Shown here piece by piece: positions 1 through 64,000 of a DNA stretch of 64,000 bases. The stretch is taken from positions 5,952,001-6,016,000 of the forward strand of contig NZ_CP088156.1 in assembly GCF_021088345.1 (NCBI RefSeq). Direction: 5' to 3'. The translations under genes and the position numbers were made by a program. Position 1 is the first letter of the stretch. Each line of letters begins with the position of its first letter. The notes under the pieces were generated by a model. It was not told where the DNA came from and did not search any database. It was given only the letters and a program-made list of their open reading frames with translations. Source of the stretch: Bradyrhizobium ontarionense (GTDB lineage Bacteria > Pseudomonadota > Alphaproteobacteria > Rhizobiales > Xanthobacteraceae).

Positions 1-169
1 TCTCGGTGGGCGCATCCACCGTAACGGAGGGGAGATTGCGATCTGATTGGGGTTGGGACTGTGCGGGTTCGATAAGAGCAGCAACAACAGCCGCCGCCGC
101 ACCCAGGGTGGGCAGTCGATGTGACACGGTAGGATGCTCCGATGGACGCTGAGGACGGTGAGGTCAATC

Positions 170-559
170 TCAGGCCTCGCTCGGGGGACCTCTCGTCAGC
201 CGTGGCTGGTGTCGTCGCGCAAGCGTGGCTGCGGCAGGTTTGGAATCTGCGACATCGCTTGCGGGGGCGATCTGATGGATGTGAATCGTGGCGGGTGCGG
301 GGGCAAGCCCTGCGTGTGCTGCGAACACGCAGATGTCGCAGAGAGACTTGTGGAGAGGCGGATGGCTCTTGGGGTCGATCTCCGATGATGAATGATCATC
401 GGAAGCGCAGATCGACAGCTCCAAAGCCGATCCGAACGCCAGAGCGCTGCCTTCCATGCGAGAGGCGAGCGAGCCGGCGAGGATCGTCTGGAAGACGAAC
501 AGCAAAGCGACCGCAAGCATGGCGGTAGAGTGTCGCTCTGCTCGTCGTCCTCCCCGCAT
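170..559 (-). CDS. DUF2946-like small exported protein (copy A)
   Basis: 129 residues. A basic N-terminus is followed by a hydrophobic segment (about residues 14-32, AMLAVALLFVFQTILAG) that reads as a signal peptide or membrane anchor. The mature part has a Cys/His-rich patch, HPPLHKSLCDICVFAAHAG, with a CxxC and neighbouring histidines, as in DUF2946 proteins. The family has no established reaction; its members often sit beside TonB receptors or copper genes. Two further copies of the same layout lie at 1332-1727 and 7466-7852. ATG at 559 has only a weak ribosome-binding site, and the ATG at codon 14 is an alternative start. A role in envelope metal handling is inference. Confidence 0.55.
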   Translation of the reverse strand: MRGGRRAERHSTAMLAVALLFVFQTILAGSLASRMEGSALAFGSALELSICASDDHSSSEIDPKSHPPLHKSLCDICVFAAHAGLAPAPATIHIHQIAPASDVADSKPAAATLARRHQPRLTRGPPSEA

Positions 560-1331
560 GACTTTGTCCCACCACCCCGGTCCCGCGAACGATAGTGTCG
601 AGCTTGGGCGAGTCCATATGTCGCGAAGCCGCGGCGGATCGTCCGGTTACAAGTGTGACGAATATGTCGCATTGTTTCCGCACAATGGCGGTCGTGCTGG
701 CACGGGACGGGTCACCTCCCGAAGTCAGGAAATGTCGGTGGGCGGCGCTGCCGTCGGCAAGGCCCTGCCTTCTCCGACGTCGTCGCCACTGCGTCCGCGA
801 AAGGCGACGCCTGGTTAGCTTGCCGAGCGCACAGGTCCTGGGTGGGCGACCAGATCTGCGTCGAGCTGTCAAATCTTACCGCCTGGATGGACGACTCAGA
901 GATCCCACGTGCCGGTCTCTATGAGCTACCCAGTTGCGCATCGCGCCAAACTGCACTCGACCCATCCGATCGAGAGGGACGGCGGCGAAATCGAGCGCCG
1001 TAACGAGACCGTCGGCATGTCTCCGGCGAGGAGGCCATCGTCGGTCTGTCGCAGGCTGATCAGTTTGGCGAGAGCCGCCAGTGCCCCACCGCGGCCGCGA
1101 CGCCACGGGACACGAAAATGGCCTGGCGACGATGCCCGTCGCAGCCACGATGGCGCGACAAAGCCGCAGAATTGCCGCTCGATGAGAGCTCAACGAAAAT
1201 GAAGCGCGCGCCGACGCGAGACCTCAGTTCGGCCACAGCTCAGGCTGATAGTTGCTGCATGACAGGCGCGGGTTTTCGTCCGGTGATCGGTCAATCAAGA
1301 AATCCCCTGCAGCAGGACAAGCAGTCGGACT
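560..1331. other. Intergenic, no convincing gene
   Basis: Several open frames cross this stretch on both strands. None has a ribosome-binding site, a recognisable motif or a plausible composition: the translations are Arg/Ser/Pro-rich, as expected for antisense frames in GC-rich DNA. I see no RNA gene. It separates the divergent DUF2946-like genes A and B and probably holds their promoters. Confidence 0.5.
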
Positions 1332-1727
1332 ATGTTCCGTTCATTCGGCAATAAGCGGCTACGAGCGCGTGCCTGTGTCGCGCTCGGCCTCGCTTATCTG
1401 CTCGCGTTCCAGGCTCTGATGTTCAGCCTTACGGCAGGGGCGATGGCTGGCTCCGCGGAGCCGGCGATTTCGGACATCTGCAGATCCGAGGGTAACACCA
1501 CCAGTCGCGATGGCTCTGGGCAGGAGCACCAGCAGTCGCACCTTCCCACCTGTTGCCTGACGGGCGGCGCCATGTTCGGCGCGAGCGGCGTGCCGCCGAC
1601 TGCCCCGTCATTGGCAGTGCCTCGGTTGTCTGAGCATAGCGCCTCCGTCCATTGCTCGGCAGACGGCCGTGTCGATATCGGACGCCGGCGAACGCTGTGT
1701 AGCCCCCGCGGTCCACCAATCGCCTGA
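1332..1727 (+). CDS. DUF2946-like small exported protein (copy B)
   Basis: 131 residues. The N-terminal hydrophobic segment (about residues 16-38, ALGLAYLLAFQALMFSLTAG) reads as a signal peptide. A Cys/His region follows (ICRSEG, then HQQSHLPTCCLTGG), matching the layout of the DUF2946-like proteins at 170-559 and 7466-7852. It is followed after about 200 bases by the diheme cytochrome gene on the same strand, so co-transcription is possible. ATG start; the upstream AGGACA is a poor ribosome-binding site. The function of the family is unknown. A periplasmic metal-related role is inferred only from the TonB receptor and copper-associated gene nearby. Confidence 0.55.
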   Translation: MFRSFGNKRLRARACVALGLAYLLAFQALMFSLTAGAMAGSAEPAISDICRSEGNTTSRDGSGQEHQQSHLPTCCLTGGAMFGASGVPPTAPSLAVPRLSEHSASVHCSADGRVDIGRRRTLCSPRGPPIA

Positions 1728-1933
1728 CCCGCTTTACCCGGTTTTGATCGGGAGCGATGCCCGTTGGGGCATCTCCTGACCATCGATACCGATGGTCACG
1801 ACTGCGCCGCGACGGACGATGCCATTCGCCGGACGCGGCCCTGGTCCCGACCATCCCCTTGGGAGTTTCAGGCAAGCGTCGTGCGCACTCAGCGCAAGCG
1901 CTGTCGACCAATCACGACATTCAGGAGTATATC

Positions 1934-2698
1934 ATGTCTTTCAAGTTGCGTTGCCTCGCTGTCTCCATTGCTCTGCTTGTGACGCCGGCCATGGGCGCGG
2001 AAAATTCCCCGATGCCGGACCCGGCGCTCGTCGCCAAGGGGCTGCAGCTCTTCAATGACACAAGCGTGTCGGGCGGGGGCAGTGTCTCCTGCGCGACCTG
2101 TCACTTTTCGACGGGCCATACCAACAACAAGACCTATGTCGGTCTCGAGGTGGTTGCCGACGGCGACGCCAACGGCCGCAGCACGCCGACTTTGTGGGGG
2201 GCCGGCGAGCGCTCGGTGTATGGGTGGGCCGGCACGGCGCCAACGCTCGAAGAGAGCATTCGCGGGATCATCGTCAATCGGATGAAGGGAGCCGAACCGT
2301 CCAAGGAGAATTTGGCGGCCTTGGCGGCCTATGTCCGGTCACTGCCTTATCCGAAGAACTGGCAGCTGAACGACGACGGCACGCCTTCACCGATCGCTAC
2401 AGAAGCGGTGAAACGAGGCTTTGACCTGTTCATCGGCGACGGTGGCTGCGGCACCTGCCATGTCCTGCCCAGTCTCGATAAATCCAGCCGCGACGACATC
2501 GGGACCGGCGGGAAGTTCAAGGTGCCGTCGCTTCGCGCTGTGGCGTCGACCGCTCCGTACTTCCACGATGGGCGTACCGCTTCGCTGCGCGACGCCGTGA
2601 AGCTGATGTGGGGGGTCTATGCCAAAAAAATGGACACGGGTCTCGTGCCGACCGACGCCCAGATCGATGACCTCGTGGCCTATCTGAGCGCGCTCTAG
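1934..2698 (+). CDS. Exported diheme cytochrome c (MauG / cytochrome c peroxidase-like)
   Basis: 254 residues starting at ATG 1934, with AGGAG six bases upstream; the frame is open farther upstream but lacks a signal there. A signal peptide (residues 1-21, ending AMGA) is followed by two CxxCH heme-attachment motifs, SCATCHF near residue 54 and CGTCHV near residue 172. The motif YFHDGRTASLRDAV is typical of the second domain of di-heme peroxidase-like cytochromes. At 254 residues it is shorter than classical CcpA (about 320). It probably acts in the periplasm as a peroxidase or electron-transfer protein; the substrate is unknown. Its position between DUF2946-like genes suggests a link to metal or redox handling. 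Confidence 0.8.
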   Translation: MSFKLRCLAVSIALLVTPAMGAENSPMPDPALVAKGLQLFNDTSVSGGGSVSCATCHFSTGHTNNKTYVGLEVVADGDANGRSTPTLWGAGERSVYGWAGTAPTLEESIRGIIVNRMKGAEPSKENLAALAAYVRSLPYPKNWQLNDDGTPSPIATEAVKRGFDLFIGDGGCGTCHVLPSLDKSSRDDIGTGGKFKVPSLRAVASTAPYFHDGRTASLRDAVKLMWGVYAKKMDTGLVPTDAQIDDLVAYLSAL

Positions 2699-2758
2699 TG
2701 GCTGAGTGACGAGCAGGTGCAGCTTTCGCCGCCACCGCAGCCGTCGCGGTGCGGCGGA

Positions 2759-2800
2759 GAGGGGGACTACCTGGAGCCCCATCCTTGGTGAGTCCCCCTC
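2759..2800. terminator. Inverted repeat, probable terminator
   Basis: GAGGGGGACT (2759-2768) is perfectly complementary to AGTCCCCCTC (2791-2800), with a 22-base loop. A short T-rich run follows on the plus strand (GTTCTTT, about 2806-2812). It lies 60 bases after the cytochrome stop codon. The perfect 10-bp GC-rich stem fits a rho-independent terminator, although the T tract is short. Confidence 0.55.
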
Positions 2801-3025
2801 ACTCCGTTCTTTCGTGTGAGGGTACGAATGCTCAGGGCGAGGCAAATACCTGGTGCATCTCATAAGACGACTTGGTCACGATCTACGCGATGCCTGCGTC
2901 GACCCGCTTGGCTTCGGGCGTATGTGCCGACGATTTCAGGGGAGTCATCCAATGACGGGTAACGCCATCTTCCGTCTCTCTTGGCGACTTGAAGTCCGAG
3001 CGTGGCAAACTGAGGCGAGGTTTCT

Positions 3026-3406
3026 GTGAGAGCGTTCAGCTTGCTTCTGATTGCGAACGTTCTCGCACTACCTATTCATGCTGAGCCGTTGCTGATCCAT
3101 GGGGTGACCGGATACGCTGGCGAATACGAGCTCAGCGGCACGGCGTCACGGCAGGATTTGAACGGAACAAGGACGTTCTCTGGTCCACTGACGGTAAAGC
3201 ACGTCGGACTCTGCACGCGCGATGGCCCGAAAGAATCGGTGGGCGAGATCCGTGTCGATCTCGACAGGCGGTCGTCTCGCATCAGCGCGACGCTGGATTT
3301 CGAAGGCAGCAAGTGCACGTATAAGGGAGTCTTCTCCGAGTCGTATCACGGCTTCATGGATTGTGGTCGGGATGGGAGTTTCCCGCTCAGGATTTGGACC
3401 AAATAG
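3026..3406 (+). CDS. Small secreted hypothetical protein
   Basis: 126 residues, GTG start at 3026 with the purine-rich GAGGCGAGG just upstream. A signal peptide of about 19 residues (ending IHAE) is followed by a compact beta-rich mature domain. This domain carries three cysteines (LCTRDG, SKCTYKG, FMDCGRDG) that could form a disulfide. I recognise the pattern only as a conserved hypothetical periplasmic protein of rhizobia; no reaction can be assigned. It stands alone between the cytochrome gene and the converging metal-uptake operon. Confidence 0.6.
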   Translation: MRAFSLLLIANVLALPIHAEPLLIHGVTGYAGEYELSGTASRQDLNGTRTFSGPLTVKHVGLCTRDGPKESVGEIRVDLDRRSSRISATLDFEGSKCTYKGVFSESYHGFMDCGRDGSFPLRIWTK

Positions 3407-3657
3407 TCCATTGCTTTCCATCGGCTCTGGATATCGACGAAGTCGGTGTTGCGCCTCTATTATCGCACGTGTCGGGTGATGAACGATCAAATGCGGCAAG
3501 GCCTATGGAATTCCGCGCCTCTGCCGATCGGGTCGCGTATCCAATGATTGGCTTCGGGGCTCCGCCGTCTCAGTGACGGATGTTGTCCTAAGACTCTACG
3601 AGATAAGCGGCAACGCACGAAGTACGATGCCAAATCACGACGAGTCAGAATGGCTTC

Positions 3658-4116
3658 CTACTCTTTGCTTCCATGCGCCGGCTTATGTTGATCCGTATCA
3701 CCATTCATCATCGCGATGCCTTCGAAGCGTGAAAACATCGCAGCTTTTTCGGGCGGAAGCCTGGCTTCGGCACTCGACAAATCCTTTTCGAGCCTCTCGG
3801 CATCCGCGAGCGGGACGCCAGCTCTCGCCAATGCGTCCCTGGTCTTGATGCCGTCTCCGGCACAGAGGATGATTCTCCAGGACCCATGCTCGTTGCGCAA
3901 TAGGGCACGGCCGCCCATCTCGCCTTGGGCCCAATCGGCGACTGCGTGCTTGCCTGACACCAAGATCGGTTCGACCGAAAGCGGCTCCTGCGGCTTATCG
4001 AACATGCCATGAAGAAGCTGGCTTATGAATGCCTCGTCAGAGCCTGTCGGCGCGGCCATGCAGGCGACCGGAACGATCATCAGCGACATCAGTGCAACCA
4101 AAGCTTTTCTGAGCAT
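3658..4116 (-). CDS. Copper uptake system-associated protein
   Basis: 152 residues. ATG at 4116 is preferred because AGGAG lies six bases upstream; a TTG two codons earlier is the alternative. A signal peptide of about 20 residues ends ACMA. The mature domain contains QLLHGMFDKPQEPLSVEPI, then VADWAQGEMGGRALLR and WRIILCAGDGI. This order matches proteins annotated as copper uptake system-associated in alpha- and betaproteobacteria. It is the last gene of a probable operon (DUF2946-like, TonB receptor, DJ-1 protein, this gene) with a 47-base gap after the DJ-1 gene. The biochemical role is not established; a periplasmic copper-binding accessory is likely. Confidence 0.65.
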   Translation of the reverse strand: MLRKALVALMSLMIVPVACMAAPTGSDEAFISQLLHGMFDKPQEPLSVEPILVSGKHAVADWAQGEMGGRALLRNEHGSWRIILCAGDGIKTRDALARAGVPLADAERLEKDLSSAEARLPPEKAAMFSRFEGIAMMNGDTDQHKPAHGSKE

Positions 4117-4163
4117 CTTCAACTCCTGAGTGTCACACTGGCTTATGCCGATCCATCCGACGT

Positions 4164-4994
4164 TCAGCCATTGCGGTATCTGGGATAAACCTGTCGGGCG
4201 ACCTTTTCGGCCTGCTTGTTGAAGTCGACGAACATCTCGGTCATCATTTTTGATACCTCAACCGGAGCCTTTGCGGGCGTTCCAGCGTCGTATGGCGGCT
4301 CTGGCGCGTATTGAGCCATCAGTTGAACGGACTCCGCATATTGCCTGTCGCGCAACTGCCCGACCAGCGACAGGCCGAAATCGATACCCGAGGTCACGCC
4401 GCCGGCCGTGATTCTGTTGCGGTCGCGGACGATCCTGTCGTCGCTCTGCGTCGCGCCGAACAGCGGCAACAGCGAAACTGTCGCCCAATGCGACGTCGCG
4501 TTGTAGCCGGTGAAAAGTCCGGCCGCTCCCAGCAGCAATGAACCGGTGCAGACCGAGGTGACGAACTTGGCGCGCGATCCGCGATCCCTGAGAAAGCGAA
4601 GCGTGCCGTCGTCCTGCATGGCGGCGAGCGTGCCGGTCGAGCCACCGGGGACGCAGATGATGTCCAGGTCGAGCGGACACTCATCGAAGGTCGTGCTCGG
4701 CTGAAACATGAGTCCCGTGTCGCTCTTCACGATGTCCCGGCTCTTGCCGACAATGTGGGTCGTCGCGCCGATGAGGCCGGTCAGCATGGCGTGCGGCCCG
4801 ACCATGTCGAGGGCCGTGAACTCCGGATAGACGAGGAAGGCGATTTGCTCCTTTCCCATCCAGCTCGCGGGCACTTGCGACATGTCATGAGCGGTCGTCG
4901 TTCCGGCCGCGACGTCGGCGGCCGGAGCGGACCGCAGACCCGCCGTGGCGAGGCCTGCGGCAGAGGCGAGAAGCAGGTCTCGTTTCGATATCAT
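4164..4994 (-). CDS. Exported DJ-1/PfpI family protein (isonitrile hydratase-like)
   Basis: 276 residues from ATG 4994, with AGGGAG upstream; the frame extends 22 codons farther without a signal. A signal-like N-terminus (residues 1-25) is unusual for this family. The core contains FTALDMVGPHAML (the conserved Asp), ICVPGGSTGT and the nucleophile elbow SVCTGSLLLGAAGL, with Cys-Thr as in Pseudomonas isonitrile hydratase InhA, and RNRITAGGVTSGIDFGL. It lies 40 bases after the TonB receptor gene and before the copper-associated gene, so it appears to be part of a metal-uptake operon. The substrate is unknown. Confidence 0.75.
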   Translation of the reverse strand: MISKRDLLLASAAGLATAGLRSAPAADVAAGTTTAHDMSQVPASWMGKEQIAFLVYPEFTALDMVGPHAMLTGLIGATTHIVGKSRDIVKSDTGLMFQPSTTFDECPLDLDIICVPGGSTGTLAAMQDDGTLRFLRDRGSRAKFVTSVCTGSLLLGAAGLFTGYNATSHWATVSLLPLFGATQSDDRIVRDRNRITAGGVTSGIDFGLSLVGQLRDRQYAESVQLMAQYAPEPPYDAGTPAKAPVEVSKMMTEMFVDFNKQAEKVARQVYPRYRNG

Positions 4995-5034
4995 TCGTTC
5001 ACTCCCTTGACGGTGATAAGCCGAGACGACGATA

Positions 5035-7368
5035 TCAGTATCGATAGGACAGCGTGCCATAGAAGGCGCGGCCGTCGCCCGGGGCCACCTGGCCGCCGAA
5101 CCAGGTGAAGGGCACGAAATATTTCTGGCCGGTCAGGTTCTTGACATTGAAGGATGCCCGCCAGTGCTCGGTCTCATAGGCGATCTTGGCGTCGACGGTG
5201 AAATATCCCGGCGTCTTGTAGAGATTGAAGTTGTCGACGTACTGCGAGGACGCCACATAGACACCAGCGCCGGCGCTCCAGCCTCGGAGAGCGGGCCAGT
5301 CGAAGGTGTAGTTGACCCAGAAGCGGCCTGAATCCTCGGGCACGCCGGGGACCCTGTTGCCTTGCGGCGTTCCCGAATTCGAGTCGGAGTACCTGACATC
5401 GGTGTGACCGTAGCTGGCAATCACCTTCCAATTCCTGGTGGGCTGCCAGATCAAGTCGGCTTCATAGCCCTTGGATTCCTGCGCAGACTGGGCCCCGACG
5501 CCGACGCCAATGACGACAGGCACGTTCTGGCGCCGGATGTCGAACGCCGCCACGGTGCCGGTCAACTGGTCGTTGATGTTGAACTTGAAGCCGCCTTCGA
5601 CCTGCTTCGATGTCTCAGGCTGAACGTTGGTGTTCAAGGCTTGAGTGAAGGTCGATGCCTGCATGCCCTCGCTATAGCTGCCGTAGACCGAAAGTCCCGG
5701 AACAAGATCGAGAACGGCTCCGGCCCGGGGCAGAGCCCTGGTCGTGTCGGACCCGAACTGTGTCGGCGAGAAGACGCCCAAACTAAACGGGTAGTTTTCG
5801 ACATAGTCGATATTGATGCTGGCGAGCCGCACGCCGGCGAGGATATGAAGCCGGTCGTAGATCGTCGACTGCAATTGCGTGTAGAGGCCCTTGGTGGTGT
5901 AGACGCTATTGATGTCGGTATACAAAAAAAACGTCGGCGAGGCCGTGCTGGGGTCCGTGTACGGCGTCGGGAACATGGGGCTGTTCAACAGATCAACCGG
6001 CAGAACGCCGAGGTCGGCGTTCATGTGACCGCGATCCGTGATGCGGCTGTAGTCGGCGCCAGTGAGCCAGACGTTGTTGGTCGGTCCCAACCTGAACCGC
6101 GCCTCCAGATTGGGATTGACGGAGATCTCCCGCTGTTTCTGCAAGAGCTCGATATTCTGCAGGGCCCATGTGGTTGGCGGAAAATCCGGTGCCGCGCTGA
6201 GTGTCGTCTGGCTCCTCTGATCGAAGTTCTGGTCCGCCCAGCGTGCCTTGATGTTGAAGGACCAGATGGGATCGAATCTGTGGTCGAACGTCGCTGTGAC
6301 GCTCTTCACTTCGCTGTAGCTCTTCGGAATGTTCGAGGGGCCGATGTAGAGATCCGGATTGAGGCGGAAGCTTCCCGCCACGGTCCCGACCGCCGGCAAG
6401 CCCTGGTAGGCCTGCTGCTCGAGCCGCGAGAGGCGCCCCTGGATCGTCAGCGTCGTGTCTTCCTTATTCGTCAGTGTCAGCGTTGGATTCAGCGAGTAGC
6501 GGTCCTGATGCACAACATCGACGAATGTGTTGTTTGACGTATAAGCGCCCGTGAACCGGAACAGCACGGTCTTGTCGGGCGAAAGCGGCTGGTTGACGTC
6601 AAAATACGGCTGCACGTAGCTCTTCGAGCCAAACGTCACACCTGTTTCCAGGCTTGCCTTGTCTGTCGGCAGCTTCGAGACGATGTTGATGGCGCCACCG
6701 AGCGGGCTCCCGGCTCCGCCGCCATACAGGATGGCATTTGGTCCCTTCAGCACCTCGATCCGTTCAACATTCACAAGCGAATCGCGGTCGCCGACGTTGT
6801 ACATGTTGAACATGCCGTCGAGATATTGTTGGGCAAGGAAACCGCGAATGGTGGTCTGGCCAAAAGGTCCCGTGGTGCCAATTGCGAGCGTATTCGTTCC
6901 CTGCACGTTGGAGACATTCTGGATGGCCTCGGTGACCGTGACGTTGTTCTGGTCCGCGATCACGCTTCTGGGGATCACCTGAATCGACTGCGGGACCTGC
7001 TCGATCGGCGTCGCCGTCTTGGTTGCGGAGGACGCAGACAGCGCCCGATAGCCATCGACGGGCCCCGCGGTCGTCAGCGTGGTTCCCGGCGGGAGTTTGA
7101 GACCCGGCAAATCCAGTGCTGGATTATACGTTCCGAGGGCATTTGGGAGTGGCTTGTCCGCAGCTGTTGGTGCCGTGGGCTTTGCGCTTGCGCGCCTCGC
7201 TTGTTTGGTGCCCGACCTGTTTCCGGCAACGATCGCGGCAGCAGGTCGTGTCTGGCCTGGTGCCTGGACAGTCACGCCGGGTAGTTCTGAGGGTTGGGCA
7301 AGAACGACTTCGGGAACGGCGAGAAGGGCAACGAAGCTCACGCCTCCCAAGGCACGAAAGCGAAACAT
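5035..7368 (-). CDS. TonB-dependent outer-membrane receptor (siderophore type)
   Basis: 777 residues. ATG 7368 is chosen because a clear signal peptide (MFRFRALGGVSFVALLAVP) begins there and AGAGAG precedes it; the frame stays open 87 codons upstream without meaning. A plug domain (about residues 120-250) carries PIEQVPQSIQVIPRSVI and the DSLVNVERIEVLKGPNAILY segment, followed by a 22-strand-type barrel and a C-terminal aromatic residue (GTLSYRY). It imports a metal chelate or heme-like ligand across the outer membrane using TonB energy. The siderophore-receptor type is clear. A copper ligand is suggested only by the downstream copper-associated gene and the adjacent DUF2946-like gene. Confidence 0.9.
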   Translation of the reverse strand: MFRFRALGGVSFVALLAVPEVVLAQPSELPGVTVQAPGQTRPAAAIVAGNRSGTKQARRASAKPTAPTAADKPLPNALGTYNPALDLPGLKLPPGTTLTTAGPVDGYRALSASSATKTATPIEQVPQSIQVIPRSVIADQNNVTVTEAIQNVSNVQGTNTLAIGTTGPFGQTTIRGFLAQQYLDGMFNMYNVGDRDSLVNVERIEVLKGPNAILYGGGAGSPLGGAINIVSKLPTDKASLETGVTFGSKSYVQPYFDVNQPLSPDKTVLFRFTGAYTSNNTFVDVVHQDRYSLNPTLTLTNKEDTTLTIQGRLSRLEQQAYQGLPAVGTVAGSFRLNPDLYIGPSNIPKSYSEVKSVTATFDHRFDPIWSFNIKARWADQNFDQRSQTTLSAAPDFPPTTWALQNIELLQKQREISVNPNLEARFRLGPTNNVWLTGADYSRITDRGHMNADLGVLPVDLLNSPMFPTPYTDPSTASPTFFLYTDINSVYTTKGLYTQLQSTIYDRLHILAGVRLASINIDYVENYPFSLGVFSPTQFGSDTTRALPRAGAVLDLVPGLSVYGSYSEGMQASTFTQALNTNVQPETSKQVEGGFKFNINDQLTGTVAAFDIRRQNVPVVIGVGVGAQSAQESKGYEADLIWQPTRNWKVIASYGHTDVRYSDSNSGTPQGNRVPGVPEDSGRFWVNYTFDWPALRGWSAGAGVYVASSQYVDNFNLYKTPGYFTVDAKIAYETEHWRASFNVKNLTGQKYFVPFTWFGGQVAPGDGRAFYGTLSYRY

Positions 7369-7465
7369 CTGAATCTCTCTAACTCGGGCGCACGGCCCGC
7401 CAACGGTCGGCAACAGCATCAATTGCGGCCGGCCGGCCGCAACGATCTTGCGATTTTTGGAAAAG

Positions 7466-7852
7466 TCAGGAGTTCGATGAAGGAGGAGCGCGCGCCTTGG
7501 CCTGAGTGCCCTTAAGCGAGCCCTCCAGGTCTTGGGCCATGTTGTGCCAGACCACGGTCGACGGCGATCGACAGGGCGCGGCAACGGCGATGTTTGGCGT
7601 GTCCAGTGTTGCGCTGGCATGCGCCGCAAGGCAGCTCAGGGCGCAAACACCATCGTGGACATGGCGGTCGGTCTGGTCAGGCTGCCTGCCGGCTTCCCCG
7701 CTCCCGGAGTGGCAGATCGCGATATCGCCAAGGGTGGTCAATGGATCGGAGACGGCAGAAGCCGCTGCCCATGACGCCGCGACGGGCGCGATGATCTGCA
7801 TCATCAGCGCCAACAAAAACGCGGGGATATGGAGTTGCAGCCGTTGCCGCAC
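7466..7852 (-). CDS. DUF2946-like small exported protein (copy C)
   Basis: 128 residues, GTG start at 7852. The hydrophobic segment FLLALMMQIIAPVAASWAAA (about residues 12-31) reads as a signal peptide. The mature part has DIAICHSGSG, then HVHDGVCALSCLAAHAS, a histidine/cysteine cluster like those of copies A (170-559) and B (1332-1727). It lies 97 bases upstream of the TonB receptor on the same strand and is probably the first gene of that operon. The C-terminal 30 residues are Lys/Ala/Ser-rich and not conserved-looking. Function unknown. Confidence 0.6.
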   Translation of the reverse strand: MRQRLQLHIPAFLLALMMQIIAPVAASWAAASAVSDPLTTLGDIAICHSGSGEAGRQPDQTDRHVHDGVCALSCLAAHASATLDTPNIAVAAPCRSPSTVVWHNMAQDLEGSLKGTQAKARAPPSSNS

Positions 7853-8328
7853 GAGTCACTGCCTCGTTGGAGTACCTGGACCTAATCATGGTGCGAGAGG
7901 AGAGTCGACGGCACCGACCTTGCTCGCGAGTGCACCAAGCGACCCAGACGAAAATGCGCGCCAACTGTCTCTCAAATGTCACGCGGGTCGATCGTAGAAG
8001 CACTGAGGATTCTGACGGGTCATGCGGTAACTCCCCCCGAATCCGGGCAGTCAACTTCTACGCGGTCATGTAGCCCGTGGCGCTATTGCCGAGCTTTGAG
8101 GAGATGGAGCAAATCTCTTCCGTTGGATATCGACGGACGAGTACGTGGCTGCGGGCGACACAATAAGTAGCTTCGAACGCCGCAGCGCACCTTGGGGGTG
8201 TAAACTTCGCGATCTCAGTGAGCCCAAGGCTGTGTAGTTTGCCGCGAAGGATTTTGCGTTCTGGGGCAGGGCACTGCCGGCGTAGAGTCTGGCGTGCCGT
8301 TGATGGTCAGCGTTTAAGGGGACCATAG
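7853..8328. other. Intergenic, no convincing gene
   Basis: About 480 bases separate the minus-strand metal operon from the minus-strand amino-acid transporter. Open frames here lack ribosome-binding sites and recognisable content. The promoter of the metal-uptake operon (copy C gene) should lie in its left part. I could not identify a convincing Fur or copper-responsive operator by eye. Confidence 0.45.
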
Positions 8329-9105
8329 CTACGCCAGGATTGCCGTTAGGAACTGCAGGATCCGCGGATCCTTGCTGCCGAAGAACGCATCGGGCGATCC
8401 GGACAAGCGAATGCGACCATTCTCCATGAATACGATCTTGTCGGCGATCTCCCGCGCGAACGCCATTTCGTGGGTGACCACGACCATCGTCATGCCGCCG
8501 GCCGCGATGTCGCGCAGCACGCTCAAGACCTCGCGGCGCAGTTCCGGGTCGAGTGCCGAGGTCGGCTCGTCGAACAGCATGACTTGCGGTCGCATCGCCA
8601 GGGCGCGCGCGATCGCGACCCTTTGCTTCTGCCCGCCGGAAAGTGTCGCGGGATAGGCATTCGCCTTGCTCCCTAGTCCCATCCGCTCCAGCAGGCCCAG
8701 CGCCTCCGCGTGGGCGCTCTCACGGTCCAGCCGTTTCACGCTGATGAGACCTTCGGCCACGTTCGCCAGTGCGGTCATGTGTGGAAAAAGGTTGAAGGCC
8801 TGAAACACCATGGCGGTCTTGAGCCGGATCCGTCGCGTCAGCAGGGTTTCGGCGCGCGTGGTGTGGACGCCAGGCGCGAAGCTCAAGGTGTCGCCACCGA
8901 CTGTAACCCGGCCGGCGCTGGGCCGTTCGAGCAGATTGATGCTGCGCAGGAGCGTCGTCTTGCCCGAGCCGGAAGGGCCGACCAGCACGACGACCTCGCC
9001 AGGTGCGACATCGAGGTCGATCGTTTGCAATACATCGACCGTGCCGAAGCGCTTTTGGAGCCCGCGGATCGAGACGGCGCATTCGGCTTGGTCGCTTGCG
9101 CTCAT
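8329..9105 (-). CDS. Polar amino-acid ABC transporter, ATP-binding subunit
   Basis: 258 residues. ATG 9105 overlaps the stop codon of the permease gene (ATGA), which fixes the start; a longer frame begins inside the permease gene. Walker A GPSGSGKTTLL, the Q-loop region AMVFQAFNLFPHM, signature LSGGQKQR, Walker B VMLFDEPTSALDPE and the H-loop VTHEM are all present. These are typical of the GlnQ/HisP class that energises uptake of polar amino acids at the inner membrane. It is the last gene of a three-gene operon transcribed leftward (binding protein, permease, ATPase). Confidence 0.93.
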   Translation of the reverse strand: MSASDQAECAVSIRGLQKRFGTVDVLQTIDLDVAPGEVVVLVGPSGSGKTTLLRSINLLERPSAGRVTVGGDTLSFAPGVHTTRAETLLTRRIRLKTAMVFQAFNLFPHMTALANVAEGLISVKRLDRESAHAEALGLLERMGLGSKANAYPATLSGGQKQRVAIARALAMRPQVMLFDEPTSALDPELRREVLSVLRDIAAGGMTMVVVTHEMAFAREIADKIVFMENGRIRLSGSPDAFFGSKDPRILQFLTAILA

Positions 9106-9752
9106 TGCACGTGCTTCGACAGGCGCTGCTCGAGCAGCATCTGCGCCACTGTGAGGAACTGATTGATGATCCAATAGATTGCTCCGGCGATGAGGAACAT
9201 TTCCAGATAGCGGAACGAGGCCGCGCCGACCTGCTCGGCCACTCGCGTGACCTCGACCACCGTGATGGCAGATGCGAGAGACGTGTCCTTCATCAGGGCA
9301 ATCAGGCGACTGCCGACCGGAGGCAGCGCGATCCGCAGGGCCTGCGGCAGGATGATGCGGCTGATGGTCCTATAACGGTCCATACCCAGCGACGCGGCTG
9401 CCTCCCATTGCCCGCTGTCGACCGAGAGGATGCCGGCGCGAAAATTCTCGCTGAGATAGGCGGCCGAGAACAGCGTCAGCGCCAGGATCGCCGAGGACAA
9501 CGGATCGAGCGTAAGGCCGAGCCGAGGCAGGCCGAAATAGATCAGGAGCATCTGAACCAAGAGTGGCGTACCGCGGAAGACGGACACGTAGGCAAAGGCA
9601 GTCCAGCGGATGAGGCGCGCACGAGCGAGGCGAAGAAAGGCGATGACCAAGCCCAGCACGCTGCCGAGGCAAAACGAGGAGAGGCCGAGAAACAGCGTCA
9701 TCGGCACGGCCGTCTCAAGCAGGGGCCAGGCCCGGACCAACAGTTCCATCAT
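9102..9752 (-). CDS. Polar amino-acid ABC transporter, permease subunit
   Basis: 216 residues, a typical length for a HisM/GlnP-type permease. It has about five hydrophobic segments and an EAA-like loop (EAAASLGMDRYRTISRIILP, near residues 130-150) that contacts the ATPase. The early motif VFRGTPLLVQMLLIYFG is characteristic of this family. ATGA overlaps at both ends (9749-9752 with the binding-protein gene, 9102-9105 with the ATPase gene) show tight translational coupling. The single permease probably works as a homodimer. Confidence 0.93.
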   Translation of the reverse strand: MMELLVRAWPLLETAVPMTLFLGLSSFCLGSVLGLVIAFLRLARARLIRWTAFAYVSVFRGTPLLVQMLLIYFGLPRLGLTLDPLSSAILALTLFSAAYLSENFRAGILSVDSGQWEAAASLGMDRYRTISRIILPQALRIALPPVGSRLIALMKDTSLASAITVVEVTRVAEQVGAASFRYLEMFLIAGAIYWIINQFLTVAQMLLEQRLSKHVQ

Positions 9753-10588
9753 GGCTTCGCATCAGCCTGCTCGGCCTTCGCTTTCGCGATGGCATCGGAC
9801 ATCTTGTAGTCATGACCGATGATGGTCTCGCCGAGACGATCGATTGTGCCGTCGGCGAGCATCTCCCGGATGGCCCCGTCGATGGCCGCCTTGAGGGCAG
9901 GCTCGCCCTTGCGGATGGCCGGCGCGGACAGCTGATAGGTCAGCGGTCCTCCGATCTCGGTGACGCCGAGATTGGTCGCTTTCGCATAACGCAGGCCACC
10001 GAAATGCGAGATGATGGTGGCGTCGACCCGGCCGAAGCCGAGGTCCTGGAAGATGAAGCTGCCGTTCTCATAGCCCGCGATCTTCGCCTGCGGGATGTTC
10101 GCGCGTGCCCATGTCTCGTTAGTCGTGCCGGTGGTGACGCCGACAGTCTTGCCCTTGAGGTCCTCGAGAGCCTTGATCGTCGTATTGCCGGTCTTGACGA
10201 AGATGCGGAAATCCTCGACGCCATAGGCTTCGGCGAAGTCGACCAGCGTGGCTCGTTCCGGCGTCGGGGTCAGGTCGTTGAAGACAGCATCGTATTTGTT
10301 GGTGCGCAGGCCTTCGATGAAGTTCTTGAAGCTGTCACCGATGAACACGACGTTGGCGATTCCGAGCCGGCGGCCGACCTCCCGGGCGACTTCGACGTCA
10401 TAGCCCGCGGGCTTGTTGTCGCCACCGAGAAAGGTCCAGGGCGCACTGGTCAGGGTCACCCCGACCCGCATTGTCCCGGTGGTGCGCATCTCGACGAGCC
10501 TGCCATCATCGGCCCGGCCGGTCGTGACGGCCGCATCGACGGCGATGACGGCGGCAACGGCCATGATCAACGCGGCGCGAACGTTCAT
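9749..10588 (-). CDS. Polar amino-acid ABC transporter, periplasmic binding protein
   Basis: 279 residues. ATG 10588 is chosen because a signal peptide (MNVRAALIMAVAAVIAVDAA) starts there and AAGGAT precedes it. The mature part is a type-II periplasmic binding fold: MRVGVTLTSAPWTF, NKPAGYDVEVAREVGRRLG, YDAVFNDLTPTPERA and GKTVGVTTGTTNETWA. The DLTPTPERA motif matches the family signature that normally reads xxTxTxER. It delivers an amino acid to the permease encoded immediately downstream. Exact specificity is not readable; the neighbouring Cys/Met-type PLP enzyme makes a sulfur amino acid plausible. Confidence 0.9.
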   Translation of the reverse strand: MNVRAALIMAVAAVIAVDAAVTTGRADDGRLVEMRTTGTMRVGVTLTSAPWTFLGGDNKPAGYDVEVAREVGRRLGIANVVFIGDSFKNFIEGLRTNKYDAVFNDLTPTPERATLVDFAEAYGVEDFRIFVKTGNTTIKALEDLKGKTVGVTTGTTNETWARANIPQAKIAGYENGSFIFQDLGFGRVDATIISHFGGLRYAKATNLGVTEIGGPLTYQLSAPAIRKGEPALKAAIDGAIREMLADGTIDRLGETIIGHDYKMSDAIAKAKAEQADAKP

Positions 10589-10623
10589 CGGCTCATCCTT
10601 TGCTGTTCGGGGGGGGGGAGGCG

Positions 10624-11790
10624 TCAGTTTGCGGTGATGGCGGCGAGAAATCTCTCGAGGTCGGCCCAGAGTTCGGCAGGCTCCTCGAGGCCGACACTGA
10701 TGCGCACCAGAGTTTCCGATGCGTCCCAGGGCCGGACGGTGCGGTCGCCTGCGATGCTCATCGGAGCGATCAGGCTGCGGGTGCCGCCCCATGAGGCGCC
10801 GATGGCGAACACGTTCAGCCCGGCCATCGCGGGATAGAGCCGCTCCTTGAACTCGGGCTTCACGACGATGCTGAACACCGCGCTAGACCCGGCGAAATCC
10901 CGCGCCCACAGGTGATGGCCGGTGCAGGAGGCAAGTGCCGGATGCAGCACCCGGCTGACGACCGGCGAATTCTGCAAACGTTCGGCGAACTGCCTGGCGA
11001 CACGGCCTGTGTGTGTCATCCGAACGCCCATCGTCTCGATGCCCCTGAGGGCCAGCGCCGCCTCGTCGGGCGACACGCCGATACCCACCATGCGCAGCAC
11101 GTCCTTGATGGACTTGCGCAAGGCGAGGTCGTTCACGGTGATCGAGCCGAGCAGCAGATCGGAATGCCCTCCGACATATTTTGTCAGCGCCTCCACCGCG
11201 AAATCGACGCCATGGGTGAGCGGTTTGAACAGCAGCGGACCTGCCCAGGTGTTGTCACAGCCGGTCAGCACGCCCCTCGCGCGCGCGGCCCTGGCGATGG
11301 CGGGGACATCCTGGACCTCCATCGTTCCCGAGCCCGGAGATTCCATCCAGACCAGCCGGGTCTGCGCATCGATGAGATCGGCGATGCCCTCGCCGATCAG
11401 GGGATCATAGACCGCATGTCCAATACCGCGCGGCGCCAGATAGTCCTCGCACAGCCTGCGTACGGGAGGATAGGCAGTGTCGGGGATCAGGACCTTCTGT
11501 CCTGGCAGCAGCACCGCGAGCATTGTCACGGCGACTGCGGCCTGTCCCGATGGCACGAGCATGGTGCGGACGCCGCGGTGAAGTGCGGTGAGCTGCGCCT
11601 CCAGCGTGCGGGTCGTCGGGGTGCCGTGCAGGCCGTAGGTGTAGCCGTCGAGCCCGCGCTCCGAACGTTTCGCAAAGGATTGCGGGTCGTCATAGACGAT
11701 CGTCGATGCGCGATAGGTGGGGACCGCGAGTGACGAGAAGCCCTCGTGGGATACGGCGGGGTGCTGAACGCAGCAGGTCAGATCGTGCAT
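10624..11790 (-). CDS. Cys/Met metabolism PLP-dependent enzyme (cystathionine beta-lyase-like)
   Basis: 388 residues. ATG 11790 with GAGG upstream is favoured over a TTG eight codons earlier. It carries YGLHGTPTTRTLEAQLTAL, VPSGQAAV (phosphate-binding region), GCDNTWAGPLLFKPL, the PLP lysine in ALTKYVGGHSD, and the family's late motif RSLIAPM followed by VRISVGLEEP. It is a fold-type-I trans-sulfuration enzyme that probably acts as a C-S lyase in the cytoplasm. The 35-base gap to the downstream ABC binding-protein gene suggests one operon. The divergent LysR gene starts about 100 bases away and is the obvious regulator. Confidence 0.85.
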   Translation of the reverse strand: MHDLTCCVQHPAVSHEGFSSLAVPTYRASTIVYDDPQSFAKRSERGLDGYTYGLHGTPTTRTLEAQLTALHRGVRTMLVPSGQAAVAVTMLAVLLPGQKVLIPDTAYPPVRRLCEDYLAPRGIGHAVYDPLIGEGIADLIDAQTRLVWMESPGSGTMEVQDVPAIARAARARGVLTGCDNTWAGPLLFKPLTHGVDFAVEALTKYVGGHSDLLLGSITVNDLALRKSIKDVLRMVGIGVSPDEAALALRGIETMGVRMTHTGRVARQFAERLQNSPVVSRVLHPALASCTGHHLWARDFAGSSAVFSIVVKPEFKERLYPAMAGLNVFAIGASWGGTRSLIAPMSIAGDRTVRPWDASETLVRISVGLEEPAELWADLERFLAAITAN

Positions 11791-11891
11791 GCAAGCCTCG
11801 TTTGGAATGGCCAAAGGCTACCTTGCCAGCCTATGCTTACAATTGAAGTAGATGCATCATCGTATGCGTCCAGCTTATGGGACGGGAGAAC

Positions 11892-12797
11892 ATGCACTAC
11901 CGCCAGATCGAGACCTTTCGAGCCGTCATCCTGACTGGATCCGCATCGCGCGCGGCCGAGCTGCTTGACATCACGCAGCCCGCGGTCAGCCGTGCCATCG
12001 CCGAGCTGGAACGTTCGGTCGGCTTTGCCCTGTTCGATCGCTCGGGCGGGCGGCTGTCGCCGACGGCTGAGGCGCGGCTGTTGTTCACCGAGGTCGATCG
12101 TGCTTTCGTCGGCCTCGACCGGATTCGTGCGGAGGCTGCGCGGATTCGGGACTTCGGTGCCGGCGCGATCCGCATCGCGTCGCTGTCGGCCTTCGCAAAT
12201 ACGTTGATGCCGAAGGCGATCCACGCCTTCAACAAGCGCCATCCCGGCGTTCCCGTCACGCTGCAGATCCGCGCCTCGTCGGTTGTCCGTGAGCTCGTCG
12301 CGAGCGGCAGCTTCGACCTCGGAATCGCCGCCGACGAGGTCGACCTGACCGGCATCCATCACGAGCACTTCGGCCGCAGCCACGGCGTCTGCGCGTTGCC
12401 GCCAGGACATGAGCTCGCGTTGAAGGAGACCATCACGCCGGAGGACATCGAGGGCTGTCCCTTCGTTGCGCTGGCACCGGAAGACAAGGCCCGTCAGCGC
12501 CTCGAACAGGTGCTGGAGAAGCGCGACGTCCGGCCAAGGATCGTCGTCGAGACGCCGAGCTCCAGCACGGTCTGTGCGCTGGTGCTGGCCGGTGTCGGCA
12601 TTGGTATGGTCAACCCATGCGCAGCGGCTGGCTTCAAGGAACTGGGCCTCGTGACCCGGCCGATGCGGCCCGTCGTGGAATTCCGCGAGGTGCTGGTGTT
12701 TCGCGACAACACGCCGCCATCGCTGCTGCATCGCTCGTTCATTGCCGAACTGCGCCGCGTCGCACCGCAGTTCGGCATCAAGCTCAATCCGGGTTAG
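11892..12797 (+). CDS. LysR-family transcriptional regulator
   Basis: 301 residues from ATG 11892, preceded by CGGGAG; an ATG five codons upstream lacks this site. The N-terminal helix-turn-helix (about residues 1-60) reads ILTGSASRAAELLDITQPAV followed by SRAIAELERSVGFALF. A C-terminal ligand-binding domain contains ASLSAFANTLMPKAI and GVGIGMVNP. It is divergent from the PLP-enzyme/amino-acid ABC operon, so it probably controls it. The roughly 100-base gap includes the palindrome GATGCATC (11851-11858) and several ATGC repeats as a possible operator. Confidence 0.9.
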   Translation: MHYRQIETFRAVILTGSASRAAELLDITQPAVSRAIAELERSVGFALFDRSGGRLSPTAEARLLFTEVDRAFVGLDRIRAEAARIRDFGAGAIRIASLSAFANTLMPKAIHAFNKRHPGVPVTLQIRASSVVRELVASGSFDLGIAADEVDLTGIHHEHFGRSHGVCALPPGHELALKETITPEDIEGCPFVALAPEDKARQRLEQVLEKRDVRPRIVVETPSSSTVCALVLAGVGIGMVNPCAAAGFKELGLVTRPMRPVVEFREVLVFRDNTPPSLLHRSFIAELRRVAPQFGIKLNPG

Positions 12798-12808
12798 GGC
12801 GAACTCAC

Positions 12809-14275
12809 CTAGGATGGTGCTGTGATTCGCTTGAGGATGCCGTACACGAAAGCTTCACCCTGCCTGAGTGCAGCGACCCCTGCGCGTTCGTCATCGCCGT
12901 GGATGCGGCTCGCGCTGTTCGGATCCGACGGCACGGCGCCGATGCCGTAGACCGGCACGCCGCGCCTGCGCCAAGGCGTCGCGTCCGTGCTGGCAACGAG
13001 CAGCGTCGGCAGGATGCTGACGCCGGGCCACATCGCCGCAGCACTGTCCTCGATAGCGTCAAACAGCGCGGTCTTGAGATTTGAGGGGGCGATCCTGGCA
13101 TAAGCGGCGTAGAAGCCGGCGATCTCTGATTTGGGCCGCGCGCTCAGGATCTCGATGTCGATTCCGGGATTGTCGATCACCTGCCGCAACTCGGCGATGA
13201 ACGTTTCGACGGTGATGCCGGGCAGGAGGCGCGCATTCAGCACGGCCTCGGCATCGCCCGGAATGACGTTCGGCTTCTGGCCCGCATTGAGCACGGTGAT
13301 GACGAGAGTGTCGCGAAGTAGCCCCTCGATCCCCCAGCCGCCGGGATCATTGGCAACGACGTCGCGAGCGGCAGCCAGCTCCGCGGGGGCGTCCTTGGCG
13401 GCGAGGAGCCTTGCAATGGCGTCAGCCAGCGAAGGCGCACTGAGCTTGGCGGACTTTTCGAGATAGGTACGGATTTCGGGCGACAGCCGCACCGCAGTTT
13501 CATGAGACTGTAGCTTTGCCAACGCGGTGATCAACTGGCCATTGGCGCTGGCCATCACCGGAAGAGGACGCGACGAATGGCCAGTCGGGCCATGCGCCTT
13601 CAGCTTCAGGTTCAGCGTCAGCTTGTCGGCGTAGCTGATCTGCAACTGCTGGATTCGCCCATCCGGCATCAGAACCGTCCTGCCGCCCTCATTGAGCGAG
13701 AACTCCGCATCGATCTTGTCCCAATGGTGCTCTGCCAGCCAGTTGGTGTTGAACTGGCCTTGCTCCTCGTCGGCTTCTGCGAGGAAGATCACGTCCCGTG
13801 TGCGTGGCGCGGGGTCCTTGGCAAGCTTCAGAATGGCCTGGGCGTAGACCGCGACCGAGCCCTTGTTATCGAGTGCGCCGCGGCCATAGACGAAGCCGTC
13901 TTTCTCGATCGCCTCGAACGGCTCGACGCTCCAGCGCTCGCGCTGCACCGGCACTACGTCGGTGTGGGCAGCCAGCAGCACGGGACGCTCGCGACCATCT
14001 CCCTTCAGGCGGGCAATGAAGTGGGCGGCCTTGCCGTTCGGGGCCAGGATGATCTCATTGGGGATGCCGGCGACATCGAACACCGATTTGAGATAGGCCG
14101 CGACCTCGCGGGTATCTCCTGGCGCGTTGGTGGTGTCGTAGCGGATGAGCGTCTTGAGCATGGAGACCACATCGCCCGATACATTTGCTTGCGGCTCAGC
14201 GGCTGACACAACGTTCATCTGCAGCCCGAAGGCGAGAAGCTGGATGACGACAATTCTAGAGATGCTAACAAGCAT
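12809..14275 (-). CDS. Exported M20 family metallopeptidase
   Basis: 488 residues with a signal peptide (residues 1-25, ending VVSA) after ATG 14275 and AGGAAGG. Metal-site motifs of the M20/M25/M40 family are in place: LLAAHTDVVPV (His), YGRGALDNKGS (bridging Asp), LAEADEEQGQ (general base and ligand Glu) and a late IHGDDER (His). An inserted dimerisation domain lies between. It probably hydrolyses small peptides or N-acyl amino acids in the periplasm. Its stop codon is 11 bases from the convergent LysR stop. The nearby amino-acid importer and C-S lyase suggest that released amino acids are taken up and degraded. Confidence 0.88.
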   Translation of the reverse strand: MLVSISRIVVIQLLAFGLQMNVVSAAEPQANVSGDVVSMLKTLIRYDTTNAPGDTREVAAYLKSVFDVAGIPNEIILAPNGKAAHFIARLKGDGRERPVLLAAHTDVVPVQRERWSVEPFEAIEKDGFVYGRGALDNKGSVAVYAQAILKLAKDPAPRTRDVIFLAEADEEQGQFNTNWLAEHHWDKIDAEFSLNEGGRTVLMPDGRIQQLQISYADKLTLNLKLKAHGPTGHSSRPLPVMASANGQLITALAKLQSHETAVRLSPEIRTYLEKSAKLSAPSLADAIARLLAAKDAPAELAAARDVVANDPGGWGIEGLLRDTLVITVLNAGQKPNVIPGDAEAVLNARLLPGITVETFIAELRQVIDNPGIDIEILSARPKSEIAGFYAAYARIAPSNLKTALFDAIEDSAAAMWPGVSILPTLLVASTDATPWRRRGVPVYGIGAVPSDPNSASRIHGDDERAGVAALRQGEAFVYGILKRITAPS

Positions 14276-14969
14276 GCAACCGCCTTCCTGGATGAGGGCT
14301 TGATCGTCGGTCGCCGCCGGAAGCTGCGCAATGGCCGCTCAGGTATGGCTCCATGTCTCGGATTTATGGGACGGGCCTGCTTGCATCGGTCACGAACGCT
14401 TCACCATGCCTGAGCGCATCGACGTTGGCGCGTTCGTCGTCACCATGGATGCTGCTCTCGCCGTCACAGGCTGCGCCTATCTATGCGAGGTGTGTTACGG
14501 ATATAGGGTCGACAACGCCAAGCGATCTTATCTCGACGGCTTCGTCCCGTGGGCAGGACCGATCGCCGATGATTCAAACGAAAATTGACAGTATAACGAG
14601 GGCGTCAAGAAGGAGGTGTCGCGTAGTGGTCACCTGCCCAACGAGTAATACGACGAATTCATGGTTGTGGTCCATCTGTCACGCGCGCTGACGCTGAGCG
14701 AGGTTCTATATTTTCTGCCGTGCAGGAATGCGAGAGCGGCGTTCATCGCTGGATCGAGATTCCTGGCAGGCAGAAAATTGCTGGTGGATTAAAAGGAGCC
14801 GGCGCTGGGCATTAAACTGTTGCCGAAGGAATAAAATCAGACCGTATGCAACGAGTTGCGAATTGAGTCCACGCAACGAATAAGTTCAGCAAGCCAAGTG
14901 CAGCCCCTCCGGGTCGCTCTTGAGGGAGATGCGTGAGGCGATTGGCTTTCCTGTTTTCATGGCCTCTTG
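14276..14969. other. Intergenic, no convincing gene
   Basis: Almost 700 bases between the M20 peptidase and the Lrp-type regulator. Plus-strand open frames of 85-112 codons lack a ribosome-binding site and family motifs. The stretch from about 14700 to 14900 is noticeably AT-richer than its surroundings. I see no RNA gene or transposase that I can defend. Confidence 0.45.
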
Positions 14970-15482
14970 CTATTGAACCATAGGGTCCGCCGAAGCCATC
15001 TGCTTTAGAGCTCTCAACGCGAATGTGCTGCGAGAATGACGGATACCCGGAATGCGGTAGAGCTTCTCGCGCAGAAAGCGTTCGTAATGCTCGGTTCCGG
15101 AGACCGCAACCTTGACGAGGTAATCGTAGTCTCCTGTAACGAGGTGGGCTTCGATCACCTCCGGCATCTTCGCCAGCGATCGACCGAACTGCTCGAGTAC
15201 CTTCTCGTCATGTTTGTCGAGGGTGACTTCTATGAAGACGATGTTTGGAAGTCCAATAGCCCTGTGGTCGAGCAGCGCGACATATTTTTCGATCGTTCCT
15301 GACGCCTCCAGTCGCTTGACACGGGTCCAGCATGGCGACTGGGAAAGCCCGACGCGTGCCGCCAATTCCGTCATGGTGAGCCGTCCATCCTCCCGCAGGG
15401 CTGACAAAATCCTGCGATCCATGCTGTCCAGGATTTCCGATCCACGATTTGCGTCAGAACGTACATTCTGTCTGGTTCGCAT
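14970..15482 (-). CDS. Lrp/AsnC-family transcriptional regulator
   Basis: 170 residues from ATG 15482, preceded by CAGGA; the frame extends 12 codons upstream. The HTH (about residues 20-75) contains LDSMDRRILSALREDGRLTM followed by TELAARVGLSQSPCWTRVKRL. The RAM/ACT-like effector domain contains HLVTGDYDYLVKVAV. Proteins of this type form octamers that bind amino acids. It is divergent from the small ACT-like gene and the TPP enzyme, so local control of that operon is the simplest reading. The intergenic AT-rich palindromes are candidate sites. Confidence 0.9.
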   Translation of the reverse strand: MRTRQNVRSDANRGSEILDSMDRRILSALREDGRLTMTELAARVGLSQSPCWTRVKRLEASGTIEKYVALLDHRAIGLPNIVFIEVTLDKHDEKVLEQFGRSLAKMPEVIEAHLVTGDYDYLVKVAVSGTEHYERFLREKLYRIPGIRHSRSTFALRALKQMASADPMVQ

Positions 15483-15516
15483 TTTTCCTGATCTTGTTCT
15501 GTAGTGAAGCCAATTC

Positions 15517-15565
15517 ATTCAAAGAATAAGCACAACCCAACGCGCCATACCAAGATAATCTTATC
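15517..15565. promoter_or_regulatory. AT-rich palindromes between lrp-like and TPP-enzyme genes
   Basis: Between the divergent start codons lie ATTCAAAGAAT (15517-15527, 4-3-4 palindrome) and, 25 bases on, the overlapping perfect palindromes AAGATAATCTT (15552-15562) and GATAATCTTATC (15554-15565). AT-rich imperfect palindromes are typical Lrp/AsnC targets, and the region is much richer in A/T than its neighbours. Assignment as the operator of the adjacent regulator is inference. Confidence 0.45.
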
Positions 15566-15586
15566 GTAGACGGCGGAGCAAGCGCA

Positions 15587-15829
15587 TTGAACTTGGACAG
15601 CGGCGAATTGAAGATCATTGCGGAACTGTCGTCCGGTAGCGACAGCCTGCTGCGGATACTGGGTGACCTGCAGCGGTTCGGTGCGACGCTCAAACGCGTC
15701 AGCTGGAGCGATGCCTGCTCCGGAGCCATTGCGCGCCTCGAGTTCGCGGCCGTCCCGGCGATCGAGAAAGACAACCTCGTCCAGCGCCTCACGCGTCATC
15801 CAGGTGTACGTCACGTCGCGTTCGAATAG
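15587..15829 (+). CDS. Small ACT-like protein preceding TPP enzyme
   Basis: 80 residues from a TTG start with GGAG upstream. The sequence (LKIIAELSSGSDSLLRILG, later HPGVRHVAFE) has the beta-alpha-beta rhythm of a single ACT/RAM-like regulatory domain, comparable in size to IlvM-type small subunits. It ends 45 bases before the benzoylformate-decarboxylase-like gene on the same strand. It could therefore be a regulatory subunit of that enzyme. This is inferred from size and position; no catalytic motif is expected or seen. Confidence 0.5.
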   Translation: MNLDSGELKIIAELSSGSDSLLRILGDLQRFGATLKRVSWSDACSGAIARLEFAAVPAIEKDNLVQRLTRHPGVRHVAFE

Positions 15830-15873
15830 CCGGCAGCGAATGCGTGCGCGAAGCGCCCTCAACGGAGATCCTG

Positions 15874-17568
15874 ATGAACAGCGGTGTTGCCCAGGTCGGC
15901 AAAGTGAATGCGCGTCGAGGCGCTGAGGTATTGCTCGAAGTGCTTGAAAGCGAAGGCGTCAGATACATCTTCGGCAATCCGGGGACGACGGAGCTTCCAT
16001 TGATGGACGCGTTGGTGCGGACGCCCGACATCCATTACGTGCTCGGGCTTCAGGAAGCCTCTGTCGTCGCGATGGCGGATGGCTACGCGCAGGCGGCCCG
16101 CCGGCCGGCTTTTCTCAACCTGCATACGGCAGGCGGCCTCGGCCACGGAATGGGAAATCTGCTGAACGCGAGCGTCTCGCAGACGCCACTCGTGGTCTCG
16201 GCTGGCCAGCAGGATTCGCGCCACACGATCAGCGATCCGCTGCTGTTCGGCGACCTCGTCCGGATCGCGGAGCCCGCCGTCAAATGGGCCCGCGAAATCG
16301 CAAGTGCTGATCAACTCCCGGTTCTTGTCAGACGCGCCTTTCACGACGCCAATGCGGCACCCAGCGGCCCCGTCTTCCTCTCATTTCCAATGGACGTGAT
16401 GGAAGAAATGAGCACGATCGGCATTTCCGGCACATCGAATATTGACCGGAGCTTCACCGCCGGGTCGCTAGGCTTGCTTGCCTCGCACCTCGCGGAAATC
16501 AGGCCCGGTCGGCTGGCGATCATTGCCGGCGACGAGATCTACACCAGTCAGGCTGCCTCCGAGGTCGTCGCTCTCGCCGAAATTCTCGGCGCTCCCGTCT
16601 ATGGATCGTCTTGGCCCTCGCGGATCCCGTACCCGACATCGCACCCGCTTTGGTCGGGCAATCTGCCGACGATGGCGCGATCGATCGCGGAGATCCTCTC
16701 GGACTACGATGCGATCTTCGCATTGGGCGGGAAGTCACTGATCACGATCCTCTACACCGAGGGGTCGGCTGTCCCTCCCGGTTGCGACGTTTTCCAGCTG
16801 TCGTCAGACGTCCGTGATCTCGGACGAACCTATACGACGCGCCTGTCGGTCATGGGAGAGATCAAGGCGTCGCTTCAGGTGTTGCTGCCTGTACTGCGCG
16901 AAGCCACCAAGGCCAATGCGGGCGCCTATTCAAAGCTCGTGGCGAATTTAGCCGGGCGGCGCCAGGTGCAGCGCGCCAAATTGGCATCGATCGCCGATGC
17001 CGGCTTGGCGCAGGCATCGGTGTCGCCGCTCGTCGCCGCACGAGAGGCGGTCCGTGCGATCGGACCGGACGTGGCGATCGTCGACGAGGCGATCGCCACG
17101 TCCGCCCACGTCCGCAGGTTTCTCGACAGTGCGAGTCCGAATCAGTATTCGTTTCTGCGCGGCGGGGGATTGGGTTGGGGCATGCCGGCCGCTGTCGGCT
17201 GCTCGCTCGGGCTGGACAGGGCGCCCGTCGTGTCGCTCGTTGGCGATGGTGCGGCTCTCTACTCGCCGCAGGCGATGTGGACCGCAGCCCATGAGAAGCT
17301 GCCCGTCACATTCGTCGTCATGAACAATCGCGAATACAACGTCCTGAAGAACTTCATGAAGTCGCAGACGCATTATCTGTCGGCGCAGGCCAACTCCTAT
17401 CTGGCGATGGAGATCGACAATCCGGCGGTCGACTATCTCGCTCTGGCCCGCTCGATGGGCTTGCCTGCCAAGCGCGTCGACCGGCCGGCGGACGTCGCGG
17501 CCGCCATCGAAGCGGGAATTGCGAGCGGCGTGCCGAATCTCATCGAAGTGATCATCACCGCTGACTAG
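15874..17568 (+). CDS. Thiamine-pyrophosphate enzyme, benzoylformate decarboxylase-like
   Basis: 564 residues from ATG 15874 (GGAG upstream). The N-terminal Pyr domain has FGNPGTTELPL with the catalytic Glu-side motif, and RPAFLNLHTAGG with the His equivalent to His70 of Pseudomonas MdlC. The position of MdlC Ser26 is Thr here. The C-terminal PP domain has GDGAALYSPQAMW followed by VVMNNREYN, the GDG-NN cofactor site. It probably decarboxylates a 2-oxo acid such as benzoylformate in the cytoplasm. The upstream ACT-like gene and divergent Lrp regulator suggest amino-acid-derived 2-oxo acid metabolism. Confidence 0.82.
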   Translation: MNSGVAQVGKVNARRGAEVLLEVLESEGVRYIFGNPGTTELPLMDALVRTPDIHYVLGLQEASVVAMADGYAQAARRPAFLNLHTAGGLGHGMGNLLNASVSQTPLVVSAGQQDSRHTISDPLLFGDLVRIAEPAVKWAREIASADQLPVLVRRAFHDANAAPSGPVFLSFPMDVMEEMSTIGISGTSNIDRSFTAGSLGLLASHLAEIRPGRLAIIAGDEIYTSQAASEVVALAEILGAPVYGSSWPSRIPYPTSHPLWSGNLPTMARSIAEILSDYDAIFALGGKSLITILYTEGSAVPPGCDVFQLSSDVRDLGRTYTTRLSVMGEIKASLQVLLPVLREATKANAGAYSKLVANLAGRRQVQRAKLASIADAGLAQASVSPLVAAREAVRAIGPDVAIVDEAIATSAHVRRFLDSASPNQYSFLRGGGLGWGMPAAVGCSLGLDRAPVVSLVGDGAALYSPQAMWTAAHEKLPVTFVVMNNREYNVLKNFMKSQTHYLSAQANSYLAMEIDNPAVDYLALARSMGLPAKRVDRPADVAAAIEAGIASGVPNLIEVIITAD

Positions 17569-17624
17569 GATCAGCAGATGTTAGGGACTTGCAGTCGGCT
17601 TGCAAGAACGTCCGACATGCGGCC

Positions 17625-18338
17625 CTACGCCGTCCGGCTATCCACGTGTCCGGCGCGGAGGCGCGCCATGGCTCGCTCGTTGGATCGCCGCCTCTCATCG
17701 AGCATGGAACGCGCGGATGCACGGATCTCCGCGATCATCTCAGGCGGTGCATTCCGCTCATTGATATCGAAAGGTGGCTTCGGATCGTATTCCAGCATCA
17801 GCTGCAGGCGCTTGGCGACCTCGGATCCGCATAGCTCTGCGGCGACCTGGAACGCGAAGTCTATCCCGGCTGTCACGCCGCCGCCGGAGATGCGATTGCG
17901 GTCCACCACGATACGGTCCTCGACGGGGATCGCGCCGAGTATTGCAAGCTGGTCACGCGAGAGCCAGTGGCACGCCGACCGATAGCCGTCCAGAAGACCC
18001 GCGCCCGCAAGGATGAAGCAGCCCGCGCAAACCGATGTGACATAGCGCGCGGTCGCGCCGGCCTTCGCCACGAAGGTCATGACCTCCAAATCGTCCATCA
18101 ACGCCATCTGGCCGGGCCCGCCGCCGACGCAGAGGACATCCAGTTGTGGGCAATCCGCGAAAGCGGTGGTCGGTAGCAACGTCAGGCCAACATCGCTCGT
18201 GATCGGCTCAATCCGTTTCCACAGCAGATGAATCCGCGCTCCGGGAAGACGCGCCAACACTTCGAACGGTCCCGTGACGTCGAGCTGGGTCATGCCGGGA
18301 AAGAACAGGAGGCCGATCTCTAAGGGGGTTGCAGTCAA
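17625..18338 (-). CDS. DJ-1/PfpI family protein (isonitrile hydratase-like)
   Basis: 237 residues, TTG start at 18338. Core motifs are MTQLDVTGPFEVL (conserved Asp), DVLCVGGGPGQ, the elbow SVCAGCFILAGAGLL and RNRISGGGVTAGIDFAF. The residue after the nucleophile Cys is Ala, where the paralogues at 4164 and 19528 and Pseudomonas InhA have Thr, so activity may differ. The C-terminal 40 residues are Arg-rich. It is convergent with the TPP enzyme and precedes a GlxA-type regulator on the same strand. A cytoplasmic hydratase or amidase-like role is inferred from the family. Confidence 0.75.
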   Translation of the reverse strand: MTATPLEIGLLFFPGMTQLDVTGPFEVLARLPGARIHLLWKRIEPITSDVGLTLLPTTAFADCPQLDVLCVGGGPGQMALMDDLEVMTFVAKAGATARYVTSVCAGCFILAGAGLLDGYRSACHWLSRDQLAILGAIPVEDRIVVDRNRISGGGVTAGIDFAFQVAAELCGSEVAKRLQLMLEYDPKPPFDINERNAPPEMIAEIRASARSMLDERRRSNERAMARLRAGHVDSRTA

Positions 18339-18496
18339 GAGGGCACCTCTATCGCTTCAGAAGCCTGATCTTCAAGGCTGAGAAGCCGAAGCACAACGGC
18401 GAGTTTCCCTCGTTTCACGCCAACTCAGCGTTGCTGGAAGAACTTACGCGAGCGTCGGGGCATCCTGGCAATGCTCCGATCGGTCGCTCACGCAAG

Positions 18497-19435
18497 TCAG
18501 GCGAGGCGCGCCGCGCGTCGCAGCGACTGCGGAGGCTGACCGAATGCGCGAATGAACGCTCTGCGCATCCGTTCGGGATCTCGAAATCCCGTGGTTTGCG
18601 CAACGTGCTCGATTGCTTCGCCCGAGGATTGTACCCGCTCCCGCGCCACCTCGACCCGCAACCGTTCCACGGCTTTGGAGGGTGTCGACCCCGTCTCGGC
18701 GATGAACGTGCGGACGAAATGTCGCGTGCTCAATCCGGTTTGTTCGGCAAGGGTCTCTGCTGTCAAATGCGCGTCGAGGTTCTCGCGCACCCAGGACAGC
18801 AGGCCGCCGAAACGGCCATTCGGTGTCTTCAGCTCGAGGAGTGAAGAGAATTGCGATTGTCCGCCGCTGCGGCGATGATAGAGCACGAGTTGCCGCGCTG
18901 TCGCCTGCGAAATCTTGTCGCCGTGATCTTCGGCGATCATGGCGAGCGCGAGATCTATCCCCGCGGTGACCCCAGCCGATGTCCACACGCCGCCATCCCT
19001 GGTGAAAATCTGGTCCGCCTCGAGTTTGACTTTGGGATAGCGTTTAATGAAGTCAGGTGCGAGCGACCAGTGCGTCGTTGCAAGGCGACCGTCCAGAATG
19101 CCCGCCTCGGCGAGCAGATACGCCCCGGAGCAAACGCTTGCGATCCGGACGCCGCGTCCGGCCATCTTTTGTATAAAGGAAATCGTCGACTTGCAGCGTA
19201 GCGCGGCGTCGACCCCCTCTCCACCAGCAACAAATAGTGTGGTGATTCTACTCGAGGGCCGCAGGCCGCGAGCCAGCATCTCGGTGCCGGAAGAACTGCG
19301 TACAGGGCCTGGCGCGATCGCAATGACCTGCACTGTGGGTGCGTTTCGGATCTGACGTCTCGCGATCTCAAAGACCGAGATCGGTCCAGCCGCGTCCAGC
19401 AACTGGAAATCGGGAAAGATCAGGAAGCCGATCAT
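18497..19435 (-). CDS. GlxA-type AraC-family regulator (DJ-1 domain + AraC HTH)
   Basis: 312 residues from ATG 19435, with GGA seven bases upstream; an ATG two codons earlier is possible. The N-terminal DJ-1/PfpI domain (about residues 1-185) has FQLLDAAGPISVF and RIASVCSGAYLLAEAGIL. The C-terminal AraC domain (about 210-312) has LAEQTGLSTRHFVRTFIAETG and a second HTH ending FRDPERMRRAFIRAFGQPP. Such proteins sense a metabolite and activate neighbouring genes. It sits between two isonitrile-hydratase-like genes, divergent from the 19528 copy, and probably controls one or both. Confidence 0.87.
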   Translation of the reverse strand: MIGFLIFPDFQLLDAAGPISVFEIARRQIRNAPTVQVIAIAPGPVRSSSGTEMLARGLRPSSRITTLFVAGGEGVDAALRCKSTISFIQKMAGRGVRIASVCSGAYLLAEAGILDGRLATTHWSLAPDFIKRYPKVKLEADQIFTRDGGVWTSAGVTAGIDLALAMIAEDHGDKISQATARQLVLYHRRSGGQSQFSSLLELKTPNGRFGGLLSWVRENLDAHLTAETLAEQTGLSTRHFVRTFIAETGSTPSKAVERLRVEVARERVQSSGEAIEHVAQTTGFRDPERMRRAFIRAFGQPPQSLRRAARLA

Positions 19436-19527
19436 GAGCATGTCCAATATTGAGGGAAATAAGCCATTTCGAGCCAAAGGCCATCATGACAGACTTACTT
19501 CGTCAAGCGCGATTTCAAGGTTGAGAA

Positions 19528-20214
19528 ATGTCGAACCCGTTGCAGATCGGTCTCCTGGTCTTTCCCCACGTCACTCAACTCGACCTAACCGGTCCCGCCC
19601 AGGTCTTTTCCAGTCTGCCGGATGTGGCCGTGCATCTGATCTGGAAACGCATTGAAGCGGTACCGAGTGACTCCGTGATCGCGCTGACGCCGACCACGAC
19701 GATGGCCGATTGCCCGCAGCTCGATGTGATTTGCGTTCCGGGCGGCTTTGGCACTGATGAGCTGATGCTGGACGAGGAAGTCCTCGAATTTCTGCGCAAG
19801 CAGGAGAAGGGCGCGAAGTACGTCACGTCCGTTTGTACCGGCTCGCTGGTGCTCGGTGCGGCCGGACTGCTGAAGGGCTACGAGGCGGCCACGCACTGGA
19901 CAGCCGTGGACGCTTTGCCGTTCTTCGGAGCGTCGGTATCGCGACAACGTGTATGCGTCGATCGCAATCGAATAACGGGCGGCGGTATCACTGCGGGGAT
20001 CGACTTCGCGCTGACATTGGTCTCGATGTTGATCAACCGGCAGGCGGCCGAAATGATCCAGCTTCGCATGGAGTACAATCCCGCACCCCCGTTCAATGCA
20101 GGCTCGCCGGAGACGGCGCCGGCGGAGGTCCTCGCCGCCATGAAGGAGCGGGTCGCACCTGCCCAGGCGCGACGGCTGGAGTTCGTCAGGCGAGCTGTCG
20201 GCACCAGCATATAA
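19528..20214 (+). CDS. DJ-1/PfpI family protein (isonitrile hydratase-like)
   Basis: 228 residues, ATG 19528 with AAGG seven bases upstream. Of the four superfamily members in the window it looks closest to Pseudomonas InhA: HVTQLDLTGPAQVFSSLP (conserved Asp), ADCPQLDVICVPGGFGT, the elbow SVCTGSLVLGAAGLL (Cys-Thr) and RNRITGGGITAGIDFAL. It may hydrate an isonitrile to an N-substituted formamide. It is divergent from the GlxA-type regulator, about 90 bases away. The substrate is not proven by sequence. Confidence 0.8.
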   Translation: MSNPLQIGLLVFPHVTQLDLTGPAQVFSSLPDVAVHLIWKRIEAVPSDSVIALTPTTTMADCPQLDVICVPGGFGTDELMLDEEVLEFLRKQEKGAKYVTSVCTGSLVLGAAGLLKGYEAATHWTAVDALPFFGASVSRQRVCVDRNRITGGGITAGIDFALTLVSMLINRQAAEMIQLRMEYNPAPPFNAGSPETAPAEVLAAMKERVAPAQARRLEFVRRAVGTSI

Positions 20215-20348
20215 CGAGGTGCCAGTAAGGCAGCCCGGAACAACCAGGAGCGAACGACAAGGTGGGGGCCAGGTTCGGCGCGTAGAACAGCGCCGGGCCA
20301 AGGGGAGATCATTGTTGAATTTTTCGCGTGACTGGAAAGGGCGGGCAT

Positions 20349-21617
20349 ATGGTGAACTATCGAGTTGCTGAGTACCGATCGCGGCATGTCCAGCTTCGGC
20401 GGTGGATGTTGGGGGTTGCCTTGGTGCTGTGTCCGTTCACGATAGCGGAGCGGGGGCGCGCCGCGGATCTTTCCGATGGCTCGGTCAAGATCGGCATCAT
20501 CAATGATCAAACGGGACCGCTATCAGATCTGGCCGGGCCAGGCTCCGTCGTTGCAGCCAAGATGGCCATCGAAGACTTTCGGCAATCGAAACCGGACTTG
20601 AAGGTTGAGATCGTGGTCGCCGACCATCAGAACAAGCCTGATATTGGCGTCCAGATCACGCGGAAATGGTTCGACGTCGACGGTGTCGATATGGTTGCGG
20701 ACGTTGGCAACTCGGCGGTCGCACTGGCCATCCAGTCGGTGGCACGTGACAAGAAAAAGATCGTCGCGTATGCGGCCGTGGGGACCACCGAGATCGGCGG
20801 CAAGCAATGTTCGCCGACCGGCCTGGTGTGGTTACATGACAACTACAACCTTGTTACCGGATCGGTACGAAGACTCGTGTCCGAGGGATATGATACCTGG
20901 TTCTTCATCGCTGCCGATTTCGCCTTCGGACGCAATATGATCGACGAATCCAAGCGTGTCCTTGCTGAGATGGGAGCAAAATCGCTCGGCGCTGTATTCC
21001 ATCCGTTGGGAAATGCTGACTATGGTTCGTTCCTGCTGCAGGCTCAGGCCTCCGGCGCCAAAGTTGTGGCGTTTGCCAACGCGGGCACACAACTCGTCAA
21101 CTCGATGAAGCAGTGGAACGAGTTTGGCATGAATACCGGGTCGCAGAAGCCCGTGGCCGAGCTCATGTTCCTGACGGATGTCCATGGCATGGGCGCCGAG
21201 ACGGCTCAGGGGCTTACGACGGTCACGGCCTGGTATTGGGCTCTCAACGACGAGACGCGCGCATTCGCTCAAAGGTTCTACAAACGTCACAACGCCATGC
21301 CGACCGCACCGCAGGCCTCGGTATATTCGGCTGTGACACACTATCTTAAGGCGGTGGCTGCCGCGGGAACGGATGAGACCCAGGCCGTTCTAGACAAAAT
21401 GCGGGCGTTGCCAGTTGACGATTTTTACGCCCGGGGAGCTCGGCTGCGTGCCGACAACAAGCTGATCCACGATTTCTATCTTGTTGAGGTCAAGAAGCCG
21501 TCAGAGATAACGACGCCATGGGACTACTACAAGGTGATCGAGAAGATTGCGGCGGCCGACGCCTATGAACCGCTGAACCGGAGCGAGTGCCCGTTGCTAA
21601 AGGCGCAAGGCAACTAG
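20349..21617 (+). CDS. Branched-chain-type ABC transporter, periplasmic binding protein
   Basis: 422 residues from ATG 20349, preceded by GGAAAGGG; a GTG seven codons earlier is less likely. A long signal peptide ends near GRAADL. The mature protein is a type-I periplasmic binding fold: VKIGIINDQTGPLSDLAGPG, then DGVDMVADVGNSAVALAI and AADFAFGRNMIDESK. It resembles the LivK/UrtA class that binds amino acids, amides or urea. It heads a five-gene transporter with ATPases, permeases and an amidohydrolase downstream, suggesting import of an N-acylated or amide-type substrate. Confidence 0.88.
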   Translation: MVNYRVAEYRSRHVQLRRWMLGVALVLCPFTIAERGRAADLSDGSVKIGIINDQTGPLSDLAGPGSVVAAKMAIEDFRQSKPDLKVEIVVADHQNKPDIGVQITRKWFDVDGVDMVADVGNSAVALAIQSVARDKKKIVAYAAVGTTEIGGKQCSPTGLVWLHDNYNLVTGSVRRLVSEGYDTWFFIAADFAFGRNMIDESKRVLAEMGAKSLGAVFHPLGNADYGSFLLQAQASGAKVVAFANAGTQLVNSMKQWNEFGMNTGSQKPVAELMFLTDVHGMGAETAQGLTTVTAWYWALNDETRAFAQRFYKRHNAMPTAPQASVYSAVTHYLKAVAAAGTDETQAVLDKMRALPVDDFYARGARLRADNKLIHDFYLVEVKKPSEITTPWDYYKVIEKIAAADAYEPLNRSECPLLKAQGN

Positions 21618-21632
21618 GGGCCGTGGAACTAA

Positions 21633-21666
21633 GTGCCCGGCGGGCGCCTCGACATGCGCGGGGCAC
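21633..21666. promoter_or_regulatory. Possible intercistronic hairpin after binding-protein gene
   Basis: GTGCCC (21633-21638) pairs with GGGCAC (21661-21666) around a GC-rich 22-base loop, 16 bases after the binding-protein stop codon and 70 bases before the first ATPase gene. Hairpins here often stabilise the binding-protein mRNA relative to the downstream genes. The stem is only 6 bp, so this is tentative. Confidence 0.3.
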
Positions 21667-21736
21667 CGCCGCCAGTTGCGGCTGAGGCCGATCGTAGAGA
21701 ACGCCGTGGTTGTCTCGTTTTGGGTGCGATAGGTCC

Positions 21737-22481
21737 GTGACCGAGTTTATGATCGAGGCCCACGGCCTCACGAAGGAATTCGAAGGCTTTTTTGCTGTCC
21801 GTGACGTTTCACTAAAGGTCCGCCGCGGCACCATCCACGCGCTGATCGGTCCGAACGGCGCCGGCAAGACCACCTGCTTCAATCTCCTGACCAAGTTCCT
21901 GCAACCTTCATTGGGCAGGATCATCTACAAGGGACGGGACATCACAGCCGCTGCGCCAGCGGATGTTGCGCGCCTCGGCCTGGTCCGCTCTTTCCAGATC
22001 TCGGCGGTGTTTCCTCACCTGACGGCCCTGGAGAATGTCCGTGTCGCGCTGCAGCGCCAGCACGGGCAATCGTTCGACTTCTGGCGCTCCAAGACGGTGC
22101 TCAACCGGTTCAACGGCCGGTCCCACGAGCTCCTGAACGACGTCGGCCTGAGCGAGTTCGCCAACACGCCAGCGGTTGAGATGCCCTATGGACGTAAGCG
22201 AGCGCTGGAGATCGCGACCACGCTGGCGCTCGATCCCGAGATGATGCTGCTGGACGAGCCTATGGCCGGCATGGGGCACGAGGACATCGAGAAGATCGCC
22301 GCGCTGATCAAGCGCATCTCCGCTAAATATACCATCCTCATGGTCGAGCATAATCTGAGCGTTGTCGCCAACCTGTCCGACGTCATCACCGTGCTGACCC
22401 GTGGCCAGGTGTTGGCGGAAGGCAACTACGCCGACCTGGCCAAAGACGAGCGCGTCAAGGAAGCCTATCTGGGAGCCGGAC

Positions 22482-22489
<8 letters not shown>
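21737..22489 (+). CDS. Branched-chain-type ABC transporter, ATP-binding subunit (LivG-like)
   Basis: 250 residues from GTG 21737 with AGGT upstream; an ATG four codons on is an alternative. Walker A is GPNGAGKTTCF, followed by the Q-loop region LVRSFQISAVFPHL, Walker B MMLLDEPMAGM and the H-loop VEHNL. The signature region MPYGRKRALEIATTLA replaces the usual LSGGQ with a LivG-like PYGxxR variant, which is normal for LivG proteins. It pairs with the LivF-like ATPase, whose start codon overlaps its end. Confidence 0.9.
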
Positions 22490-23231
<742 letters not shown>

Positions 23232-23251
23232 GGCAACAAGGTGGGAGAAAG

Positions 23252-24115
23252 ATGCAAGCCGTCTACGCACAGCTTCTGGTCGGACTGATCAACGGCTCGT
23301 TCTACGCGCTGCTCAGCCTCGGGCTTGCCGTGATCTTCGGCATGCTCAACATCATCAACTTCGCCCATGGCGCGCTCTACATGATGGGCGCGTTCTGCGC
23401 CTATTTCCTGCTGAACATCGGCGGCATCAACTACTGGTGGGCGCTGCTGCTAGCGCCGGTCATCGTCGGCATCTTCGGCATGATCCTGGAACGCACCCTG
23501 CTGCAGTGGCTTGCCGGGCTCGACCATCTCTATGGCCTGCTGCTCACCTTCGGCATCGCGCTGATCGTGCAGGGCATCTTCCAGAACTATTTCGGCTCCT
23601 CGGGCCTGCCTTACGCCATCCCTGATCAGCTCCGCGGCGGCATGAATCTCGGATTCATGTTCCTGCCCGTCTATCGTGGCTGGGTGGTCATCTTCTCGCT
23701 GGTGGTGTGTCTGGCGACCTGGTTCCTGATCGAGCGGACCCGGCTCGGCGCCTATCTGCGGGCGGAGACGGAGAATCCGACGCTGGTGCGCGCCTTCGGT
23801 ATCAACGTGCCGCGTATGATCACGCTCACCTACGGCCTCGGCGTCGGCCTCGCCGCGCTCGCCGGCGTGCTGTCGGCACCGATCAACCAGGTGCGGCCGC
23901 TGATGGGCGCCGACCTGATCATCGTCGTGTTCGCGGTAGTCGTGATCGGCGGCATGGGTTCGATCATGGGCTCCATCATCACCGGCTTTGCTCTCGGCGT
24001 GATCGAGGGACTGACCAAATATTTCTATCCCGAGGCTTCCAACACCGTGGTCTTCGTTCTGATGGTCCTGGTGCTGCTGGTGAAGCCGACGGGTCTGACC
24101 GGACGGGCGGCCTGA
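23252..24115 (+). CDS. Branched-chain-type ABC transporter, permease (LivH-like)
   Basis: 287 residues, ATG 23252 with GGTGGGAG upstream, 20 bases after the ATPase gene. About eight hydrophobic helices, opening with LLVGLINGSFYALLSLGLAV and the family motif GMLNIINFAHGALYMMGAF. The late segment VVIGGMGSIMGSIITGFALG is the conserved loop that contacts the ATPases. It is the first of the two permease subunits. Confidence 0.92.
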   Translation: MQAVYAQLLVGLINGSFYALLSLGLAVIFGMLNIINFAHGALYMMGAFCAYFLLNIGGINYWWALLLAPVIVGIFGMILERTLLQWLAGLDHLYGLLLTFGIALIVQGIFQNYFGSSGLPYAIPDQLRGGMNLGFMFLPVYRGWVVIFSLVVCLATWFLIERTRLGAYLRAETENPTLVRAFGINVPRMITLTYGLGVGLAALAGVLSAPINQVRPLMGADLIIVVFAVVVIGGMGSIMGSIITGFALGVIEGLTKYFYPEASNTVVFVLMVLVLLVKPTGLTGRAA

Positions 24116-24116
24116 C

Positions 24117-25085
24117 ATGACATCGATCACCGACGAGACTCTGCCGATCACCCCGCGCGCGATGCGCGACGAGATGATCGTGTTCGTCATCATGGCGGCG
24201 CTGCTCGCCATCGTGCCCTGGACGGGGATCTACCCGTTCTTCGTCATGCAGGCGCTGTGCTTTGCGCTGCTCGCCTGCGCCTTCAACCTGCTGATCGGCT
24301 ATGGCGGTCTGCTGTCGTTCGGGCACGCGATGTTCTTAGGGACGGCTGGCTATTGCAGCGCGCACGCACTGAAAGTATGGGGTCTGCCGCCCGAACTCGG
24401 CATCATCGTCGGTATCCTGGCCGCCTGCGCGCTCAGCGTCGTTACTGGCTACATCTCGATCCGGCGCCAGGGCATCTATTTCTCGATGATCACCCTGGCA
24501 TTGTCGCAGCTACTATACTTCATCTACTTGCAGATCCCGTTCACCCACGGCGAAGACGGAATTCAGGGCATCCCGCAAGGACACATGTTCGGCGTCCTCG
24601 ATCTCTCCAAGTCGACCACCCTCTATTACGTCGTGACGGTCGGGTTTCTCGGCGGGTTTCTCCTGATCTACCGCACCATCAATTCGCCCTTCGGCGAAGT
24701 GCTGAAAGCGATCCGCGAGAACGAGCCGCGCGCGATTTCGCTGGGTTACAAGACGGACCAGTACAAGCTGCTCGCCTATATCCTTTCGGGCTCGCTGGCC
24801 GGTCTGGCCGGCGCGCTGAAGGTTTTCGTGGCGCAGAATGCTTCGCTGACCGACGTACACTGGAGCATGTCCGGCGAGATCGTGCTGATGACGCTGGTGG
24901 GTGGTCTTGGCACGGTGTTCGGGCCGGTGGTGGGCGCCTTCGTGATCGTGGCCATGCAGGAATACCTGGCCGGCTTCGGCCAGTGGGTGCAGGTGATCCA
25001 GGGCGTGATCTTTGTCGCCTGTGTGCTTTTGTTCCGTCGCGGCATCGTCGGTGAAATTGCTCGAATTGGAAACCGGTCGCTTTGA
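24117..25085 (+). CDS. Branched-chain-type ABC transporter, permease (LivM-like)
   Basis: 322 residues. ATG 24117 comes one base after the stop codon of the LivH-like gene, so translation is coupled. Multiple hydrophobic helices; LLIGYGGLLSFGHAMFLGTA is the LivM signature near residue 58, and LMTLVGGLGTVFGPVVGAF is the ATPase-contact loop near the end. A 35-residue cytoplasmic N-terminus precedes the first helix. It completes the importer with the LivH-like permease and two ATPases. Confidence 0.92.
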   Translation: MTSITDETLPITPRAMRDEMIVFVIMAALLAIVPWTGIYPFFVMQALCFALLACAFNLLIGYGGLLSFGHAMFLGTAGYCSAHALKVWGLPPELGIIVGILAACALSVVTGYISIRRQGIYFSMITLALSQLLYFIYLQIPFTHGEDGIQGIPQGHMFGVLDLSKSTTLYYVVTVGFLGGFLLIYRTINSPFGEVLKAIRENEPRAISLGYKTDQYKLLAYILSGSLAGLAGALKVFVAQNASLTDVHWSMSGEIVLMTLVGGLGTVFGPVVGAFVIVAMQEYLAGFGQWVQVIQGVIFVACVLLFRRGIVGEIARIGNRSL

Positions 25086-25159
25086 CGACGGTCCCATTTT
25101 GTTAGGAAAGCCGAGCATTTTCAGAGCGTTCTGATCGACGCCACATGGGACGGAAATAG

Positions 25160-26653
25160 ATGAGCAAATACGACCTGGTCATCTGCCGCGGACGAGTGAT
25201 CGATCCGGAGACGAACTTCAATGGAATCGCTGACGTTGCAATCAAGGACGGCAAGATTGCGATCGTCGGCGATGGGCTGGAGGCCGGCGAGGATACGATC
25301 GATGCGCAAGGCCTGATCGTCAGCCCCGGCTTCATTGACATTCATGCGCACGGACAATCGATCCCGGCCGATCGCATGCAGGCTTTTGATGGCGTAACCA
25401 CAGCGCTGGAGCTCGAGCTTGGGGTCCTTCCGGTTGGAAGATGGTATGCGGAACAGGCCCATATGGGACGGGTTCTCAACTATGGCGCATCGGTCGGCTG
25501 GGTGTTCGGCCGTATCGCGACGATGACCGCGCAGCAGGTCGCCCCAGGTCTTGAAGGCATGGGCCGCGCGACAGGCGACAGGCGGTGGATCGACAACGTG
25601 GCGAGCCCCGAGGAGTTGGACGATATCCTGGACCGGGTCGATACAGGTTTGCGAGAAGGGGGACTCGGGATAGGTTTTCCAAATGGGTATGCTCCCGGGA
25701 CGGGTATGAAGGAATTATCGCAGCTCTGCGAGCTCGCCGCGCATTCAGGCGTGCCGACATTTACCCATATCGCGTACATGTCCAATGTTGATCCGCGCAG
25801 CTCCATCGATGCCTATACCCGGCTCATCGGACTCGCAGGGTCGACCGGCGCGCATATGCACATTTGCCACTTCAACAGCACCAGCCTTCACGACGTGGAG
25901 CGGGCGGCCAGGCTGGTTTCGACCGCCCAGTTGCAAGGGTTGAAGGTCACGGTCGAGGCCTACCCGTACGGAACAGGATCGACCGTAGTGAGCGCCGAGT
26001 TCTTCTCGGATCGCGACTTCGCGGCACGCATGGGATCGGACTATGGGAGCATCGAGCTTCTGGTCGATCGTCGTCGGCTTCGAAATCGGGAGGACTTGGT
26101 CGACTGCCAATCGAAGGACCCCGGCGCCCTGGTGCTGCTGCATTTCCTCGACGTGGCGGTTAACCCGTGGCATCGAGACCTGCTTGATATCGCCGTCATG
26201 TTTCCCGGTGGGGCCATCGCGTCCGATGCCATGCCGTGGACGCTGGCCAATGGTACCACCTACACCGGCGACGAGTGGCCGCTCCCGGCCGACGCGACGT
26301 CGCATCCACGCTCGTCCGGCACGTTTTCTAAGTTTCTGCGCGAGTGGGTTCATGAGCGCCGCGAGATGTCGTTGATCGATGGCATTCGCAAGTGCAGTTT
26401 GATACCTGCCCAGATTCTGGAGCCTGGCACGCCGCAGATGCGGACCAAGGGACGCGTGCAGCCCGGCTGCGATGCCGATCTTGTCGTTTTCGACCTCAAT
26501 CGGCTGTCTGATCGCGCCGATTTCCATCACATGAATGCGCCAAGCCAGGGCGTCGCGCATCTGCTGGTGAATGGCGAAAGTGTCATTTCAGATGGCGAAC
26601 TTTCGCTTGCCGCTCGCCCAGGACGGCCCGTTCGAAGGCGCCTGGAGCGCTGA
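25160..26653 (+). CDS. Amidohydrolase, D-aminoacylase / N-acyl-D-amino-acid deacylase-like
   Basis: 497 residues, ATG 25160 with GGGACGG upstream, 75 bases after the LivM-like gene. It carries the amidohydrolase core: LIVSPGFIDIHAHGQSI (HxH metal ligands), a conserved Cys absent from the expected ELGVxxC region (ELELGVLPVGRWYAEQ instead), HICHFNSTSL and GAIASDAMPW (metal Asp). The late motif GRVQPGCDADLVVFDL is typical of D-aminoacylase and dihydroorotase-like proteins. It probably removes an N-acyl or amide group from the imported compound in the cytoplasm. The substrate cannot be read from sequence. Confidence 0.8.
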   Translation: MSKYDLVICRGRVIDPETNFNGIADVAIKDGKIAIVGDGLEAGEDTIDAQGLIVSPGFIDIHAHGQSIPADRMQAFDGVTTALELELGVLPVGRWYAEQAHMGRVLNYGASVGWVFGRIATMTAQQVAPGLEGMGRATGDRRWIDNVASPEELDDILDRVDTGLREGGLGIGFPNGYAPGTGMKELSQLCELAAHSGVPTFTHIAYMSNVDPRSSIDAYTRLIGLAGSTGAHMHICHFNSTSLHDVERAARLVSTAQLQGLKVTVEAYPYGTGSTVVSAEFFSDRDFAARMGSDYGSIELLVDRRRLRNREDLVDCQSKDPGALVLLHFLDVAVNPWHRDLLDIAVMFPGGAIASDAMPWTLANGTTYTGDEWPLPADATSHPRSSGTFSKFLREWVHERREMSLIDGIRKCSLIPAQILEPGTPQMRTKGRVQPGCDADLVVFDLNRLSDRADFHHMNAPSQGVAHLLVNGESVISDGELSLAARPGRPVRRRLER

Positions 26654-27179
26654 TCAAGCTCGAACCGCGGGGGGCGACCGAGGAGGCCGGTATACGGTGT
26701 TTCGGCCAAGATCGTGAGATCCGGCTCGAAGCCGCGAGTTGCTCAGGCAAGTGCGTCGACGGACCTGCTGAAGGTGCCGGAACGCTGCGATGGCTCCGTG
26801 TCGGCGAGACCTTCGAGAAGGACGACGGAGAATGGAAACTGGGACGACAGACGGGCCGGGGTAGGCGGGACTGGAACGCGGGGCGTCACGCGGCCGATCT
26901 CGTTAGCGGCGAACCTCTCGGTTACGGTACCGTGGCCTTACAAGCGGCCGGAATGAGGGGCAGTTCCGCAACGGCAATCGCCACTACCTTGCAGGAGGGT
27001 ATCGTGAAAATGGGGTTTGGGTAAGGCCGGGTATTAATCCGGGTGTCGAACTCTATAGGCCAAGTCCAAAACTGCATATTATCAAATTCTTAGATTGATA
27101 GGTGTGGCGGACACACTCTCCGCCAGCGCCTCAGTGAAGACGATACCCCAATCGCGGATGCGGGCGAACGTCTCAACCT
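26654..27179. other. Intergenic with possible coding debris
   Basis: About 525 bases between the amidohydrolase and a chimeric pseudogene. The left 350 bases are GC-rich and open in one plus frame (26714-26956), but there is no recognisable motif. The right part (27040-27110) is AT-rich. On the minus strand next to the pseudogene, a frame reading VETFARIRDWGIVF suggests another decayed gene that I cannot name. Confidence 0.35.
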
Positions 27180-27530
27180 TCAGCCCATCGGGTAGAGGAT
27201 CTCCTTCGACACTGCGTCGATCTTGGTGAGGACATCCGCGTCCAAGGTCAGGTCGGCGGCCGCTAGGATATCGTCGAGCTGGTCGGGATGTGTCGCGCCG
27301 ACGATGGTCGAGGCGACGAAGTCATGCTGCTTGCTCCACGCCGTGGCCAGCGTGACCACGGAGATCCCGGCTTCCGCGGCGATCGCGGCGAAGCGCTCGG
27401 TCGAGGTCAGGGTCTTGTCGTTGACGAAGCGTCGCGCCATCGTTGCCTGACGGCCGCCCATTTTGAGGTAGTTGCTGAAACGCGCGCCCGCCGGCAGCTT
27501 GTCGCCATTGTACTTGCCGGACAGCGCGCC
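27180..27530 (-). pseudogene. C-terminal fragment of aldo/keto reductase
   Basis: About 117 residues remain, from ALSGKYNGDKLPAGARF to the C-terminus AVSKEILYPMG. The fragment matches the last third of aldo/keto reductases, including ISVVTLATAWSKQHDFVAST and IVGATHPDQLDDILAA, the NADPH-phosphate-binding end of the barrel. The catalytic Asp-Tyr-Lys-His part is missing. Upstream, the same reading frame continues into unrelated sequence that resembles a TonB receptor, so the fragment is the right half of a recombination scar next to an integrase gene. It should not be functional. Confidence 0.75.
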
Positions 27531-27690
27531 GCCGCCAGTCCTGGCAAACGGCCCGGAGAAGGCAACCGGCACTAGGGGCGTTCCCCAATAGGCCCGCTCG
27601 TCGTCGCGCTTGTACTCGATCGCGCCGAAGACCTTGAAAGACTCGCTGACGCGATTGTTGAGCTGCCGGTCTGGCGCCGGAGCCGGCGAT
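27531..27690 (-). pseudogene. Apparent TonB-receptor plug/barrel fragment fused to the reductase fragment
   Basis: In the same frame as the reductase fragment, the 50 or so preceding codons read RQLNNRVSESFKVFGAIEYK and then RDDERAYWGTPLVPVAFSG. This pattern, with YKRDD and YWGTPLVP, is found in ferrichrome/FhuE-like TonB-dependent receptors just after the plug. The join to ALSGKY occurs near 27530. Farther upstream the frame loses meaning and other frames look equally plausible, suggesting frameshifts. The identification rests on recalled motifs only. Confidence 0.45.
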
Positions 27691-27961
27691 GTGGATCGAA
27701 GCTCTGCCCGGCTTTGTCGCGGAAAGAGGCGGCGAGTTGAAAGAAGTATAGCGCGGCCCTGGATTAAATCTCCGACTGCGATTTGGAGCGCGCAATTTGG
27801 CGGACGCTCTCCCTCGCTGCATACTCGTGAAAACTAGTTCAACGCCGGCTTCGAGCTCCAACCTCTGCAAGAGGCTGAGCCCGTCGTGCCCTCCCCGCGG
27901 ATGGCACGCGAAAGTCGGTATCGGTGGTGCGCCTTCCCCTCAACCACTGAGCGCACTCTTG

Positions 27962-29320
27962 CTACGCCGCCGTCGCTGACGACTGTCCTTGTTCCGCCCG
28001 CGCGTCGTTATTAATAATAGGGACTTGTGCGTTGAGAATTTGCGAGCTGGTGGATTTCAGCCATCGACGGATGCTTGGATTATTCGTATTCAATGCCGCA
28101 AATACGGCGCTGCTGATCGCCTGTTGTTGTCGTCGTAGGTGATCCTCGAGCAATTTTGGGCGAGTGATGTAACCAGCGTTCACGCCTGGAATTGCATGGT
28201 TCATCAGCAGCTTTGCATCGAACTCCGATACGCCAGCTGCAGCTGCGATGGTGCGAAAGCTCTGCCGTAGATCGTTACCCCACTTCGACAGCGTGGCCCG
28301 ATCTTCCTTCTGCTCGACGATATGTCCCGATACGCTGTCGGCCGGGAATATCCACGCCCGGGCGTGCGACGGATGCATCTGATGTCCAAAGCGCATGACT
28401 CGGATCAGGCAGCGGATCATTTCGCGCGACAGGGGAATATCGAAGGCTCGCTTCGAGCCGCCCTTAGGCCTCGGGATGTGCAAGATCCGCCTTTTGAAGT
28501 CGATATCGCCGGGAGTTGTTTCCTGTAGCGCGGTCGGCCGACATCCCGAAAGCAGCGTGAAGAGATGGAATTCGCGGCGAATCGGATTGTCCAAGGCGGA
28601 TAGTTCGGCAAACCAGGCCTTTAGGTCACCTGGTCCCATGCCGGTGTCGCGTCGCTTCTCTCCATTCCAGTCGATCGCCCCGACGGGATTATCCGGCGGC
28701 AAGGTCTTGTTGGCTTTGCGGGCGTGGGCATAGATGGCTCGGAGAGTCCGCATGCTGCCATTCGCGATATAGGGTCCGTTCGCCTTGGTGATTTCGTCAT
28801 GCCTCTCGACCACCTTTGCCGGATGGCTGCCCAGATCCTCCAATGGCGTATTGAGCCAATTGGCGAAGATCCGCTCCACGTGATCCCGATAGCTCTCGAT
28901 CGTGCGCTCGCTGCGGCCTTTTCGGATCATGTGGGCGTCGCGATATCGCTCCCAAGCTTGCCTCAGCGTGATGCCGCCGGACTGGTGCGCCGTCGTGCCG
29001 TCACCGCCGCCCGCGATGCGACTCGGTTTCGATCCGGGCTTGGGGTGCTGACCCCGGCTGATCTGAGCAAGATATTCCTTGGCAGTCGCGCGGGCCGTCC
29101 TTGTCGAAAGCTCTTTGACGTCGCCGATTGCGACCCGGACGGACGTCGCTCGCTTGCCGTCTTCGCGGAGGTCGCCTTGGACGGTGAAGGTTCGTTTCCG
29201 CTTTCCGACGACGACGAAGAAGCCCTTCAGTTCGGTGTCCCGCGCCAGGTACCAGCCCTCGTTCGGGGTCGGCAGGCGAGCGATTTCCTTGTCGGTCAGC
29301 AGGAGGCGGACATCGGCCAT
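27962..29320 (-). CDS. Tyrosine-type site-specific recombinase (integrase)
   Basis: 452 residues, ATG 29320. An N-terminal arm-binding region (about 1-110, with GWYLARDTELKGFFVVVGKR) precedes a SAM-like core-binding domain (about 118-215, AWERYRDAHMIRKGRSERTI). The catalytic domain has LLSGCRPTAL (Arg I), the beta-hairpin Lys in HIPRPKGGSK, NDLRQSFRTIA (Arg II, with Asn where His is common) and LMNHAIPGVNAGYI (His and the nucleophile Tyr). It should catalyse integration or excision of a genomic island. A tRNA-like 3' end about 180 bases upstream is the probable attachment site. Confidence 0.88.
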   Translation of the reverse strand: MADVRLLLTDKEIARLPTPNEGWYLARDTELKGFFVVVGKRKRTFTVQGDLREDGKRATSVRVAIGDVKELSTRTARATAKEYLAQISRGQHPKPGSKPSRIAGGGDGTTAHQSGGITLRQAWERYRDAHMIRKGRSERTIESYRDHVERIFANWLNTPLEDLGSHPAKVVERHDEITKANGPYIANGSMRTLRAIYAHARKANKTLPPDNPVGAIDWNGEKRRDTGMGPGDLKAWFAELSALDNPIRREFHLFTLLSGCRPTALQETTPGDIDFKRRILHIPRPKGGSKRAFDIPLSREMIRCLIRVMRFGHQMHPSHARAWIFPADSVSGHIVEQKEDRATLSKWGNDLRQSFRTIAAAAGVSEFDAKLLMNHAIPGVNAGYITRPKLLEDHLRRQQQAISSAVFAALNTNNPSIRRWLKSTSSQILNAQVPIINNDARAEQGQSSATAA

Positions 29321-29496
29321 CGGAGCGCTCCAAAACTAAAACGGTTTTTCAAACGGTTTTGGCAAATCGGGGAGTTCGACGGTCCGACCCCGACGTTGTG
29401 CGAGGATGTACGATAAATGTCTCGAAATTAAGGACTTTTGCGTCTACCGTTGCGCCGTGGCGTACAGTCGGATAGCGTGGCGAAGCAATGTTTTTG

Positions 29497-29543
29497 AACT
29501 ACGAATCTGAGGGTCGGACGTTCGAATCGTTCCGGGCGCGCCA
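29497..29543 (+). repeat. tRNA(Arg)-like 3' half, probable attachment site
   Basis: From ACTACGAATC through GGGTCGGACGTTCGAATC to CCGGGCGCGCCA the sequence reads as the anticodon loop (ACG), a complete T-arm, the acceptor 3' strand and an encoded CCA of an arginine tRNA. Upstream of 29497 the expected anticodon stem, D-arm and acceptor 5' strand do not pair, so the gene is not complete. A tRNA 3' end beside a tyrosine recombinase is the usual product of island integration. Because the tail ends at 29543 on the plus strand, the element should lie to its left. Confidence 0.6.
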
Positions 29544-29580
29544 GCTATCTCCTGAATCGAACATCGATTTTGAAAGCCGC

Positions 29581-29948
29581 CTAGAAGATCCCCAGACTAC
29601 TAGATCCCTCTGGCCTGGGATTTAGTCGGGGGGACTTTTCGTGGATCCAAGCCTCGCTCGATGACGTCTCGGTTCGTGGCTGAGATGAGAACGAGTTTTG
29701 CCGCGGCCTGATAACCATCGCCGAGCCAAGCAAACACTCGGACGCCGCCTGCAGACACGCGGTCCTGGCCGGCATCGCAAGGAAGCCGTACCCATCGGAA
29801 GCGCTGCTTCGATGCGGCGGTCCGCCAGCCGTGACGTGCTCCGTGCCCCGGTTGCCTCCATCCCCGAGATCAGCGCGCGGCGGCGCCACTCCGTGAGCTG
29901 GGACCACCGCGCTGTTCCGAGACCGAGCCGCGCCTTGGCGACGCGTCG
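29581..29948. other. Unassigned, possibly decayed sequence
   Basis: Frames are open on both strands across most of this interval, but none has a ribosome-binding site, signal or motif I recognise. It directly follows the tRNA-like tail, so it may be the old chromosomal junction or remains of an earlier insertion. Confidence 0.35.
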
Positions 29949-30098
29949 CTAGTTGTAAAGCCGGCGCAGCGCCTTGATGGCCTCTCGTTGCTCGTTGATG
30001 TGCTGCTGGATTGCCTCGCGAAGCTCTTTTGATCGTAGCCTGTTGCTATCGCGCTCGACCTCTTTGAGCGCGGATTCGGCGTCCGCCAGAATCTTCAT
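29949..30098 (-). CDS. Small helical hypothetical protein
   Basis: 49 residues from ATG 30098, with GAGG five bases upstream; a longer frame to 30152 lacks a site. The sequence is highly charged and almost entirely helical by eye, starting MKILADAESALKEVERDSNR and ending REAIKALRRLYN, with a heptad-like spacing of hydrophobic residues consistent with a short coiled coil. Small proteins of this kind are common hypotheticals in Bradyrhizobium. No function can be assigned, and its place beside an integration scar gives little help. Confidence 0.5.
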   Translation of the reverse strand: MKILADAESALKEVERDSNRLRSKELREAIQQHINEQREAIKALRRLYN

Positions 30099-30152
30099 CG
30101 TCACCTCGATGCGAAGCCGTTCGAGTGGGGGCCATCGGCACCCGAACGACAT

Positions 30153-30608
30153 GTATTCGACTGCAGCCCATCTTGTGAGGATCTACAGAATGCGCTTTGA
30201 GGTAGCTCAAATTTGCCAAGTCGGCGCCGGCTTTGAGCAATCGATGCAGGCGCTTGCGGCAGCTATCCGTCCAAGCGTTGGACCAGCCTCGCGCGAGCAA
30301 ACCAGACGCATTCGATGCTTTTTGCGCCGACACTTCCCTCGGCTTGAGGATTGTCGGCGTGACCTGGATGCCTCGGGTTTGCTGCACGTCGCAATAGGGC
30401 GCGCACCGTGGGCTGTCTGTCGAAACCCTTCGCTCAAGGCCCGCTGGTGCGACTGGAGTGACCGGTCCGGCAGGTACCTTTCGCGTGGGTGCTGTTGCCC
30501 ATGCAGGTCATGCCAACGCGGGCGGCGCTCGTTGAGCGTTGTTAAGCGCCGCTGAGGGCTTTCGATGACCGTAGAAATTCGGATGAGCGCGCTCCTATCG
30601 CGGTCCGC
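30153..30608. other. Intergenic, no convincing gene
   Basis: About 450 bases between the small helical gene and the redoxin gene. Plus- and minus-strand frames of 70-190 codons show Arg/Ser-rich, non-protein-like translations without start signals. Nothing else recognised. Confidence 0.4.
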
Positions 30609-31205
30609 TTAGTCTTGTTCGCCCGGGGGCAGGGCGGAGGCTCTGCCGTACGGATAGAACAGTTCTTTTCTACCCTGCTGCCATGCGGCTCTCAGTTCCG
30701 GCGTCGTGATGTCCCAGTCCGGTCTGCATTTCCTGCTGACGGCTCGCAGGTCCTGCCGAAGTTCTTCGACGGTGGGACGTCCGAAGAACCAGTAGCCATT
30801 GTAGATCTTGTGAATGACAAGGCCTGGCTCCAGCACCACGACGTGCGGAATCATCGGATTATGGACGGGATCGGTGTACTCGGCGATATCGAGGTCCTTT
30901 TGCACGATGCGCCGCGTGTCGGACAGAAAGGGCCAGTGCGCTCCGACGCCGCTGCGATATTCGTAGGTCTGGGTAATGTTATCGGTCGTGATCGTGACCA
31001 GCCTGCAATAGCCCACCTCCATCTCACGGTGGAGCTCAAGCAATCCTTCGGCCTGACGCCGATCTTTTGGACAGAAGCCGCCGCGACCGAGCACGACCAC
31101 CATCGGATCCTGCCCCTGCAACTCGGAGAGCTTTCGATGCTTCCCTGTGTGGTCGCTAAGCTCGTAGTCCGGGAAGGTAGCCCCTGGCGTCATGTCGGAT
31201 CGCAT
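30609..31205 (-). CDS. Redoxin / AhpC-TSA-like thioredoxin-fold protein
   Basis: 198 residues, ATG 31205 with GGAGGC six bases upstream. The opening TPGATFPDYELSDHTGKHRK and the active-site segment VVVLGRGGFCPKDRRQAEGL are typical of AhpC/TSA redoxins, with a single cysteine at about residue 45 replacing the usual PxxxTxxC context. VHNPMIPHVVVLEPGLVIHK follows the fold's later strands. It may reduce peroxides or act as a redox sensor in the cytoplasm, since no signal peptide is present. It ends a minus-strand run after the MOSC-reductase fusion, 45 bases downstream. Confidence 0.75.
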   Translation of the reverse strand: MRSDMTPGATFPDYELSDHTGKHRKLSELQGQDPMVVVLGRGGFCPKDRRQAEGLLELHREMEVGYCRLVTITTDNITQTYEYRSGVGAHWPFLSDTRRIVQKDLDIAEYTDPVHNPMIPHVVVLEPGLVIHKIYNGYWFFGRPTVEELRQDLRAVSRKCRPDWDITTPELRAAWQQGRKELFYPYGRASALPPGEQD

Positions 31206-31250
31206 TTGAACGCCTCCTCTATGGCTCCATGAAGCCGCGGCCCGCGGCCA

Positions 31251-33011
31251 TCACAGATCGATCACGATGTCGCCCTGAGGGTGGGCGCAGCAGATCAGCA
31301 CGTTCCCCTCCATCGGTGCATCAACGGGGGCCGGCTGATAGCCGACCGTCCCAGCCATCAGTCCGGTCTCGCAGGTGTGGCATACGCCAGCTCGACATGA
31401 CCACCGCACAGGCACGTCACAGGCCTCCGCGAGCTCCAGCAGTGTCTTGTAGGAGGGCCCCCAGTGAACATCGAGACCGCTCCGGGCGAAGGACACCATG
31501 GGTCCTCCGCCGGCCGGTCCTGCTGGCAGGTGCGGCGCCTCGCGCGGGGATACGGCAATGCCCGGAGCAATCGAGGGGCCGGCACCGAACAACTCGGTGT
31601 GAATGCGCTCCGGCGAGACGCCCAGCGCAATGAGGCCAGCGGTCAAGTCGCTCATGAAGGTCGACGGACCGCAGATGTAGAAGTCGCCATCGTGGGGAAT
31701 GCCGAGCTCTGCAAGAGCCTGCGTGTTCAGCCGTCCGACAGCGTCGAAATCGGACTTGAGCCGATCCCCAGGCTCAGGCGCGCTGTAGCAGACGTAGCTG
31801 TGATGAAGCGCAAGCGCCGCGAGCAGTTCGCGCGTCTCGGCAGCAAAAGCATGCTCGCGGCCGTTGCGGGTTCCGTGCAACCACCAGATTTCTCTCGTCG
31901 AAGCTCCGGCTGATAGCGCGTGAAGCATCGCCAGCAGCGGCGTCACGCCAATTCCCGCGCTGAGGAGAACAACGGGCGCGTCGCCCGGGCGCAGCGTGAA
32001 AATGCCGCGCGCCGCGCTTGCTTGCACGATGTCACCAGCCCGCAGCTGCTCGTCGATGTAGGTGCCGGCCGCGCCGTGCGGCTCGCGCTTGACGCTGATG
32101 CGATAGAATGCGGCGTTCGGCTGTCCCGACAGCGAATAGCTGCGCATGAGCGCACTCTCGGATGAGGTTCCGAGGCGCAATACCACGAACTGTCCGGGAA
32201 GCGCGGTGGCGACAGGCTGGCCATCCACGGGCTCGAGCAGCAGCGAAGTCACGTTGTCGCTTTCGTGCACCTTGCGCGCCACGCGGAAGGAGCGAAACCC
32301 GGACCATGCCGGCGATGGGCCGGATGCCGGACCAAGTCCGGCGTTTCCCGATGCCGCTCCACCCTCGCTCTCTTGGGCGAGCAAGGCCTCGAAGGAACGG
32401 CGCCAACCGACGCTCAGCGCCGGAATGCGCAGTGCACGCTCCAGCTGTTCGCGAGGGTGACCGGGCAGATAAAGCAGCGCGTCGACCTCGGACACGCTCA
32501 TGCGCTCGGGTCCGGACGCGACCAGCGCGATCTCGTCGCCGGCTTCGACTTCCCCTTCCTCCAGCACACGAAGATAGAAGCCGGGCCTGCCGTGCTTGAC
32601 CAGCAGTGCGGCCATTTCCGGCTCATTCATGCGGACGCCGACCCGGTAACACGTCACGCGAGGCTGCGTCACCTCGAACAGAGCGCTTCCGATCCGGTAG
32701 CGGTCTCCGATGCACACCTCCGCGTCTGGCAAACCGTCGACGGTGAGGTTTTCGCCGAACTGTCCGTAAGTGAAGTCGGCGCGGCCCAACTGCTTCTGCC
32801 AGTATTGGTAAGACTCATGCTGATACACCAACACGGCCCGGTGCTCGCCGCCGTGGCCTGCCAAGTCTCCCTGTCCGTCGCCATCGATGTTCAGGCCGCG
32901 TACCTTGCGCGGTCCGCTCACCGGCGCCTTCCAAATGCCGGTATGGACCGTCTTGCCTTGCCAGGCGATGTCGCGCGGCAAGCCAACATTCACCGAAAGC
33001 ACGCGTCCCAT
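31251..33011 (-). CDS. MOSC - flavin reductase - [2Fe-2S] ferredoxin fusion protein
   Basis: 586 residues from ATG 33011 (GAGGGAGAG upstream). Residues 1-210 form a YiiM-like MOSC domain: DGDGQGDLAGHGGEHRAV, YGQFGENLTVDGL, the Cys in TQPRVTCYRVGVRM, and a 3-alpha tail. Residues about 240-480 are a phthalate-dioxygenase-reductase-type flavin/NAD module: MRSYSLSG (flavin), LLSAGIGVTPLLAML (nucleotide) and FYICGPSTFM. Residues about 500-586 carry a plant-type [2Fe-2S] site, WSCRAGVCHTCETG plus a distal Cys in LICCAHP. Each module is standard. It probably passes electrons from NAD(P)H through flavin and the iron-sulfur cluster to a molybdenum-cofactor-linked reaction. Confidence 0.88.
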   Translation of the reverse strand: MGRVLSVNVGLPRDIAWQGKTVHTGIWKAPVSGPRKVRGLNIDGDGQGDLAGHGGEHRAVLVYQHESYQYWQKQLGRADFTYGQFGENLTVDGLPDAEVCIGDRYRIGSALFEVTQPRVTCYRVGVRMNEPEMAALLVKHGRPGFYLRVLEEGEVEAGDEIALVASGPERMSVSEVDALLYLPGHPREQLERALRIPALSVGWRRSFEALLAQESEGGAASGNAGLGPASGPSPAWSGFRSFRVARKVHESDNVTSLLLEPVDGQPVATALPGQFVVLRLGTSSESALMRSYSLSGQPNAAFYRISVKREPHGAAGTYIDEQLRAGDIVQASAARGIFTLRPGDAPVVLLSAGIGVTPLLAMLHALSAGASTREIWWLHGTRNGREHAFAAETRELLAALALHHSYVCYSAPEPGDRLKSDFDAVGRLNTQALAELGIPHDGDFYICGPSTFMSDLTAGLIALGVSPERIHTELFGAGPSIAPGIAVSPREAPHLPAGPAGGGPMVSFARSGLDVHWGPSYKTLLELAEACDVPVRWSCRAGVCHTCETGLMAGTVGYQPAPVDAPMEGNVLICCAHPQGDIVIDL

Positions 33012-33048
33012 GCGGTTTCTCTCCCTCGACGACCGGAGCAAATCCCGG

Positions 33049-33135
33049 TCATCCGAACAACAAAGGCAGAACGAACTGGATCAGTGCCAGGAGGATAGCG
33101 ACCGTTAGTGCCGCAACGATGATTGCTTTGCGCAT
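33049..33135 (-). CDS. 28-residue single-pass membrane peptide
   Basis: A short frame starting at ATG 33135 encodes MRKAIIVAALTVAILLALIQ and ends FVLPLLFG, followed by TGA. It has a basic N-terminus and one hydrophobic helix of about 22 residues with no long polar tail. AAGGGAAAG lies upstream, though spaced long for this ATG. It sits between the alpha/beta hydrolase and the MOSC fusion on the same strand, leaving gaps of about 40 bases either side. Small membrane peptides of this form can be regulators or partners of larger enzymes; no homologue is recalled. Confidence 0.45.
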   Translation of the reverse strand: MRKAIIVAALTVAILLALIQFVLPLLFG

Positions 33136-33177
33136 TGCATATTCTTTCCCTTTGCTCGCGCACCAACGCCGCGCCGA

Positions 33178-34230
33178 TTACACGCCGGCGGCGACGTCGA
33201 TAATCGCGTCGGCAAATGCCTTGGGAGCCTCCTGCGGCAGGTTGTGGCCGATACCGCCCTTGACGGTGCGGTGCGAGTATTTCCCCGAGAACATCTTTGC
33301 ATAGGCCGACGGCTCGAGATGCGGCGCGCCGTTGGCGTCGCCTTCCATGGTTATCGTGGGCACGCCGATGACGGGGGCTTGCGCGAGCCGCCTCTCGTCA
33401 TCGTCGTACTTCGCTTCGCCCTCGGCGAGACCGAGGCGCCAACGATAATTGTGAATCACGATCGCGACGTGATCCGGATTGTCGAAAGCCGTTGCGCTGC
33501 GCTCGAAGGTCGCGTCATCAAAGTGCCACTGCGGTGAAGCGAGCTGCCAGATCAGCTTCGAGAATTCGCGCCGATACTTGTCATAGCCGTCGCGGCCGCG
33601 TTCGGTCGCGAAATAGAACTGATACCACCACTGAAGTTCCGCCTTCGGCGGCAACGGCATCTTCCCGGCTTGCTGGCTGCCGATGAGATAGCCGCTGACC
33701 GAGGCCATTGCCTTGCAGCGCTCGGGCCACAGCGCCGCCAGGATGTTGGCGGTGCGCGCGCCCCAGTCGAAGCCGGCGATCGTCGCCTTGCCGATCTTGA
33801 GGGCATCCATCAGGGCGATGATGTCGGTCGCGATGGCCGACGGCTGTCCGTTCCGGATGGTCGCGTCGGACAGGAAACGCGTCGTACCGTAACCGCGCAA
33901 ATAGGGCACGATCACGCGATAGCCGGCCGAGGCAAGGATGGGCGCGACATCGACGAAGCTGTAGATGTCGTAGGGCCAGCCGTGCAGGAGAATCACGGGC
34001 GATCCGTCGGCGGGGCCAGCCTCGGCGTAACCGATGTCGAGGAGACCGGCATTGATCTGCTTCAGCGCGACAAACGACGGATTGCCTCCCGGCTTGACGG
34101 TCGTGCCGGCTTTCGCGGACTGACCGGTCTCAGCAGTGGCCGTTGCGCTCAGCGAAAGCTGTGCCGCCGCCAGCGTCATGACTGCACGGCCAAAGAAGCG
34201 ACGTCGACCATGATTGATCTTGTCGGACAT
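33178..34230 (-). CDS. Exported alpha/beta hydrolase (epoxide hydrolase / haloalkane dehalogenase-like)
   Basis: 350 residues, ATG 34230. A Tat-type signal (RRRFFGRAVMTLAAAQLSL) suggests export of a folded enzyme. The fold follows with VILLHGWPYDIYSF (oxyanion hole HGWP), the nucleophile elbow GFDWGARTAN with Asp, and a late GGIGHNLPQEAPKA carrying the catalytic His. Asp as nucleophile points to the epoxide hydrolase/dehalogenase branch. The element at 34332-34352 lies 102 bases upstream in the orientation of the gene, so it probably belongs to the proposed TAAC-box regulon. Confidence 0.82.
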   Translation of the reverse strand: MSDKINHGRRRFFGRAVMTLAAAQLSLSATATAETGQSAKAGTTVKPGGNPSFVALKQINAGLLDIGYAEAGPADGSPVILLHGWPYDIYSFVDVAPILASAGYRVIVPYLRGYGTTRFLSDATIRNGQPSAIATDIIALMDALKIGKATIAGFDWGARTANILAALWPERCKAMASVSGYLIGSQQAGKMPLPPKAELQWWYQFYFATERGRDGYDKYRREFSKLIWQLASPQWHFDDATFERSATAFDNPDHVAIVIHNYRWRLGLAEGEAKYDDDERRLAQAPVIGVPTITMEGDANGAPHLEPSAYAKMFSGKYSHRTVKGGIGHNLPQEAPKAFADAIIDVAAGV

Positions 34231-34331
34231 GTCACTCTCCTGTCTTCGTTGTTTCGGGTTGTTTCAGGCAAGCTCTGCGATGTCGTTGACGGCTCGCGGT
34301 CAACTCTGCACCGAAGTCGGGCTGTTGGCCC

Positions 34332-34352
34332 GTTATGTAGTGTTAGACGTTG
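34332..34352 (-). promoter_or_regulatory. TAAC box 1, upstream of alpha/beta hydrolase
   Basis: On the minus strand it reads CAAC-GTC-TAAC-ACTACA-TAAC: CAAC and the first TAAC start 7 bases apart, and the two TAACs start exactly 10 bases apart. The same spacing occurs at 35151, 41981 and 42949. Its direction matches the downstream gene (start codon at 34230). Direct repeats one helical turn apart are the usual target of OmpR/PhoB-type winged helices, three of which are encoded nearby. Confidence 0.6.
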
Positions 34353-34386
34353 AGAGCGGGTGTCCTGCTCTCGTGTCTTGCGGCCG

Positions 34387-35091
34387 CTACTCGAAAGACG
34401 CGTCGAAGATCTCGACGTCGATCAGAACAGGCTTGGCGTTCACGGTTCCGTCGGGTTGACGCGTCTGCGAGCGACGAAGGGTTGGCACCACGATGCCGTC
34501 GAAGCTCTCATGGGCCCAGGAGTAGTGCGCGACCTTCATGCCAAAAAGATCGTGATCGGTCCGGCGCTGCAGGGCATTCTCGTCAAAGTAAAAGATCTGC
34601 TCGCCCGCAAAGGTGACAAGTTTGGGCGGCAATTGTGCACGCAGGCGCCGCCAGGTTTCGATGCCTTCCCCCCAGGACGGCAGTTCCTCGACGACAACAT
34701 CGGGACGGGCGAGAAGAAAGGGCGTGGTCAGATAGTTCCAGATCGTGACGCCGCAGAAGAAGATCAGATGCAGTTCGTCCGCGAGAACTTGCGGGCCGGC
34801 GTCAAATGCGAGGTCAGGGTTGCTCCAGGTCTGCAAGACTTCGCCATCGACGCTTTCGATCGTGATCGCGTCGGGCTGAAACGAGCCCGACCGATCGCCG
34901 CCGGTGATGCCGGTGAAGCGGATCGATTGTGTTCGTGTCGATCCCTCCGCGATGACGTCCTTGAATTCGCGGGCACGTCCTGCGCTCGAGAACAGCGTCC
35001 CACCAACGGAAAGATGCAGCGTGAACCGGCTCAGGCTGTTCCAGCGGGCGATGCCGCCGTTCGCGTCGATTACATCGTCAAGAAGAGCCAT
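34387..35091 (-). CDS. Conserved hypothetical protein
   Basis: 234 residues from ATG 35091; the open frame extends 15 codons upstream. No signal peptide or membrane segment. It begins ALLDDVIDANGGIARWNSLS and has an alternating beta pattern (LSVGGTLFSS, DAITIESVDGEVLQTW, DGIVVPTLRRSQTRQPDG) reminiscent of the outer-membrane-lipoprotein-carrier/LolA-like half-barrel shape, but I cannot name the family. It has its own TAAC box 60 bases upstream, so it probably belongs to the same regulon as the hydrolases around it. Confidence 0.7.
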   Translation of the reverse strand: MALLDDVIDANGGIARWNSLSRFTLHLSVGGTLFSSAGRAREFKDVIAEGSTRTQSIRFTGITGGDRSGSFQPDAITIESVDGEVLQTWSNPDLAFDAGPQVLADELHLIFFCGVTIWNYLTTPFLLARPDVVVEELPSWGEGIETWRRLRAQLPPKLVTFAGEQIFYFDENALQRRTDHDLFGMKVAHYSWAHESFDGIVVPTLRRSQTRQPDGTVNAKPVLIDVEIFDASFE

Positions 35092-35150
35092 GTCTTGTCG
35101 TATCCACCGAGAGGTGGAATCACCATGGCGGGGCACGGGCAGCTTGGCGT

Positions 35151-35171
35151 GTTAGAAATTGTTAGGAGTTG
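35151..35171 (-). promoter_or_regulatory. TAAC box 2, upstream of hypothetical gene
   Basis: On the minus strand it reads CAAC-TCC-TAAC-AATTTC-TAAC, with the same 7- and 10-base offsets as box 1. It lies 60 bases upstream of the start codon at 35091 and points toward it. It also lies between that gene and the stop codon of the first winged-helix regulator, in a gap too short for another gene. Confidence 0.6.
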
Positions 35172-35210
35172 CAAGGGCTCGACGCGGCGGTATGACGTAT
35201 GAAGATGCCC

Positions 35211-38054
35211 TCAATTGATGGCGCCGAGGAAATCCTTTGCACGGGCCAGATCGCGGGTCGCGAGCCCTTCCTGATATTGTGCCACGAGCGGCGCCAGCAT
35301 GCTGCTTGCCTCGCCGGTGCGTCCGGCCCGCTGCCAGATGCGGCCGAGGCTCAGGGCTCCGCGCAGCTCCCAGGCGAGGGCGCATTGCCGGCGCGACAGG
35401 GCCTGCGAATTCTCGAGGCAGCTCTCGGCCTCCGCGTCGTGCCCCAATTGCGCGAGGATGTCCCCCCTGACCCGCAGCATCTCCGGCATGTCGAAGGATT
35501 CGCCGTGGTCGCCGATCTGGGCGATCGCCTCGTCGATCGTGCCCAGAGCTTCTTCGGGCCTGCCTTGTGACGCCAGTCCCTCCGCAAGCGCCGTCGCGAA
35601 GACGGTCGTCATGATCCGGTGCCGCGTCGCATACAACGTGGCCTGGCTGCGGCGCAGGTGCTCGATGCCGCCGTCGACGTCGCCGCGCTGCAGGAGAAGC
35701 AAGCCCTTCTGACCGATACCGACCGCGTGGTAAGGCCCGAGGAAGTGTCGCGCAGCATGGTCGATCAGCCGCTCGATCATGCTCTCGGCGCTGCTGCAGT
35801 CGCCCACCCACAGAAACACGTAGATCGTCCAGATCAGCGCAATGCCCAGCGTCAGGGGCTGTTCGAGCGCCTCGGCCTCGCGAACCGTGTATCGGGCCGC
35901 CTCAATGGCGCGATCGGGCCGGCCGGTGAGCCAGAGGCCGCGCGCCAGCGCGACCAGCGCGACGATGCGGTCGTCATAGCCGAGATGCCCGATGTTCAGC
36001 CGCTGCGAGCTCGGGTTGTGCACCATCGCGCTTTCGCAGAACTGAACGGCCTTGTCCTGATTGCCGATCAGGTGATGTGCCACGCCAAGCATCCATTCGA
36101 CGTTCAGCGTGCCGGTCGGGTCGTTCAGTCTGCTGGCAACGCTCTCGCCCTGCTCGCCGGTCGCGAGCGCTCCGTGAAAATCCCCGACGCGGGTCAGATA
36201 AATGTGCAGTCCGCGCAATAGCCATAGCTGCCAATGCAGGTCGTCGAGCTCCCGGGCGAGCTGCAGGCTTTGTGTGAAGGCCGACTGGACCGCTTCGGTA
36301 TTGCCTTGCGTGAACATCACGGAGACGCCGAGCGCCGCCTGCAGGGTCATCTCCTGCCGGGCGTCCGCAGGGGCCGTGTCGAGCGATGCCAGCGCCTGCT
36401 GGGTCCAGCGGTAGCACTCCGTCAGCAGCGTCAGCTCGAGGAAGAACTGGGCCGCCGAAGCGGCCAGATCGACGCCGATGACCCGGTCGCCTTCCTCGGA
36501 GAAGCCCCAGGCCAGCGCGGCCCGCACGTTGGGTAGGTGATCTGCATAGGGCAGGAACCCGCCTGCGCTCTGCAAGCCGTTGGACTTGAGGGAGATATCG
36601 AGCAGGAAGTTGCGGAAATATTCGGCGTGAGCGCGCGCGGCCCGCGGCGCTTCTCCGCTCTCGACGAGCTTGTCCGCGACGAAGGCGCGGGTGGTGTCGA
36701 GCAGTCGATACCGGAGCCGCCGCTGCGCAGGAGAGGTCGCGATGAGGGATTTGGAGAGCAGGTTCGAGATCGCCTCCATGGCCTCCGGCTCGCTGACGCC
36801 CTGGCATGATGCGACGGCAAGCGCGGCCTCGAGCGTGAACGGACCGACGAACACCGACAGGCCGCGCAGCGTGGCGCTTTCGGTCGCCGGCAGCAGGTCG
36901 TAGCTCCAGCCGAGCGCCGCGCTCAGCGTCTGGTGCCGGGGGATGGCGGTGCGCCGCCCGCGCCACAACAGCGAGAAGCGGCTGTCGAGAAGTTCGGCGG
37001 TCCCGGCAATTCCGTAGGCGTTGACCCGGCCCGCGGCGAGTTCGATCGCCAGGGCGATGCCGTCGAGGCGCCGGCAGATGTCGGCAACGAGAGGCGCCTC
37101 GTCATGGCTCAGCTCGAATTCGCTCAGGCTCTCGGCAATTCGCTCGACGAAGAGCTGGCTCGCGGGATAGGCGAGAATATCGGCGACGCCAAGTCCGTCC
37201 CGTTGCGGCGGACAATCCAGCGGGAACAGTCGGTAGACACGCTCGCCCTCCGAGCGAAGCGATTCGCGACTCGTCGCCATGACGTGCAGGCTCGGCGCCT
37301 CGCGAACCAGGCGTTCGGCCAATGGCGCGAGCTCGTCGAGGAGGTGCTCGCAGCTGTCGAACACCAGCAGCATTTGCCGGCTGCGCAGGAATGTCAGCAG
37401 CCCCGGTATCGGATCCTCGGAATTGACGGTCAGGCCGAGCGCGCTGGCAATGCTGCCGGGCACCAGCCTGGCATCGGTCACCGCGCCGAAATCGACGAAG
37501 CTGACTTGGCCGTCGAACGCAGCAAGCTGGCGATGCGCAACGGCCAGAGCGACCGAGGTCTTGCCGATGCCGCCCGGACCGACAATCGTGACGAACCGAT
37601 GAAGGGAGAGCTCGGACGTGATCTTTTCAACCGCATCGTCCCGCCCGATCATCCTGGCGAGGGGCGCTGGAAGGACGCGGACCGACGAGGCGATCTCGGT
37701 CGGTCGATCCTCCAACGGCGCAGGCCGCCATAGCGGCACGGCGAAACAATAGCCGCGTCCGGGCACGTTGACGACGTAGCGGGAGCCTTCGCCGCCGTCG
37801 CCAAGCGCCTTGCGCAGCGCGGCGATGTGGAACCGCAGGCTGCCCTCGTCCACATTCACGTCGGCCCACACCCGCTTGACGAGCTCGCGCTTGTCGACGA
37901 CTTCACCGGCGCGTTCGGCAAGACAGATCAGGATATCGAGCGCGCGGCCGCCGACGTGAAGCGGCGCGCCGTCCCTCTCCAGCAGCCGCGACTTCGGAAA
38001 CAGCCGAAATGGCCCGAAAGAAACGGCCAAATCCTGGTTGTCATACTCTGCCAC
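35211..38054 (-). CDS. Winged-helix / NTPase / TPR-type regulator (paralogue 1)
   Basis: 947 residues from GTG 38054. Residues about 12-108 are an OmpR-type winged helix (FGPFRLFPKSRLLERDG, then VDEGSLRFHIAALRKALGD and VPGRGYCFAVPL). An AP-ATPase/NB-ARC-like module follows: Walker A VGPGGIGKTSVALA near residue 160, QMLLVFDSCEHLLDEL (Walker B-like), MATSRESLRSEGE (sensor), LDGIALAIELAAGRV and a winged region near ALGWSYDLLP. The C-terminal 450 residues are helical, TPR-like. Such proteins act as ligand-gated one-component transcription activators. Two paralogues lie at 38980 and 51479. Confidence 0.85.
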   Translation of the reverse strand: MAEYDNQDLAVSFGPFRLFPKSRLLERDGAPLHVGGRALDILICLAERAGEVVDKRELVKRVWADVNVDEGSLRFHIAALRKALGDGGEGSRYVVNVPGRGYCFAVPLWRPAPLEDRPTEIASSVRVLPAPLARMIGRDDAVEKITSELSLHRFVTIVGPGGIGKTSVALAVAHRQLAAFDGQVSFVDFGAVTDARLVPGSIASALGLTVNSEDPIPGLLTFLRSRQMLLVFDSCEHLLDELAPLAERLVREAPSLHVMATSRESLRSEGERVYRLFPLDCPPQRDGLGVADILAYPASQLFVERIAESLSEFELSHDEAPLVADICRRLDGIALAIELAAGRVNAYGIAGTAELLDSRFSLLWRGRRTAIPRHQTLSAALGWSYDLLPATESATLRGLSVFVGPFTLEAALAVASCQGVSEPEAMEAISNLLSKSLIATSPAQRRLRYRLLDTTRAFVADKLVESGEAPRAARAHAEYFRNFLLDISLKSNGLQSAGGFLPYADHLPNVRAALAWGFSEEGDRVIGVDLAASAAQFFLELTLLTECYRWTQQALASLDTAPADARQEMTLQAALGVSVMFTQGNTEAVQSAFTQSLQLARELDDLHWQLWLLRGLHIYLTRVGDFHGALATGEQGESVASRLNDPTGTLNVEWMLGVAHHLIGNQDKAVQFCESAMVHNPSSQRLNIGHLGYDDRIVALVALARGLWLTGRPDRAIEAARYTVREAEALEQPLTLGIALIWTIYVFLWVGDCSSAESMIERLIDHAARHFLGPYHAVGIGQKGLLLLQRGDVDGGIEHLRRSQATLYATRHRIMTTVFATALAEGLASQGRPEEALGTIDEAIAQIGDHGESFDMPEMLRVRGDILAQLGHDAEAESCLENSQALSRRQCALAWELRGALSLGRIWQRAGRTGEASSMLAPLVAQYQEGLATRDLARAKDFLGAIN

Positions 38055-38156
38055 GTACTTTTCGTCCGTCGAACGTTTCGCTCATTTGCGTATGATTCTT
38101 CGAACTAGAACCGACGCCTAGCGGGCTGCTAGGCCGACGGCATCGCCGTGTAGCCG

Positions 38157-38190
38157 CAACAATCATAACAAAATCTTGCAACGTCTAACG
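38157..38190 (+). promoter_or_regulatory. TAAC box 3 (incomplete), upstream of HisKA_2 kinase gene
   Basis: The plus strand has CAAC (38157), TAAC (38166), CAAC (38179) and TAAC (38186). The last pair, GCAAC-GTC-TAACG, keeps the 7-base offset seen in the other boxes. The two TAACs are 20 bases apart, twice the usual 10, with TTGC in the middle register. It points toward the kinase start at 38259, 70 bases away, and lies in the divergent gap with regulator 1. It is weaker than the others. Confidence 0.4.
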
Positions 38191-38258
38191 AGCGAAAATC
38201 GCAGGCCTCCTCCATGATGGGTGCAGGCCAAGGCTGATTTTTAGCGGGGGAGGCTGCG

Positions 38259-38927
38259 ATGCGCGGTATCGGAACTCGTCCAAAAGACGATATTGTTCAA
38301 TCTCATCGGGCCGCCAATCTCGGCGACCAGGCGGACTGGGACCTGGTGCTGCGGGAATCGCATCATCGGATGAAGAACACGCTGACGCTGCTCGGTGCGT
38401 CAGTCCGCCGCGATCTGACGCGGGCGAGGCCTGGCGAAGTGTCGGCTGCCGTGGACCGGTTCGAGCGGCGTCTCGTCGCCTTCGGCAGGCTCTATCAATT
38501 CTTGTCGAATGACGAGGATCTTCCGGCGGTCTCCGTCGCAACCTTCTTCGAGGCACTCTGCGGGGCCGTGTCGGAGGCAATCCTGGAGCCTGCAGGGATC
38601 CGTTGTGAAGCCGCCATCGAGGACGGCATGCTGCCGGCTTCGCAATGTCATCGGCTCGCCCTGATGCTGACCGAGCTCATCACAAACGCGGCAAAGCATG
38701 CCTTTCCGACCAAGAAGGATGCACTGATCCGTGTCGATGTGGTCCGGCGCGACGGATGCTGGTTCTGCACGGTGGCCGACAACGGGGTCGGTGTGACCGG
38801 GCCGCTTCAGGGCACGGGTAGTCGTATTCTGGAAGGCCTGGCGCGAAGCATCCGCGCCCGGATGCACGGTGAGACCGGGCAAGACGGCACGCGCGTGACC
38901 ATTGCAATGTCAGCCCTCGCCGATTGA
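38259..38927 (+). CDS. HisKA_2/HWE-type sensor histidine kinase without sensor domain
   Basis: 222 residues, ATG 38259 with GGGGGAGG upstream. The phospho-acceptor box is RESHHRMKNTLTLLGASVRR (His near residue 35), followed by the N-box LTELITNAAKHAFP and a G-box DNGVGVTG. The kinase core is complete, but only about 30 residues precede the His box. There is no PAS, GAF or membrane sensor and no response regulator alongside. It may take its signal from a partner protein, possibly the adjacent NTPase regulators. It lies between, and is divergent from or convergent with, two of them. Confidence 0.85.
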   Translation: MRGIGTRPKDDIVQSHRAANLGDQADWDLVLRESHHRMKNTLTLLGASVRRDLTRARPGEVSAAVDRFERRLVAFGRLYQFLSNDEDLPAVSVATFFEALCGAVSEAILEPAGIRCEAAIEDGMLPASQCHRLALMLTELITNAAKHAFPTKKDALIRVDVVRRDGCWFCTVADNGVGVTGPLQGTGSRILEGLARSIRARMHGETGQDGTRVTIAMSALAD

Positions 38928-38979
38928 AGTCGGTCGTCGAAGTTCTTCGTAGCGCCCGGCCCAGTTGCGTCGAATGCGA

Positions 38980-41844
38980 TCACGACAAACTCGCCAGCAG
39001 CCGCTTTGCGGCAAGTAGATCGCCCGTGTCGAATCCCTCGTTGAACCTGTCAAACACCGGCCGGAGCATCTGGTCCGCGGCCGGCCGCTGGCCTTTGCCG
39101 GCCAACACCACCGCAAGATCATGCGCTGCGCGCAATTCCCAGCCTCGCGCGCCCTGACTGCGGCTCAGCGCCAGCGACTGCTCCAGACAGGCCTGGGCTT
39201 CCTCGATGCGCGGCTGGGCCATCGACTGAAGCAATCCTGCCTTCACCCGCAACAATTCCGGCATGTAGCAGGTGTCGCCATTGCGACCGACATTCCGGAT
39301 CGTCTCGTCGAGGTGGGCGATTGCCCCATCGAGCCGGCCCGTCGCTGCGAGGCCTTGTGCCAGCGAGATGTTGAACTCGGTGGTGATGAGCTCGTAGCGC
39401 ACGGCATGGATCGCTGCGAGGGAAGCGCTCAGGCTCGCAACGCCCTCAACGGCGTCGCCTTGCCGAATGGCAAGTTGCGCTCTGCGCGCGCGCCCGACGG
39501 CTGCGAGCGGACCGAGCGAGTTTGACTCGGCCATGGTGATGGATGCATCGATATGCCTCTCGGCATTGCGCAGATCTCCGGTCCACAGGAAGATCGATGC
39601 GGACCATGCGAGCAGGACGGTCACCGAAGCCGGATGATCCATCTGCCGCGCGCCATCGACGAACTCATGGACGCGTTGCACGGCCTGGGCCGGATAGCCC
39701 TGCAGCCACAGCGTGCGTGCCAAGGCGATGCCGGCCCGGTAATGCCTGTCATGGACGAGATAGATCGTGCTGCTCTGTTGTAACGGCGACCAGGTCTTGA
39801 ACAGCTCTTCGAGCTCGACGCGCGCGCCGCTCAGATCTCCCATCATCAGAAGCGATCGACCCAGGATGGAATGTGCGAGCGCAAGCGCTGCGGGGTCGTC
39901 GACATCGTCGGCGACGGTCCGGCACCGCCGCGCAAAGGACAGCGCAACGTCGAAGTCGCCGCCCCGGAAGTGGAACATGTGGAGCATGCCGAGCAGACCG
40001 GCTTCATTGGGGGCGTCACGCTCTTCCTGCGCGATCTCCAGGCTGCTGTTCAGGGCGGCGCGTGCGTGCTCATTTTCTCCGTAAAGATGCATCGACGAGA
40101 TGCCGAGGCCAGCCCGCAGATGCATCTGCTCCGATCTGCTCGCGGCCTGGCCGGCGGCCAATGCCCGTTCCGACCAGTGATGGCATTCGGGCAGCAGCGA
40201 CATGGCCAGTAGGACCGGCACGGCGGCGGCTGCGAGTTCGATGCCAGTTCGCAGGTCGCCGTTCGGGCCGAAGCACCATTCCAGCGCAGCGCGAGCATTG
40301 CTGACGGCGGCAAAATAGGGAGCCCGTTCTGTCCCGGACAAGAGGCTGGACCATTCGGAGCCGGCTCGCTTGAGCCATTGCCGGCAATAGCGGGCATGGC
40401 GAACCGCCAGGGCCGCGGCCTCGCGGTCGTCGGCCGCCCTGTCGAGCGCGTAGGTGCGCGTGGTGTCGAGCAGGCGATATCGCATGACGGTGCCGAGCGA
40501 ACGGGTCGCGACCATCGATTTGGCGACCAGGCTGTCGATCGCCGCAAACACGTCGGCCTGATCGAGCCCGTCGCCGGCCACGACGGCCAGGGCTGCGTCC
40601 AGCGTGAAGTTTCCGACGAAGATCGCAAGCCTGCGAAGCACCATGCGCTCGGTTTCGGAGAGCAGGCCGTAGCTCCAGTCGAGTGTCGCCTGGAGCGTCT
40701 GCTGACGTGGCGGCGCGGTGCGGGGGCCCGCCCACATTTGCGACAGCCGCTGGTCGAGAAGGGCCTCGGTTTCGTTCAACCCGTAGACATCGACGCGACG
40801 TGCCGCCAGCTCGATGGCAAGCGCGACTCCGTCGAGCTTGCGGCAAATGCGTGCGATGATGGCGGCATCGGAGTCGTCGAAGACCAGATTGGCGCCGCTG
40901 GCCGTTGCGCGTTCGACGAACAACTGGGTGGCTGGAAACGTCCGGACGGTGTCGGCCGAGAGGTGTTCCCGGTCGTCGACAGGAAAGGCAAGCGGGTCCA
41001 GCCGGTAGACATGCTCGCCCTCGACCTGGAGCGTTTCGCGGCTGGTGGCGAGAATATGAACCTGCGGCGCGTTGTTGAAGATCGCCGCCGCGAGCACGGC
41101 GACGGCCGCGATCAGGTGCTCGCAGGTATCGAGAACGAGCAGAAGATACTTGTCCCTGAGATGGGCAATCAGGCTGGACATAACGTCCTGGCTCTGTACG
41201 GACAGGCCGAGCGTGGAGGCGACGCCGGTAGCGACAAGACTGGGATCGCTCAGCATGCTCAGATCGACGAAGAGAACTGCGCCGTTGAAGACGGCGCGTA
41301 GTTGATGGGCAGTCGCCACCGCGACGGTGGTCTTGCCAATGCCGCCAGAGCCAACGATGGTCACAAACCGCTCGGCGTAGAGCTGTTTCGACAGCCTTTC
41401 GAGGTCGTCCTCGCGATCGATCATCGCGCTCAGCCGGTTGGGCAGATTGTAGTGCACGAATGCCGGCGAACCGTCGGAGAGGGGATGAGGCTGGTTGCGA
41501 ACCGGGCGGGGCGTCCGCGAGATCGCCGCGACAAAGCTGTAGCCGCGTCCGGGTGTCGTCGAGACGTAGCGCGCGCCGTCCTTGCCGTCGCCGAGCACCT
41601 TGCGCAGGGCCGCGACGTGGAAGCGCAGGCTGCCCTCCTCGACCGCAATGCCGGGCCAGACCTTCGCAATCAGCTCGGTCTTGTCGATGATCTCGTTGGG
41701 GCGCGACAGCAGCGTCACCAGGATTTCATAGGCCCGCGCCCCGAGCTCCATGCGGACACCATTTCTCGTCAGCCGTCTCTCGTTGACGGTCAGCTCAAAC
41801 GGACCGAACGAGATCGTTTCCTGACTCTGCGCTGGCGGCGGCAT
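38980..41844 (-). CDS. Winged-helix / NTPase / TPR-type regulator (paralogue 2)
   Basis: 954 residues if ATG 41844 is used; the frame is open 53 codons farther, but that part looks non-coding. The winged helix (about residues 12-105) has ISFGPFELTVNERRL, VEEGSLRFHVAALRKVLGD and TPGRGYSFVAAI. The NTPase has VGSGGIGKTTVAVATA (Walker A), LLLVLDTCEHLIAAV (Walker B-like), LATSRETLQVEGE and LDGVALAIELAARRV. The C-terminal half is TPR-like. It looks more divergent from paralogues 1 and 3 than those are from each other. It is divergent from the VOC gene across the best TAAC box. Confidence 0.85.
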   Translation of the reverse strand: MPPPAQSQETISFGPFELTVNERRLTRNGVRMELGARAYEILVTLLSRPNEIIDKTELIAKVWPGIAVEEGSLRFHVAALRKVLGDGKDGARYVSTTPGRGYSFVAAISRTPRPVRNQPHPLSDGSPAFVHYNLPNRLSAMIDREDDLERLSKQLYAERFVTIVGSGGIGKTTVAVATAHQLRAVFNGAVLFVDLSMLSDPSLVATGVASTLGLSVQSQDVMSSLIAHLRDKYLLLVLDTCEHLIAAVAVLAAAIFNNAPQVHILATSRETLQVEGEHVYRLDPLAFPVDDREHLSADTVRTFPATQLFVERATASGANLVFDDSDAAIIARICRKLDGVALAIELAARRVDVYGLNETEALLDQRLSQMWAGPRTAPPRQQTLQATLDWSYGLLSETERMVLRRLAIFVGNFTLDAALAVVAGDGLDQADVFAAIDSLVAKSMVATRSLGTVMRYRLLDTTRTYALDRAADDREAAALAVRHARYCRQWLKRAGSEWSSLLSGTERAPYFAAVSNARAALEWCFGPNGDLRTGIELAAAAVPVLLAMSLLPECHHWSERALAAGQAASRSEQMHLRAGLGISSMHLYGENEHARAALNSSLEIAQEERDAPNEAGLLGMLHMFHFRGGDFDVALSFARRCRTVADDVDDPAALALAHSILGRSLLMMGDLSGARVELEELFKTWSPLQQSSTIYLVHDRHYRAGIALARTLWLQGYPAQAVQRVHEFVDGARQMDHPASVTVLLAWSASIFLWTGDLRNAERHIDASITMAESNSLGPLAAVGRARRAQLAIRQGDAVEGVASLSASLAAIHAVRYELITTEFNISLAQGLAATGRLDGAIAHLDETIRNVGRNGDTCYMPELLRVKAGLLQSMAQPRIEEAQACLEQSLALSRSQGARGWELRAAHDLAVVLAGKGQRPAADQMLRPVFDRFNEGFDTGDLLAAKRLLASLS

Positions 41845-41980
41845 CGTTGCGTCGTCTTTCTTAGCGCTTTGAACTGGTTTGGATTTTAGGTCGGAACCGG
41901 CGTCGGGCGCCAGATCAAATCGGGCGCAAGCCCCGCCGGGCGGGGATCCGGCGGCCGCGACGGGCCTGCCGAGCTGCTCG

Positions 41981-42011
41981 CAACAGCTAACGACCTCTAA
42001 CAACCCATAAC
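41981..42011 (+). promoter_or_regulatory. TAAC box 4, upstream of VOC gene
   Basis: CAAC (41981), TAAC (41988), TAAC (41998) and TAAC (42008) on the plus strand: offsets of 7, 10 and 10 bases. The flanks CTCG before and GCAA after are shared with box 5 at 42949, and over about 35 bases the two copies differ at only a handful of positions. It lies 91 bases upstream of the VOC start codon and also in the divergent promoter region of regulator 2, so it could serve both. Confidence 0.7.
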
Positions 42012-42101
42012 GCGCAATATTCCTTGGATCGCGCGATGGTCACCCTGCCGATTGGGGCTTCGAAAAGCACGAAGTCAGATCCTCGAACCAGGGAGGCCGC
42101 C

Positions 42102-42791
42102 ATGACCACGACCGAGATGGGCCGGCAAGCTGACGCCAGGCCCTCGACATCGCGTGGAATTGATCTAAGGCTCGAGATCGTTGTCATTCCCGTCTCCGAC
42201 GTCGATCGGGCGAAGTCCTTCTACACGGGTCTGGGCTGGAGGCTGGACGCCGATTTTGCGTCCGGCCCCGACTACCGCGTGATCCAGTTCACGCCGCCCG
42301 GCTCGGCCTGCTCGGTGATCTTTGGCACGAACGTGACGGCAGCGGCGCCCGGTTCGGCGCAAGGCTTGTACCTCGTCGTCTCGGATATCGAAGCGGCCCG
42401 CAAGGAGCTGCTCGGCCGGGGTGTCAAAGTCAGTGAGCCGTTCCACGACGCCGGCGGCAATTTCACCGGACCCGATGCGCCATACCTGTTCGGCCGCCGT
42501 CGCATCGACGGTGTCGATCCCGAGCGTGGCAGCTATCGCTCGTTCGCCTCGTTCAGTGATCCCGACGGCAATGGCTGGCTCTTCCAGGAGGTGACCGCAC
42601 GACTTCCCGGACGCGTCGAAGCCGCCGACACGGCGTTCACCTCGTCAATAGAGCTCGCCGCAGCGCTGCGGCGTGCAGCGTCCGCGCATGGCGAGCACGA
42701 GAAGCGCGCCGGTGGGCACGATGACAACTGGGCGGACTGGTACGCCGACTACATCGTGCGTGAGCAGGCCGGCGAGCCCCTGCCGTCCTGA
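42102..42791 (+). CDS. VOC superfamily (glyoxalase-like) protein
   Basis: 229 residues, ATG 42102 with GGGAGG upstream. The first 150 residues form a VOC fold: LEIVVIPVSDVDRAKSFYTG, DYRVIQFTPPGSACSVIFG, GLYLVVSDIEAARKELLGRG and ASFSDPDGNGWLFQEV (C-terminal Glu ligand). About 75 extra residues follow, ending DNWADWYADYIVREQAGEP, a tail typical of VOC proteins annotated as bleomycin-resistance or glyoxalase-like in rhizobia. The substrate is unknown. It follows TAAC box 4 and is followed by box 5 and the hydrolase operon. Confidence 0.8.
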   Translation: MTTTEMGRQADARPSTSRGIDLRLEIVVIPVSDVDRAKSFYTGLGWRLDADFASGPDYRVIQFTPPGSACSVIFGTNVTAAAPGSAQGLYLVVSDIEAARKELLGRGVKVSEPFHDAGGNFTGPDAPYLFGRRRIDGVDPERGSYRSFASFSDPDGNGWLFQEVTARLPGRVEAADTAFTSSIELAAALRRAASAHGEHEKRAGGHDDNWADWYADYIVREQAGEPLPS

Positions 42792-42948
42792 CGCGCGATA
42801 ACAGGATCAGGAGAATCGTGATGGCGCTGCGTCGTCTCGATGTGGTCGAGGGTCGCAGCGCCGTGAGGTTTTGCTGGATGCGTCCGGGACGCCTCGCCTC
42901 GAGTTCGCGCACGAGATCCATGGCGGGATCTACGCGTCGCCCGTCTCG

Positions 42949-42979
42949 CAACGGCTAACGCGGTCTAACAATCCATAAC
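42949..42979 (+). promoter_or_regulatory. TAAC box 5, upstream of the epoxide hydrolase operon
   Basis: CAAC (42949), TAAC (42956), TAAC (42966) and TAAC (42976), with offsets of 7, 10 and 10 bases, nearly a copy of box 4. Flanks match box 4: CTCG before CAAC and GGCAA after the last TAAC. It lies 101 bases upstream of ATG 43080, in the same orientation. The intergenic sequence from 42792 to 42948 between the VOC stop and this box shows no convincing gene. Confidence 0.7.
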
Positions 42980-43079
42980 GGGCAAATGGCCGGCGCCTGC
43001 GCCAATGTGTTTGCAGCACGAACCGATCGATCCACTTCGAATTCGGTCAACGTCGCCAGCAAAGCCAGGGAGATTGACG

Positions 43080-44393
43080 ATGCCGATACAAATACGCACC
43101 GATGTCCTGAATCCCGACCGCCGCCAGTTGCTGGGCCAAGCCGCGATCGGCGCGGTTGCTGCGAGCGTCGCGAGCCTGCTGCCTCCGGATCGCGCGCAGG
43201 CGACGGCGAGCGGCGCAATCCGCCCATTCCGGGTCGACGTTCCCGAGGAAGACCTGCTCGACCTGCGCCGCCGCCTGGCGGCCACGCGGTGGCCGGATCG
43301 CGAGATCGTCACCGACCAGTCGCAGGGCGTGCAATTGACGACCGTCCAGCAGCTCGTGCGCTACTGGCAGACCGACTACGACTGGCGCAAGATGGAAGCG
43401 CGGCTGAATGCCCTGCCGCAGTTCATCACCGAGATCGACGGCGTCGACATCCATTTCATTCACGTGCGCTCCAAGCACGAGAACGCCCTGCCGATGATCG
43501 TCACGCATGGCTGGCCCGGCTCGATCATCGAGCAGATGAAGATCGTTGGCCCGCTCACCGATCCCACGGCGCACGGCGCCAAGGCATCCGAGGCGTTCGA
43601 TCTGGTCATCCCGTCGCTTCCGGGCCATGGCTTTTCCGGCAAGCCGGCGACGCTGGGCTGGGACCCGCAGCGCGTCGCGCGTGCATGGGTCGTGCTGATG
43701 AAGCGGCTCGGATACACCCGTTATGTGGCCCAGGGCGGGGACTGGGGCAACGCCGTGACCGAGCAGATGGCGCTGCTGGCGCCGCCCGAGTTGCTCGGCA
43801 TCCACACCAACATGCCCGCAACGGTTCCCGATGATATCGCCAAGGCGCTGCAGCCTGGCGGGTCGCGCCCATCCGGACTCTCCGCCGACGAGAACTCTGC
43901 CTACGACCAGCTCGACGATTTCTACAAGCACGGCCTCGGCTATGCGATCGAGATGTCGAACCGGCCGCAGACGCTCTATGGCCTCGTGGACTCGCCGGCG
44001 GGTCTTGCGTCCTGGATGCTCGATCACGACGCGCGCAGCACCGCCATGATTGCGCGGGTGTTCGACGGAAAGATCGAAGGTCTGTCGCGGGATGACGTCA
44101 TCGACAACATCACCCTCTATTGGCTGACCAATACGGCTGTGTCGTCGGCGCGCCTGTACTGGGAGAACAAGCTGGTCTTTTTCGAACCCAAGCACGTCGA
44201 GATTCCGGTCGCCGTCAGTGTGTTCCCGGACGAGATCTATGCGGCGCCGCGCAGCTGGGCCGAGAAGGCCTACGCCAAGCTCATCCACTACAACCGCCTC
44301 GACAAGGGCGGGCACTTCGCGGCCTGGGAGCAACCCGCGCTGTTCTGCGCGGAAATGCGTACCGCATTCCGTCCGCTGCGCCAGTCGATCTGA
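43080..44393 (+). CDS. Epoxide hydrolase (juvenile-hormone-type, EHN domain)
   Basis: 437 residues, ATG 43080 with AGGGAG upstream. A twin-arginine-like N-terminus (RRQLLGQAAIGAVAASVASL) suggests export. The EHN-type N-terminal domain follows (IRPFRVDVPEEDLLDLRRRL, TDYDWRKMEARLNALPQF), then the hydrolase fold with VTHGWPGSIIEQ (oxyanion hole), QGGDWGNAVTEQ (nucleophile Asp) and a late KGGHFAAWEQP (catalytic His). It opens epoxides to diols. It heads a long plus-strand operon and has TAAC box 5 upstream. Confidence 0.88.
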   Translation: MPIQIRTDVLNPDRRQLLGQAAIGAVAASVASLLPPDRAQATASGAIRPFRVDVPEEDLLDLRRRLAATRWPDREIVTDQSQGVQLTTVQQLVRYWQTDYDWRKMEARLNALPQFITEIDGVDIHFIHVRSKHENALPMIVTHGWPGSIIEQMKIVGPLTDPTAHGAKASEAFDLVIPSLPGHGFSGKPATLGWDPQRVARAWVVLMKRLGYTRYVAQGGDWGNAVTEQMALLAPPELLGIHTNMPATVPDDIAKALQPGGSRPSGLSADENSAYDQLDDFYKHGLGYAIEMSNRPQTLYGLVDSPAGLASWMLDHDARSTAMIARVFDGKIEGLSRDDVIDNITLYWLTNTAVSSARLYWENKLVFFEPKHVEIPVAVSVFPDEIYAAPRSWAEKAYAKLIHYNRLDKGGHFAAWEQPALFCAEMRTAFRPLRQSI

Positions 44394-44456
44394 GACGAAA
44401 CGGGGACGCGCACCATCGCGCGTCCCTCCTTCAGGACCATATCAGGAGTGCAAACC

Positions 44457-45305
44457 GTGAATCGCCCAGAACGAAGTTTCACGACCGGGGATATCAGGCT
44501 GGAGCGCCGGCTGCCGTCATATTGGCGCGTCACCTTCGACATGCCTCCGGTGAACATCTTCGGCCCGAGACACCTTCCGCTGCTCAGCGACATCATCACC
44601 GCCATCGAGACCGATCCGCAGGTCAAGGTCGTGGTGTTCGACAGCGCAGTCGATGGCTTCTTCATCACGCATTACGACTTCCTCGCACCGCTCGAGGACT
44701 CCCAACGCGTCCCGCCCGGTCCGACCGGCCTTCAGGCCCTTCCAGACATGCTGGTGCGTCTCAGCCGGGCGCCGGTCGTGTCCATCGCCGCGATCCGCGG
44801 ACGCGCGACCGGTGTCGGCAGCGAACTCGCGCTCGCGAGCGACATGCGCTTCGCCAGCCGCGAGAAGGCCATCCTGTCGCAATGGGAGGTCGGCGCGGGC
44901 CTGGTGCCCGGCGGCGGGCCGATGGCGCGGCTGCCGCGCCTGATGGGTCGCGGCCGCGCACTCGAGGTGTTGCTCGGCGCTGACGACATCCATGGCGATC
45001 TCGCCGAACGCTATGGCTACGTCAACCGGTCGCTGCCGGACGCCGAGCTCGACGGCTTCGTCGAGGCGCTCGCCATGCGCATCGCATCCTTCGACAAGGA
45101 CGCGATCGCAGAGACCAAACGCCTCGTCGATGTCGCGAGCCTGCCGCCGGACCTCGAGATCAAGCCGGAGTGGGACGCGTTCCTGGCCTCGCTCGGCCGT
45201 CCGGCAAGCCGGAACAGGATCAAGGCGCTGATGGCGCGCGGCTTCCACCGCGCGGGCGACGTCGAGAGCCGGCTCGGCTTCCACGTCGGGCAGCTCGGCG
45301 ACTGA
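44457..45305 (+). CDS. Enoyl-CoA hydratase/isomerase family protein
   Basis: 282 residues. GTG 44457 is preferred because AGGAG lies eight bases upstream; a GTG three codons earlier overlaps that site. The crotonase fold is visible in VVVFDSAVDGFFITHYDFLA, SIAAIRGRATGVGSELALAS (oxyanion-hole Gly) and MRFASREKAILSQWEVGAGL. The Gly-rich region VPGGGPMARLPRLMGR follows. Catalytic Glu positions cannot be judged with certainty. It lies 63 bases after the epoxide hydrolase gene in the same operon and may handle a CoA thioester or a related intermediate. Confidence 0.82.
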   Translation: MNRPERSFTTGDIRLERRLPSYWRVTFDMPPVNIFGPRHLPLLSDIITAIETDPQVKVVVFDSAVDGFFITHYDFLAPLEDSQRVPPGPTGLQALPDMLVRLSRAPVVSIAAIRGRATGVGSELALASDMRFASREKAILSQWEVGAGLVPGGGPMARLPRLMGRGRALEVLLGADDIHGDLAERYGYVNRSLPDAELDGFVEALAMRIASFDKDAIAETKRLVDVASLPPDLEIKPEWDAFLASLGRPASRNRIKALMARGFHRAGDVESRLGFHVGQLGD

Positions 45306-45415
45306 CGAAAAGACTGCGGCGCTCGACCACAGGGCGCGGAGCACCGGTGCCGACATGAACGATCCGGCGCGACCGCAAGTCGTGCCGGGCCAATCCGGAA
45401 CAAGGGGACCTGATC

Positions 45416-45886
45416 ATGGGCTTTACGATCAACATCAACGGAACGCCGCGCAGTGTCGATGTCGACGGCGACACGCCGCTGCTCTGGGTGCTGCGCGACG
45501 TGCTCGGCATGACCGGTACCAAGTTCGGCTGTGGTCAGGCGCTGTGCGGGGCGTGCACCGTCCACCTCGATGGCTCCGCCATTCGCTCGTGCATCACGGC
45601 CATCGACAGCATCGGCGACTCCAAAGTGACGACGATCGAGGCGATCGGCGCGACGGCGGCGGGCGAACGCATACAGAAGGCCTGGCTCGACCGCGAGGTC
45701 GCCCAGTGCGGCTACTGCCAGTCCGGCCAGATCATGTCGGCGACGGCGCTGCTCACGGACAAGCCGCATCCGACCGATACGGATATCGACGATGCCATGA
45801 GCGGCAACATCTGCCGTTGCGGCACCTATGTCCGCATCCGCGAGGCGATCAAGCTCGCCGCGCAAACGCGTGTGAAGGAGGGTTGA
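45416..45886 (+). CDS. [2Fe-2S] subunit of molybdenum hydroxylase (IorA-like)
   Basis: 156 residues, ATG 45416 with GGGGA upstream. An N-terminal plant-type ferredoxin domain carries [20 protein letters not shown] and SCITAI. The helical second domain carries [11 protein letters not shown] and [15 protein letters not shown]. These eight cysteines bind two [2Fe-2S] clusters that carry electrons from the Mo site. No FAD-subunit gene is present, as in isoquinoline 1-oxidoreductase-type enzymes. Its stop is two bases before the large-subunit ATG. Confidence 0.92.
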
Positions 45887-45888
45887 CC

Positions 45889-48043
45889 ATGATCTTCGAT
45901 CGCGCGACATCCCGCTCGTCCGACACGAGCCTTTCCCGCCGAAGCTTTCTGGTCTCCGCCGCGATGACGGGCGGAAGCCTCGTGATCGGCTTTGCCGTGC
46001 CGCTCGGCCAGAGCAGCGCCACGGGTGCGGACGGTTTCGCGCCCAACGCCTTCATTCGTATCGGCAATGACGGCCAGGTCGTGCTGACCATGCCCTATGT
46101 CGAAATGGGGCAGGGCACCTATACGTCGATCCCGATGCTGATCGCCGAGGAGCTCGAGGTCGATCTGAAGCGGGTCAGGCTCGAGCATGCGCCGCCGAAC
46201 GAGAAGCTCTACGTCAATCCGCTGCTGGGCGTTCAGGCGACCGGCAATTCGAACGCCATTCGAGGTGCCTGGAAGCCGCTCCGCGAAGCCGGCGCCGCCA
46301 CGCGCCTGATGCTCATCGAGGCGGCCGCGAAGCGGTGGGGCGTCGAGGCCAAGTCCTGTCACGCCGAAGCCGGCGAGGTCATCCATAGCCCGAGCGGGCG
46401 GCGCCTGTCGTATGGCGAGCTCGTCGCGGATGCGGCGCGTCTGCCGCTTCCGACGAATGTGGTGCTGAAGAGCCCGGCGGAATTCAAGCTGATCGGAACG
46501 CCAGCCAAGCGGCTCGACGCGTCGGGCAAGGTCAATGGCTCCGTGGTCTACGGCATCGATGCCCGGCCGACGGGAGTGAAGATCGCGACGCTGGCTCAAT
46601 CGCCCGTGTTTGGCGGCCGCGTGAAGAGCGTGGACGACGGCGCCGCCAAGCTGATCAAGGGCGTGCGCCAGATCGTTCGGCTCGACGATGCGGTCGCCGT
46701 CATCGCCGATCACATGGGCGCCGCGAAGAAGGGGCTGGAAGCCCTCAAGATCGAATGGGACGAGGGCGCCAATGCAGCCTTGGCGACCGAGGAGGTCGCG
46801 CGCGAGCTTGAGCAGGCCACCCTCAGGGCTGGCCCGGTCGCGCAGAACGTCGGCGACGCCGGAACGGCGATGGCAAATGCGGCGACACGGATTGCGGCGA
46901 ACTATCACGTGCCGTTCCTCGCGCATGCCACGATGGAGCCGATGAACTGCACCGTGCATGTCCGCGACGGTGAATGTGAGATCTGGCTCGGCACCCAGGC
47001 AATCGCGCGGGTCCAGGCGATGGCGGCGAAGGCCGCCGGCCTGCCGATCGAGAAGGTGATCGTCCACAATCATCTCATCGGCGGTGGCTTCGGGCGCCGC
47101 CTGGAAGCGGACGGCGCGGTGCGCGCGGTCCAGATCGCAAGGCAGGTCGATGGTCCCGTGAAGGTGGTGTGGACGCGCGAGGAGGACATCCAGCACGACA
47201 TGTACCGGCCCTATTGGGTGGATCGCATCGAGGCGGGCCTCGACAGGGATGGAAGGCCTGTCGCCTGGACCAATCGCTTCGCCGGCTCGTCGGTGATCGC
47301 GCGCTATCTTCCGCCCGCCTTCAACAACGGCCTCGATCCGGATACGACGGAAGGCGCGATCGATCTGGTCTACGCACTTCCGAACTTCCACGTGGAGTAT
47401 GTGCGCGTCGAGCCGCCCGGCATCCAGACGGCTTTCTGGCGCAGCGTCGGCCCCTCGCACAACGTCTTCGTCACCGAGAGCTTCATCGATGAGCTGGCGG
47501 CGGCTGCCAAGCAGGATCCAGTGGCCTATCGCCGCGCGCTGCTGGATCACAATCCGCGGGCGAAGGCCGTGCTCGATCTTGCCGCCGAAAAGGCCGGGTG
47601 GGGTGCTCCATTGCCGAAAGGCTGGGGGCGCGGCATTGCCCTGCAGAACGTCTTCGGAAGTCTGCTGGCGCAGGTTGCCGAAGTCGAGATCGCGAAGGAC
47701 GGCTCGGTCCGGGTTCATCGCGTCGTCTGCGCGATGGATTGCGGCACCGTGGTCAATCCGGACACGGTTCAGGCGCAGCTCCAGAGCGGCGTGATGTTCG
47801 GCGTGACCGCCGCGCTCTACGGCGAGATCACGCTCAAGAACGGCCGTGTGCAGCAGGCCAATTTCGATACCTACCAGGTGCTGCGCATCAACGATGCGCC
47901 GGCAGTCGAGGTCCACCTCGTCAAGAGTGCGGAGCCGCCGGGCGGAATGGGCGAGGCCGGCACGTCCGGCATCGTTCCCGCCATCGCCAACGCCGTCCCG
48001 GCTGCGAAAGATGCCCATCGACCCCAACGCGCTCAAGGTGTGA
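45889..48043 (+). pseudogene. Molybdopterin-binding large subunit (IorB-like), frameshifted near its C-terminus
   Basis: About 717 codons, ATG 45889 with AGGAGG. A Tat-type signal (SRRSFLVSAAMTGGSLVIG) indicates export. Mo-hydroxylase motifs are present: YVEMGQGTYTSIPML, QATGNSNAIRGAW, IGGGFGRRLEADGAVRA, FWRSVGPSHNVF and the catalytic Glu in GGMGEAGTSGIVPA. After AIANAV the reading frame slips. The expected ending RLRKMPIDPNALKV and its stop (48041-48043) lie in another frame, while the original frame runs on without a stop to 48957. One missing base near 48000 would explain it. The core is intact, so a protein with an altered tail could still be made. Confidence 0.85.
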
Positions 48044-48073
48044 GCAAGACCACCATCAGCAAGGAGAAACATC

Positions 48074-48496
48074 ATGATCCGCAAGGCAACGGCATTTTGG
48101 CGCGGCACCGGCCGGGATGGCAGCGGGCACCTGTCCAGCGAATCCGGCGTGCTCGCCGAGACGCCCTATTCGTTCAAGACCCGCTTCGAGAACGAGAAGG
48201 GCACCAATCCGGAAGAGCTGATCGCGGCGGCACACGCGGGCTGCTTCACGATGGCGCTGGCCTTCGGCCTGCAGCTCGCGGGATTCACGCCGACCGAGCT
48301 TTCTACCGAGGCGGCCGTCACGCTCGAGCCGGAAGGCAAGGGTTTCAAGATCAGCAAATCGACGCTCACCCTGCGCGCCAAGGTGCCGAACCTCGACGAT
48401 GCCGGCTTTGCCCGCATCGCCGGCGAAGCCGAGAAGAATTGCCCTGTGTCGAAAGTGCTCAATGCTGCGATCACGCTCGACGCCAAGCTGATCTAG
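48074..48496 (+). CDS. OsmC/Ohr family peroxiredoxin (OsmC type)
   Basis: 140 residues, ATG 48074 with AAGGAG upstream, 30 bases after the large-subunit stop. The two redox cysteines are in AAAHAGCFTMALAFGLQLAG (about residue 56) and AEKNCPVSKVLNA (about 124). The NPEELIAAAHAGC motif is the OsmC signature. It reduces organic or fatty-acid hydroperoxides. In this operon it probably protects against peroxides generated by oxidation chemistry. The frameshifted large-subunit frame runs through this gene in another phase. Confidence 0.9.
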   Translation: MIRKATAFWRGTGRDGSGHLSSESGVLAETPYSFKTRFENEKGTNPEELIAAAHAGCFTMALAFGLQLAGFTPTELSTEAAVTLEPEGKGFKISKSTLTLRAKVPNLDDAGFARIAGEAEKNCPVSKVLNAAITLDAKLI

Positions 48497-48519
48497 CCGG
48501 ACACGGCAGGGAGCGCGCC

Positions 48520-48957
48520 ATGGCCCACCAGCATCAGCCTGATGAGGACAGGTTTCGGGCGATCCTGCCCGAGGACATTGCGTGGAAGCCGTTCCCGGCG
48601 TTTCCGCCGGGCGCGCGGCTGGCCGTCATGGTCGGCCATCCCGCCGAGCCCGGCCCTTACGTCGTCCGGGTCAAGGTGCCCGGGGATACGAAGCTGATGC
48701 CGCACAAGCATCCGGAGGACCGCATCTACACGGTCATGTCGGGTGTCTTCTACATCGGGCTCGGCGAAGTCTTCGACGGCGACAAGGTGACAGCCTATCC
48801 GCCGGGCAGTGTCATCGTCCTGCCCGGCGAGACCTGGCATTTCCACTGGGCGAAATCAGGCGAGTACGTAACGCAGGTTTCCGCGATCGGTCCGCTTGGC
48901 CTTGAATATCACGACCCCCACGATGATCCGCGCAAGCCAGCGCAAGGAGGGCCATGA
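48520..48957 (+). CDS. Cupin-domain protein
   Basis: 145 residues, ATG 48520 with AGGGAG. A single cupin fold: PHKHPEDRIYTVMSGVFYIG contains the first metal motif (His-His-Glu-like), and PPGSVIVLPGETWHFHWAKSG the second (His). Tail EYHDPHDDPRKP is His/Asp-rich. Likely a small metal-dependent enzyme or ligand-binding protein. The stop overlaps the next gene's start (ATGA). It is in the same frame as the upstream frameshifted hydroxylase subunit, so that frame fuses to it when read without its own start. Confidence 0.85.
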   Translation: MAHQHQPDEDRFRAILPEDIAWKPFPAFPPGARLAVMVGHPAEPGPYVVRVKVPGDTKLMPHKHPEDRIYTVMSGVFYIGLGEVFDGDKVTAYPPGSVIVLPGETWHFHWAKSGEYVTQVSAIGPLGLEYHDPHDDPRKPAQGGP

Positions 48958-49985
48958 TGCGCGCTCTTACAGGCTTGGAAAGCGCTACGCGAAGCGGGCG
49001 CCGGCTGTTGGCCGCTGCGATGGCTGCGGTCGCTGTTCTCGTCACCGGCGCCCAGGCCGAGGGCACGGAGCAGCTGCGTGCCGATCAGGTCGATCACCAC
49101 GTCGTGAAGATCGACGGCACGCGGTTCCACTACGTCACGGCTGGCAGCGGAGATCCGGTGTTGCTCATTCCGGGGTGGCCCGAGAGCTGGATCGCCTGGC
49201 GGAAGGTCCTGCCGTTGCTGGTCGGTGCCGGGCGCCGCGTCGTTGTGCTCGACGCTCGCGGCTTCGGTGACAGCGACAAGCCGCTCGGTGGTTACGATCT
49301 CGACACCGCCGCGCGCGACCTGCATGGGTTTCTTGAAGCGACCAGCCTTGCCGCCCCGGGAGGGGTGGACATTGTCGCCCACGATGTCGGCACCTGGATC
49401 GCGCATGCCTTGGCTGCAAACTATCCGGCCGACGTCAAACGGCTGGTGTTGACCGAATCGAACATCCCGGGGGTGACGACATTCGCGACGGTCGGAATCC
49501 CGAGCGAAGCCATGAACCTGAAGAGCTGGCAATTTGCATTCAACCGGCTCAACGATCTCCCGGAAATGCTGGTCCAGGGACATGAGCAGGCTTTCCTGGC
49601 CTGGATATTCGCGACCAAGAGCTTCCGATCCTCCGCGATCGAGCCGGCAGCTCTCGAGGAGTATACGCGGGTGTATTCCGCGCCTGGAGCGATGCGTGCC
49701 GGCTTTGCCTGGTACCGGTCGAACTTCGACGCAGCGGGTCTCGCGGAAGCGAAGCTGCGGGCGGCAAAGCGGTTGACGATGCCGGTCCTGGCGCTCGGGG
49801 GATCCGAAGGCGTGGGTGACGCGCTTCGGGCAACTGTTACGACCATCGGAGACCGCGTTCAGGGCGGCTCGATCGCCCCGGCGCTGGCTCAGCCGGGGGA
49901 CGGCTGCGGTCACTTTCTCCCGGAGGAATGCCCGGACGAACTGAGCAAGGCTATCCTCGATTTCTGGCGCTCGACAGCGGAATGA
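48954..49985 (+). CDS. Exported alpha/beta hydrolase (epoxide hydrolase-like)
   Basis: 343 residues, ATG 48954 overlapping the cupin stop; AAGGAGG lies upstream. A signal peptide of about 37 residues ends VTGAQAEG. The fold shows VLLIPGWPESWIAWRKVLP (oxyanion hole), VVVLDARGFGDSDKP and IVAHDVGTWIAHALAA with Asp as nucleophile. The late CGHFLPEECPDELSKAI has the catalytic His. Asp as nucleophile suggests epoxide hydrolase or dehalogenase chemistry. It is the second such enzyme in this operon and the third of the regulon. Confidence 0.85.
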   Translation: MMRALTGLESATRSGRRLLAAAMAAVAVLVTGAQAEGTEQLRADQVDHHVVKIDGTRFHYVTAGSGDPVLLIPGWPESWIAWRKVLPLLVGAGRRVVVLDARGFGDSDKPLGGYDLDTAARDLHGFLEATSLAAPGGVDIVAHDVGTWIAHALAANYPADVKRLVLTESNIPGVTTFATVGIPSEAMNLKSWQFAFNRLNDLPEMLVQGHEQAFLAWIFATKSFRSSAIEPAALEEYTRVYSAPGAMRAGFAWYRSNFDAAGLAEAKLRAAKRLTMPVLALGGSEGVGDALRATVTTIGDRVQGGSIAPALAQPGDGCGHFLPEECPDELSKAILDFWRSTAE

Positions 49986-50023
49986 GCCGAACGTCCGATA
50001 CTTCCAAGAGTGAGGGTTTCACG

Positions 50024-50557
50024 ATGCGCGCGCGATGCAGGGGCTTCGTCATGCCGTTTACGGTTGCAGTGCTGGTCGGCGGGATCGCATGCATGGCTCC
50101 CGCAACGGGACAGGCTGATGACGACTCGGCCCCGATCTCCGGGTTGAAACTGCCATCCGGGTACCGTGATTGGAGGGTGATCTCCGTGGCTCATGAAGAA
50201 GGAAAGCTCAACGATCTGCGCGCCATTCTCGGTAACGACATCGCGATTGCGACGTCGCGGGAAGGAAAGCTCCCGTACCCGGATGGCGCTATCATTGTCC
50301 GGCTCGCCTGGAGTTACGACCCACTCGAGGAAAGCGCCCAGGCCTTCGGCCATCCCCAGTCCTACGTGGCCGGACGGCCCAAGAACGGAGTCCAGGTCAT
50401 GGTCAAGGATTCCAGCAGATACGCCGCCAGCGGCGGCTGGGGGTTTGCTCAATTCGATGACGGGGAACCCGTCGGCGAGGCGGTGCAAAGCACCTGCTTT
50501 GCTTGCCATTCGATTGTCAAAGCCCGAGACTTTGTCTTCAACCACTATGCTCGCTGA
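50024..50557 (+). CDS. Cytochrome P460 family protein
   Basis: 177 residues from ATG 50024, chosen for GTGAGGG six bases upstream and a signal peptide (ending ATGQA) that starts there; an ATG at 49982 overlapping the previous stop is an alternative. The domain [20 protein letters not shown] and a C-terminal heme motif [17 protein letters not shown] (CxxCH) fit cytochrome P460. This family uses a Lys-crosslinked heme in hydroxylamine or nitric-oxide chemistry. It is periplasmic. It might accept electrons in this operon or detoxify a nitrogen species. Confidence 0.83.
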
Positions 50558-50588
50558 AACACGATCTCGATCAATTGGAGCACGTCAC

Positions 50589-51107
50589 ATGACAAAAGAG
50601 CGCGCAGTGCTTGCCGGAGGCTGCTTCTGGGGCATGCAGGATCTCATCCGCAAGCAGCCGGGCGTGATCTCGACCCGGGTCGGCTACACCGGCGGACAGG
50701 TGAAGAACGCGACCTATCGCAATCACGAAGGGCATGCCGAGGCGATCGAGATCATCTTCGATGCCGCGAAGACGAGCTACCGGACGATGCTGGAATTCTT
50801 CTTCCAGATTCACGATCCCACGACGCTCGATCGTCAGGGCAACGATTGGGGCACGAGCTACCGTTCAGCCATCTTCTACACGACGGACGAGCAGAAGAGG
50901 ATTGCCGAAGACACGATTGCCGACGTCGAGGCCTCGCATCTTTGGCCCGGCAAGGTGGTGACCGAAGTCGCGCCCGCCGGCGAGTTCTGGGAGGCCGAGC
51001 CCGAGCATCAGGATTATCTCGAGCGTTATCCGGACGGCTACACCTGTCATTTCATCCGTCCCGGCTGGAAGCTGCCGCGGCGCGCGCAAGCTGCTGCGGG
51101 AGGCTAG
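50589..51107 (+). CDS. msrA: Peptide methionine-S-sulfoxide reductase MsrA
   Basis: 172 residues, ATG 50589 with GGAG upstream. The MsrA signature [20 protein letters not shown] holds the catalytic Cys-Phe-Trp. [23 protein letters not shown] and [15 protein letters not shown] follow, all standard. C-terminal resolving cysteines are not in the usual place: only CHF near residue 155 follows. It repairs oxidised methionines; no signal peptide is present, so it is cytoplasmic. It lies 31 bases after the P460 gene in the operon. Confidence 0.93.
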
Positions 51108-51109
51108 CC

Positions 51110-51403
51110 ATGGCGAAGGGATACTGGATCACCTTCTATCGCTCCATCTCCGATCCGGATGCGCTGGCCGCCTATGCGAAGCTCGCGGGGCCCGCGATCA
51201 CCGGCAATGGCGGCCGCTTCCTTGCCCGCGGTGCCGCCGCGAAGACCTATGAGCAGGGCATTGCCCAGCGCACCACCGTGATCGAGTTCGATAGCGTCGA
51301 ACGCGCTATCGCCGCTCACGACAGTCCCGCCTATCAGGAGGCGCTCGAGGCGATGGGCAACGCCTGCGAGCGCGACGTTCGCATCGTCGAGGGGCTGGGC
51401 TGA
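51110..51403 (+). CDS. DUF1330 domain protein
   Basis: 97 residues, ATG 51110 with GGGAGG upstream, two bases after the MsrA stop. It opens KGYWITFYRSISDPDALAAY and continues GGRFLARGAAAKTYEQGI, IEFDSVERAIAAHDSPAYQE and RDVRIVEGLG, the ferredoxin-like fold of DUF1330 proteins. The family often accompanies oxidoreductases or hydrolases and has no proven general function. It is the last gene of the operon; the convergent regulator 3 stops 75 bases on. Confidence 0.88.
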   Translation: MAKGYWITFYRSISDPDALAAYAKLAGPAITGNGGRFLARGAAAKTYEQGIAQRTTVIEFDSVERAIAAHDSPAYQEALEAMGNACERDVRIVEGLG

Positions 51404-51478
51404 AGGCCGTTGCCGCGGGACGGACCCACGAGCGGAGCCTGCAAGATCGCGTCGACCGATTGTTGCCGCCAACGTCGC

Positions 51479-54328
51479 TCAGGCCCGAAGCTGCGTGATC
51501 AGGCCACGCGCCATGCGCATGTCGGCGGTGTCCGCTCCCTCGGTAAGCCGCCCGCAGATCGTCTCGAGAACTTCCGCCGCCTCCGCGTTGCGGCCCTGCG
51601 TCATCTCAAGGCGCGCGATGCTGATCGCGCATCTCAGCTCCCAGAAGCAGGCACCCTGTTGGGTTGCGATTGCCATGGCCTCGCGAAAGCACGCCTCGGC
51701 GCCGGTCGATTGCTCCGCGTCCTTGAGCATCAGTTCGCCCTTGATGCGGATCAACTCCGGCAAATACCACCGTTCCTGCCGGTCGTCGCAGCGCTTCAGG
51801 ACGTCCTCGATGGCGGCGAGACCGCGATCGACCTGGCCGGCCTCTCCAGAGCATGCCGCCAGTTCGCCCAGCAGGGGAAGAAAGCGCGGCAGGACACGGG
51901 CGTCGCCTGCGCGATTGAGCTCCTCGCGCAGCAGCGGCAGGCCTGCCGAGATGTCCCCGCTCCTCGCGACGATCATCGCGTTGAAGGCGCGGGCCCAGAG
52001 ACCCCAGAGTCGGATCGCGTGGCGGTCGGCGTGTCCGAGCAGCTCGGCGCCATGGCGTTGCGCGGCATCGTAGTCGCCGGCGAAGAAGGCGAGGAGGCAG
52101 GCGCTTTGCCCGAGCACGCTGCAGAAGGTCAGCGCGTGGCCGTTCGCTCGCCCTTCCTCGATGTTGCGTGCGGCGAGCTCGAGCGCCTGGTCGGCCAGGC
52201 CCTGCAGCCACAGAATGCGGGCCCGGAAATATTGCGTCGATACCCTGAGATCGAGCGGGAAGATCTTCGGCTTCTCGGTCAGCACATGCAGGGAGGCGTT
52301 CACCCGGTCGATGCGGATCCGGGCCTCGGTCTGGTCGCCGAGATAATGCAGTGCGACCGCCATCAGCCGGTCGGCCAGCATCAGGTCGGTCGTGTCGGGG
52401 GAGCTTGCCGCGATCGTGGTGAAGCGATCGGCAAGCGCGCGCGCGTTGCCGAACTCACCATTGTTGAACTGGTCGATGCACAATCCCCACAGCGCCCGCA
52501 GCCGAAAATCCTTGTCGTCGAGCCGGTCCGCCAGCTCCAGCGTCGCCTCGAGGATCGGGCGAGCTTCGCGCGCCCGGCCTTCGCCGTACATCAGCGACCA
52601 GCCGAGGGCGGCCAGGAGCTGCACGCGAAGCCGGTCGACGCCGTCGGCGTCGTCGCCGAGCACCGCAAGCGCGGCCCTCGTCCGCTCGCGGCATTCGGCG
52701 AACAGCGACAGGCGCACCCACAGCGTGACGGCGGCTGCCGTCAGCGCGATGCCGAGCGCAGCGTCGCCGTCGGCGGAGAAGGCCCAGTCCAACCCCGCGC
52801 GTACATTGTCCAGCTCGCCGCCATAGGTGTTCAACCATGCGTGCAGCGGCGCGGATGTCTCGGTTTCGGCGCGATTGAGCAGGTCGCGGAAATACTCCGC
52901 GCGGCGCTGCGCAAGACGCCGTTCTTCTCCCGACCCGGCGAGCTTTCCGAGAGCATAGGTTCGTGTCGTGTCCAGCAGGCGATAGCGCAGCGTCCGCGCG
53001 CCCGACGGGACGATCAGCGATTTGGTGACGAGGTTGTCGATCGCCTCGCTCGTTTCGGACGGGCTGAGCCCGTCGCCGGATGCGATGGCCGCGGCAGCCT
53101 CCGGCGTGAACGGTCCGACGAACACCGACAATCGTCGCAGGATGGTGCGTTCGGAGGCCGACAGCAGATCGTAGCTCCAGTCGAGAGCGGCGCTCAGTGT
53201 CTGGTGTCGCGGAATGGCCGTGCGCCGGCCGCGCCATTGCAGTGAGAAGCGGCTGTCGAGGAGCGCCGCCGTGCCGGCGATGCCGTATGCGTTGACGCGG
53301 CCGGCCGCGAGCTCGATTGCAAGCGCGATGCCGTCAAGGCGACGGCAAATGTCCGCGACGAACGGCGCCTCTTCCGCGCTGAGCTCGAATGGCCCCGAGC
53401 CCTGGGCGATGCGTTCGACGAACAGTTGTGCCGCGGGGTAGGCGAGGATCTCCGCAACGCCGAGATCGTCCCGCTGGGGCGGACAATCCAGCGGGAAGAG
53501 TCGAAAGATCCGTTCGCCCTCGCTGCGGAACGACTCCCGGCTGGTGGCAAGGACGTGCAGTTGCGGCACGTCGCGGACGAGACGTTCGGCGAGCGGCGCC
53601 AGGGTCTCCAGCACATGTTCGCAGCTGTCGAAGATCAGCAGCGTCCGCTTGTCCTGCAGATTTGCCAGCAGCGCCGGTAGCGGATCGTCCACGCTGACGG
53701 CCAGCCCCACCGCCGAGGCGATTGCGGTCGCGACGAGTCTGGGATCCCTCAACGGTCCGAAGTCAATGAAGAAGACCTGTCCGACGAAGTCCGCGGAGCG
53801 GCGATGCGCGACGGTGACCGCGACGGCGGTCTTGCCGATACCGCCCGGGCCGACCACGGTGATGAAGCGGTGCAGCGAGAGCCCGATTGAAATCTTTTCA
53901 ACGACGTCCTCCCGCCCGATCATCTTCGCGAGCGAAGGAGGCAGCGGTGCGCGAGGCGCGGCGGCTTCGACGGAGGCAGGGGCGACCGAAGGCACCGCCT
54001 GGGCGAGCGGAGCGGCAAAGCAGTAGCCGCGTCCGGGGACGTTCACGACATAGCGGGCTGACTTGCCGGCATCGCCGAGCACCTTGCGCAAGGCGGCGAT
54101 GTGGAAGCGAAGGCTGCCTTCATCGACATGCACGTCGGCCCAGATGCGCTTGACCAGCTCCCGCTTGTCGACGACCTCGCCGGGCCGCTTGGCAAGGACG
54201 ATGAGGATGTCGAGGGCACGACCGCCGACATGAAGCTGCGCGCCATCCTTCTCCAAGAGCCTGGACTTGGGGAATAGGCGAAATGGCCCAAATGAAATGG
54301 CCGAGTCCTGATTGTCATTGTCTGGCAT
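51479..54328 (-). CDS. Winged-helix / NTPase / TPR-type regulator (paralogue 3)
   Basis: 949 residues from ATG 54328; the frame continues 53 codons upstream without a plausible start. The winged helix (about residues 12-108) reads ISFGPFRLFPKSRLLEKDG, VDEGSLRFHIAALRKVLGD and VPGRGYCFAAPL. The NTPase has VVGPGGIGKTAVAVTVA (Walker A), RTLLIFDSCEHVLETL and LATSRESFRSEGERIF. The C-terminal half is TPR-like and helical. Sequence similarity to paralogue 1 is high in the N-terminal half. It is convergent with the nine-gene operon and divergent from the Bug-type gene. It is a candidate reader of the TAAC boxes. Confidence 0.85.
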   Translation of the reverse strand: MPDNDNQDSAISFGPFRLFPKSRLLEKDGAQLHVGGRALDILIVLAKRPGEVVDKRELVKRIWADVHVDEGSLRFHIAALRKVLGDAGKSARYVVNVPGRGYCFAAPLAQAVPSVAPASVEAAAPRAPLPPSLAKMIGREDVVEKISIGLSLHRFITVVGPGGIGKTAVAVTVAHRRSADFVGQVFFIDFGPLRDPRLVATAIASAVGLAVSVDDPLPALLANLQDKRTLLIFDSCEHVLETLAPLAERLVRDVPQLHVLATSRESFRSEGERIFRLFPLDCPPQRDDLGVAEILAYPAAQLFVERIAQGSGPFELSAEEAPFVADICRRLDGIALAIELAAGRVNAYGIAGTAALLDSRFSLQWRGRRTAIPRHQTLSAALDWSYDLLSASERTILRRLSVFVGPFTPEAAAAIASGDGLSPSETSEAIDNLVTKSLIVPSGARTLRYRLLDTTRTYALGKLAGSGEERRLAQRRAEYFRDLLNRAETETSAPLHAWLNTYGGELDNVRAGLDWAFSADGDAALGIALTAAAVTLWVRLSLFAECRERTRAALAVLGDDADGVDRLRVQLLAALGWSLMYGEGRAREARPILEATLELADRLDDKDFRLRALWGLCIDQFNNGEFGNARALADRFTTIAASSPDTTDLMLADRLMAVALHYLGDQTEARIRIDRVNASLHVLTEKPKIFPLDLRVSTQYFRARILWLQGLADQALELAARNIEEGRANGHALTFCSVLGQSACLLAFFAGDYDAAQRHGAELLGHADRHAIRLWGLWARAFNAMIVARSGDISAGLPLLREELNRAGDARVLPRFLPLLGELAACSGEAGQVDRGLAAIEDVLKRCDDRQERWYLPELIRIKGELMLKDAEQSTGAEACFREAMAIATQQGACFWELRCAISIARLEMTQGRNAEAAEVLETICGRLTEGADTADMRMARGLITQLRA

Positions 54329-54671
54329 GCGCCATCGTCCCCTCGGCAGGGAGTCAAGAATTGCTTGGTATTTCTGTACCAGATCGAGGCGTGGAGTAAA
54401 CTGGCGGAAGCGGCAGGACCGGCTTGGTAGCCAACCCGGTTGCCGTGCCACGTGCTGCGGACATGTTGTTTCGAACGAATGGCTCAAGCGAATGCCGAGC
54501 CCGACCGGCAGGCTGCTGGTTGCGGCGGGAGCGCGCAGGATCTACCTGATCGAGCTGATGCGATCGCCCAGACAACCGATCCTGCAAGTGGTCGTGACTT
54601 GGAATGGGCTGAGAATGAGTGGTTAGGAGTGGCCTCGTCCCTGGGGTGCTTGAGGACTTGCGGAATTGAAC
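54329..54671. other. Divergent intergenic region, no gene recognised
   Basis: About 340 bases between regulator 3 and the Bug-type gene. The open frames in it are extensions of neighbouring genes or antisense. I looked for a TAAC box and found only one isolated match (GTTAGGAGTGG at 54622), without a partner 10 bases away. Confidence 0.45.
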
Positions 54672-55658
54672 ATGCGTTTGCTCTCACGCCGACAACTCAT
54701 CAATGCCGCCGCATGTGCAGGCGCGCTTGCCGCAGTCGCGCGCAACGGAAGAGCCGCCGACTATCCGTCGCGCCCCATTCGACTGGTCATTCCATATGCC
54801 GCGGGTGGATCGGGTGACCAGATTGGGCGCCCCTGGGTCGACGGCATGGCATCGCAGCTTGGTCCGGTTTTCGCCGAGAACATCGGGGGGGCGGGCGGAG
54901 CGATCGGCGCTGCGGCAGTCGCGCGCGAAAAGCCTGACGGCTATTCGCTTCTTCTGGGCAACGGCAGCACGCAGGTCATCATTCCCTTGGCAGAACGGCC
55001 CGCCTACTCCGCCGGCGACTTCCGAGCAATCTACCGGCTGGTCTCGAGCGCGCTCGTCTTCGCGATTCATCCTTCGGTGCCCGCGCGGGATCTGCAAGCC
55101 CTGATCGCGTACGCCAAGGTCAATCCCGGCAGGCTCTCCTATGGCACGCCCGGCGTTGGCACCGGAAATCACCTCGTTGGCGAAATGTTCAAGCGGCAGG
55201 CAGGCGGGCTCGATATCGTCCATATTCCCTATCGTGGCGTGGCGCCGGCAACGAATGATCTCGTCAGCGGTCAAATCCCATTGTTGATCGCCGTCATGTC
55301 GATTCAATTGCAGCAACTGAGCCGGGCCGGCAGGCTTCGATTGCTCGCGGTCACCACCGACACGCGGCTAAGCGCGGCACAGGAGATACCGACCGCAGTC
55401 GAATCCGGCATGCCGGATCTTCGATATGAGGGATGGTTCGGCTTGTTTGCACCCAGCCTGACCCCGGATTCGATCGTCGACCGGATCGCGCTATCGACGC
55501 GCGCGGTCATGGCGGACCCGGCTCTGCAGGCAGCCTACCGTTCCCAAGGTCTGGAGCCGGACAGCCAGTCGAGCCCGGACAAGTTCCAACGTATTGTTGA
55601 AGCCACGTCGGCAAGCCTGGCTCCCGTGATCAAGTCGATCGGGCTCAGGCCCGGTTAG
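54672..55658 (+). CDS. Bug/TctC-family periplasmic binding protein
   Basis: 328 residues from ATG 54672; a TTG two codons upstream is possible. A Tat-like signal (SRRQLINAAACAGALAAVAR) is followed by the family pattern YPSRPIRLVIPYAAGGSGDQ, VFAENIGGAGGAIGAAAVAR, LSYGTPGVGTGNHLVGEMFK and HIPYRGVAPATNDLVSGQI. Bug proteins bind carboxylates or other small compounds for tripartite tricarboxylate transporters. No TctA/TctB gene is adjacent, so it is an orphan receptor, common in rhizobia and Bordetella. Its ligand is unknown. Confidence 0.88.
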   Translation: MRLLSRRQLINAAACAGALAAVARNGRAADYPSRPIRLVIPYAAGGSGDQIGRPWVDGMASQLGPVFAENIGGAGGAIGAAAVAREKPDGYSLLLGNGSTQVIIPLAERPAYSAGDFRAIYRLVSSALVFAIHPSVPARDLQALIAYAKVNPGRLSYGTPGVGTGNHLVGEMFKRQAGGLDIVHIPYRGVAPATNDLVSGQIPLLIAVMSIQLQQLSRAGRLRLLAVTTDTRLSAAQEIPTAVESGMPDLRYEGWFGLFAPSLTPDSIVDRIALSTRAVMADPALQAAYRSQGLEPDSQSSPDKFQRIVEATSASLAPVIKSIGLRPG

Positions 55659-55855
55659 ATAAGACCTTCAGCTTGTTCGGCGCATCCACGACGCATGCAC
55701 TTCAGGTTGCGATTTGCCAGGATCATCTCGGAACAAGAGTCAGGTGATCGGAATCTTCTCCGCGAACTGGGTGTGCCTTCGGATATCGAATCCTGTAAAG
55801 CTTGCTGCAGATTCGCCGGCCGTGCCTCGCGTCGCCGATCCAACACGAGACCTCT

Positions 55856-58800
55856 GTGACATCTTCTCATCGTACTGCCCGCAGCGCAACGCAGCGGAAG
55901 ACCGCTTCTCCAAAGCAGGCGACTTCACCAAAGACGACTGCTCCACGAAAGAAGGCTGCTTCGCGAAAGGACGCCGCCACTTCGTCAAGGAAGACAGCTT
56001 CGTCCCGGCCCGGCATATCCTCCTCATCTCCGCTGGGGATGTTGGCACTGCATCTGCTGACGCAGTGGCAGACATCCGGCCGCGGCGGTCTCGTGTTTCT
56101 CTGCGAAAACGAGGGCCGGGCGGAACGGCTGGGCGGGATCATCCACGCGCTCGACCCCGCCTGCGACGTGCTCGTCTTCCCGCGATTGAATACGCTGCCG
56201 TTCGATCAGCTGAAGCCCTCGCAAGACATCGCCGGCCGGCGAAGCTCGGTGTTGAGACGCCTTGCCGCATCCAAGAAGCCGATCCTTGTGATCACCACGC
56301 CTGAAGCCGTGATGGAACGGCTGCCGCTGCCGGCGAACTGGTCGCGGGTCAACCTGACCTTGAAGATCGGCGGTGCGCATTCGGAAGCCGATCTCAAGGC
56401 CCGTCTCGAAGGGCTCGGATACGATCTCGACGACAGTCCGGATTTTCCCGGCGGCGTGCTGTTTCACGGCAATACGTTCGAGATATTTCCGGCCGGCGCG
56501 CCCGGCCCGTTCCGGATCGGCCATTCCGGCGGCAAGATCCGGCAGATCACGGCATTCAATCCGGTCGATCAGGAAGTCGTTTCCGAGCTGAAAGAGCTGC
56601 TGGTGGACCCGATGTCCGAGCGGGCGGCATTCACGGATCGCGGCCGGAAGAAGTCCAGCCTGTTCGACTACTGCGCGCGCGCCACATGGATCGCCGACGC
56701 GGCCGTACCCGCGCAGGCCGGTGCCTGGCTGAGCACGATCGAAGAAGCGGCTGCCCGCGCGGAGCGGGATCGCGCCTATCTGAGCCGACGGGAATGGGAG
56801 CAGGCGACGAAGCAGATCGATGTGCTGCCGCCGACCGCTACCTATCGTCCGATTCCCGAATTTTCCAGGCTGGCCTCGCCCCGCAAGGCCCTGCGCACTT
56901 TCGTCGAGGAGGCGCAACGCAAGGGGGCGCGCCTCCTGTTCGTCGCTGCCGTGGAGGCGGATTTGCGCCTGATGGCCCGGATGAGCGGCGTGAAGGCGCC
57001 ATGCGTCGCGGACTGGGCGGAAGCGACAGTCAGAGGCCGACGCGAGGCGGCCGTTCTGGCGGGCTTCGATGCGGGCTTTGTCATTCCTGGGCAGAAGCCC
57101 ATCGTGGTCATCACGGCCGGCGACGTGCTCGGAAGCAGGGCGCATCATCCTCAAACGATGAGCCCGGTCTGGACGCCGGGATTCGATGCGGTGGACGTTC
57201 CTCCGATTGGTTCGGTGGTCGTCCATCTGCAGCGGGGGCTGGCCCGCCTGGACGGCTTGCGTGCGATGGGCGCAGCAGGCCTGTCGGCGCGGGAAATGGT
57301 GAGGCTGGTGTTCGCCGGGAATGACGCGATGCTGGTCCCGCTGGCTGAGCTGACCTTGATCTGGCCCTACGCATCGGAGTTGGGCAACGTTTCGCTCGAC
57401 AAGGCCGATGGAAGTTCATGGCGGCCCCGCCGGGCCGGCGCCGAGAACGAAATTCAGATTGTCGCCAAGCAACTTGCCAAGCGGCTGAGCCAGCGACGGC
57501 GTCGATTGGCGCCGAAGCTGGTGCCACGCGCTGCCAGCTACGAGAAGTTTGTTGCCCGATTTCCGTATTTCACGACGGTAGACCAGGCGAAAGCCATCGG
57601 CGACGTGCTGGATGATCTGGCCTCGGGCCACGCGATGGACCGGATCGTCTGCGGCGATGTCGGCTTCGGCAAGACCGAGGTGGCGTTGCGCGCGACTGCG
57701 GCCGCGGTGCTGGCGGGAAAGCAGGTCGCAATCGTGGTGCCGACGACGGTGTTGGCGCGACAACACGTCGAGACGTTTCGAAAGCGCTTTGCACCTCTCG
57801 GCATCGAGGTCGGAAACCTTTCGCGGGTCGCGTCGGCCGCCGAAGCGCGGCAGGTGAAGGACAGCCTCAAGACCGGGGCACTGAAAGTCGTGATCGGAAC
57901 CCAGTCGCTGGCATCAAAGGACGTGAAATTTTCCGATCTCGGCCTGGTCATCATCGATGAGGAGCAGCATTTCGGTGCGGCTGAAAAGGCGACGCTGTCG
58001 AGCCTCAACAAGAATGGCCACCGGCTTTGGATGAGCGCGACACCGATTCCGCGCACGCTTGCGGCCGGGTTGACCGGATTGCGGGATCTCAGCGTGATCG
58101 CGACGCCGCCGGTTCATCGCGTCCCGATCGCCACCAGGGTCGCGCCGCTGTCCGATGCCGCGATCGCCGCCGCCCTGCTGCGCGAGCACAGGCGGCGCGG
58201 TCAGAGCTTCGTCATCTGCCCCCGGATTCAGGATCTCGATCCGATGTTGGCCCGGATTCACTCCCTCGCGCCTGAACTGCGCATCACCAGCCTTCATGGC
58301 AAGCTGCCCGCCGATGAGCTCGACGAGCGGCTGATGGGGTTCGTCGAGGGCAACGCAGATGTTCTGCTTGCGACCAACCTCGTGGAAAGCGGTCTCGACA
58401 TCCCGCGCGCGAACACCATCGTGGTATGCTGGCCGGAGAAGTTCGGGCTGGCTCAGCTGCATCAGCTCAGGGGACGGGTGGGGCGCGGCGGCATCCGGGC
58501 GTTTGCGCATTTCCTCACCGATTCAGGTTCCGAGCGTTCGGAGAAGCGGCTGGCCGTTCTCGAAGAACTCAGCCGGCCTGGTGCGGGATTTGCGATCGGC
58601 GCACGGGATCTCGACCTCCGCGGCGGTGGCGATCTGCTCTCCGACAAACAGTCGGGCCACATGCAGGTGTTCGGGTCCACGCTCTATGGCCATCTGCTGA
58701 ATCTGGCACTGGAAGGCGATCGCGCTGGAATGTCCGCGTTCTGGGTCCCGGAGTTGAACTTGCCGATTCCGGAACTGCTGCCGTCGAGCTACGTGCAATC

Positions 58801-59143
58801 GGAAGCGGTCAGGCTTGAAATCTATGTTCGGGCCGCTCGGTGCCGAGGTGAAGACGAGCTGGAGGAGCTCGAGGACGAAACGCTCCGCAGGTTTGGTAAG
58901 CTGCCGCCGTCTGCGGTCGATTTCTTCGCCGTCGCGAGGCTCAGGATCAGTTGCAAGGAGAGGGGAATTATCCGGCTGGATGTAGGACCGGAGGCGATTG
59001 CGGCAACGTTGCTCGCGGGGCGGCTCAGGAAATCGTGCTCGCGGCTGCTGCAACGCGATGGAGACCGCGTCATCTATCCGAGCAAGAGCGAAGAGCATCC
59101 GTTGAAACGTGTCGAGGAGCTTTTCGACCTGCTGGACCAATAA
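55856..59143 (+). CDS. Mfd-like (transcription-repair coupling factor-related) helicase paralogue
   Basis: 1095 residues from GTG 55856; an upstream TTG at 55802 is less likely. The first 55 residues are a Lys/Ser/Ala/Thr-rich basic tail. A UvrB-like region follows (VFLCENEGRAERLGGIIHAL, VFPRLNTLPFDQLKPSQD), then an RNA-polymerase-contact-like part that is degenerate (VVVHLQRGLARLDGL). The helicase core is complete: CGDVGFGKTEVALRA (motif I), VVPTTVLARQHVETFRKRF, VIIDEEQHFGAAEKA (motif II) and MSATPIPRTLAAGL. VLLATNLVESGLDIPRAN and QLRGRVGRGG follow. Mfd normally has DEEQRFG and an intact RID near VHIDHGIG. It is probably an accessory translocase, not the housekeeping Mfd. Confidence 0.85.
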   Translation: MTSSHRTARSATQRKTASPKQATSPKTTAPRKKAASRKDAATSSRKTASSRPGISSSSPLGMLALHLLTQWQTSGRGGLVFLCENEGRAERLGGIIHALDPACDVLVFPRLNTLPFDQLKPSQDIAGRRSSVLRRLAASKKPILVITTPEAVMERLPLPANWSRVNLTLKIGGAHSEADLKARLEGLGYDLDDSPDFPGGVLFHGNTFEIFPAGAPGPFRIGHSGGKIRQITAFNPVDQEVVSELKELLVDPMSERAAFTDRGRKKSSLFDYCARATWIADAAVPAQAGAWLSTIEEAAARAERDRAYLSRREWEQATKQIDVLPPTATYRPIPEFSRLASPRKALRTFVEEAQRKGARLLFVAAVEADLRLMARMSGVKAPCVADWAEATVRGRREAAVLAGFDAGFVIPGQKPIVVITAGDVLGSRAHHPQTMSPVWTPGFDAVDVPPIGSVVVHLQRGLARLDGLRAMGAAGLSAREMVRLVFAGNDAMLVPLAELTLIWPYASELGNVSLDKADGSSWRPRRAGAENEIQIVAKQLAKRLSQRRRRLAPKLVPRAASYEKFVARFPYFTTVDQAKAIGDVLDDLASGHAMDRIVCGDVGFGKTEVALRATAAAVLAGKQVAIVVPTTVLARQHVETFRKRFAPLGIEVGNLSRVASAAEARQVKDSLKTGALKVVIGTQSLASKDVKFSDLGLVIIDEEQHFGAAEKATLSSLNKNGHRLWMSATPIPRTLAAGLTGLRDLSVIATPPVHRVPIATRVAPLSDAAIAAALLREHRRRGQSFVICPRIQDLDPMLARIHSLAPELRITSLHGKLPADELDERLMGFVEGNADVLLATNLVESGLDIPRANTIVVCWPEKFGLAQLHQLRGRVGRGGIRAFAHFLTDSGSERSEKRLAVLEELSRPGAGFAIGARDLDLRGGGDLLSDKQSGHMQVFGSTLYGHLLNLALEGDRAGMSAFWVPELNLPIPELLPSSYVQSEAVRLEIYVRAARCRGEDELEELEDETLRRFGKLPPSAVDFFAVARLRISCKERGIIRLDVGPEAIAATLLAGRLRKSCSRLLQRDGDRVIYPSKSEEHPLKRVEELFDLLDQ

Positions 59144-59300
59144 CGGCCTTGCGTGATGTCCAGCGGTGCCAAGCTACATATCGCAACCGGAGAGATCCCG
59201 CAGATCTCTCGTTCGAATCGTTCGACTTAGTTGCCGCCAAGCGATGTCGAAGGCGGTGTAGGCCGGCGCGAGCTAGAAGATGCATCCGCTGGTCTGCGGA

Positions 59301-60200
59301 TCATCGCCATCCTGATTCGGCGGCAAGTTGACGCAGCCCCGCGAGGCGCATGATGGAATGCCCGGCAAGTTTCTGCGCTAACTCCATGCCGTTGTGATCG
59401 CCGGCGCGATCGGCTTCGTCGAGATAGATGTTGGACAGCTGCTCCGCGCGGCGCAGCGCGCGACGCTTGATCTGTTCGATATCGGCAATGCCTTCGTCAG
59501 TGCGGTTTCCGTCGGGCGGTGGCAGCGGCTCCGGCAGCGGAGCCGCACCGAGGGTCAAGAGCTGTTGGCGCTGGGCGGGGTCCAACCCCTGCGCCCAGGT
59601 CATCATGTCCCGAAGCAGCAGGCTCTCCAGCAACGCCGCCGATTCGGGCTGCTCGGTTGCGCCGGTTTTCGCGGCGGCATCAGCTGCGGCCCTCCGCTCG
59701 GTCCGCCAGGCTGCCCGACGCTCACGACGCAGCAGATTGCCGTCGTCGAGCGCCTCGCGCGCCAAGCCTTCCGCGGTCTGCCGGACGGCTGCGTCCTCGG
59801 CAAGCGCGACGACGTAGGTCCAGAACACGAAGCCGCGCTGACGCTGGCGCACCGCGAGCGCCCACGCGGTGTAAGCGGTCGACAATCCGGAGTTCTCGAT
59901 CTCGGCCAATTCCGCGGCCGGGACGAGATCAAGCGGAGCCCAGCGCAGATCGCTCGCATCAGGAGGCTTGCCGCACGCGGCGCGGCATGCGGTCGTGAGA
60001 GTTGCGGCACGATCACGCTCACGCGTGACGAGCGCTTCGAAGACGCGGCGCAGCGGAGCAAAGCCGTCGTCGTCTCTCGCGGCAAGCTCACCGTAGCGCT
60101 GGACAGCCTTTTGCGCGAAATCGAACGCGATCGCGTAGAGCTCGGCCAAGTTCCGCACCGGACCCGGCGGCACGGCGGTCAGAAGCGGCTCACTGCGCAT
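59301..60200 (-). CDS. Ferritin-like (rubrerythrin-type) domain protein
   Basis: 299 residues, ATG 60200 with GAGAGGAT upstream. Helices containing LAELYAIAFDFAQKAVQRYG, RRVFEALVTRERDRAATL and FVFWTYVVALAEDAAVRQTA, with Glu/His-type residues in the spacing of a four-helix ferritin-like bundle, fit an iron-binding rubrerythrin relative. The C-terminal 120 residues are helical and Ala/Leu/Arg-rich, with a repeated basic stretch. It is divergent from nosR across the FixK-type box, so it could be co-controlled with N2O reduction. A role in redox or iron supply is inference. Confidence 0.65.
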   Translation of the reverse strand: MRSEPLLTAVPPGPVRNLAELYAIAFDFAQKAVQRYGELAARDDDGFAPLRRVFEALVTRERDRAATLTTACRAACGKPPDASDLRWAPLDLVPAAELAEIENSGLSTAYTAWALAVRQRQRGFVFWTYVVALAEDAAVRQTAEGLAREALDDGNLLRRERRAAWRTERRAAADAAAKTGATEQPESAALLESLLLRDMMTWAQGLDPAQRQQLLTLGAAPLPEPLPPPDGNRTDEGIADIEQIKRRALRRAEQLSNIYLDEADRAGDHNGMELAQKLAGHSIMRLAGLRQLAAESGWR

Positions 60201-60247
60201 GTCGGATATCCTCTCTTTGTAGTTTGACTCGATAACAGTGCCGCAGT

Positions 60248-60261
60248 TTGATCCAGCGCAA
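60248..60261. promoter_or_regulatory. FixK/FNR-type box between ferritin-like gene and nosR
   Basis: TTGATCCAGCGCAA fits the TTG(A/C)-N6-(T/G)CAA consensus of FixK2/FNR-type sites: TTGA, six bases, GCAA. It lies about 97 bases upstream of the nosR start and about 50 bases upstream of the ferritin-like gene's start. Low-oxygen or nitric-oxide activation of nos genes by FixK2/NnrR is established in Bradyrhizobium. Confidence 0.65.
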
Positions 60262-60357
60262 ACATCAAGCTGGGCGGTGTCCTAAGCAAGACGTCGCGGA
60301 CTATGACGCTCGCACTCCAGAACAACGGCGTTCTGCTGAATTCTGGAACCATGCGCT

Positions 60358-62667
60358 TTGAACAAATCCGTCAACCTCATTGTCGTAGTTGCAGCCCTGA
60401 CCATTTTCGGCTGGTTCGGTGGCCTCGGCCAGGCTTGCGCCGCGGGCCGGCTGAACGACTATCTGGCCAAGGCCGAGCCGGCGGAACTGGTGCCGGGCGC
60501 GAACCGTTTTGGACCGATGCAGGGCGATCCTGCGATTGCGCCCGCCTACAAGGATGATCAACTCGCAGGCTTCGTCTACCTGAACTCCGACTTTGCCAAC
60601 GCCATCGGCTACTCCGGCAAGCCGATCCAGCTGTTGATCGGCATCGATCCGAAGGGGGTGATTACCGGCCTCAAGCTCGTCGATCACAAGGAACCCATCG
60701 TGCTCGTGGGCATTCCGGTGGCGCGGATATTGGAGGCGGTCAACAAGCTGATCGGCACCGACATGGGCCGCGTCGCGAGCGGCACGGCGCCCGCGCCGCA
60801 GGTCGACATCGTCAGTGGCGCCACCGTCACCGTGCTGGTGATGGGCGACAGCATCGTCCGCTCCGCAACCAAGCTGATCAGGGGCGGCCGGCTCGGCGCT
60901 CCGGGTAACGCCACCGCCAGCGCGGCGCCGCAGGCCGCCAAGGTGATCGATCCCGGAAAGAGCGAGATTCGCGATTGGGCGAGCCTCGTCGGTGACGGTT
61001 CGGTCCGCCGGCTGACCCTCACCATTGCCGACGTCAACAAGGCCTTCGAGAAATCGGGCAGCGCAGGAGCGGCCGCGCATCCCGAGGAGGGCGATCCCGA
61101 CGACAGTTTTATCGACCTCTACGTTGCCGACGTCGCGGTGTCGACCATCGGCCGCAGCCTGCTCGGTGATGAAGGCTTCAACCGGCTGGTAGGCCGGCTC
61201 AAGCCCGGCCAGCAGGCGTTGGTGGTCGCGGGATCGGGCCGGTATTCGTTCAAGGGAGCGGCGTATGTCCGCGGCGGCATCTTTGACCGCATCGAACTGA
61301 TCCAGGACACCAACAGTATCCGCTTTCGCGACCGCGACCACACCAGGCTGGGGGGCCTTGCCGCCGCTGGCGCGCCTGAGTTCCCCGAGATTGCGCTGTT
61401 CGTGGTGCCCCCGGAGTTTGCCCTTGATCCGACCGAGCCGTGGGTGCTGCAACTCCTGGTCCAGCGCGTGGTCGCAACTCGGGAAAAAGCCTGGCTCACC
61501 TTCGATCTCGGCTACACGCTGCCGGACGCCTATCAAAAACGTGAGCCGGCGCCGCCGCTCCGGCCGCAGGCCGCCGCCGTACCGTCGGCGGGGCACGCAG
61601 CGAGCGAGGCCCCGGTCGCCGCAAGGATCGCGGCGGGAAACATTCTTGCGCCGTCGGAAGACGACCCGCTGTGGATGAAGATCTGGCGCGGTGACGTAGT
61701 CAAGATCGCCACCACGGTGTTTGCACTCGGCGCGCTGACCCTGATCTTCTTCTTCCAGAATACGCTGGTGCGCCGCCCCAGGCTTTACGCATGGATTCGC
61801 CGTGGCTATCTGCTCTTCATCCTGGTCTGGCTCGGCTGGTACGCGAACGCCCAGCTTTCTGTCGTCAACGTCCTGACCTTCGCCAACTCGCTGCTGACCG
61901 GCTTCAGCTGGGAATACTTCCTGTCGGCTCCGCTGATCTTCCTGCTCTGGGCCTCGATCGCCGCCGGACTTCTGTTCTGGGGACGCGGGCCATTCTGCGG
62001 CTGGCTCTGTCCGTTCGGGGCGCTGCAGGAACTGCTTAACAACATCGCCCAGGCGGTGAAGATTCCGCAATACAGGCTGCCGTGGGGTCTGCACGAGCGG
62101 CTGTGGCCGATCAAATACATCATCTTCCTCGGCCTGTTCGGCATGTCGCTGTACTCCACCGCATTTGCGGAGCAATTGGCGGAGGTCGAGCCGTTCAAGA
62201 CCGCCATCGTCCTGAAGTTCGCGCGCGAATGGCCGTATGTCATCTACGCCTTGACGACGCTGTCCGCCGGCCTGTTCGTCGAGCGCTTCTTCTGCCGCTA
62301 CATGTGCCCGCTCGGTGCGGCGCTGGCGATTCCGGGGCGGATCCGGATGTTCGAGTGGTTGCGGCGCTGGCCTGAATGCGGCTCGCCCTGCCAGCGCTGC
62401 GCCAAGGAATGCCCGGTACAGGCGATTCACCCCGAGGGGCACATCAACGTCAATGAGTGCATCTACTGCATGCATTGCCAGGAGCTGTATTTCGACGACC
62501 ACCGCTGCCCGCACATGATTCAGGTGCGGCTGAAGCGCGAGAAGCGCGATGCGCTGTCGTCGCCCTCGATGCGCGGCGGCGGCAAGGGGCCGAGCACGAT
62601 TATCACCGCCGGCAGCAAGCCTATCGACCTGCCGACCGCCGATGCGGTCACACCACCTGCAACCTGA
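60358..62667 (+). CDS. nosR: NosR, membrane flavo-iron-sulfur protein for N2O reduction
   Basis: 769 residues from a TTG start at 60358. A signal peptide (ending GQACAA) is followed by a periplasmic FMN-binding domain whose covalent-FMN motif SGATVTVLV is at about residue 150. Around 440-660 there are several membrane helices and the polyferredoxin-like motif [13 protein letters not shown]. The C-terminal ferredoxin region has [20 protein letters not shown] and [12 protein letters not shown], binding two [4Fe-4S] clusters. It supplies electrons to, and is needed for transcription and activity of, nitrous oxide reductase. It is 17 bases from nosZ and follows the FixK-type box. Confidence 0.95.
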
Positions 62668-62684
62668 AAGCCCTGGAGGCTATG

Positions 62685-64000
62685 ATGAGCGACAGCGAAA
62701 ACGGAAAGAACGTCAGCCGGCGTACTCTGCTCGGAACGACCGCGGCGGCCGCGGGTGTCGGTCTCGCCGGCGGCGTTGGTCTCGGCACGGATGGCAAGGG
62801 ATTTGTCACGACCGCCGATGCGCAGACCAAGACCGCCGCTCCGCAAGCGCCAGCCGCGCGACCCGCGGTTCTTCAGAAGACCGAGGTGGCGCCCGGCGAA
62901 CTCGACGAATATTACACCTTCTTTTCCAGCGGCCAGTCCGGCGAACTGCGCATTGTCGGGCTTCCCTCGATGCGCGAATTGATGCGCGTTCCGGTGTTCA
63001 ATCGCTGCAGCGCCACCGGCTGGGGATTGACCAACGAAAGCCTGAAAGTGCTGACCGAGGGGCTGCTTCCCGAAACCCGCGAATTTCTCAAGACGCGCGG
63101 CGGCACCTACACGAACGGCGACCTACATCATCCGCATCTCTCGTTCACCGACGGCACTTATGACGGGCGCTACGCCTTCATGAACGACAAGGCCAATACC
63201 CGTGTCGCGCGGGTGCGCCTCGACGTCATGAAGTGCGACAAGATCATTCAGCTTCCGAACCAGCATTCGGTGCACGGCCTGCGCGTGCAGAAATACCCGC
63301 GCACCGGCTATGTATTCGCAAACGGCGAGGATGGCGTGCCGCTGCCAAACGACGGCAAGACCCTCGACGATCCGAAGCAGTATCGTGCGATCTTCAGCGC
63401 GATCGATGGCGATACCATGAAGGTCGCCTGGCAGGTGATCGTCAGCGGCAACCTCGACAATGTCGACGCCGACTACCAAGGCAAATATGCCTTCTCCACC
63501 TGTTACAATTCGGAGGAGGGTGTCACGCTGGCGGAGATGACCGCCAGTGAACAGGATTGGGTCGTCATCTTCAACCTCAAGCGCATCGAAGAGGCGGTCA
63601 AGAAGGGCGACTTCAAGGAAATGAACGGCGTGCCGGTGATCGATGGCCGCAAGGGCTCGCAATATACGCGCTATGTCCCCGTCTCAAACAATCCGCATGG
63701 CATGAACACGGCGCCGGACGGCATTCATATCGTCGCTGCCGGAAAGCTCTCGCCGACAGTCACGGTGATGGATGTGCGGCTGTTCGACCAGCTTTTCGAC
63801 GACAAGATCAAGCCGCGTGACGTCGTGGTTGCGGAGCCGGAACTTGGTCTTGGGCCCTTGCATACGGCGTATGACGGCAGGGGCAACGCCTATACGACGC
63901 TGTTCCTCGACAGTCAGGTGTGCAAATGGAACATCGACCTGGCAAAGCGTGCGTTCAAAGGCGAGAAGGTCGACCCGATCATCCAGAAGATCGACGTCCA
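62685..64000 (+). CDS. nosZ: Nitrous oxide reductase NosZ (clade I), 3' truncated by window
   Basis: The first 438 codons are present; the gene runs past the end. ATG 62685 is five bases after GGAGG, with an adjacent ATG at 62682. A Tat signal, [20 protein letters not shown], marks clade I. The propeller domain shows [32 protein letters not shown] and [16 protein letters not shown], containing the CuZ histidines. The CuA cupredoxin domain is not yet reached. It reduces N2O to N2 in the periplasm. Confidence 0.96.

Follow-up and report, generated by a model that had tools for sequence, protein, structure and literature searches.

Transcription factors of the OmpR type read direct repeats; CtrA reads TTAA-N7-TTAA, and the repeats of CtrA and PhoB are 11 bp apart. 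The closest worked-out relative of the regulators considered here is AfsR, which combines an OmpR-type domain with a BTA domain, a NOD, and TPRs and is activated by ATP binding; the sites of AfsR and the SARPs are 11-bp repeats, the last of which lies 8 bp from the -10 element (PMC10936776). Among the publications searched, which covered few subscription journals and were accessible in part, none gave an operator, targets, or a signal for regulators that join a winged helix to a STAND NTPase and TPRs, and none described a proteobacterial regulator of such an architecture with a known site.

Here, we analyzed a window of 64,000 nucleotides from the soil bacterium Bradyrhizobium ontarionense, in which five copies of a phased TAAC box occupy a block with two such regulators (Table 1). 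Judged from sequence, the boxes are very probably the landing site of a poorly studied family of sensor-activators. The original prediction had named four exact copies of CAAC-N3-TAAC-N6-TAAC, and all four were found at their positions, compared with 0 expected from 100 dinucleotide shuffles of the window. The additional TAAC unit another 10 bases on in boxes 3 and 4 was confirmed as well, and the weaker copy placed at 38157-38190 proved real and could be sharpened to box 5. All five boxes point toward the next gene, and the distance from the end of the box to the likely start codon is about 60 to 102 bases, with the starts themselves inferred.

Table 1. Positions of the boxes, regulators, and neighboring genes in the window, with the score of each box against the 12-site matrix.
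Feature	Position	Strand	Description	Score
Box 1	34332..34352	-	three units, CAAC-7-TAAC-10-TAAC; exact pattern 34332-34352; 5' of AB1, followed by the MOSC/FAD/2Fe-2S and AhpC/TSA-like genes	38.0
Box 2	35151..35171	-	three units; exact pattern 35151-35171; 5' of HYP	15.6 (lowest of the five)
Box 5	38166..38189	+	weak form; TAAC 38166-38169, CAAC 38179-38182, TAAC 38186-38189, the two TAAC starting 20 bases apart; 5' of the HisKA_2/HWE kinase, between it and the divergent R1	26.0
Box 3	41981..42011	+	four units; exact pattern 41981-42001; 5' of the VOC/glyoxalase-like gene, divergent from R2	29.2
Box 4	42949..42979	+	four units; exact pattern 42949-42969; 5' of the epoxide hydrolase (EHN) operon	40.3
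R1	35211..38054	-	winged helix (Trans_reg_C), STAND-type NTPase, TPR; recognition helix DEGSLRFHIAALRK	
R2	38980..41844	-	R1 paralogue, 42%; recognition helix EEGSLRFHVAALRK; start inferred	
R3	51479..54328 (end approximate)	-	R1 paralogue, 51%; start inferred	
AB1	33178..34230	-	alpha/beta hydrolase	
HYP	34387..35091	-	conserved protein without a Pfam match; start placed at an internal ATG	
Kinase	38259..38927	+	HisKA_2/HWE-type histidine kinase; Pfam matches to kinase domains only	
VOC	42102..42791	+	VOC/glyoxalase-like protein; start inferred, internal ATG	
EHN	ORF 43005..44393, likely start 43080	+	epoxide hydrolase, first gene of its operon	
AhpC/TSA-like and MOSC/FAD/2Fe-2S genes	30609..33041	-	3' of AB1; own box elsewhere in relatives	

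The expectation that the boxes would be rare rather than spread at random density held in a pattern scan of the window's own genome. In the own genome (8,435,845 bases), the exact pattern occurs only four times, always in the block. Allowing up to one mismatch gave eight matches, which comprised, besides the four exact boxes, an overlapping copy within the same box and three scattered one-mismatch sites, while the reversed pattern gave 11 at this tolerance and none that was exact. Six of the 24 occurrences of TAACN6TAAC in the 8.4-Mb genome fall inside the block. A 53-bp matrix built from 12 sites of other genomes, all preceding genes unrelated to the five target genes, returned the five boxes as the five best scores of the window; the next-best score was 11.1, and five shuffled windows peaked at 6.0 to 12.8. 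The highest of these shuffle scores, 12.8, came near that of the weakest box, 15.6. With a 13-site matrix, several of whose sites precede AB1 or EHN homologues and one of whose sites (L207) sits at the position of box 1, the same five boxes were on top with a wider gap (42.9, 42.7, 42.0, 20.5, and 20.4, followed by 9.3), and shuffled sequence reached at most 6.9. Overall, the observation of five boxes is confirmed, and the four exact copies are not a product of chance.

Three winged-helix regulators had been counted in the block; R1 and R2 do lie inside it, but R3 is located 8.5 kb beyond the last box. Each of the three carries a Trans_reg_C winged helix at its N-terminus (55.6, 51.2, and 56.5 bits for R1, R2, and R3, respectively, with a cut-off of 26.2), and their recognition helices are near-identical. 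Neither a receiver domain nor a BTAD was matched in R1, R2, or R3 up to an E value of 10. All 10 members that were aligned carry the Walker A motif GxxGxGKT; matches of R1-R3 to NB-ARC, AAA_22, and nSTAND were mostly below cut-off, with R2 above it for NB-ARC and AAA_22, and TPR_12 scored above cut-off in R1 and R2 and below it in R3. The best solved-structure match of R1 was the DNA-binding domain of CadC (E = 1.6e-10), and scores against the NCBIfam HilA and CadC models stayed under their cut-offs. The own genome also encodes a fourth full member of the family, R5 (G000:C1:2908460-2911279), plus one weak match. R3 and R5 were considered as owners of nearby boxes and dropped, since no recognized box adjoins either paralogue.

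Within Bradyrhizobium, the exact box was detected in 73 of 146 genomes, with 157 matches versus 52 for the reversed pattern, a control that sets the chance level too high, as its words are more frequent (89 versus 24 for the two-unit pattern). Its presence follows that of the regulators: it occurs in 48 of the 54 genomes with an R1 orthologue versus 25 of the 92 without one, and in 67 of the 112 genomes (out of 146) with any family member at E <= 1e-60 versus 6 of the 34 without. Among the six R1 genomes that lack the exact form, G094 and G140 carry one-mismatch boxes before HYP (L193 and L194), G037, G081, and G073 have nothing at R1 and no more than a partial box roughly 1.6 kb away from a neighboring paralogue, and no box was found in G144. 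No box was recognized at the second R1 copy in G083 (L200).

Among the loci retrieved, the AB1-HYP-R1//kinase-VOC-EHN cluster is widely conserved, and its boxes persist in loci without R2. Box 2 is nearly invariant among the genus loci listed, and the arrangement of box 5 between the R1 and kinase orthologues was kept in 17 of 17 relatives examined, a comparison drawn from a larger number of loci holding both genes. Paralogous clusters whose regulator resembles R1 at 42-44% are also boxed (L055, L061, and L094), as is a cluster with a 36% regulator part (L065). A second class of boxes lies 67-114 bases before a MOSC/FAD/2Fe-2S gene in 16 of the 16 loci holding that gene, all of which were fetched for having a box and show no regulator match in the fetched stretch. 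The corresponding operon stands behind AB1 in the window's genome and behind a main-cluster box in L201. The idea of a local regulon is too narrow, because in relatives the MOSC/FAD/2Fe-2S gene has a box at other places in the genome.

Sixty regions of the genus were hand-picked from among the matches listed; as the presence of a box was the reason for choosing them, the link to regulators is tested not by these regions but by the regulator-chosen loci described below. Exact matches in L057, L059, L075, L085, L091, L092, and L097 had no regulator match in the fetched stretch and were tentatively treated as chance. L088, L089, and L090 had no regulator at the strict cut, with a weak one for L089. 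A further motif, type c (CAACACCTAACCAAACTTAAC and kin, six loci), is conserved but lacks the TAACGRGC tail and lies near an Lrp-like gene; it is probably unrelated and was set aside.

Anchoring the boxes on their last TAAC, which commonly carries the tail TAACGRGC, disclosed a fixed promoter geometry. All 14 representative genus boxes have A at offset 28, and 13 of them have T at offset 32, at a like position in three-unit and four-unit boxes, while the next-best pair of A..T offsets reached 3 of 14; the representatives were hand-chosen, two are of the HYP type, and the set is partly selected by resemblance, as L088 and L089 were taken for their sequence. The kinase-gene boxes of relatives had both A28 and T32 in 17 of 17. 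Among 20 other, non-cluster sites, A28 was present in 13 and T32 in only 7, and of the 35 sites in the named loci 27 had A28 (binomial p = 5e-12 against a background of 0.22), or 22 of 29 after thinning, which dropped L273, L274, L275, L279, L281, and L283. Such a pattern would be expected from a -10 hexamer of the form NANNNT, and the last TAAC would then be 23 bp from the -10-like hexamer. G25 and C26 each occurred in 9 of the 14 representatives, and a GC extension before the -10 element has been described in Bradyrhizobium (PMC4842269). In conventional promoter numbering, the last unit would occupy roughly -39 to -36 and abut the -35 region, so that its fixed distance from the -10-like element would let the bound protein abut or replace the -35 contact.

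The same operator might instead serve repression, with the bound array blocking RNA polymerase at -35, and this is the main rival to activation. The position of the box suits it, given that the box abuts the -35 region, which falls at offsets 4-9 behind the last TAAC when the -10 hexamer is placed at 27-32. However, that region does not resemble TTGACA, the constant phase relative to the -10 across three- and four-unit boxes fits activation, and AfsR and MalT, relatives in domain make-up, act as activators (PMC10936776). We therefore consider repression unlikely, and activation is the mode that the geometry would favor.

To follow the box beyond the genus, we assembled 39 loci with 42 regulators, including the own R5, picked by their regulator alone; this set excluded the main-cluster loci (the own window, G063, and G392) and the G021 locus, which had been fetched for its box. 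The regulator searches of the order and class scored the two best candidates per genome. Common in the genus, the family is patchy outside it, with members in 22 of 297 genomes of the order (1e-120) and 11 of 385 of the class (1e-90), the own genus counted. Within 1.5 kb of the regulator, a count of all 4-mers at spacings of 5-25, ranked against expectation, was led by TTAA, TAAC/GTTA, TTAC/GTAA, and TAAA/TTTA, all at exactly 10 bp, and the next word pairs were TTAA and TAAC at 20. TAAC at 10 bp formed 10 pairs (eight loci) versus 0.2 expected, compared with four in four times more DNA farther from the regulator.

A second scan of named genomes yielded 80 loci, of which 31 were set aside as Bradyrhizobium, including L229 despite its Frankia label. 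In its 20 beta- and gammaproteobacterial loci, TAAC at 10 bp occurred 14 times (12 loci, nine of them Pseudomonas) versus 0.1 expected, a count inflated by relatedness because seven Pseudomonas loci share one promoter type. In its 29 non-Bradyrhizobium alphaproteobacterial loci, for which only the TAAC and TTAC rows were used as a run of N dominated the top-word table, TAAC occurred six times at 10 bp, eight times at 20, and 0-1 times at each other spacing. At least one locus, named L129 in one set and L223 in the other, is present in both. The exact three-unit box occurs in one locus of another order (L177), and L175, likewise from another order, pairs an R2-like regulator (53%) and an epoxide-hydrolase homologue (58%) with three boxes that follow the pattern TAAC-T(C/A)A(C/T)-TAACG(G/T)GC.

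The letters of the repeat covary with one residue of the recognition helix. When phenylalanine holds the fourth position after the serine/asparagine (LRF), the last unit was (C/A/G)TAAC in 17 of 19 cases and NTTAC in 2 of 19. With V/I/M-type helices, it was TTAAC or NTTAC in 29 of 36, (C/A/G)TAAC in 5 of 36, and another unit in 2 of 36. The association gave a non-redundant Fisher p of 5e-6, calculated with kinship ignored and with rows that had no helix or another unit left out.

These data also bear on a second alternative, in which a different OmpR-type protein binds the boxes, for example CtrA, a PhoB-like response regulator, or some unlinked factor, and the boxes owe their proximity to R1 relatives to co-inheritance of the cluster. 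Many R1 relatives indeed lack a nearby site: by the rules of the two scans, none was found in 27 of the 39 regulator-chosen loci and in 18 of the 49 non-Bradyrhizobium loci. Nevertheless, TAAC at 11 bp was seen only 0-1 times per set versus 6-14 times at 10 bp, which argues against CtrA and PhoB; the 11-bp CtrA box was sought as a candidate and the 10-bp spacing was found in its place. Moreover, the repeat recurs next to family members in other orders and classes, before other targets, and covaries with the helix, and we regard this alternative as quite improbable. Sigma-factor promoters are not known to carry two to four units at a 10-bp period. Least probable of all is that the box represents an ECF-type alternative sigma-factor promoter with TAAC as its -35 element. 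In the H2O2 regulon of the ECF16 factor EcfF of Bradyrhizobium, the promoters read GTAAC(g,a)-N14-15-(c,t)CG(t,a) (PMC3420878), but inspection of the five window boxes by eye showed A or C and never G before the last TAAC and no matching -10 behind it, and the 10-bp spacing is met again next to winged-helix regulators from several classes, varying with the helix. The ecfQ promoter, with TAACAAT, was dropped as a candidate, the conserved elements described there being GAAAC repeats (PMC3420878).

We therefore favor, with considerable confidence, the reading that the boxes serve as activator operators of the adjoining winged-helix/STAND-NTPase/TPR regulators, R1 and probably its paralogues, and that they abut the -35 region. 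The arguments for this operator reading are the rarity and conservation of the boxes, the 10-bp spacing found next to independently chosen relatives, the helix covariation, and the fixed distance to the -10; the same arguments favor the original proposal of an operator for winged-helix regulators common to five transcription units. Two to four regulator monomers would bind head to tail, roughly one per (C/A)TAAC unit, and the 10-bp period would seat them on one face of the helix. The STAND/TPR part would sense a signal, upon which the bound protein would activate transcription. Binding, oligomerization, and activation over repression are, in this proposal, predictions from the DNA and protein sequences.

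The genes behind boxes elsewhere may indicate what is sensed. EHN epoxide hydrolases follow boxes that adjoin the regulator in Afipia L210, Mesorhizobium L289, and Skermanella L218 (by Pfam) and in Mesorhizobium L216 (by its N-terminus). Alpha/beta hydrolases stand behind boxes in L264 and L285, a flavodoxin-type protein in L274, DUF1348/SnoaL proteins in L177, L261, L131, and L268, OsmC and TauE in L211, HlyD-type efflux in L175 and L089, SDR and cupin in L175, and cytochrome P460 in L065. L140 has an AraC-type regulator in this position, and L237 has a sigma-70 region 2 protein; several ORF picks likely to be in the wrong frame were left out of this list. We infer detoxification of electrophiles or oxidants as the common theme, and the proteins encoded by the targets, which comprise hydrolases, epoxide hydrolase, and glyoxalase-like, OsmC-like, flavodoxin-type, and redox proteins, hint at a toxic electrophile or oxidant as the signal.

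More tentatively, and with doubt prevailing, such winged-helix/STAND/TPR proteins could be Pseudomonadota-wide, NLR-like one-component sensor-activators of toxic small molecules, which would share one promoter grammar (10-bp units, the last 23 bp from the -10) unlike that of AfsR or other described OmpR-type activators and in which a single helix residue (F versus V) would switch (C/A)TAAC to TTAAC/TTTAC. An operator with a fixed promoter geometry would make the regulons of such regulators predictable and testable and, since signals of the same spacing lie beside many such regulators in other bacteria, their target genes predictable there too. The covariation between helix and letters offers a specificity code open to test, and the window's cluster, whose oxidoreductase operon lies in trans in relatives, offers a ready model within a genus of nitrogen fixers.

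Several known systems share features with these regulators. Like the one-component regulators CadC, ToxR, and HilA, R1 has a winged helix, which matches the CadC domain structure; regulators of that type are not known to have an NTPase module and read other sequences. With the OmpR/PhoB response regulators, R1-R3 share the Trans_reg_C winged helix and tandem direct half-sites, but they have a STAND NTPase and TPRs in place of a receiver, and the period is 10 bp, not the 11 bp of that family. The promoters of EcfF (ECF16) share a TAAC core and an oxidant-responsive regulon with the boxes, but consist of GTAAC and a CG-type -10, with no tandem repeat described in the accessible part of PMC3420878. 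The resemblance to AfsR and the large SARPs of Streptomyces goes further, in that an OmpR-type DNA-binding domain, an NTPase (NOD/STAND), and TPRs are joined in one protein and direct repeats of about one helical turn form a site beside a weak promoter (PMC10936776). Unlike SARPs, R1-R3 are without a BTA domain, the boxes are 10-bp and not 11- or 22-bp repeats, and the last TAAC stands at the longer distance, 23 rather than 8 bp, from the -10-like hexamer; the system is therefore AfsR-like in outline, yet not a SARP.

Comparison of HYP, the conserved protein encoded within the box-bearing block, with Pfam returned no match. Its sequence nevertheless contains 29 columns that are invariant across 16 relatives, and in the fetched loci the protein was found repeatedly adjoining winged-helix/STAND-NTPase/TPR regulators. 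A fourth full paralogue of this regulator family, R5, is encoded elsewhere in the same genome; a scan of its locus disclosed no detectable box adjoining it. An integrase-like gene adjoins the box-bearing block, and the interval between the alpha/beta hydrolase gene AB1 and the MOSC/FAD/2Fe-2S gene contains a 28-aa ORF, possibly a membrane peptide.

Coordinates of the features discussed (window positions except for R5)
Feature	Position	Strand	Remark
Putative integrase, tyrosine-recombinase type	27962-29320	minus	identified by eye
Box-like stretch CTTAACAACGCTCAACGAGC	30534	minus	sub-threshold; matrix scan
28-aa ORF MRKAIIVAALTVAILLALIQFVLPLLFG	33135-33049	minus	by-eye translation
HYP	34387-35091	minus	
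R5	G000:C1:2908460-2911279 (L187)		46% to R1

In the window scan, the box-like stretch ranked sixth with the 12-site matrix (score 11.1) and lower with the 13-site matrix (score 7.7), falling within the range of shuffled-window maxima.

L043, L044, L064, L076, L083, and L093 share a conserved motif that resembles CAACACCTAACCAAACTTAAC and includes a dyad similar to GCTCA...TGAGC; an Lrp-like gene lies near it in L043, the one locus of these six that was read. Inspection by eye of many boxes, including those at 41981 and 42949 and in relatives, revealed a GCTCG...CGAGC-like outer dyad bracketing the repeat array at both ends, the distance between its arms depending on how many units the box has, in steps of 10 bp. 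In L054, a box of the type preceding the MOSC/FAD/2Fe-2S gene (9944-9964) is followed nearly directly by an AhpC/TSA-like C-terminal end, the gene end being judged by eye, which could perhaps be a consequence of a deletion that spared only the predicted operator.
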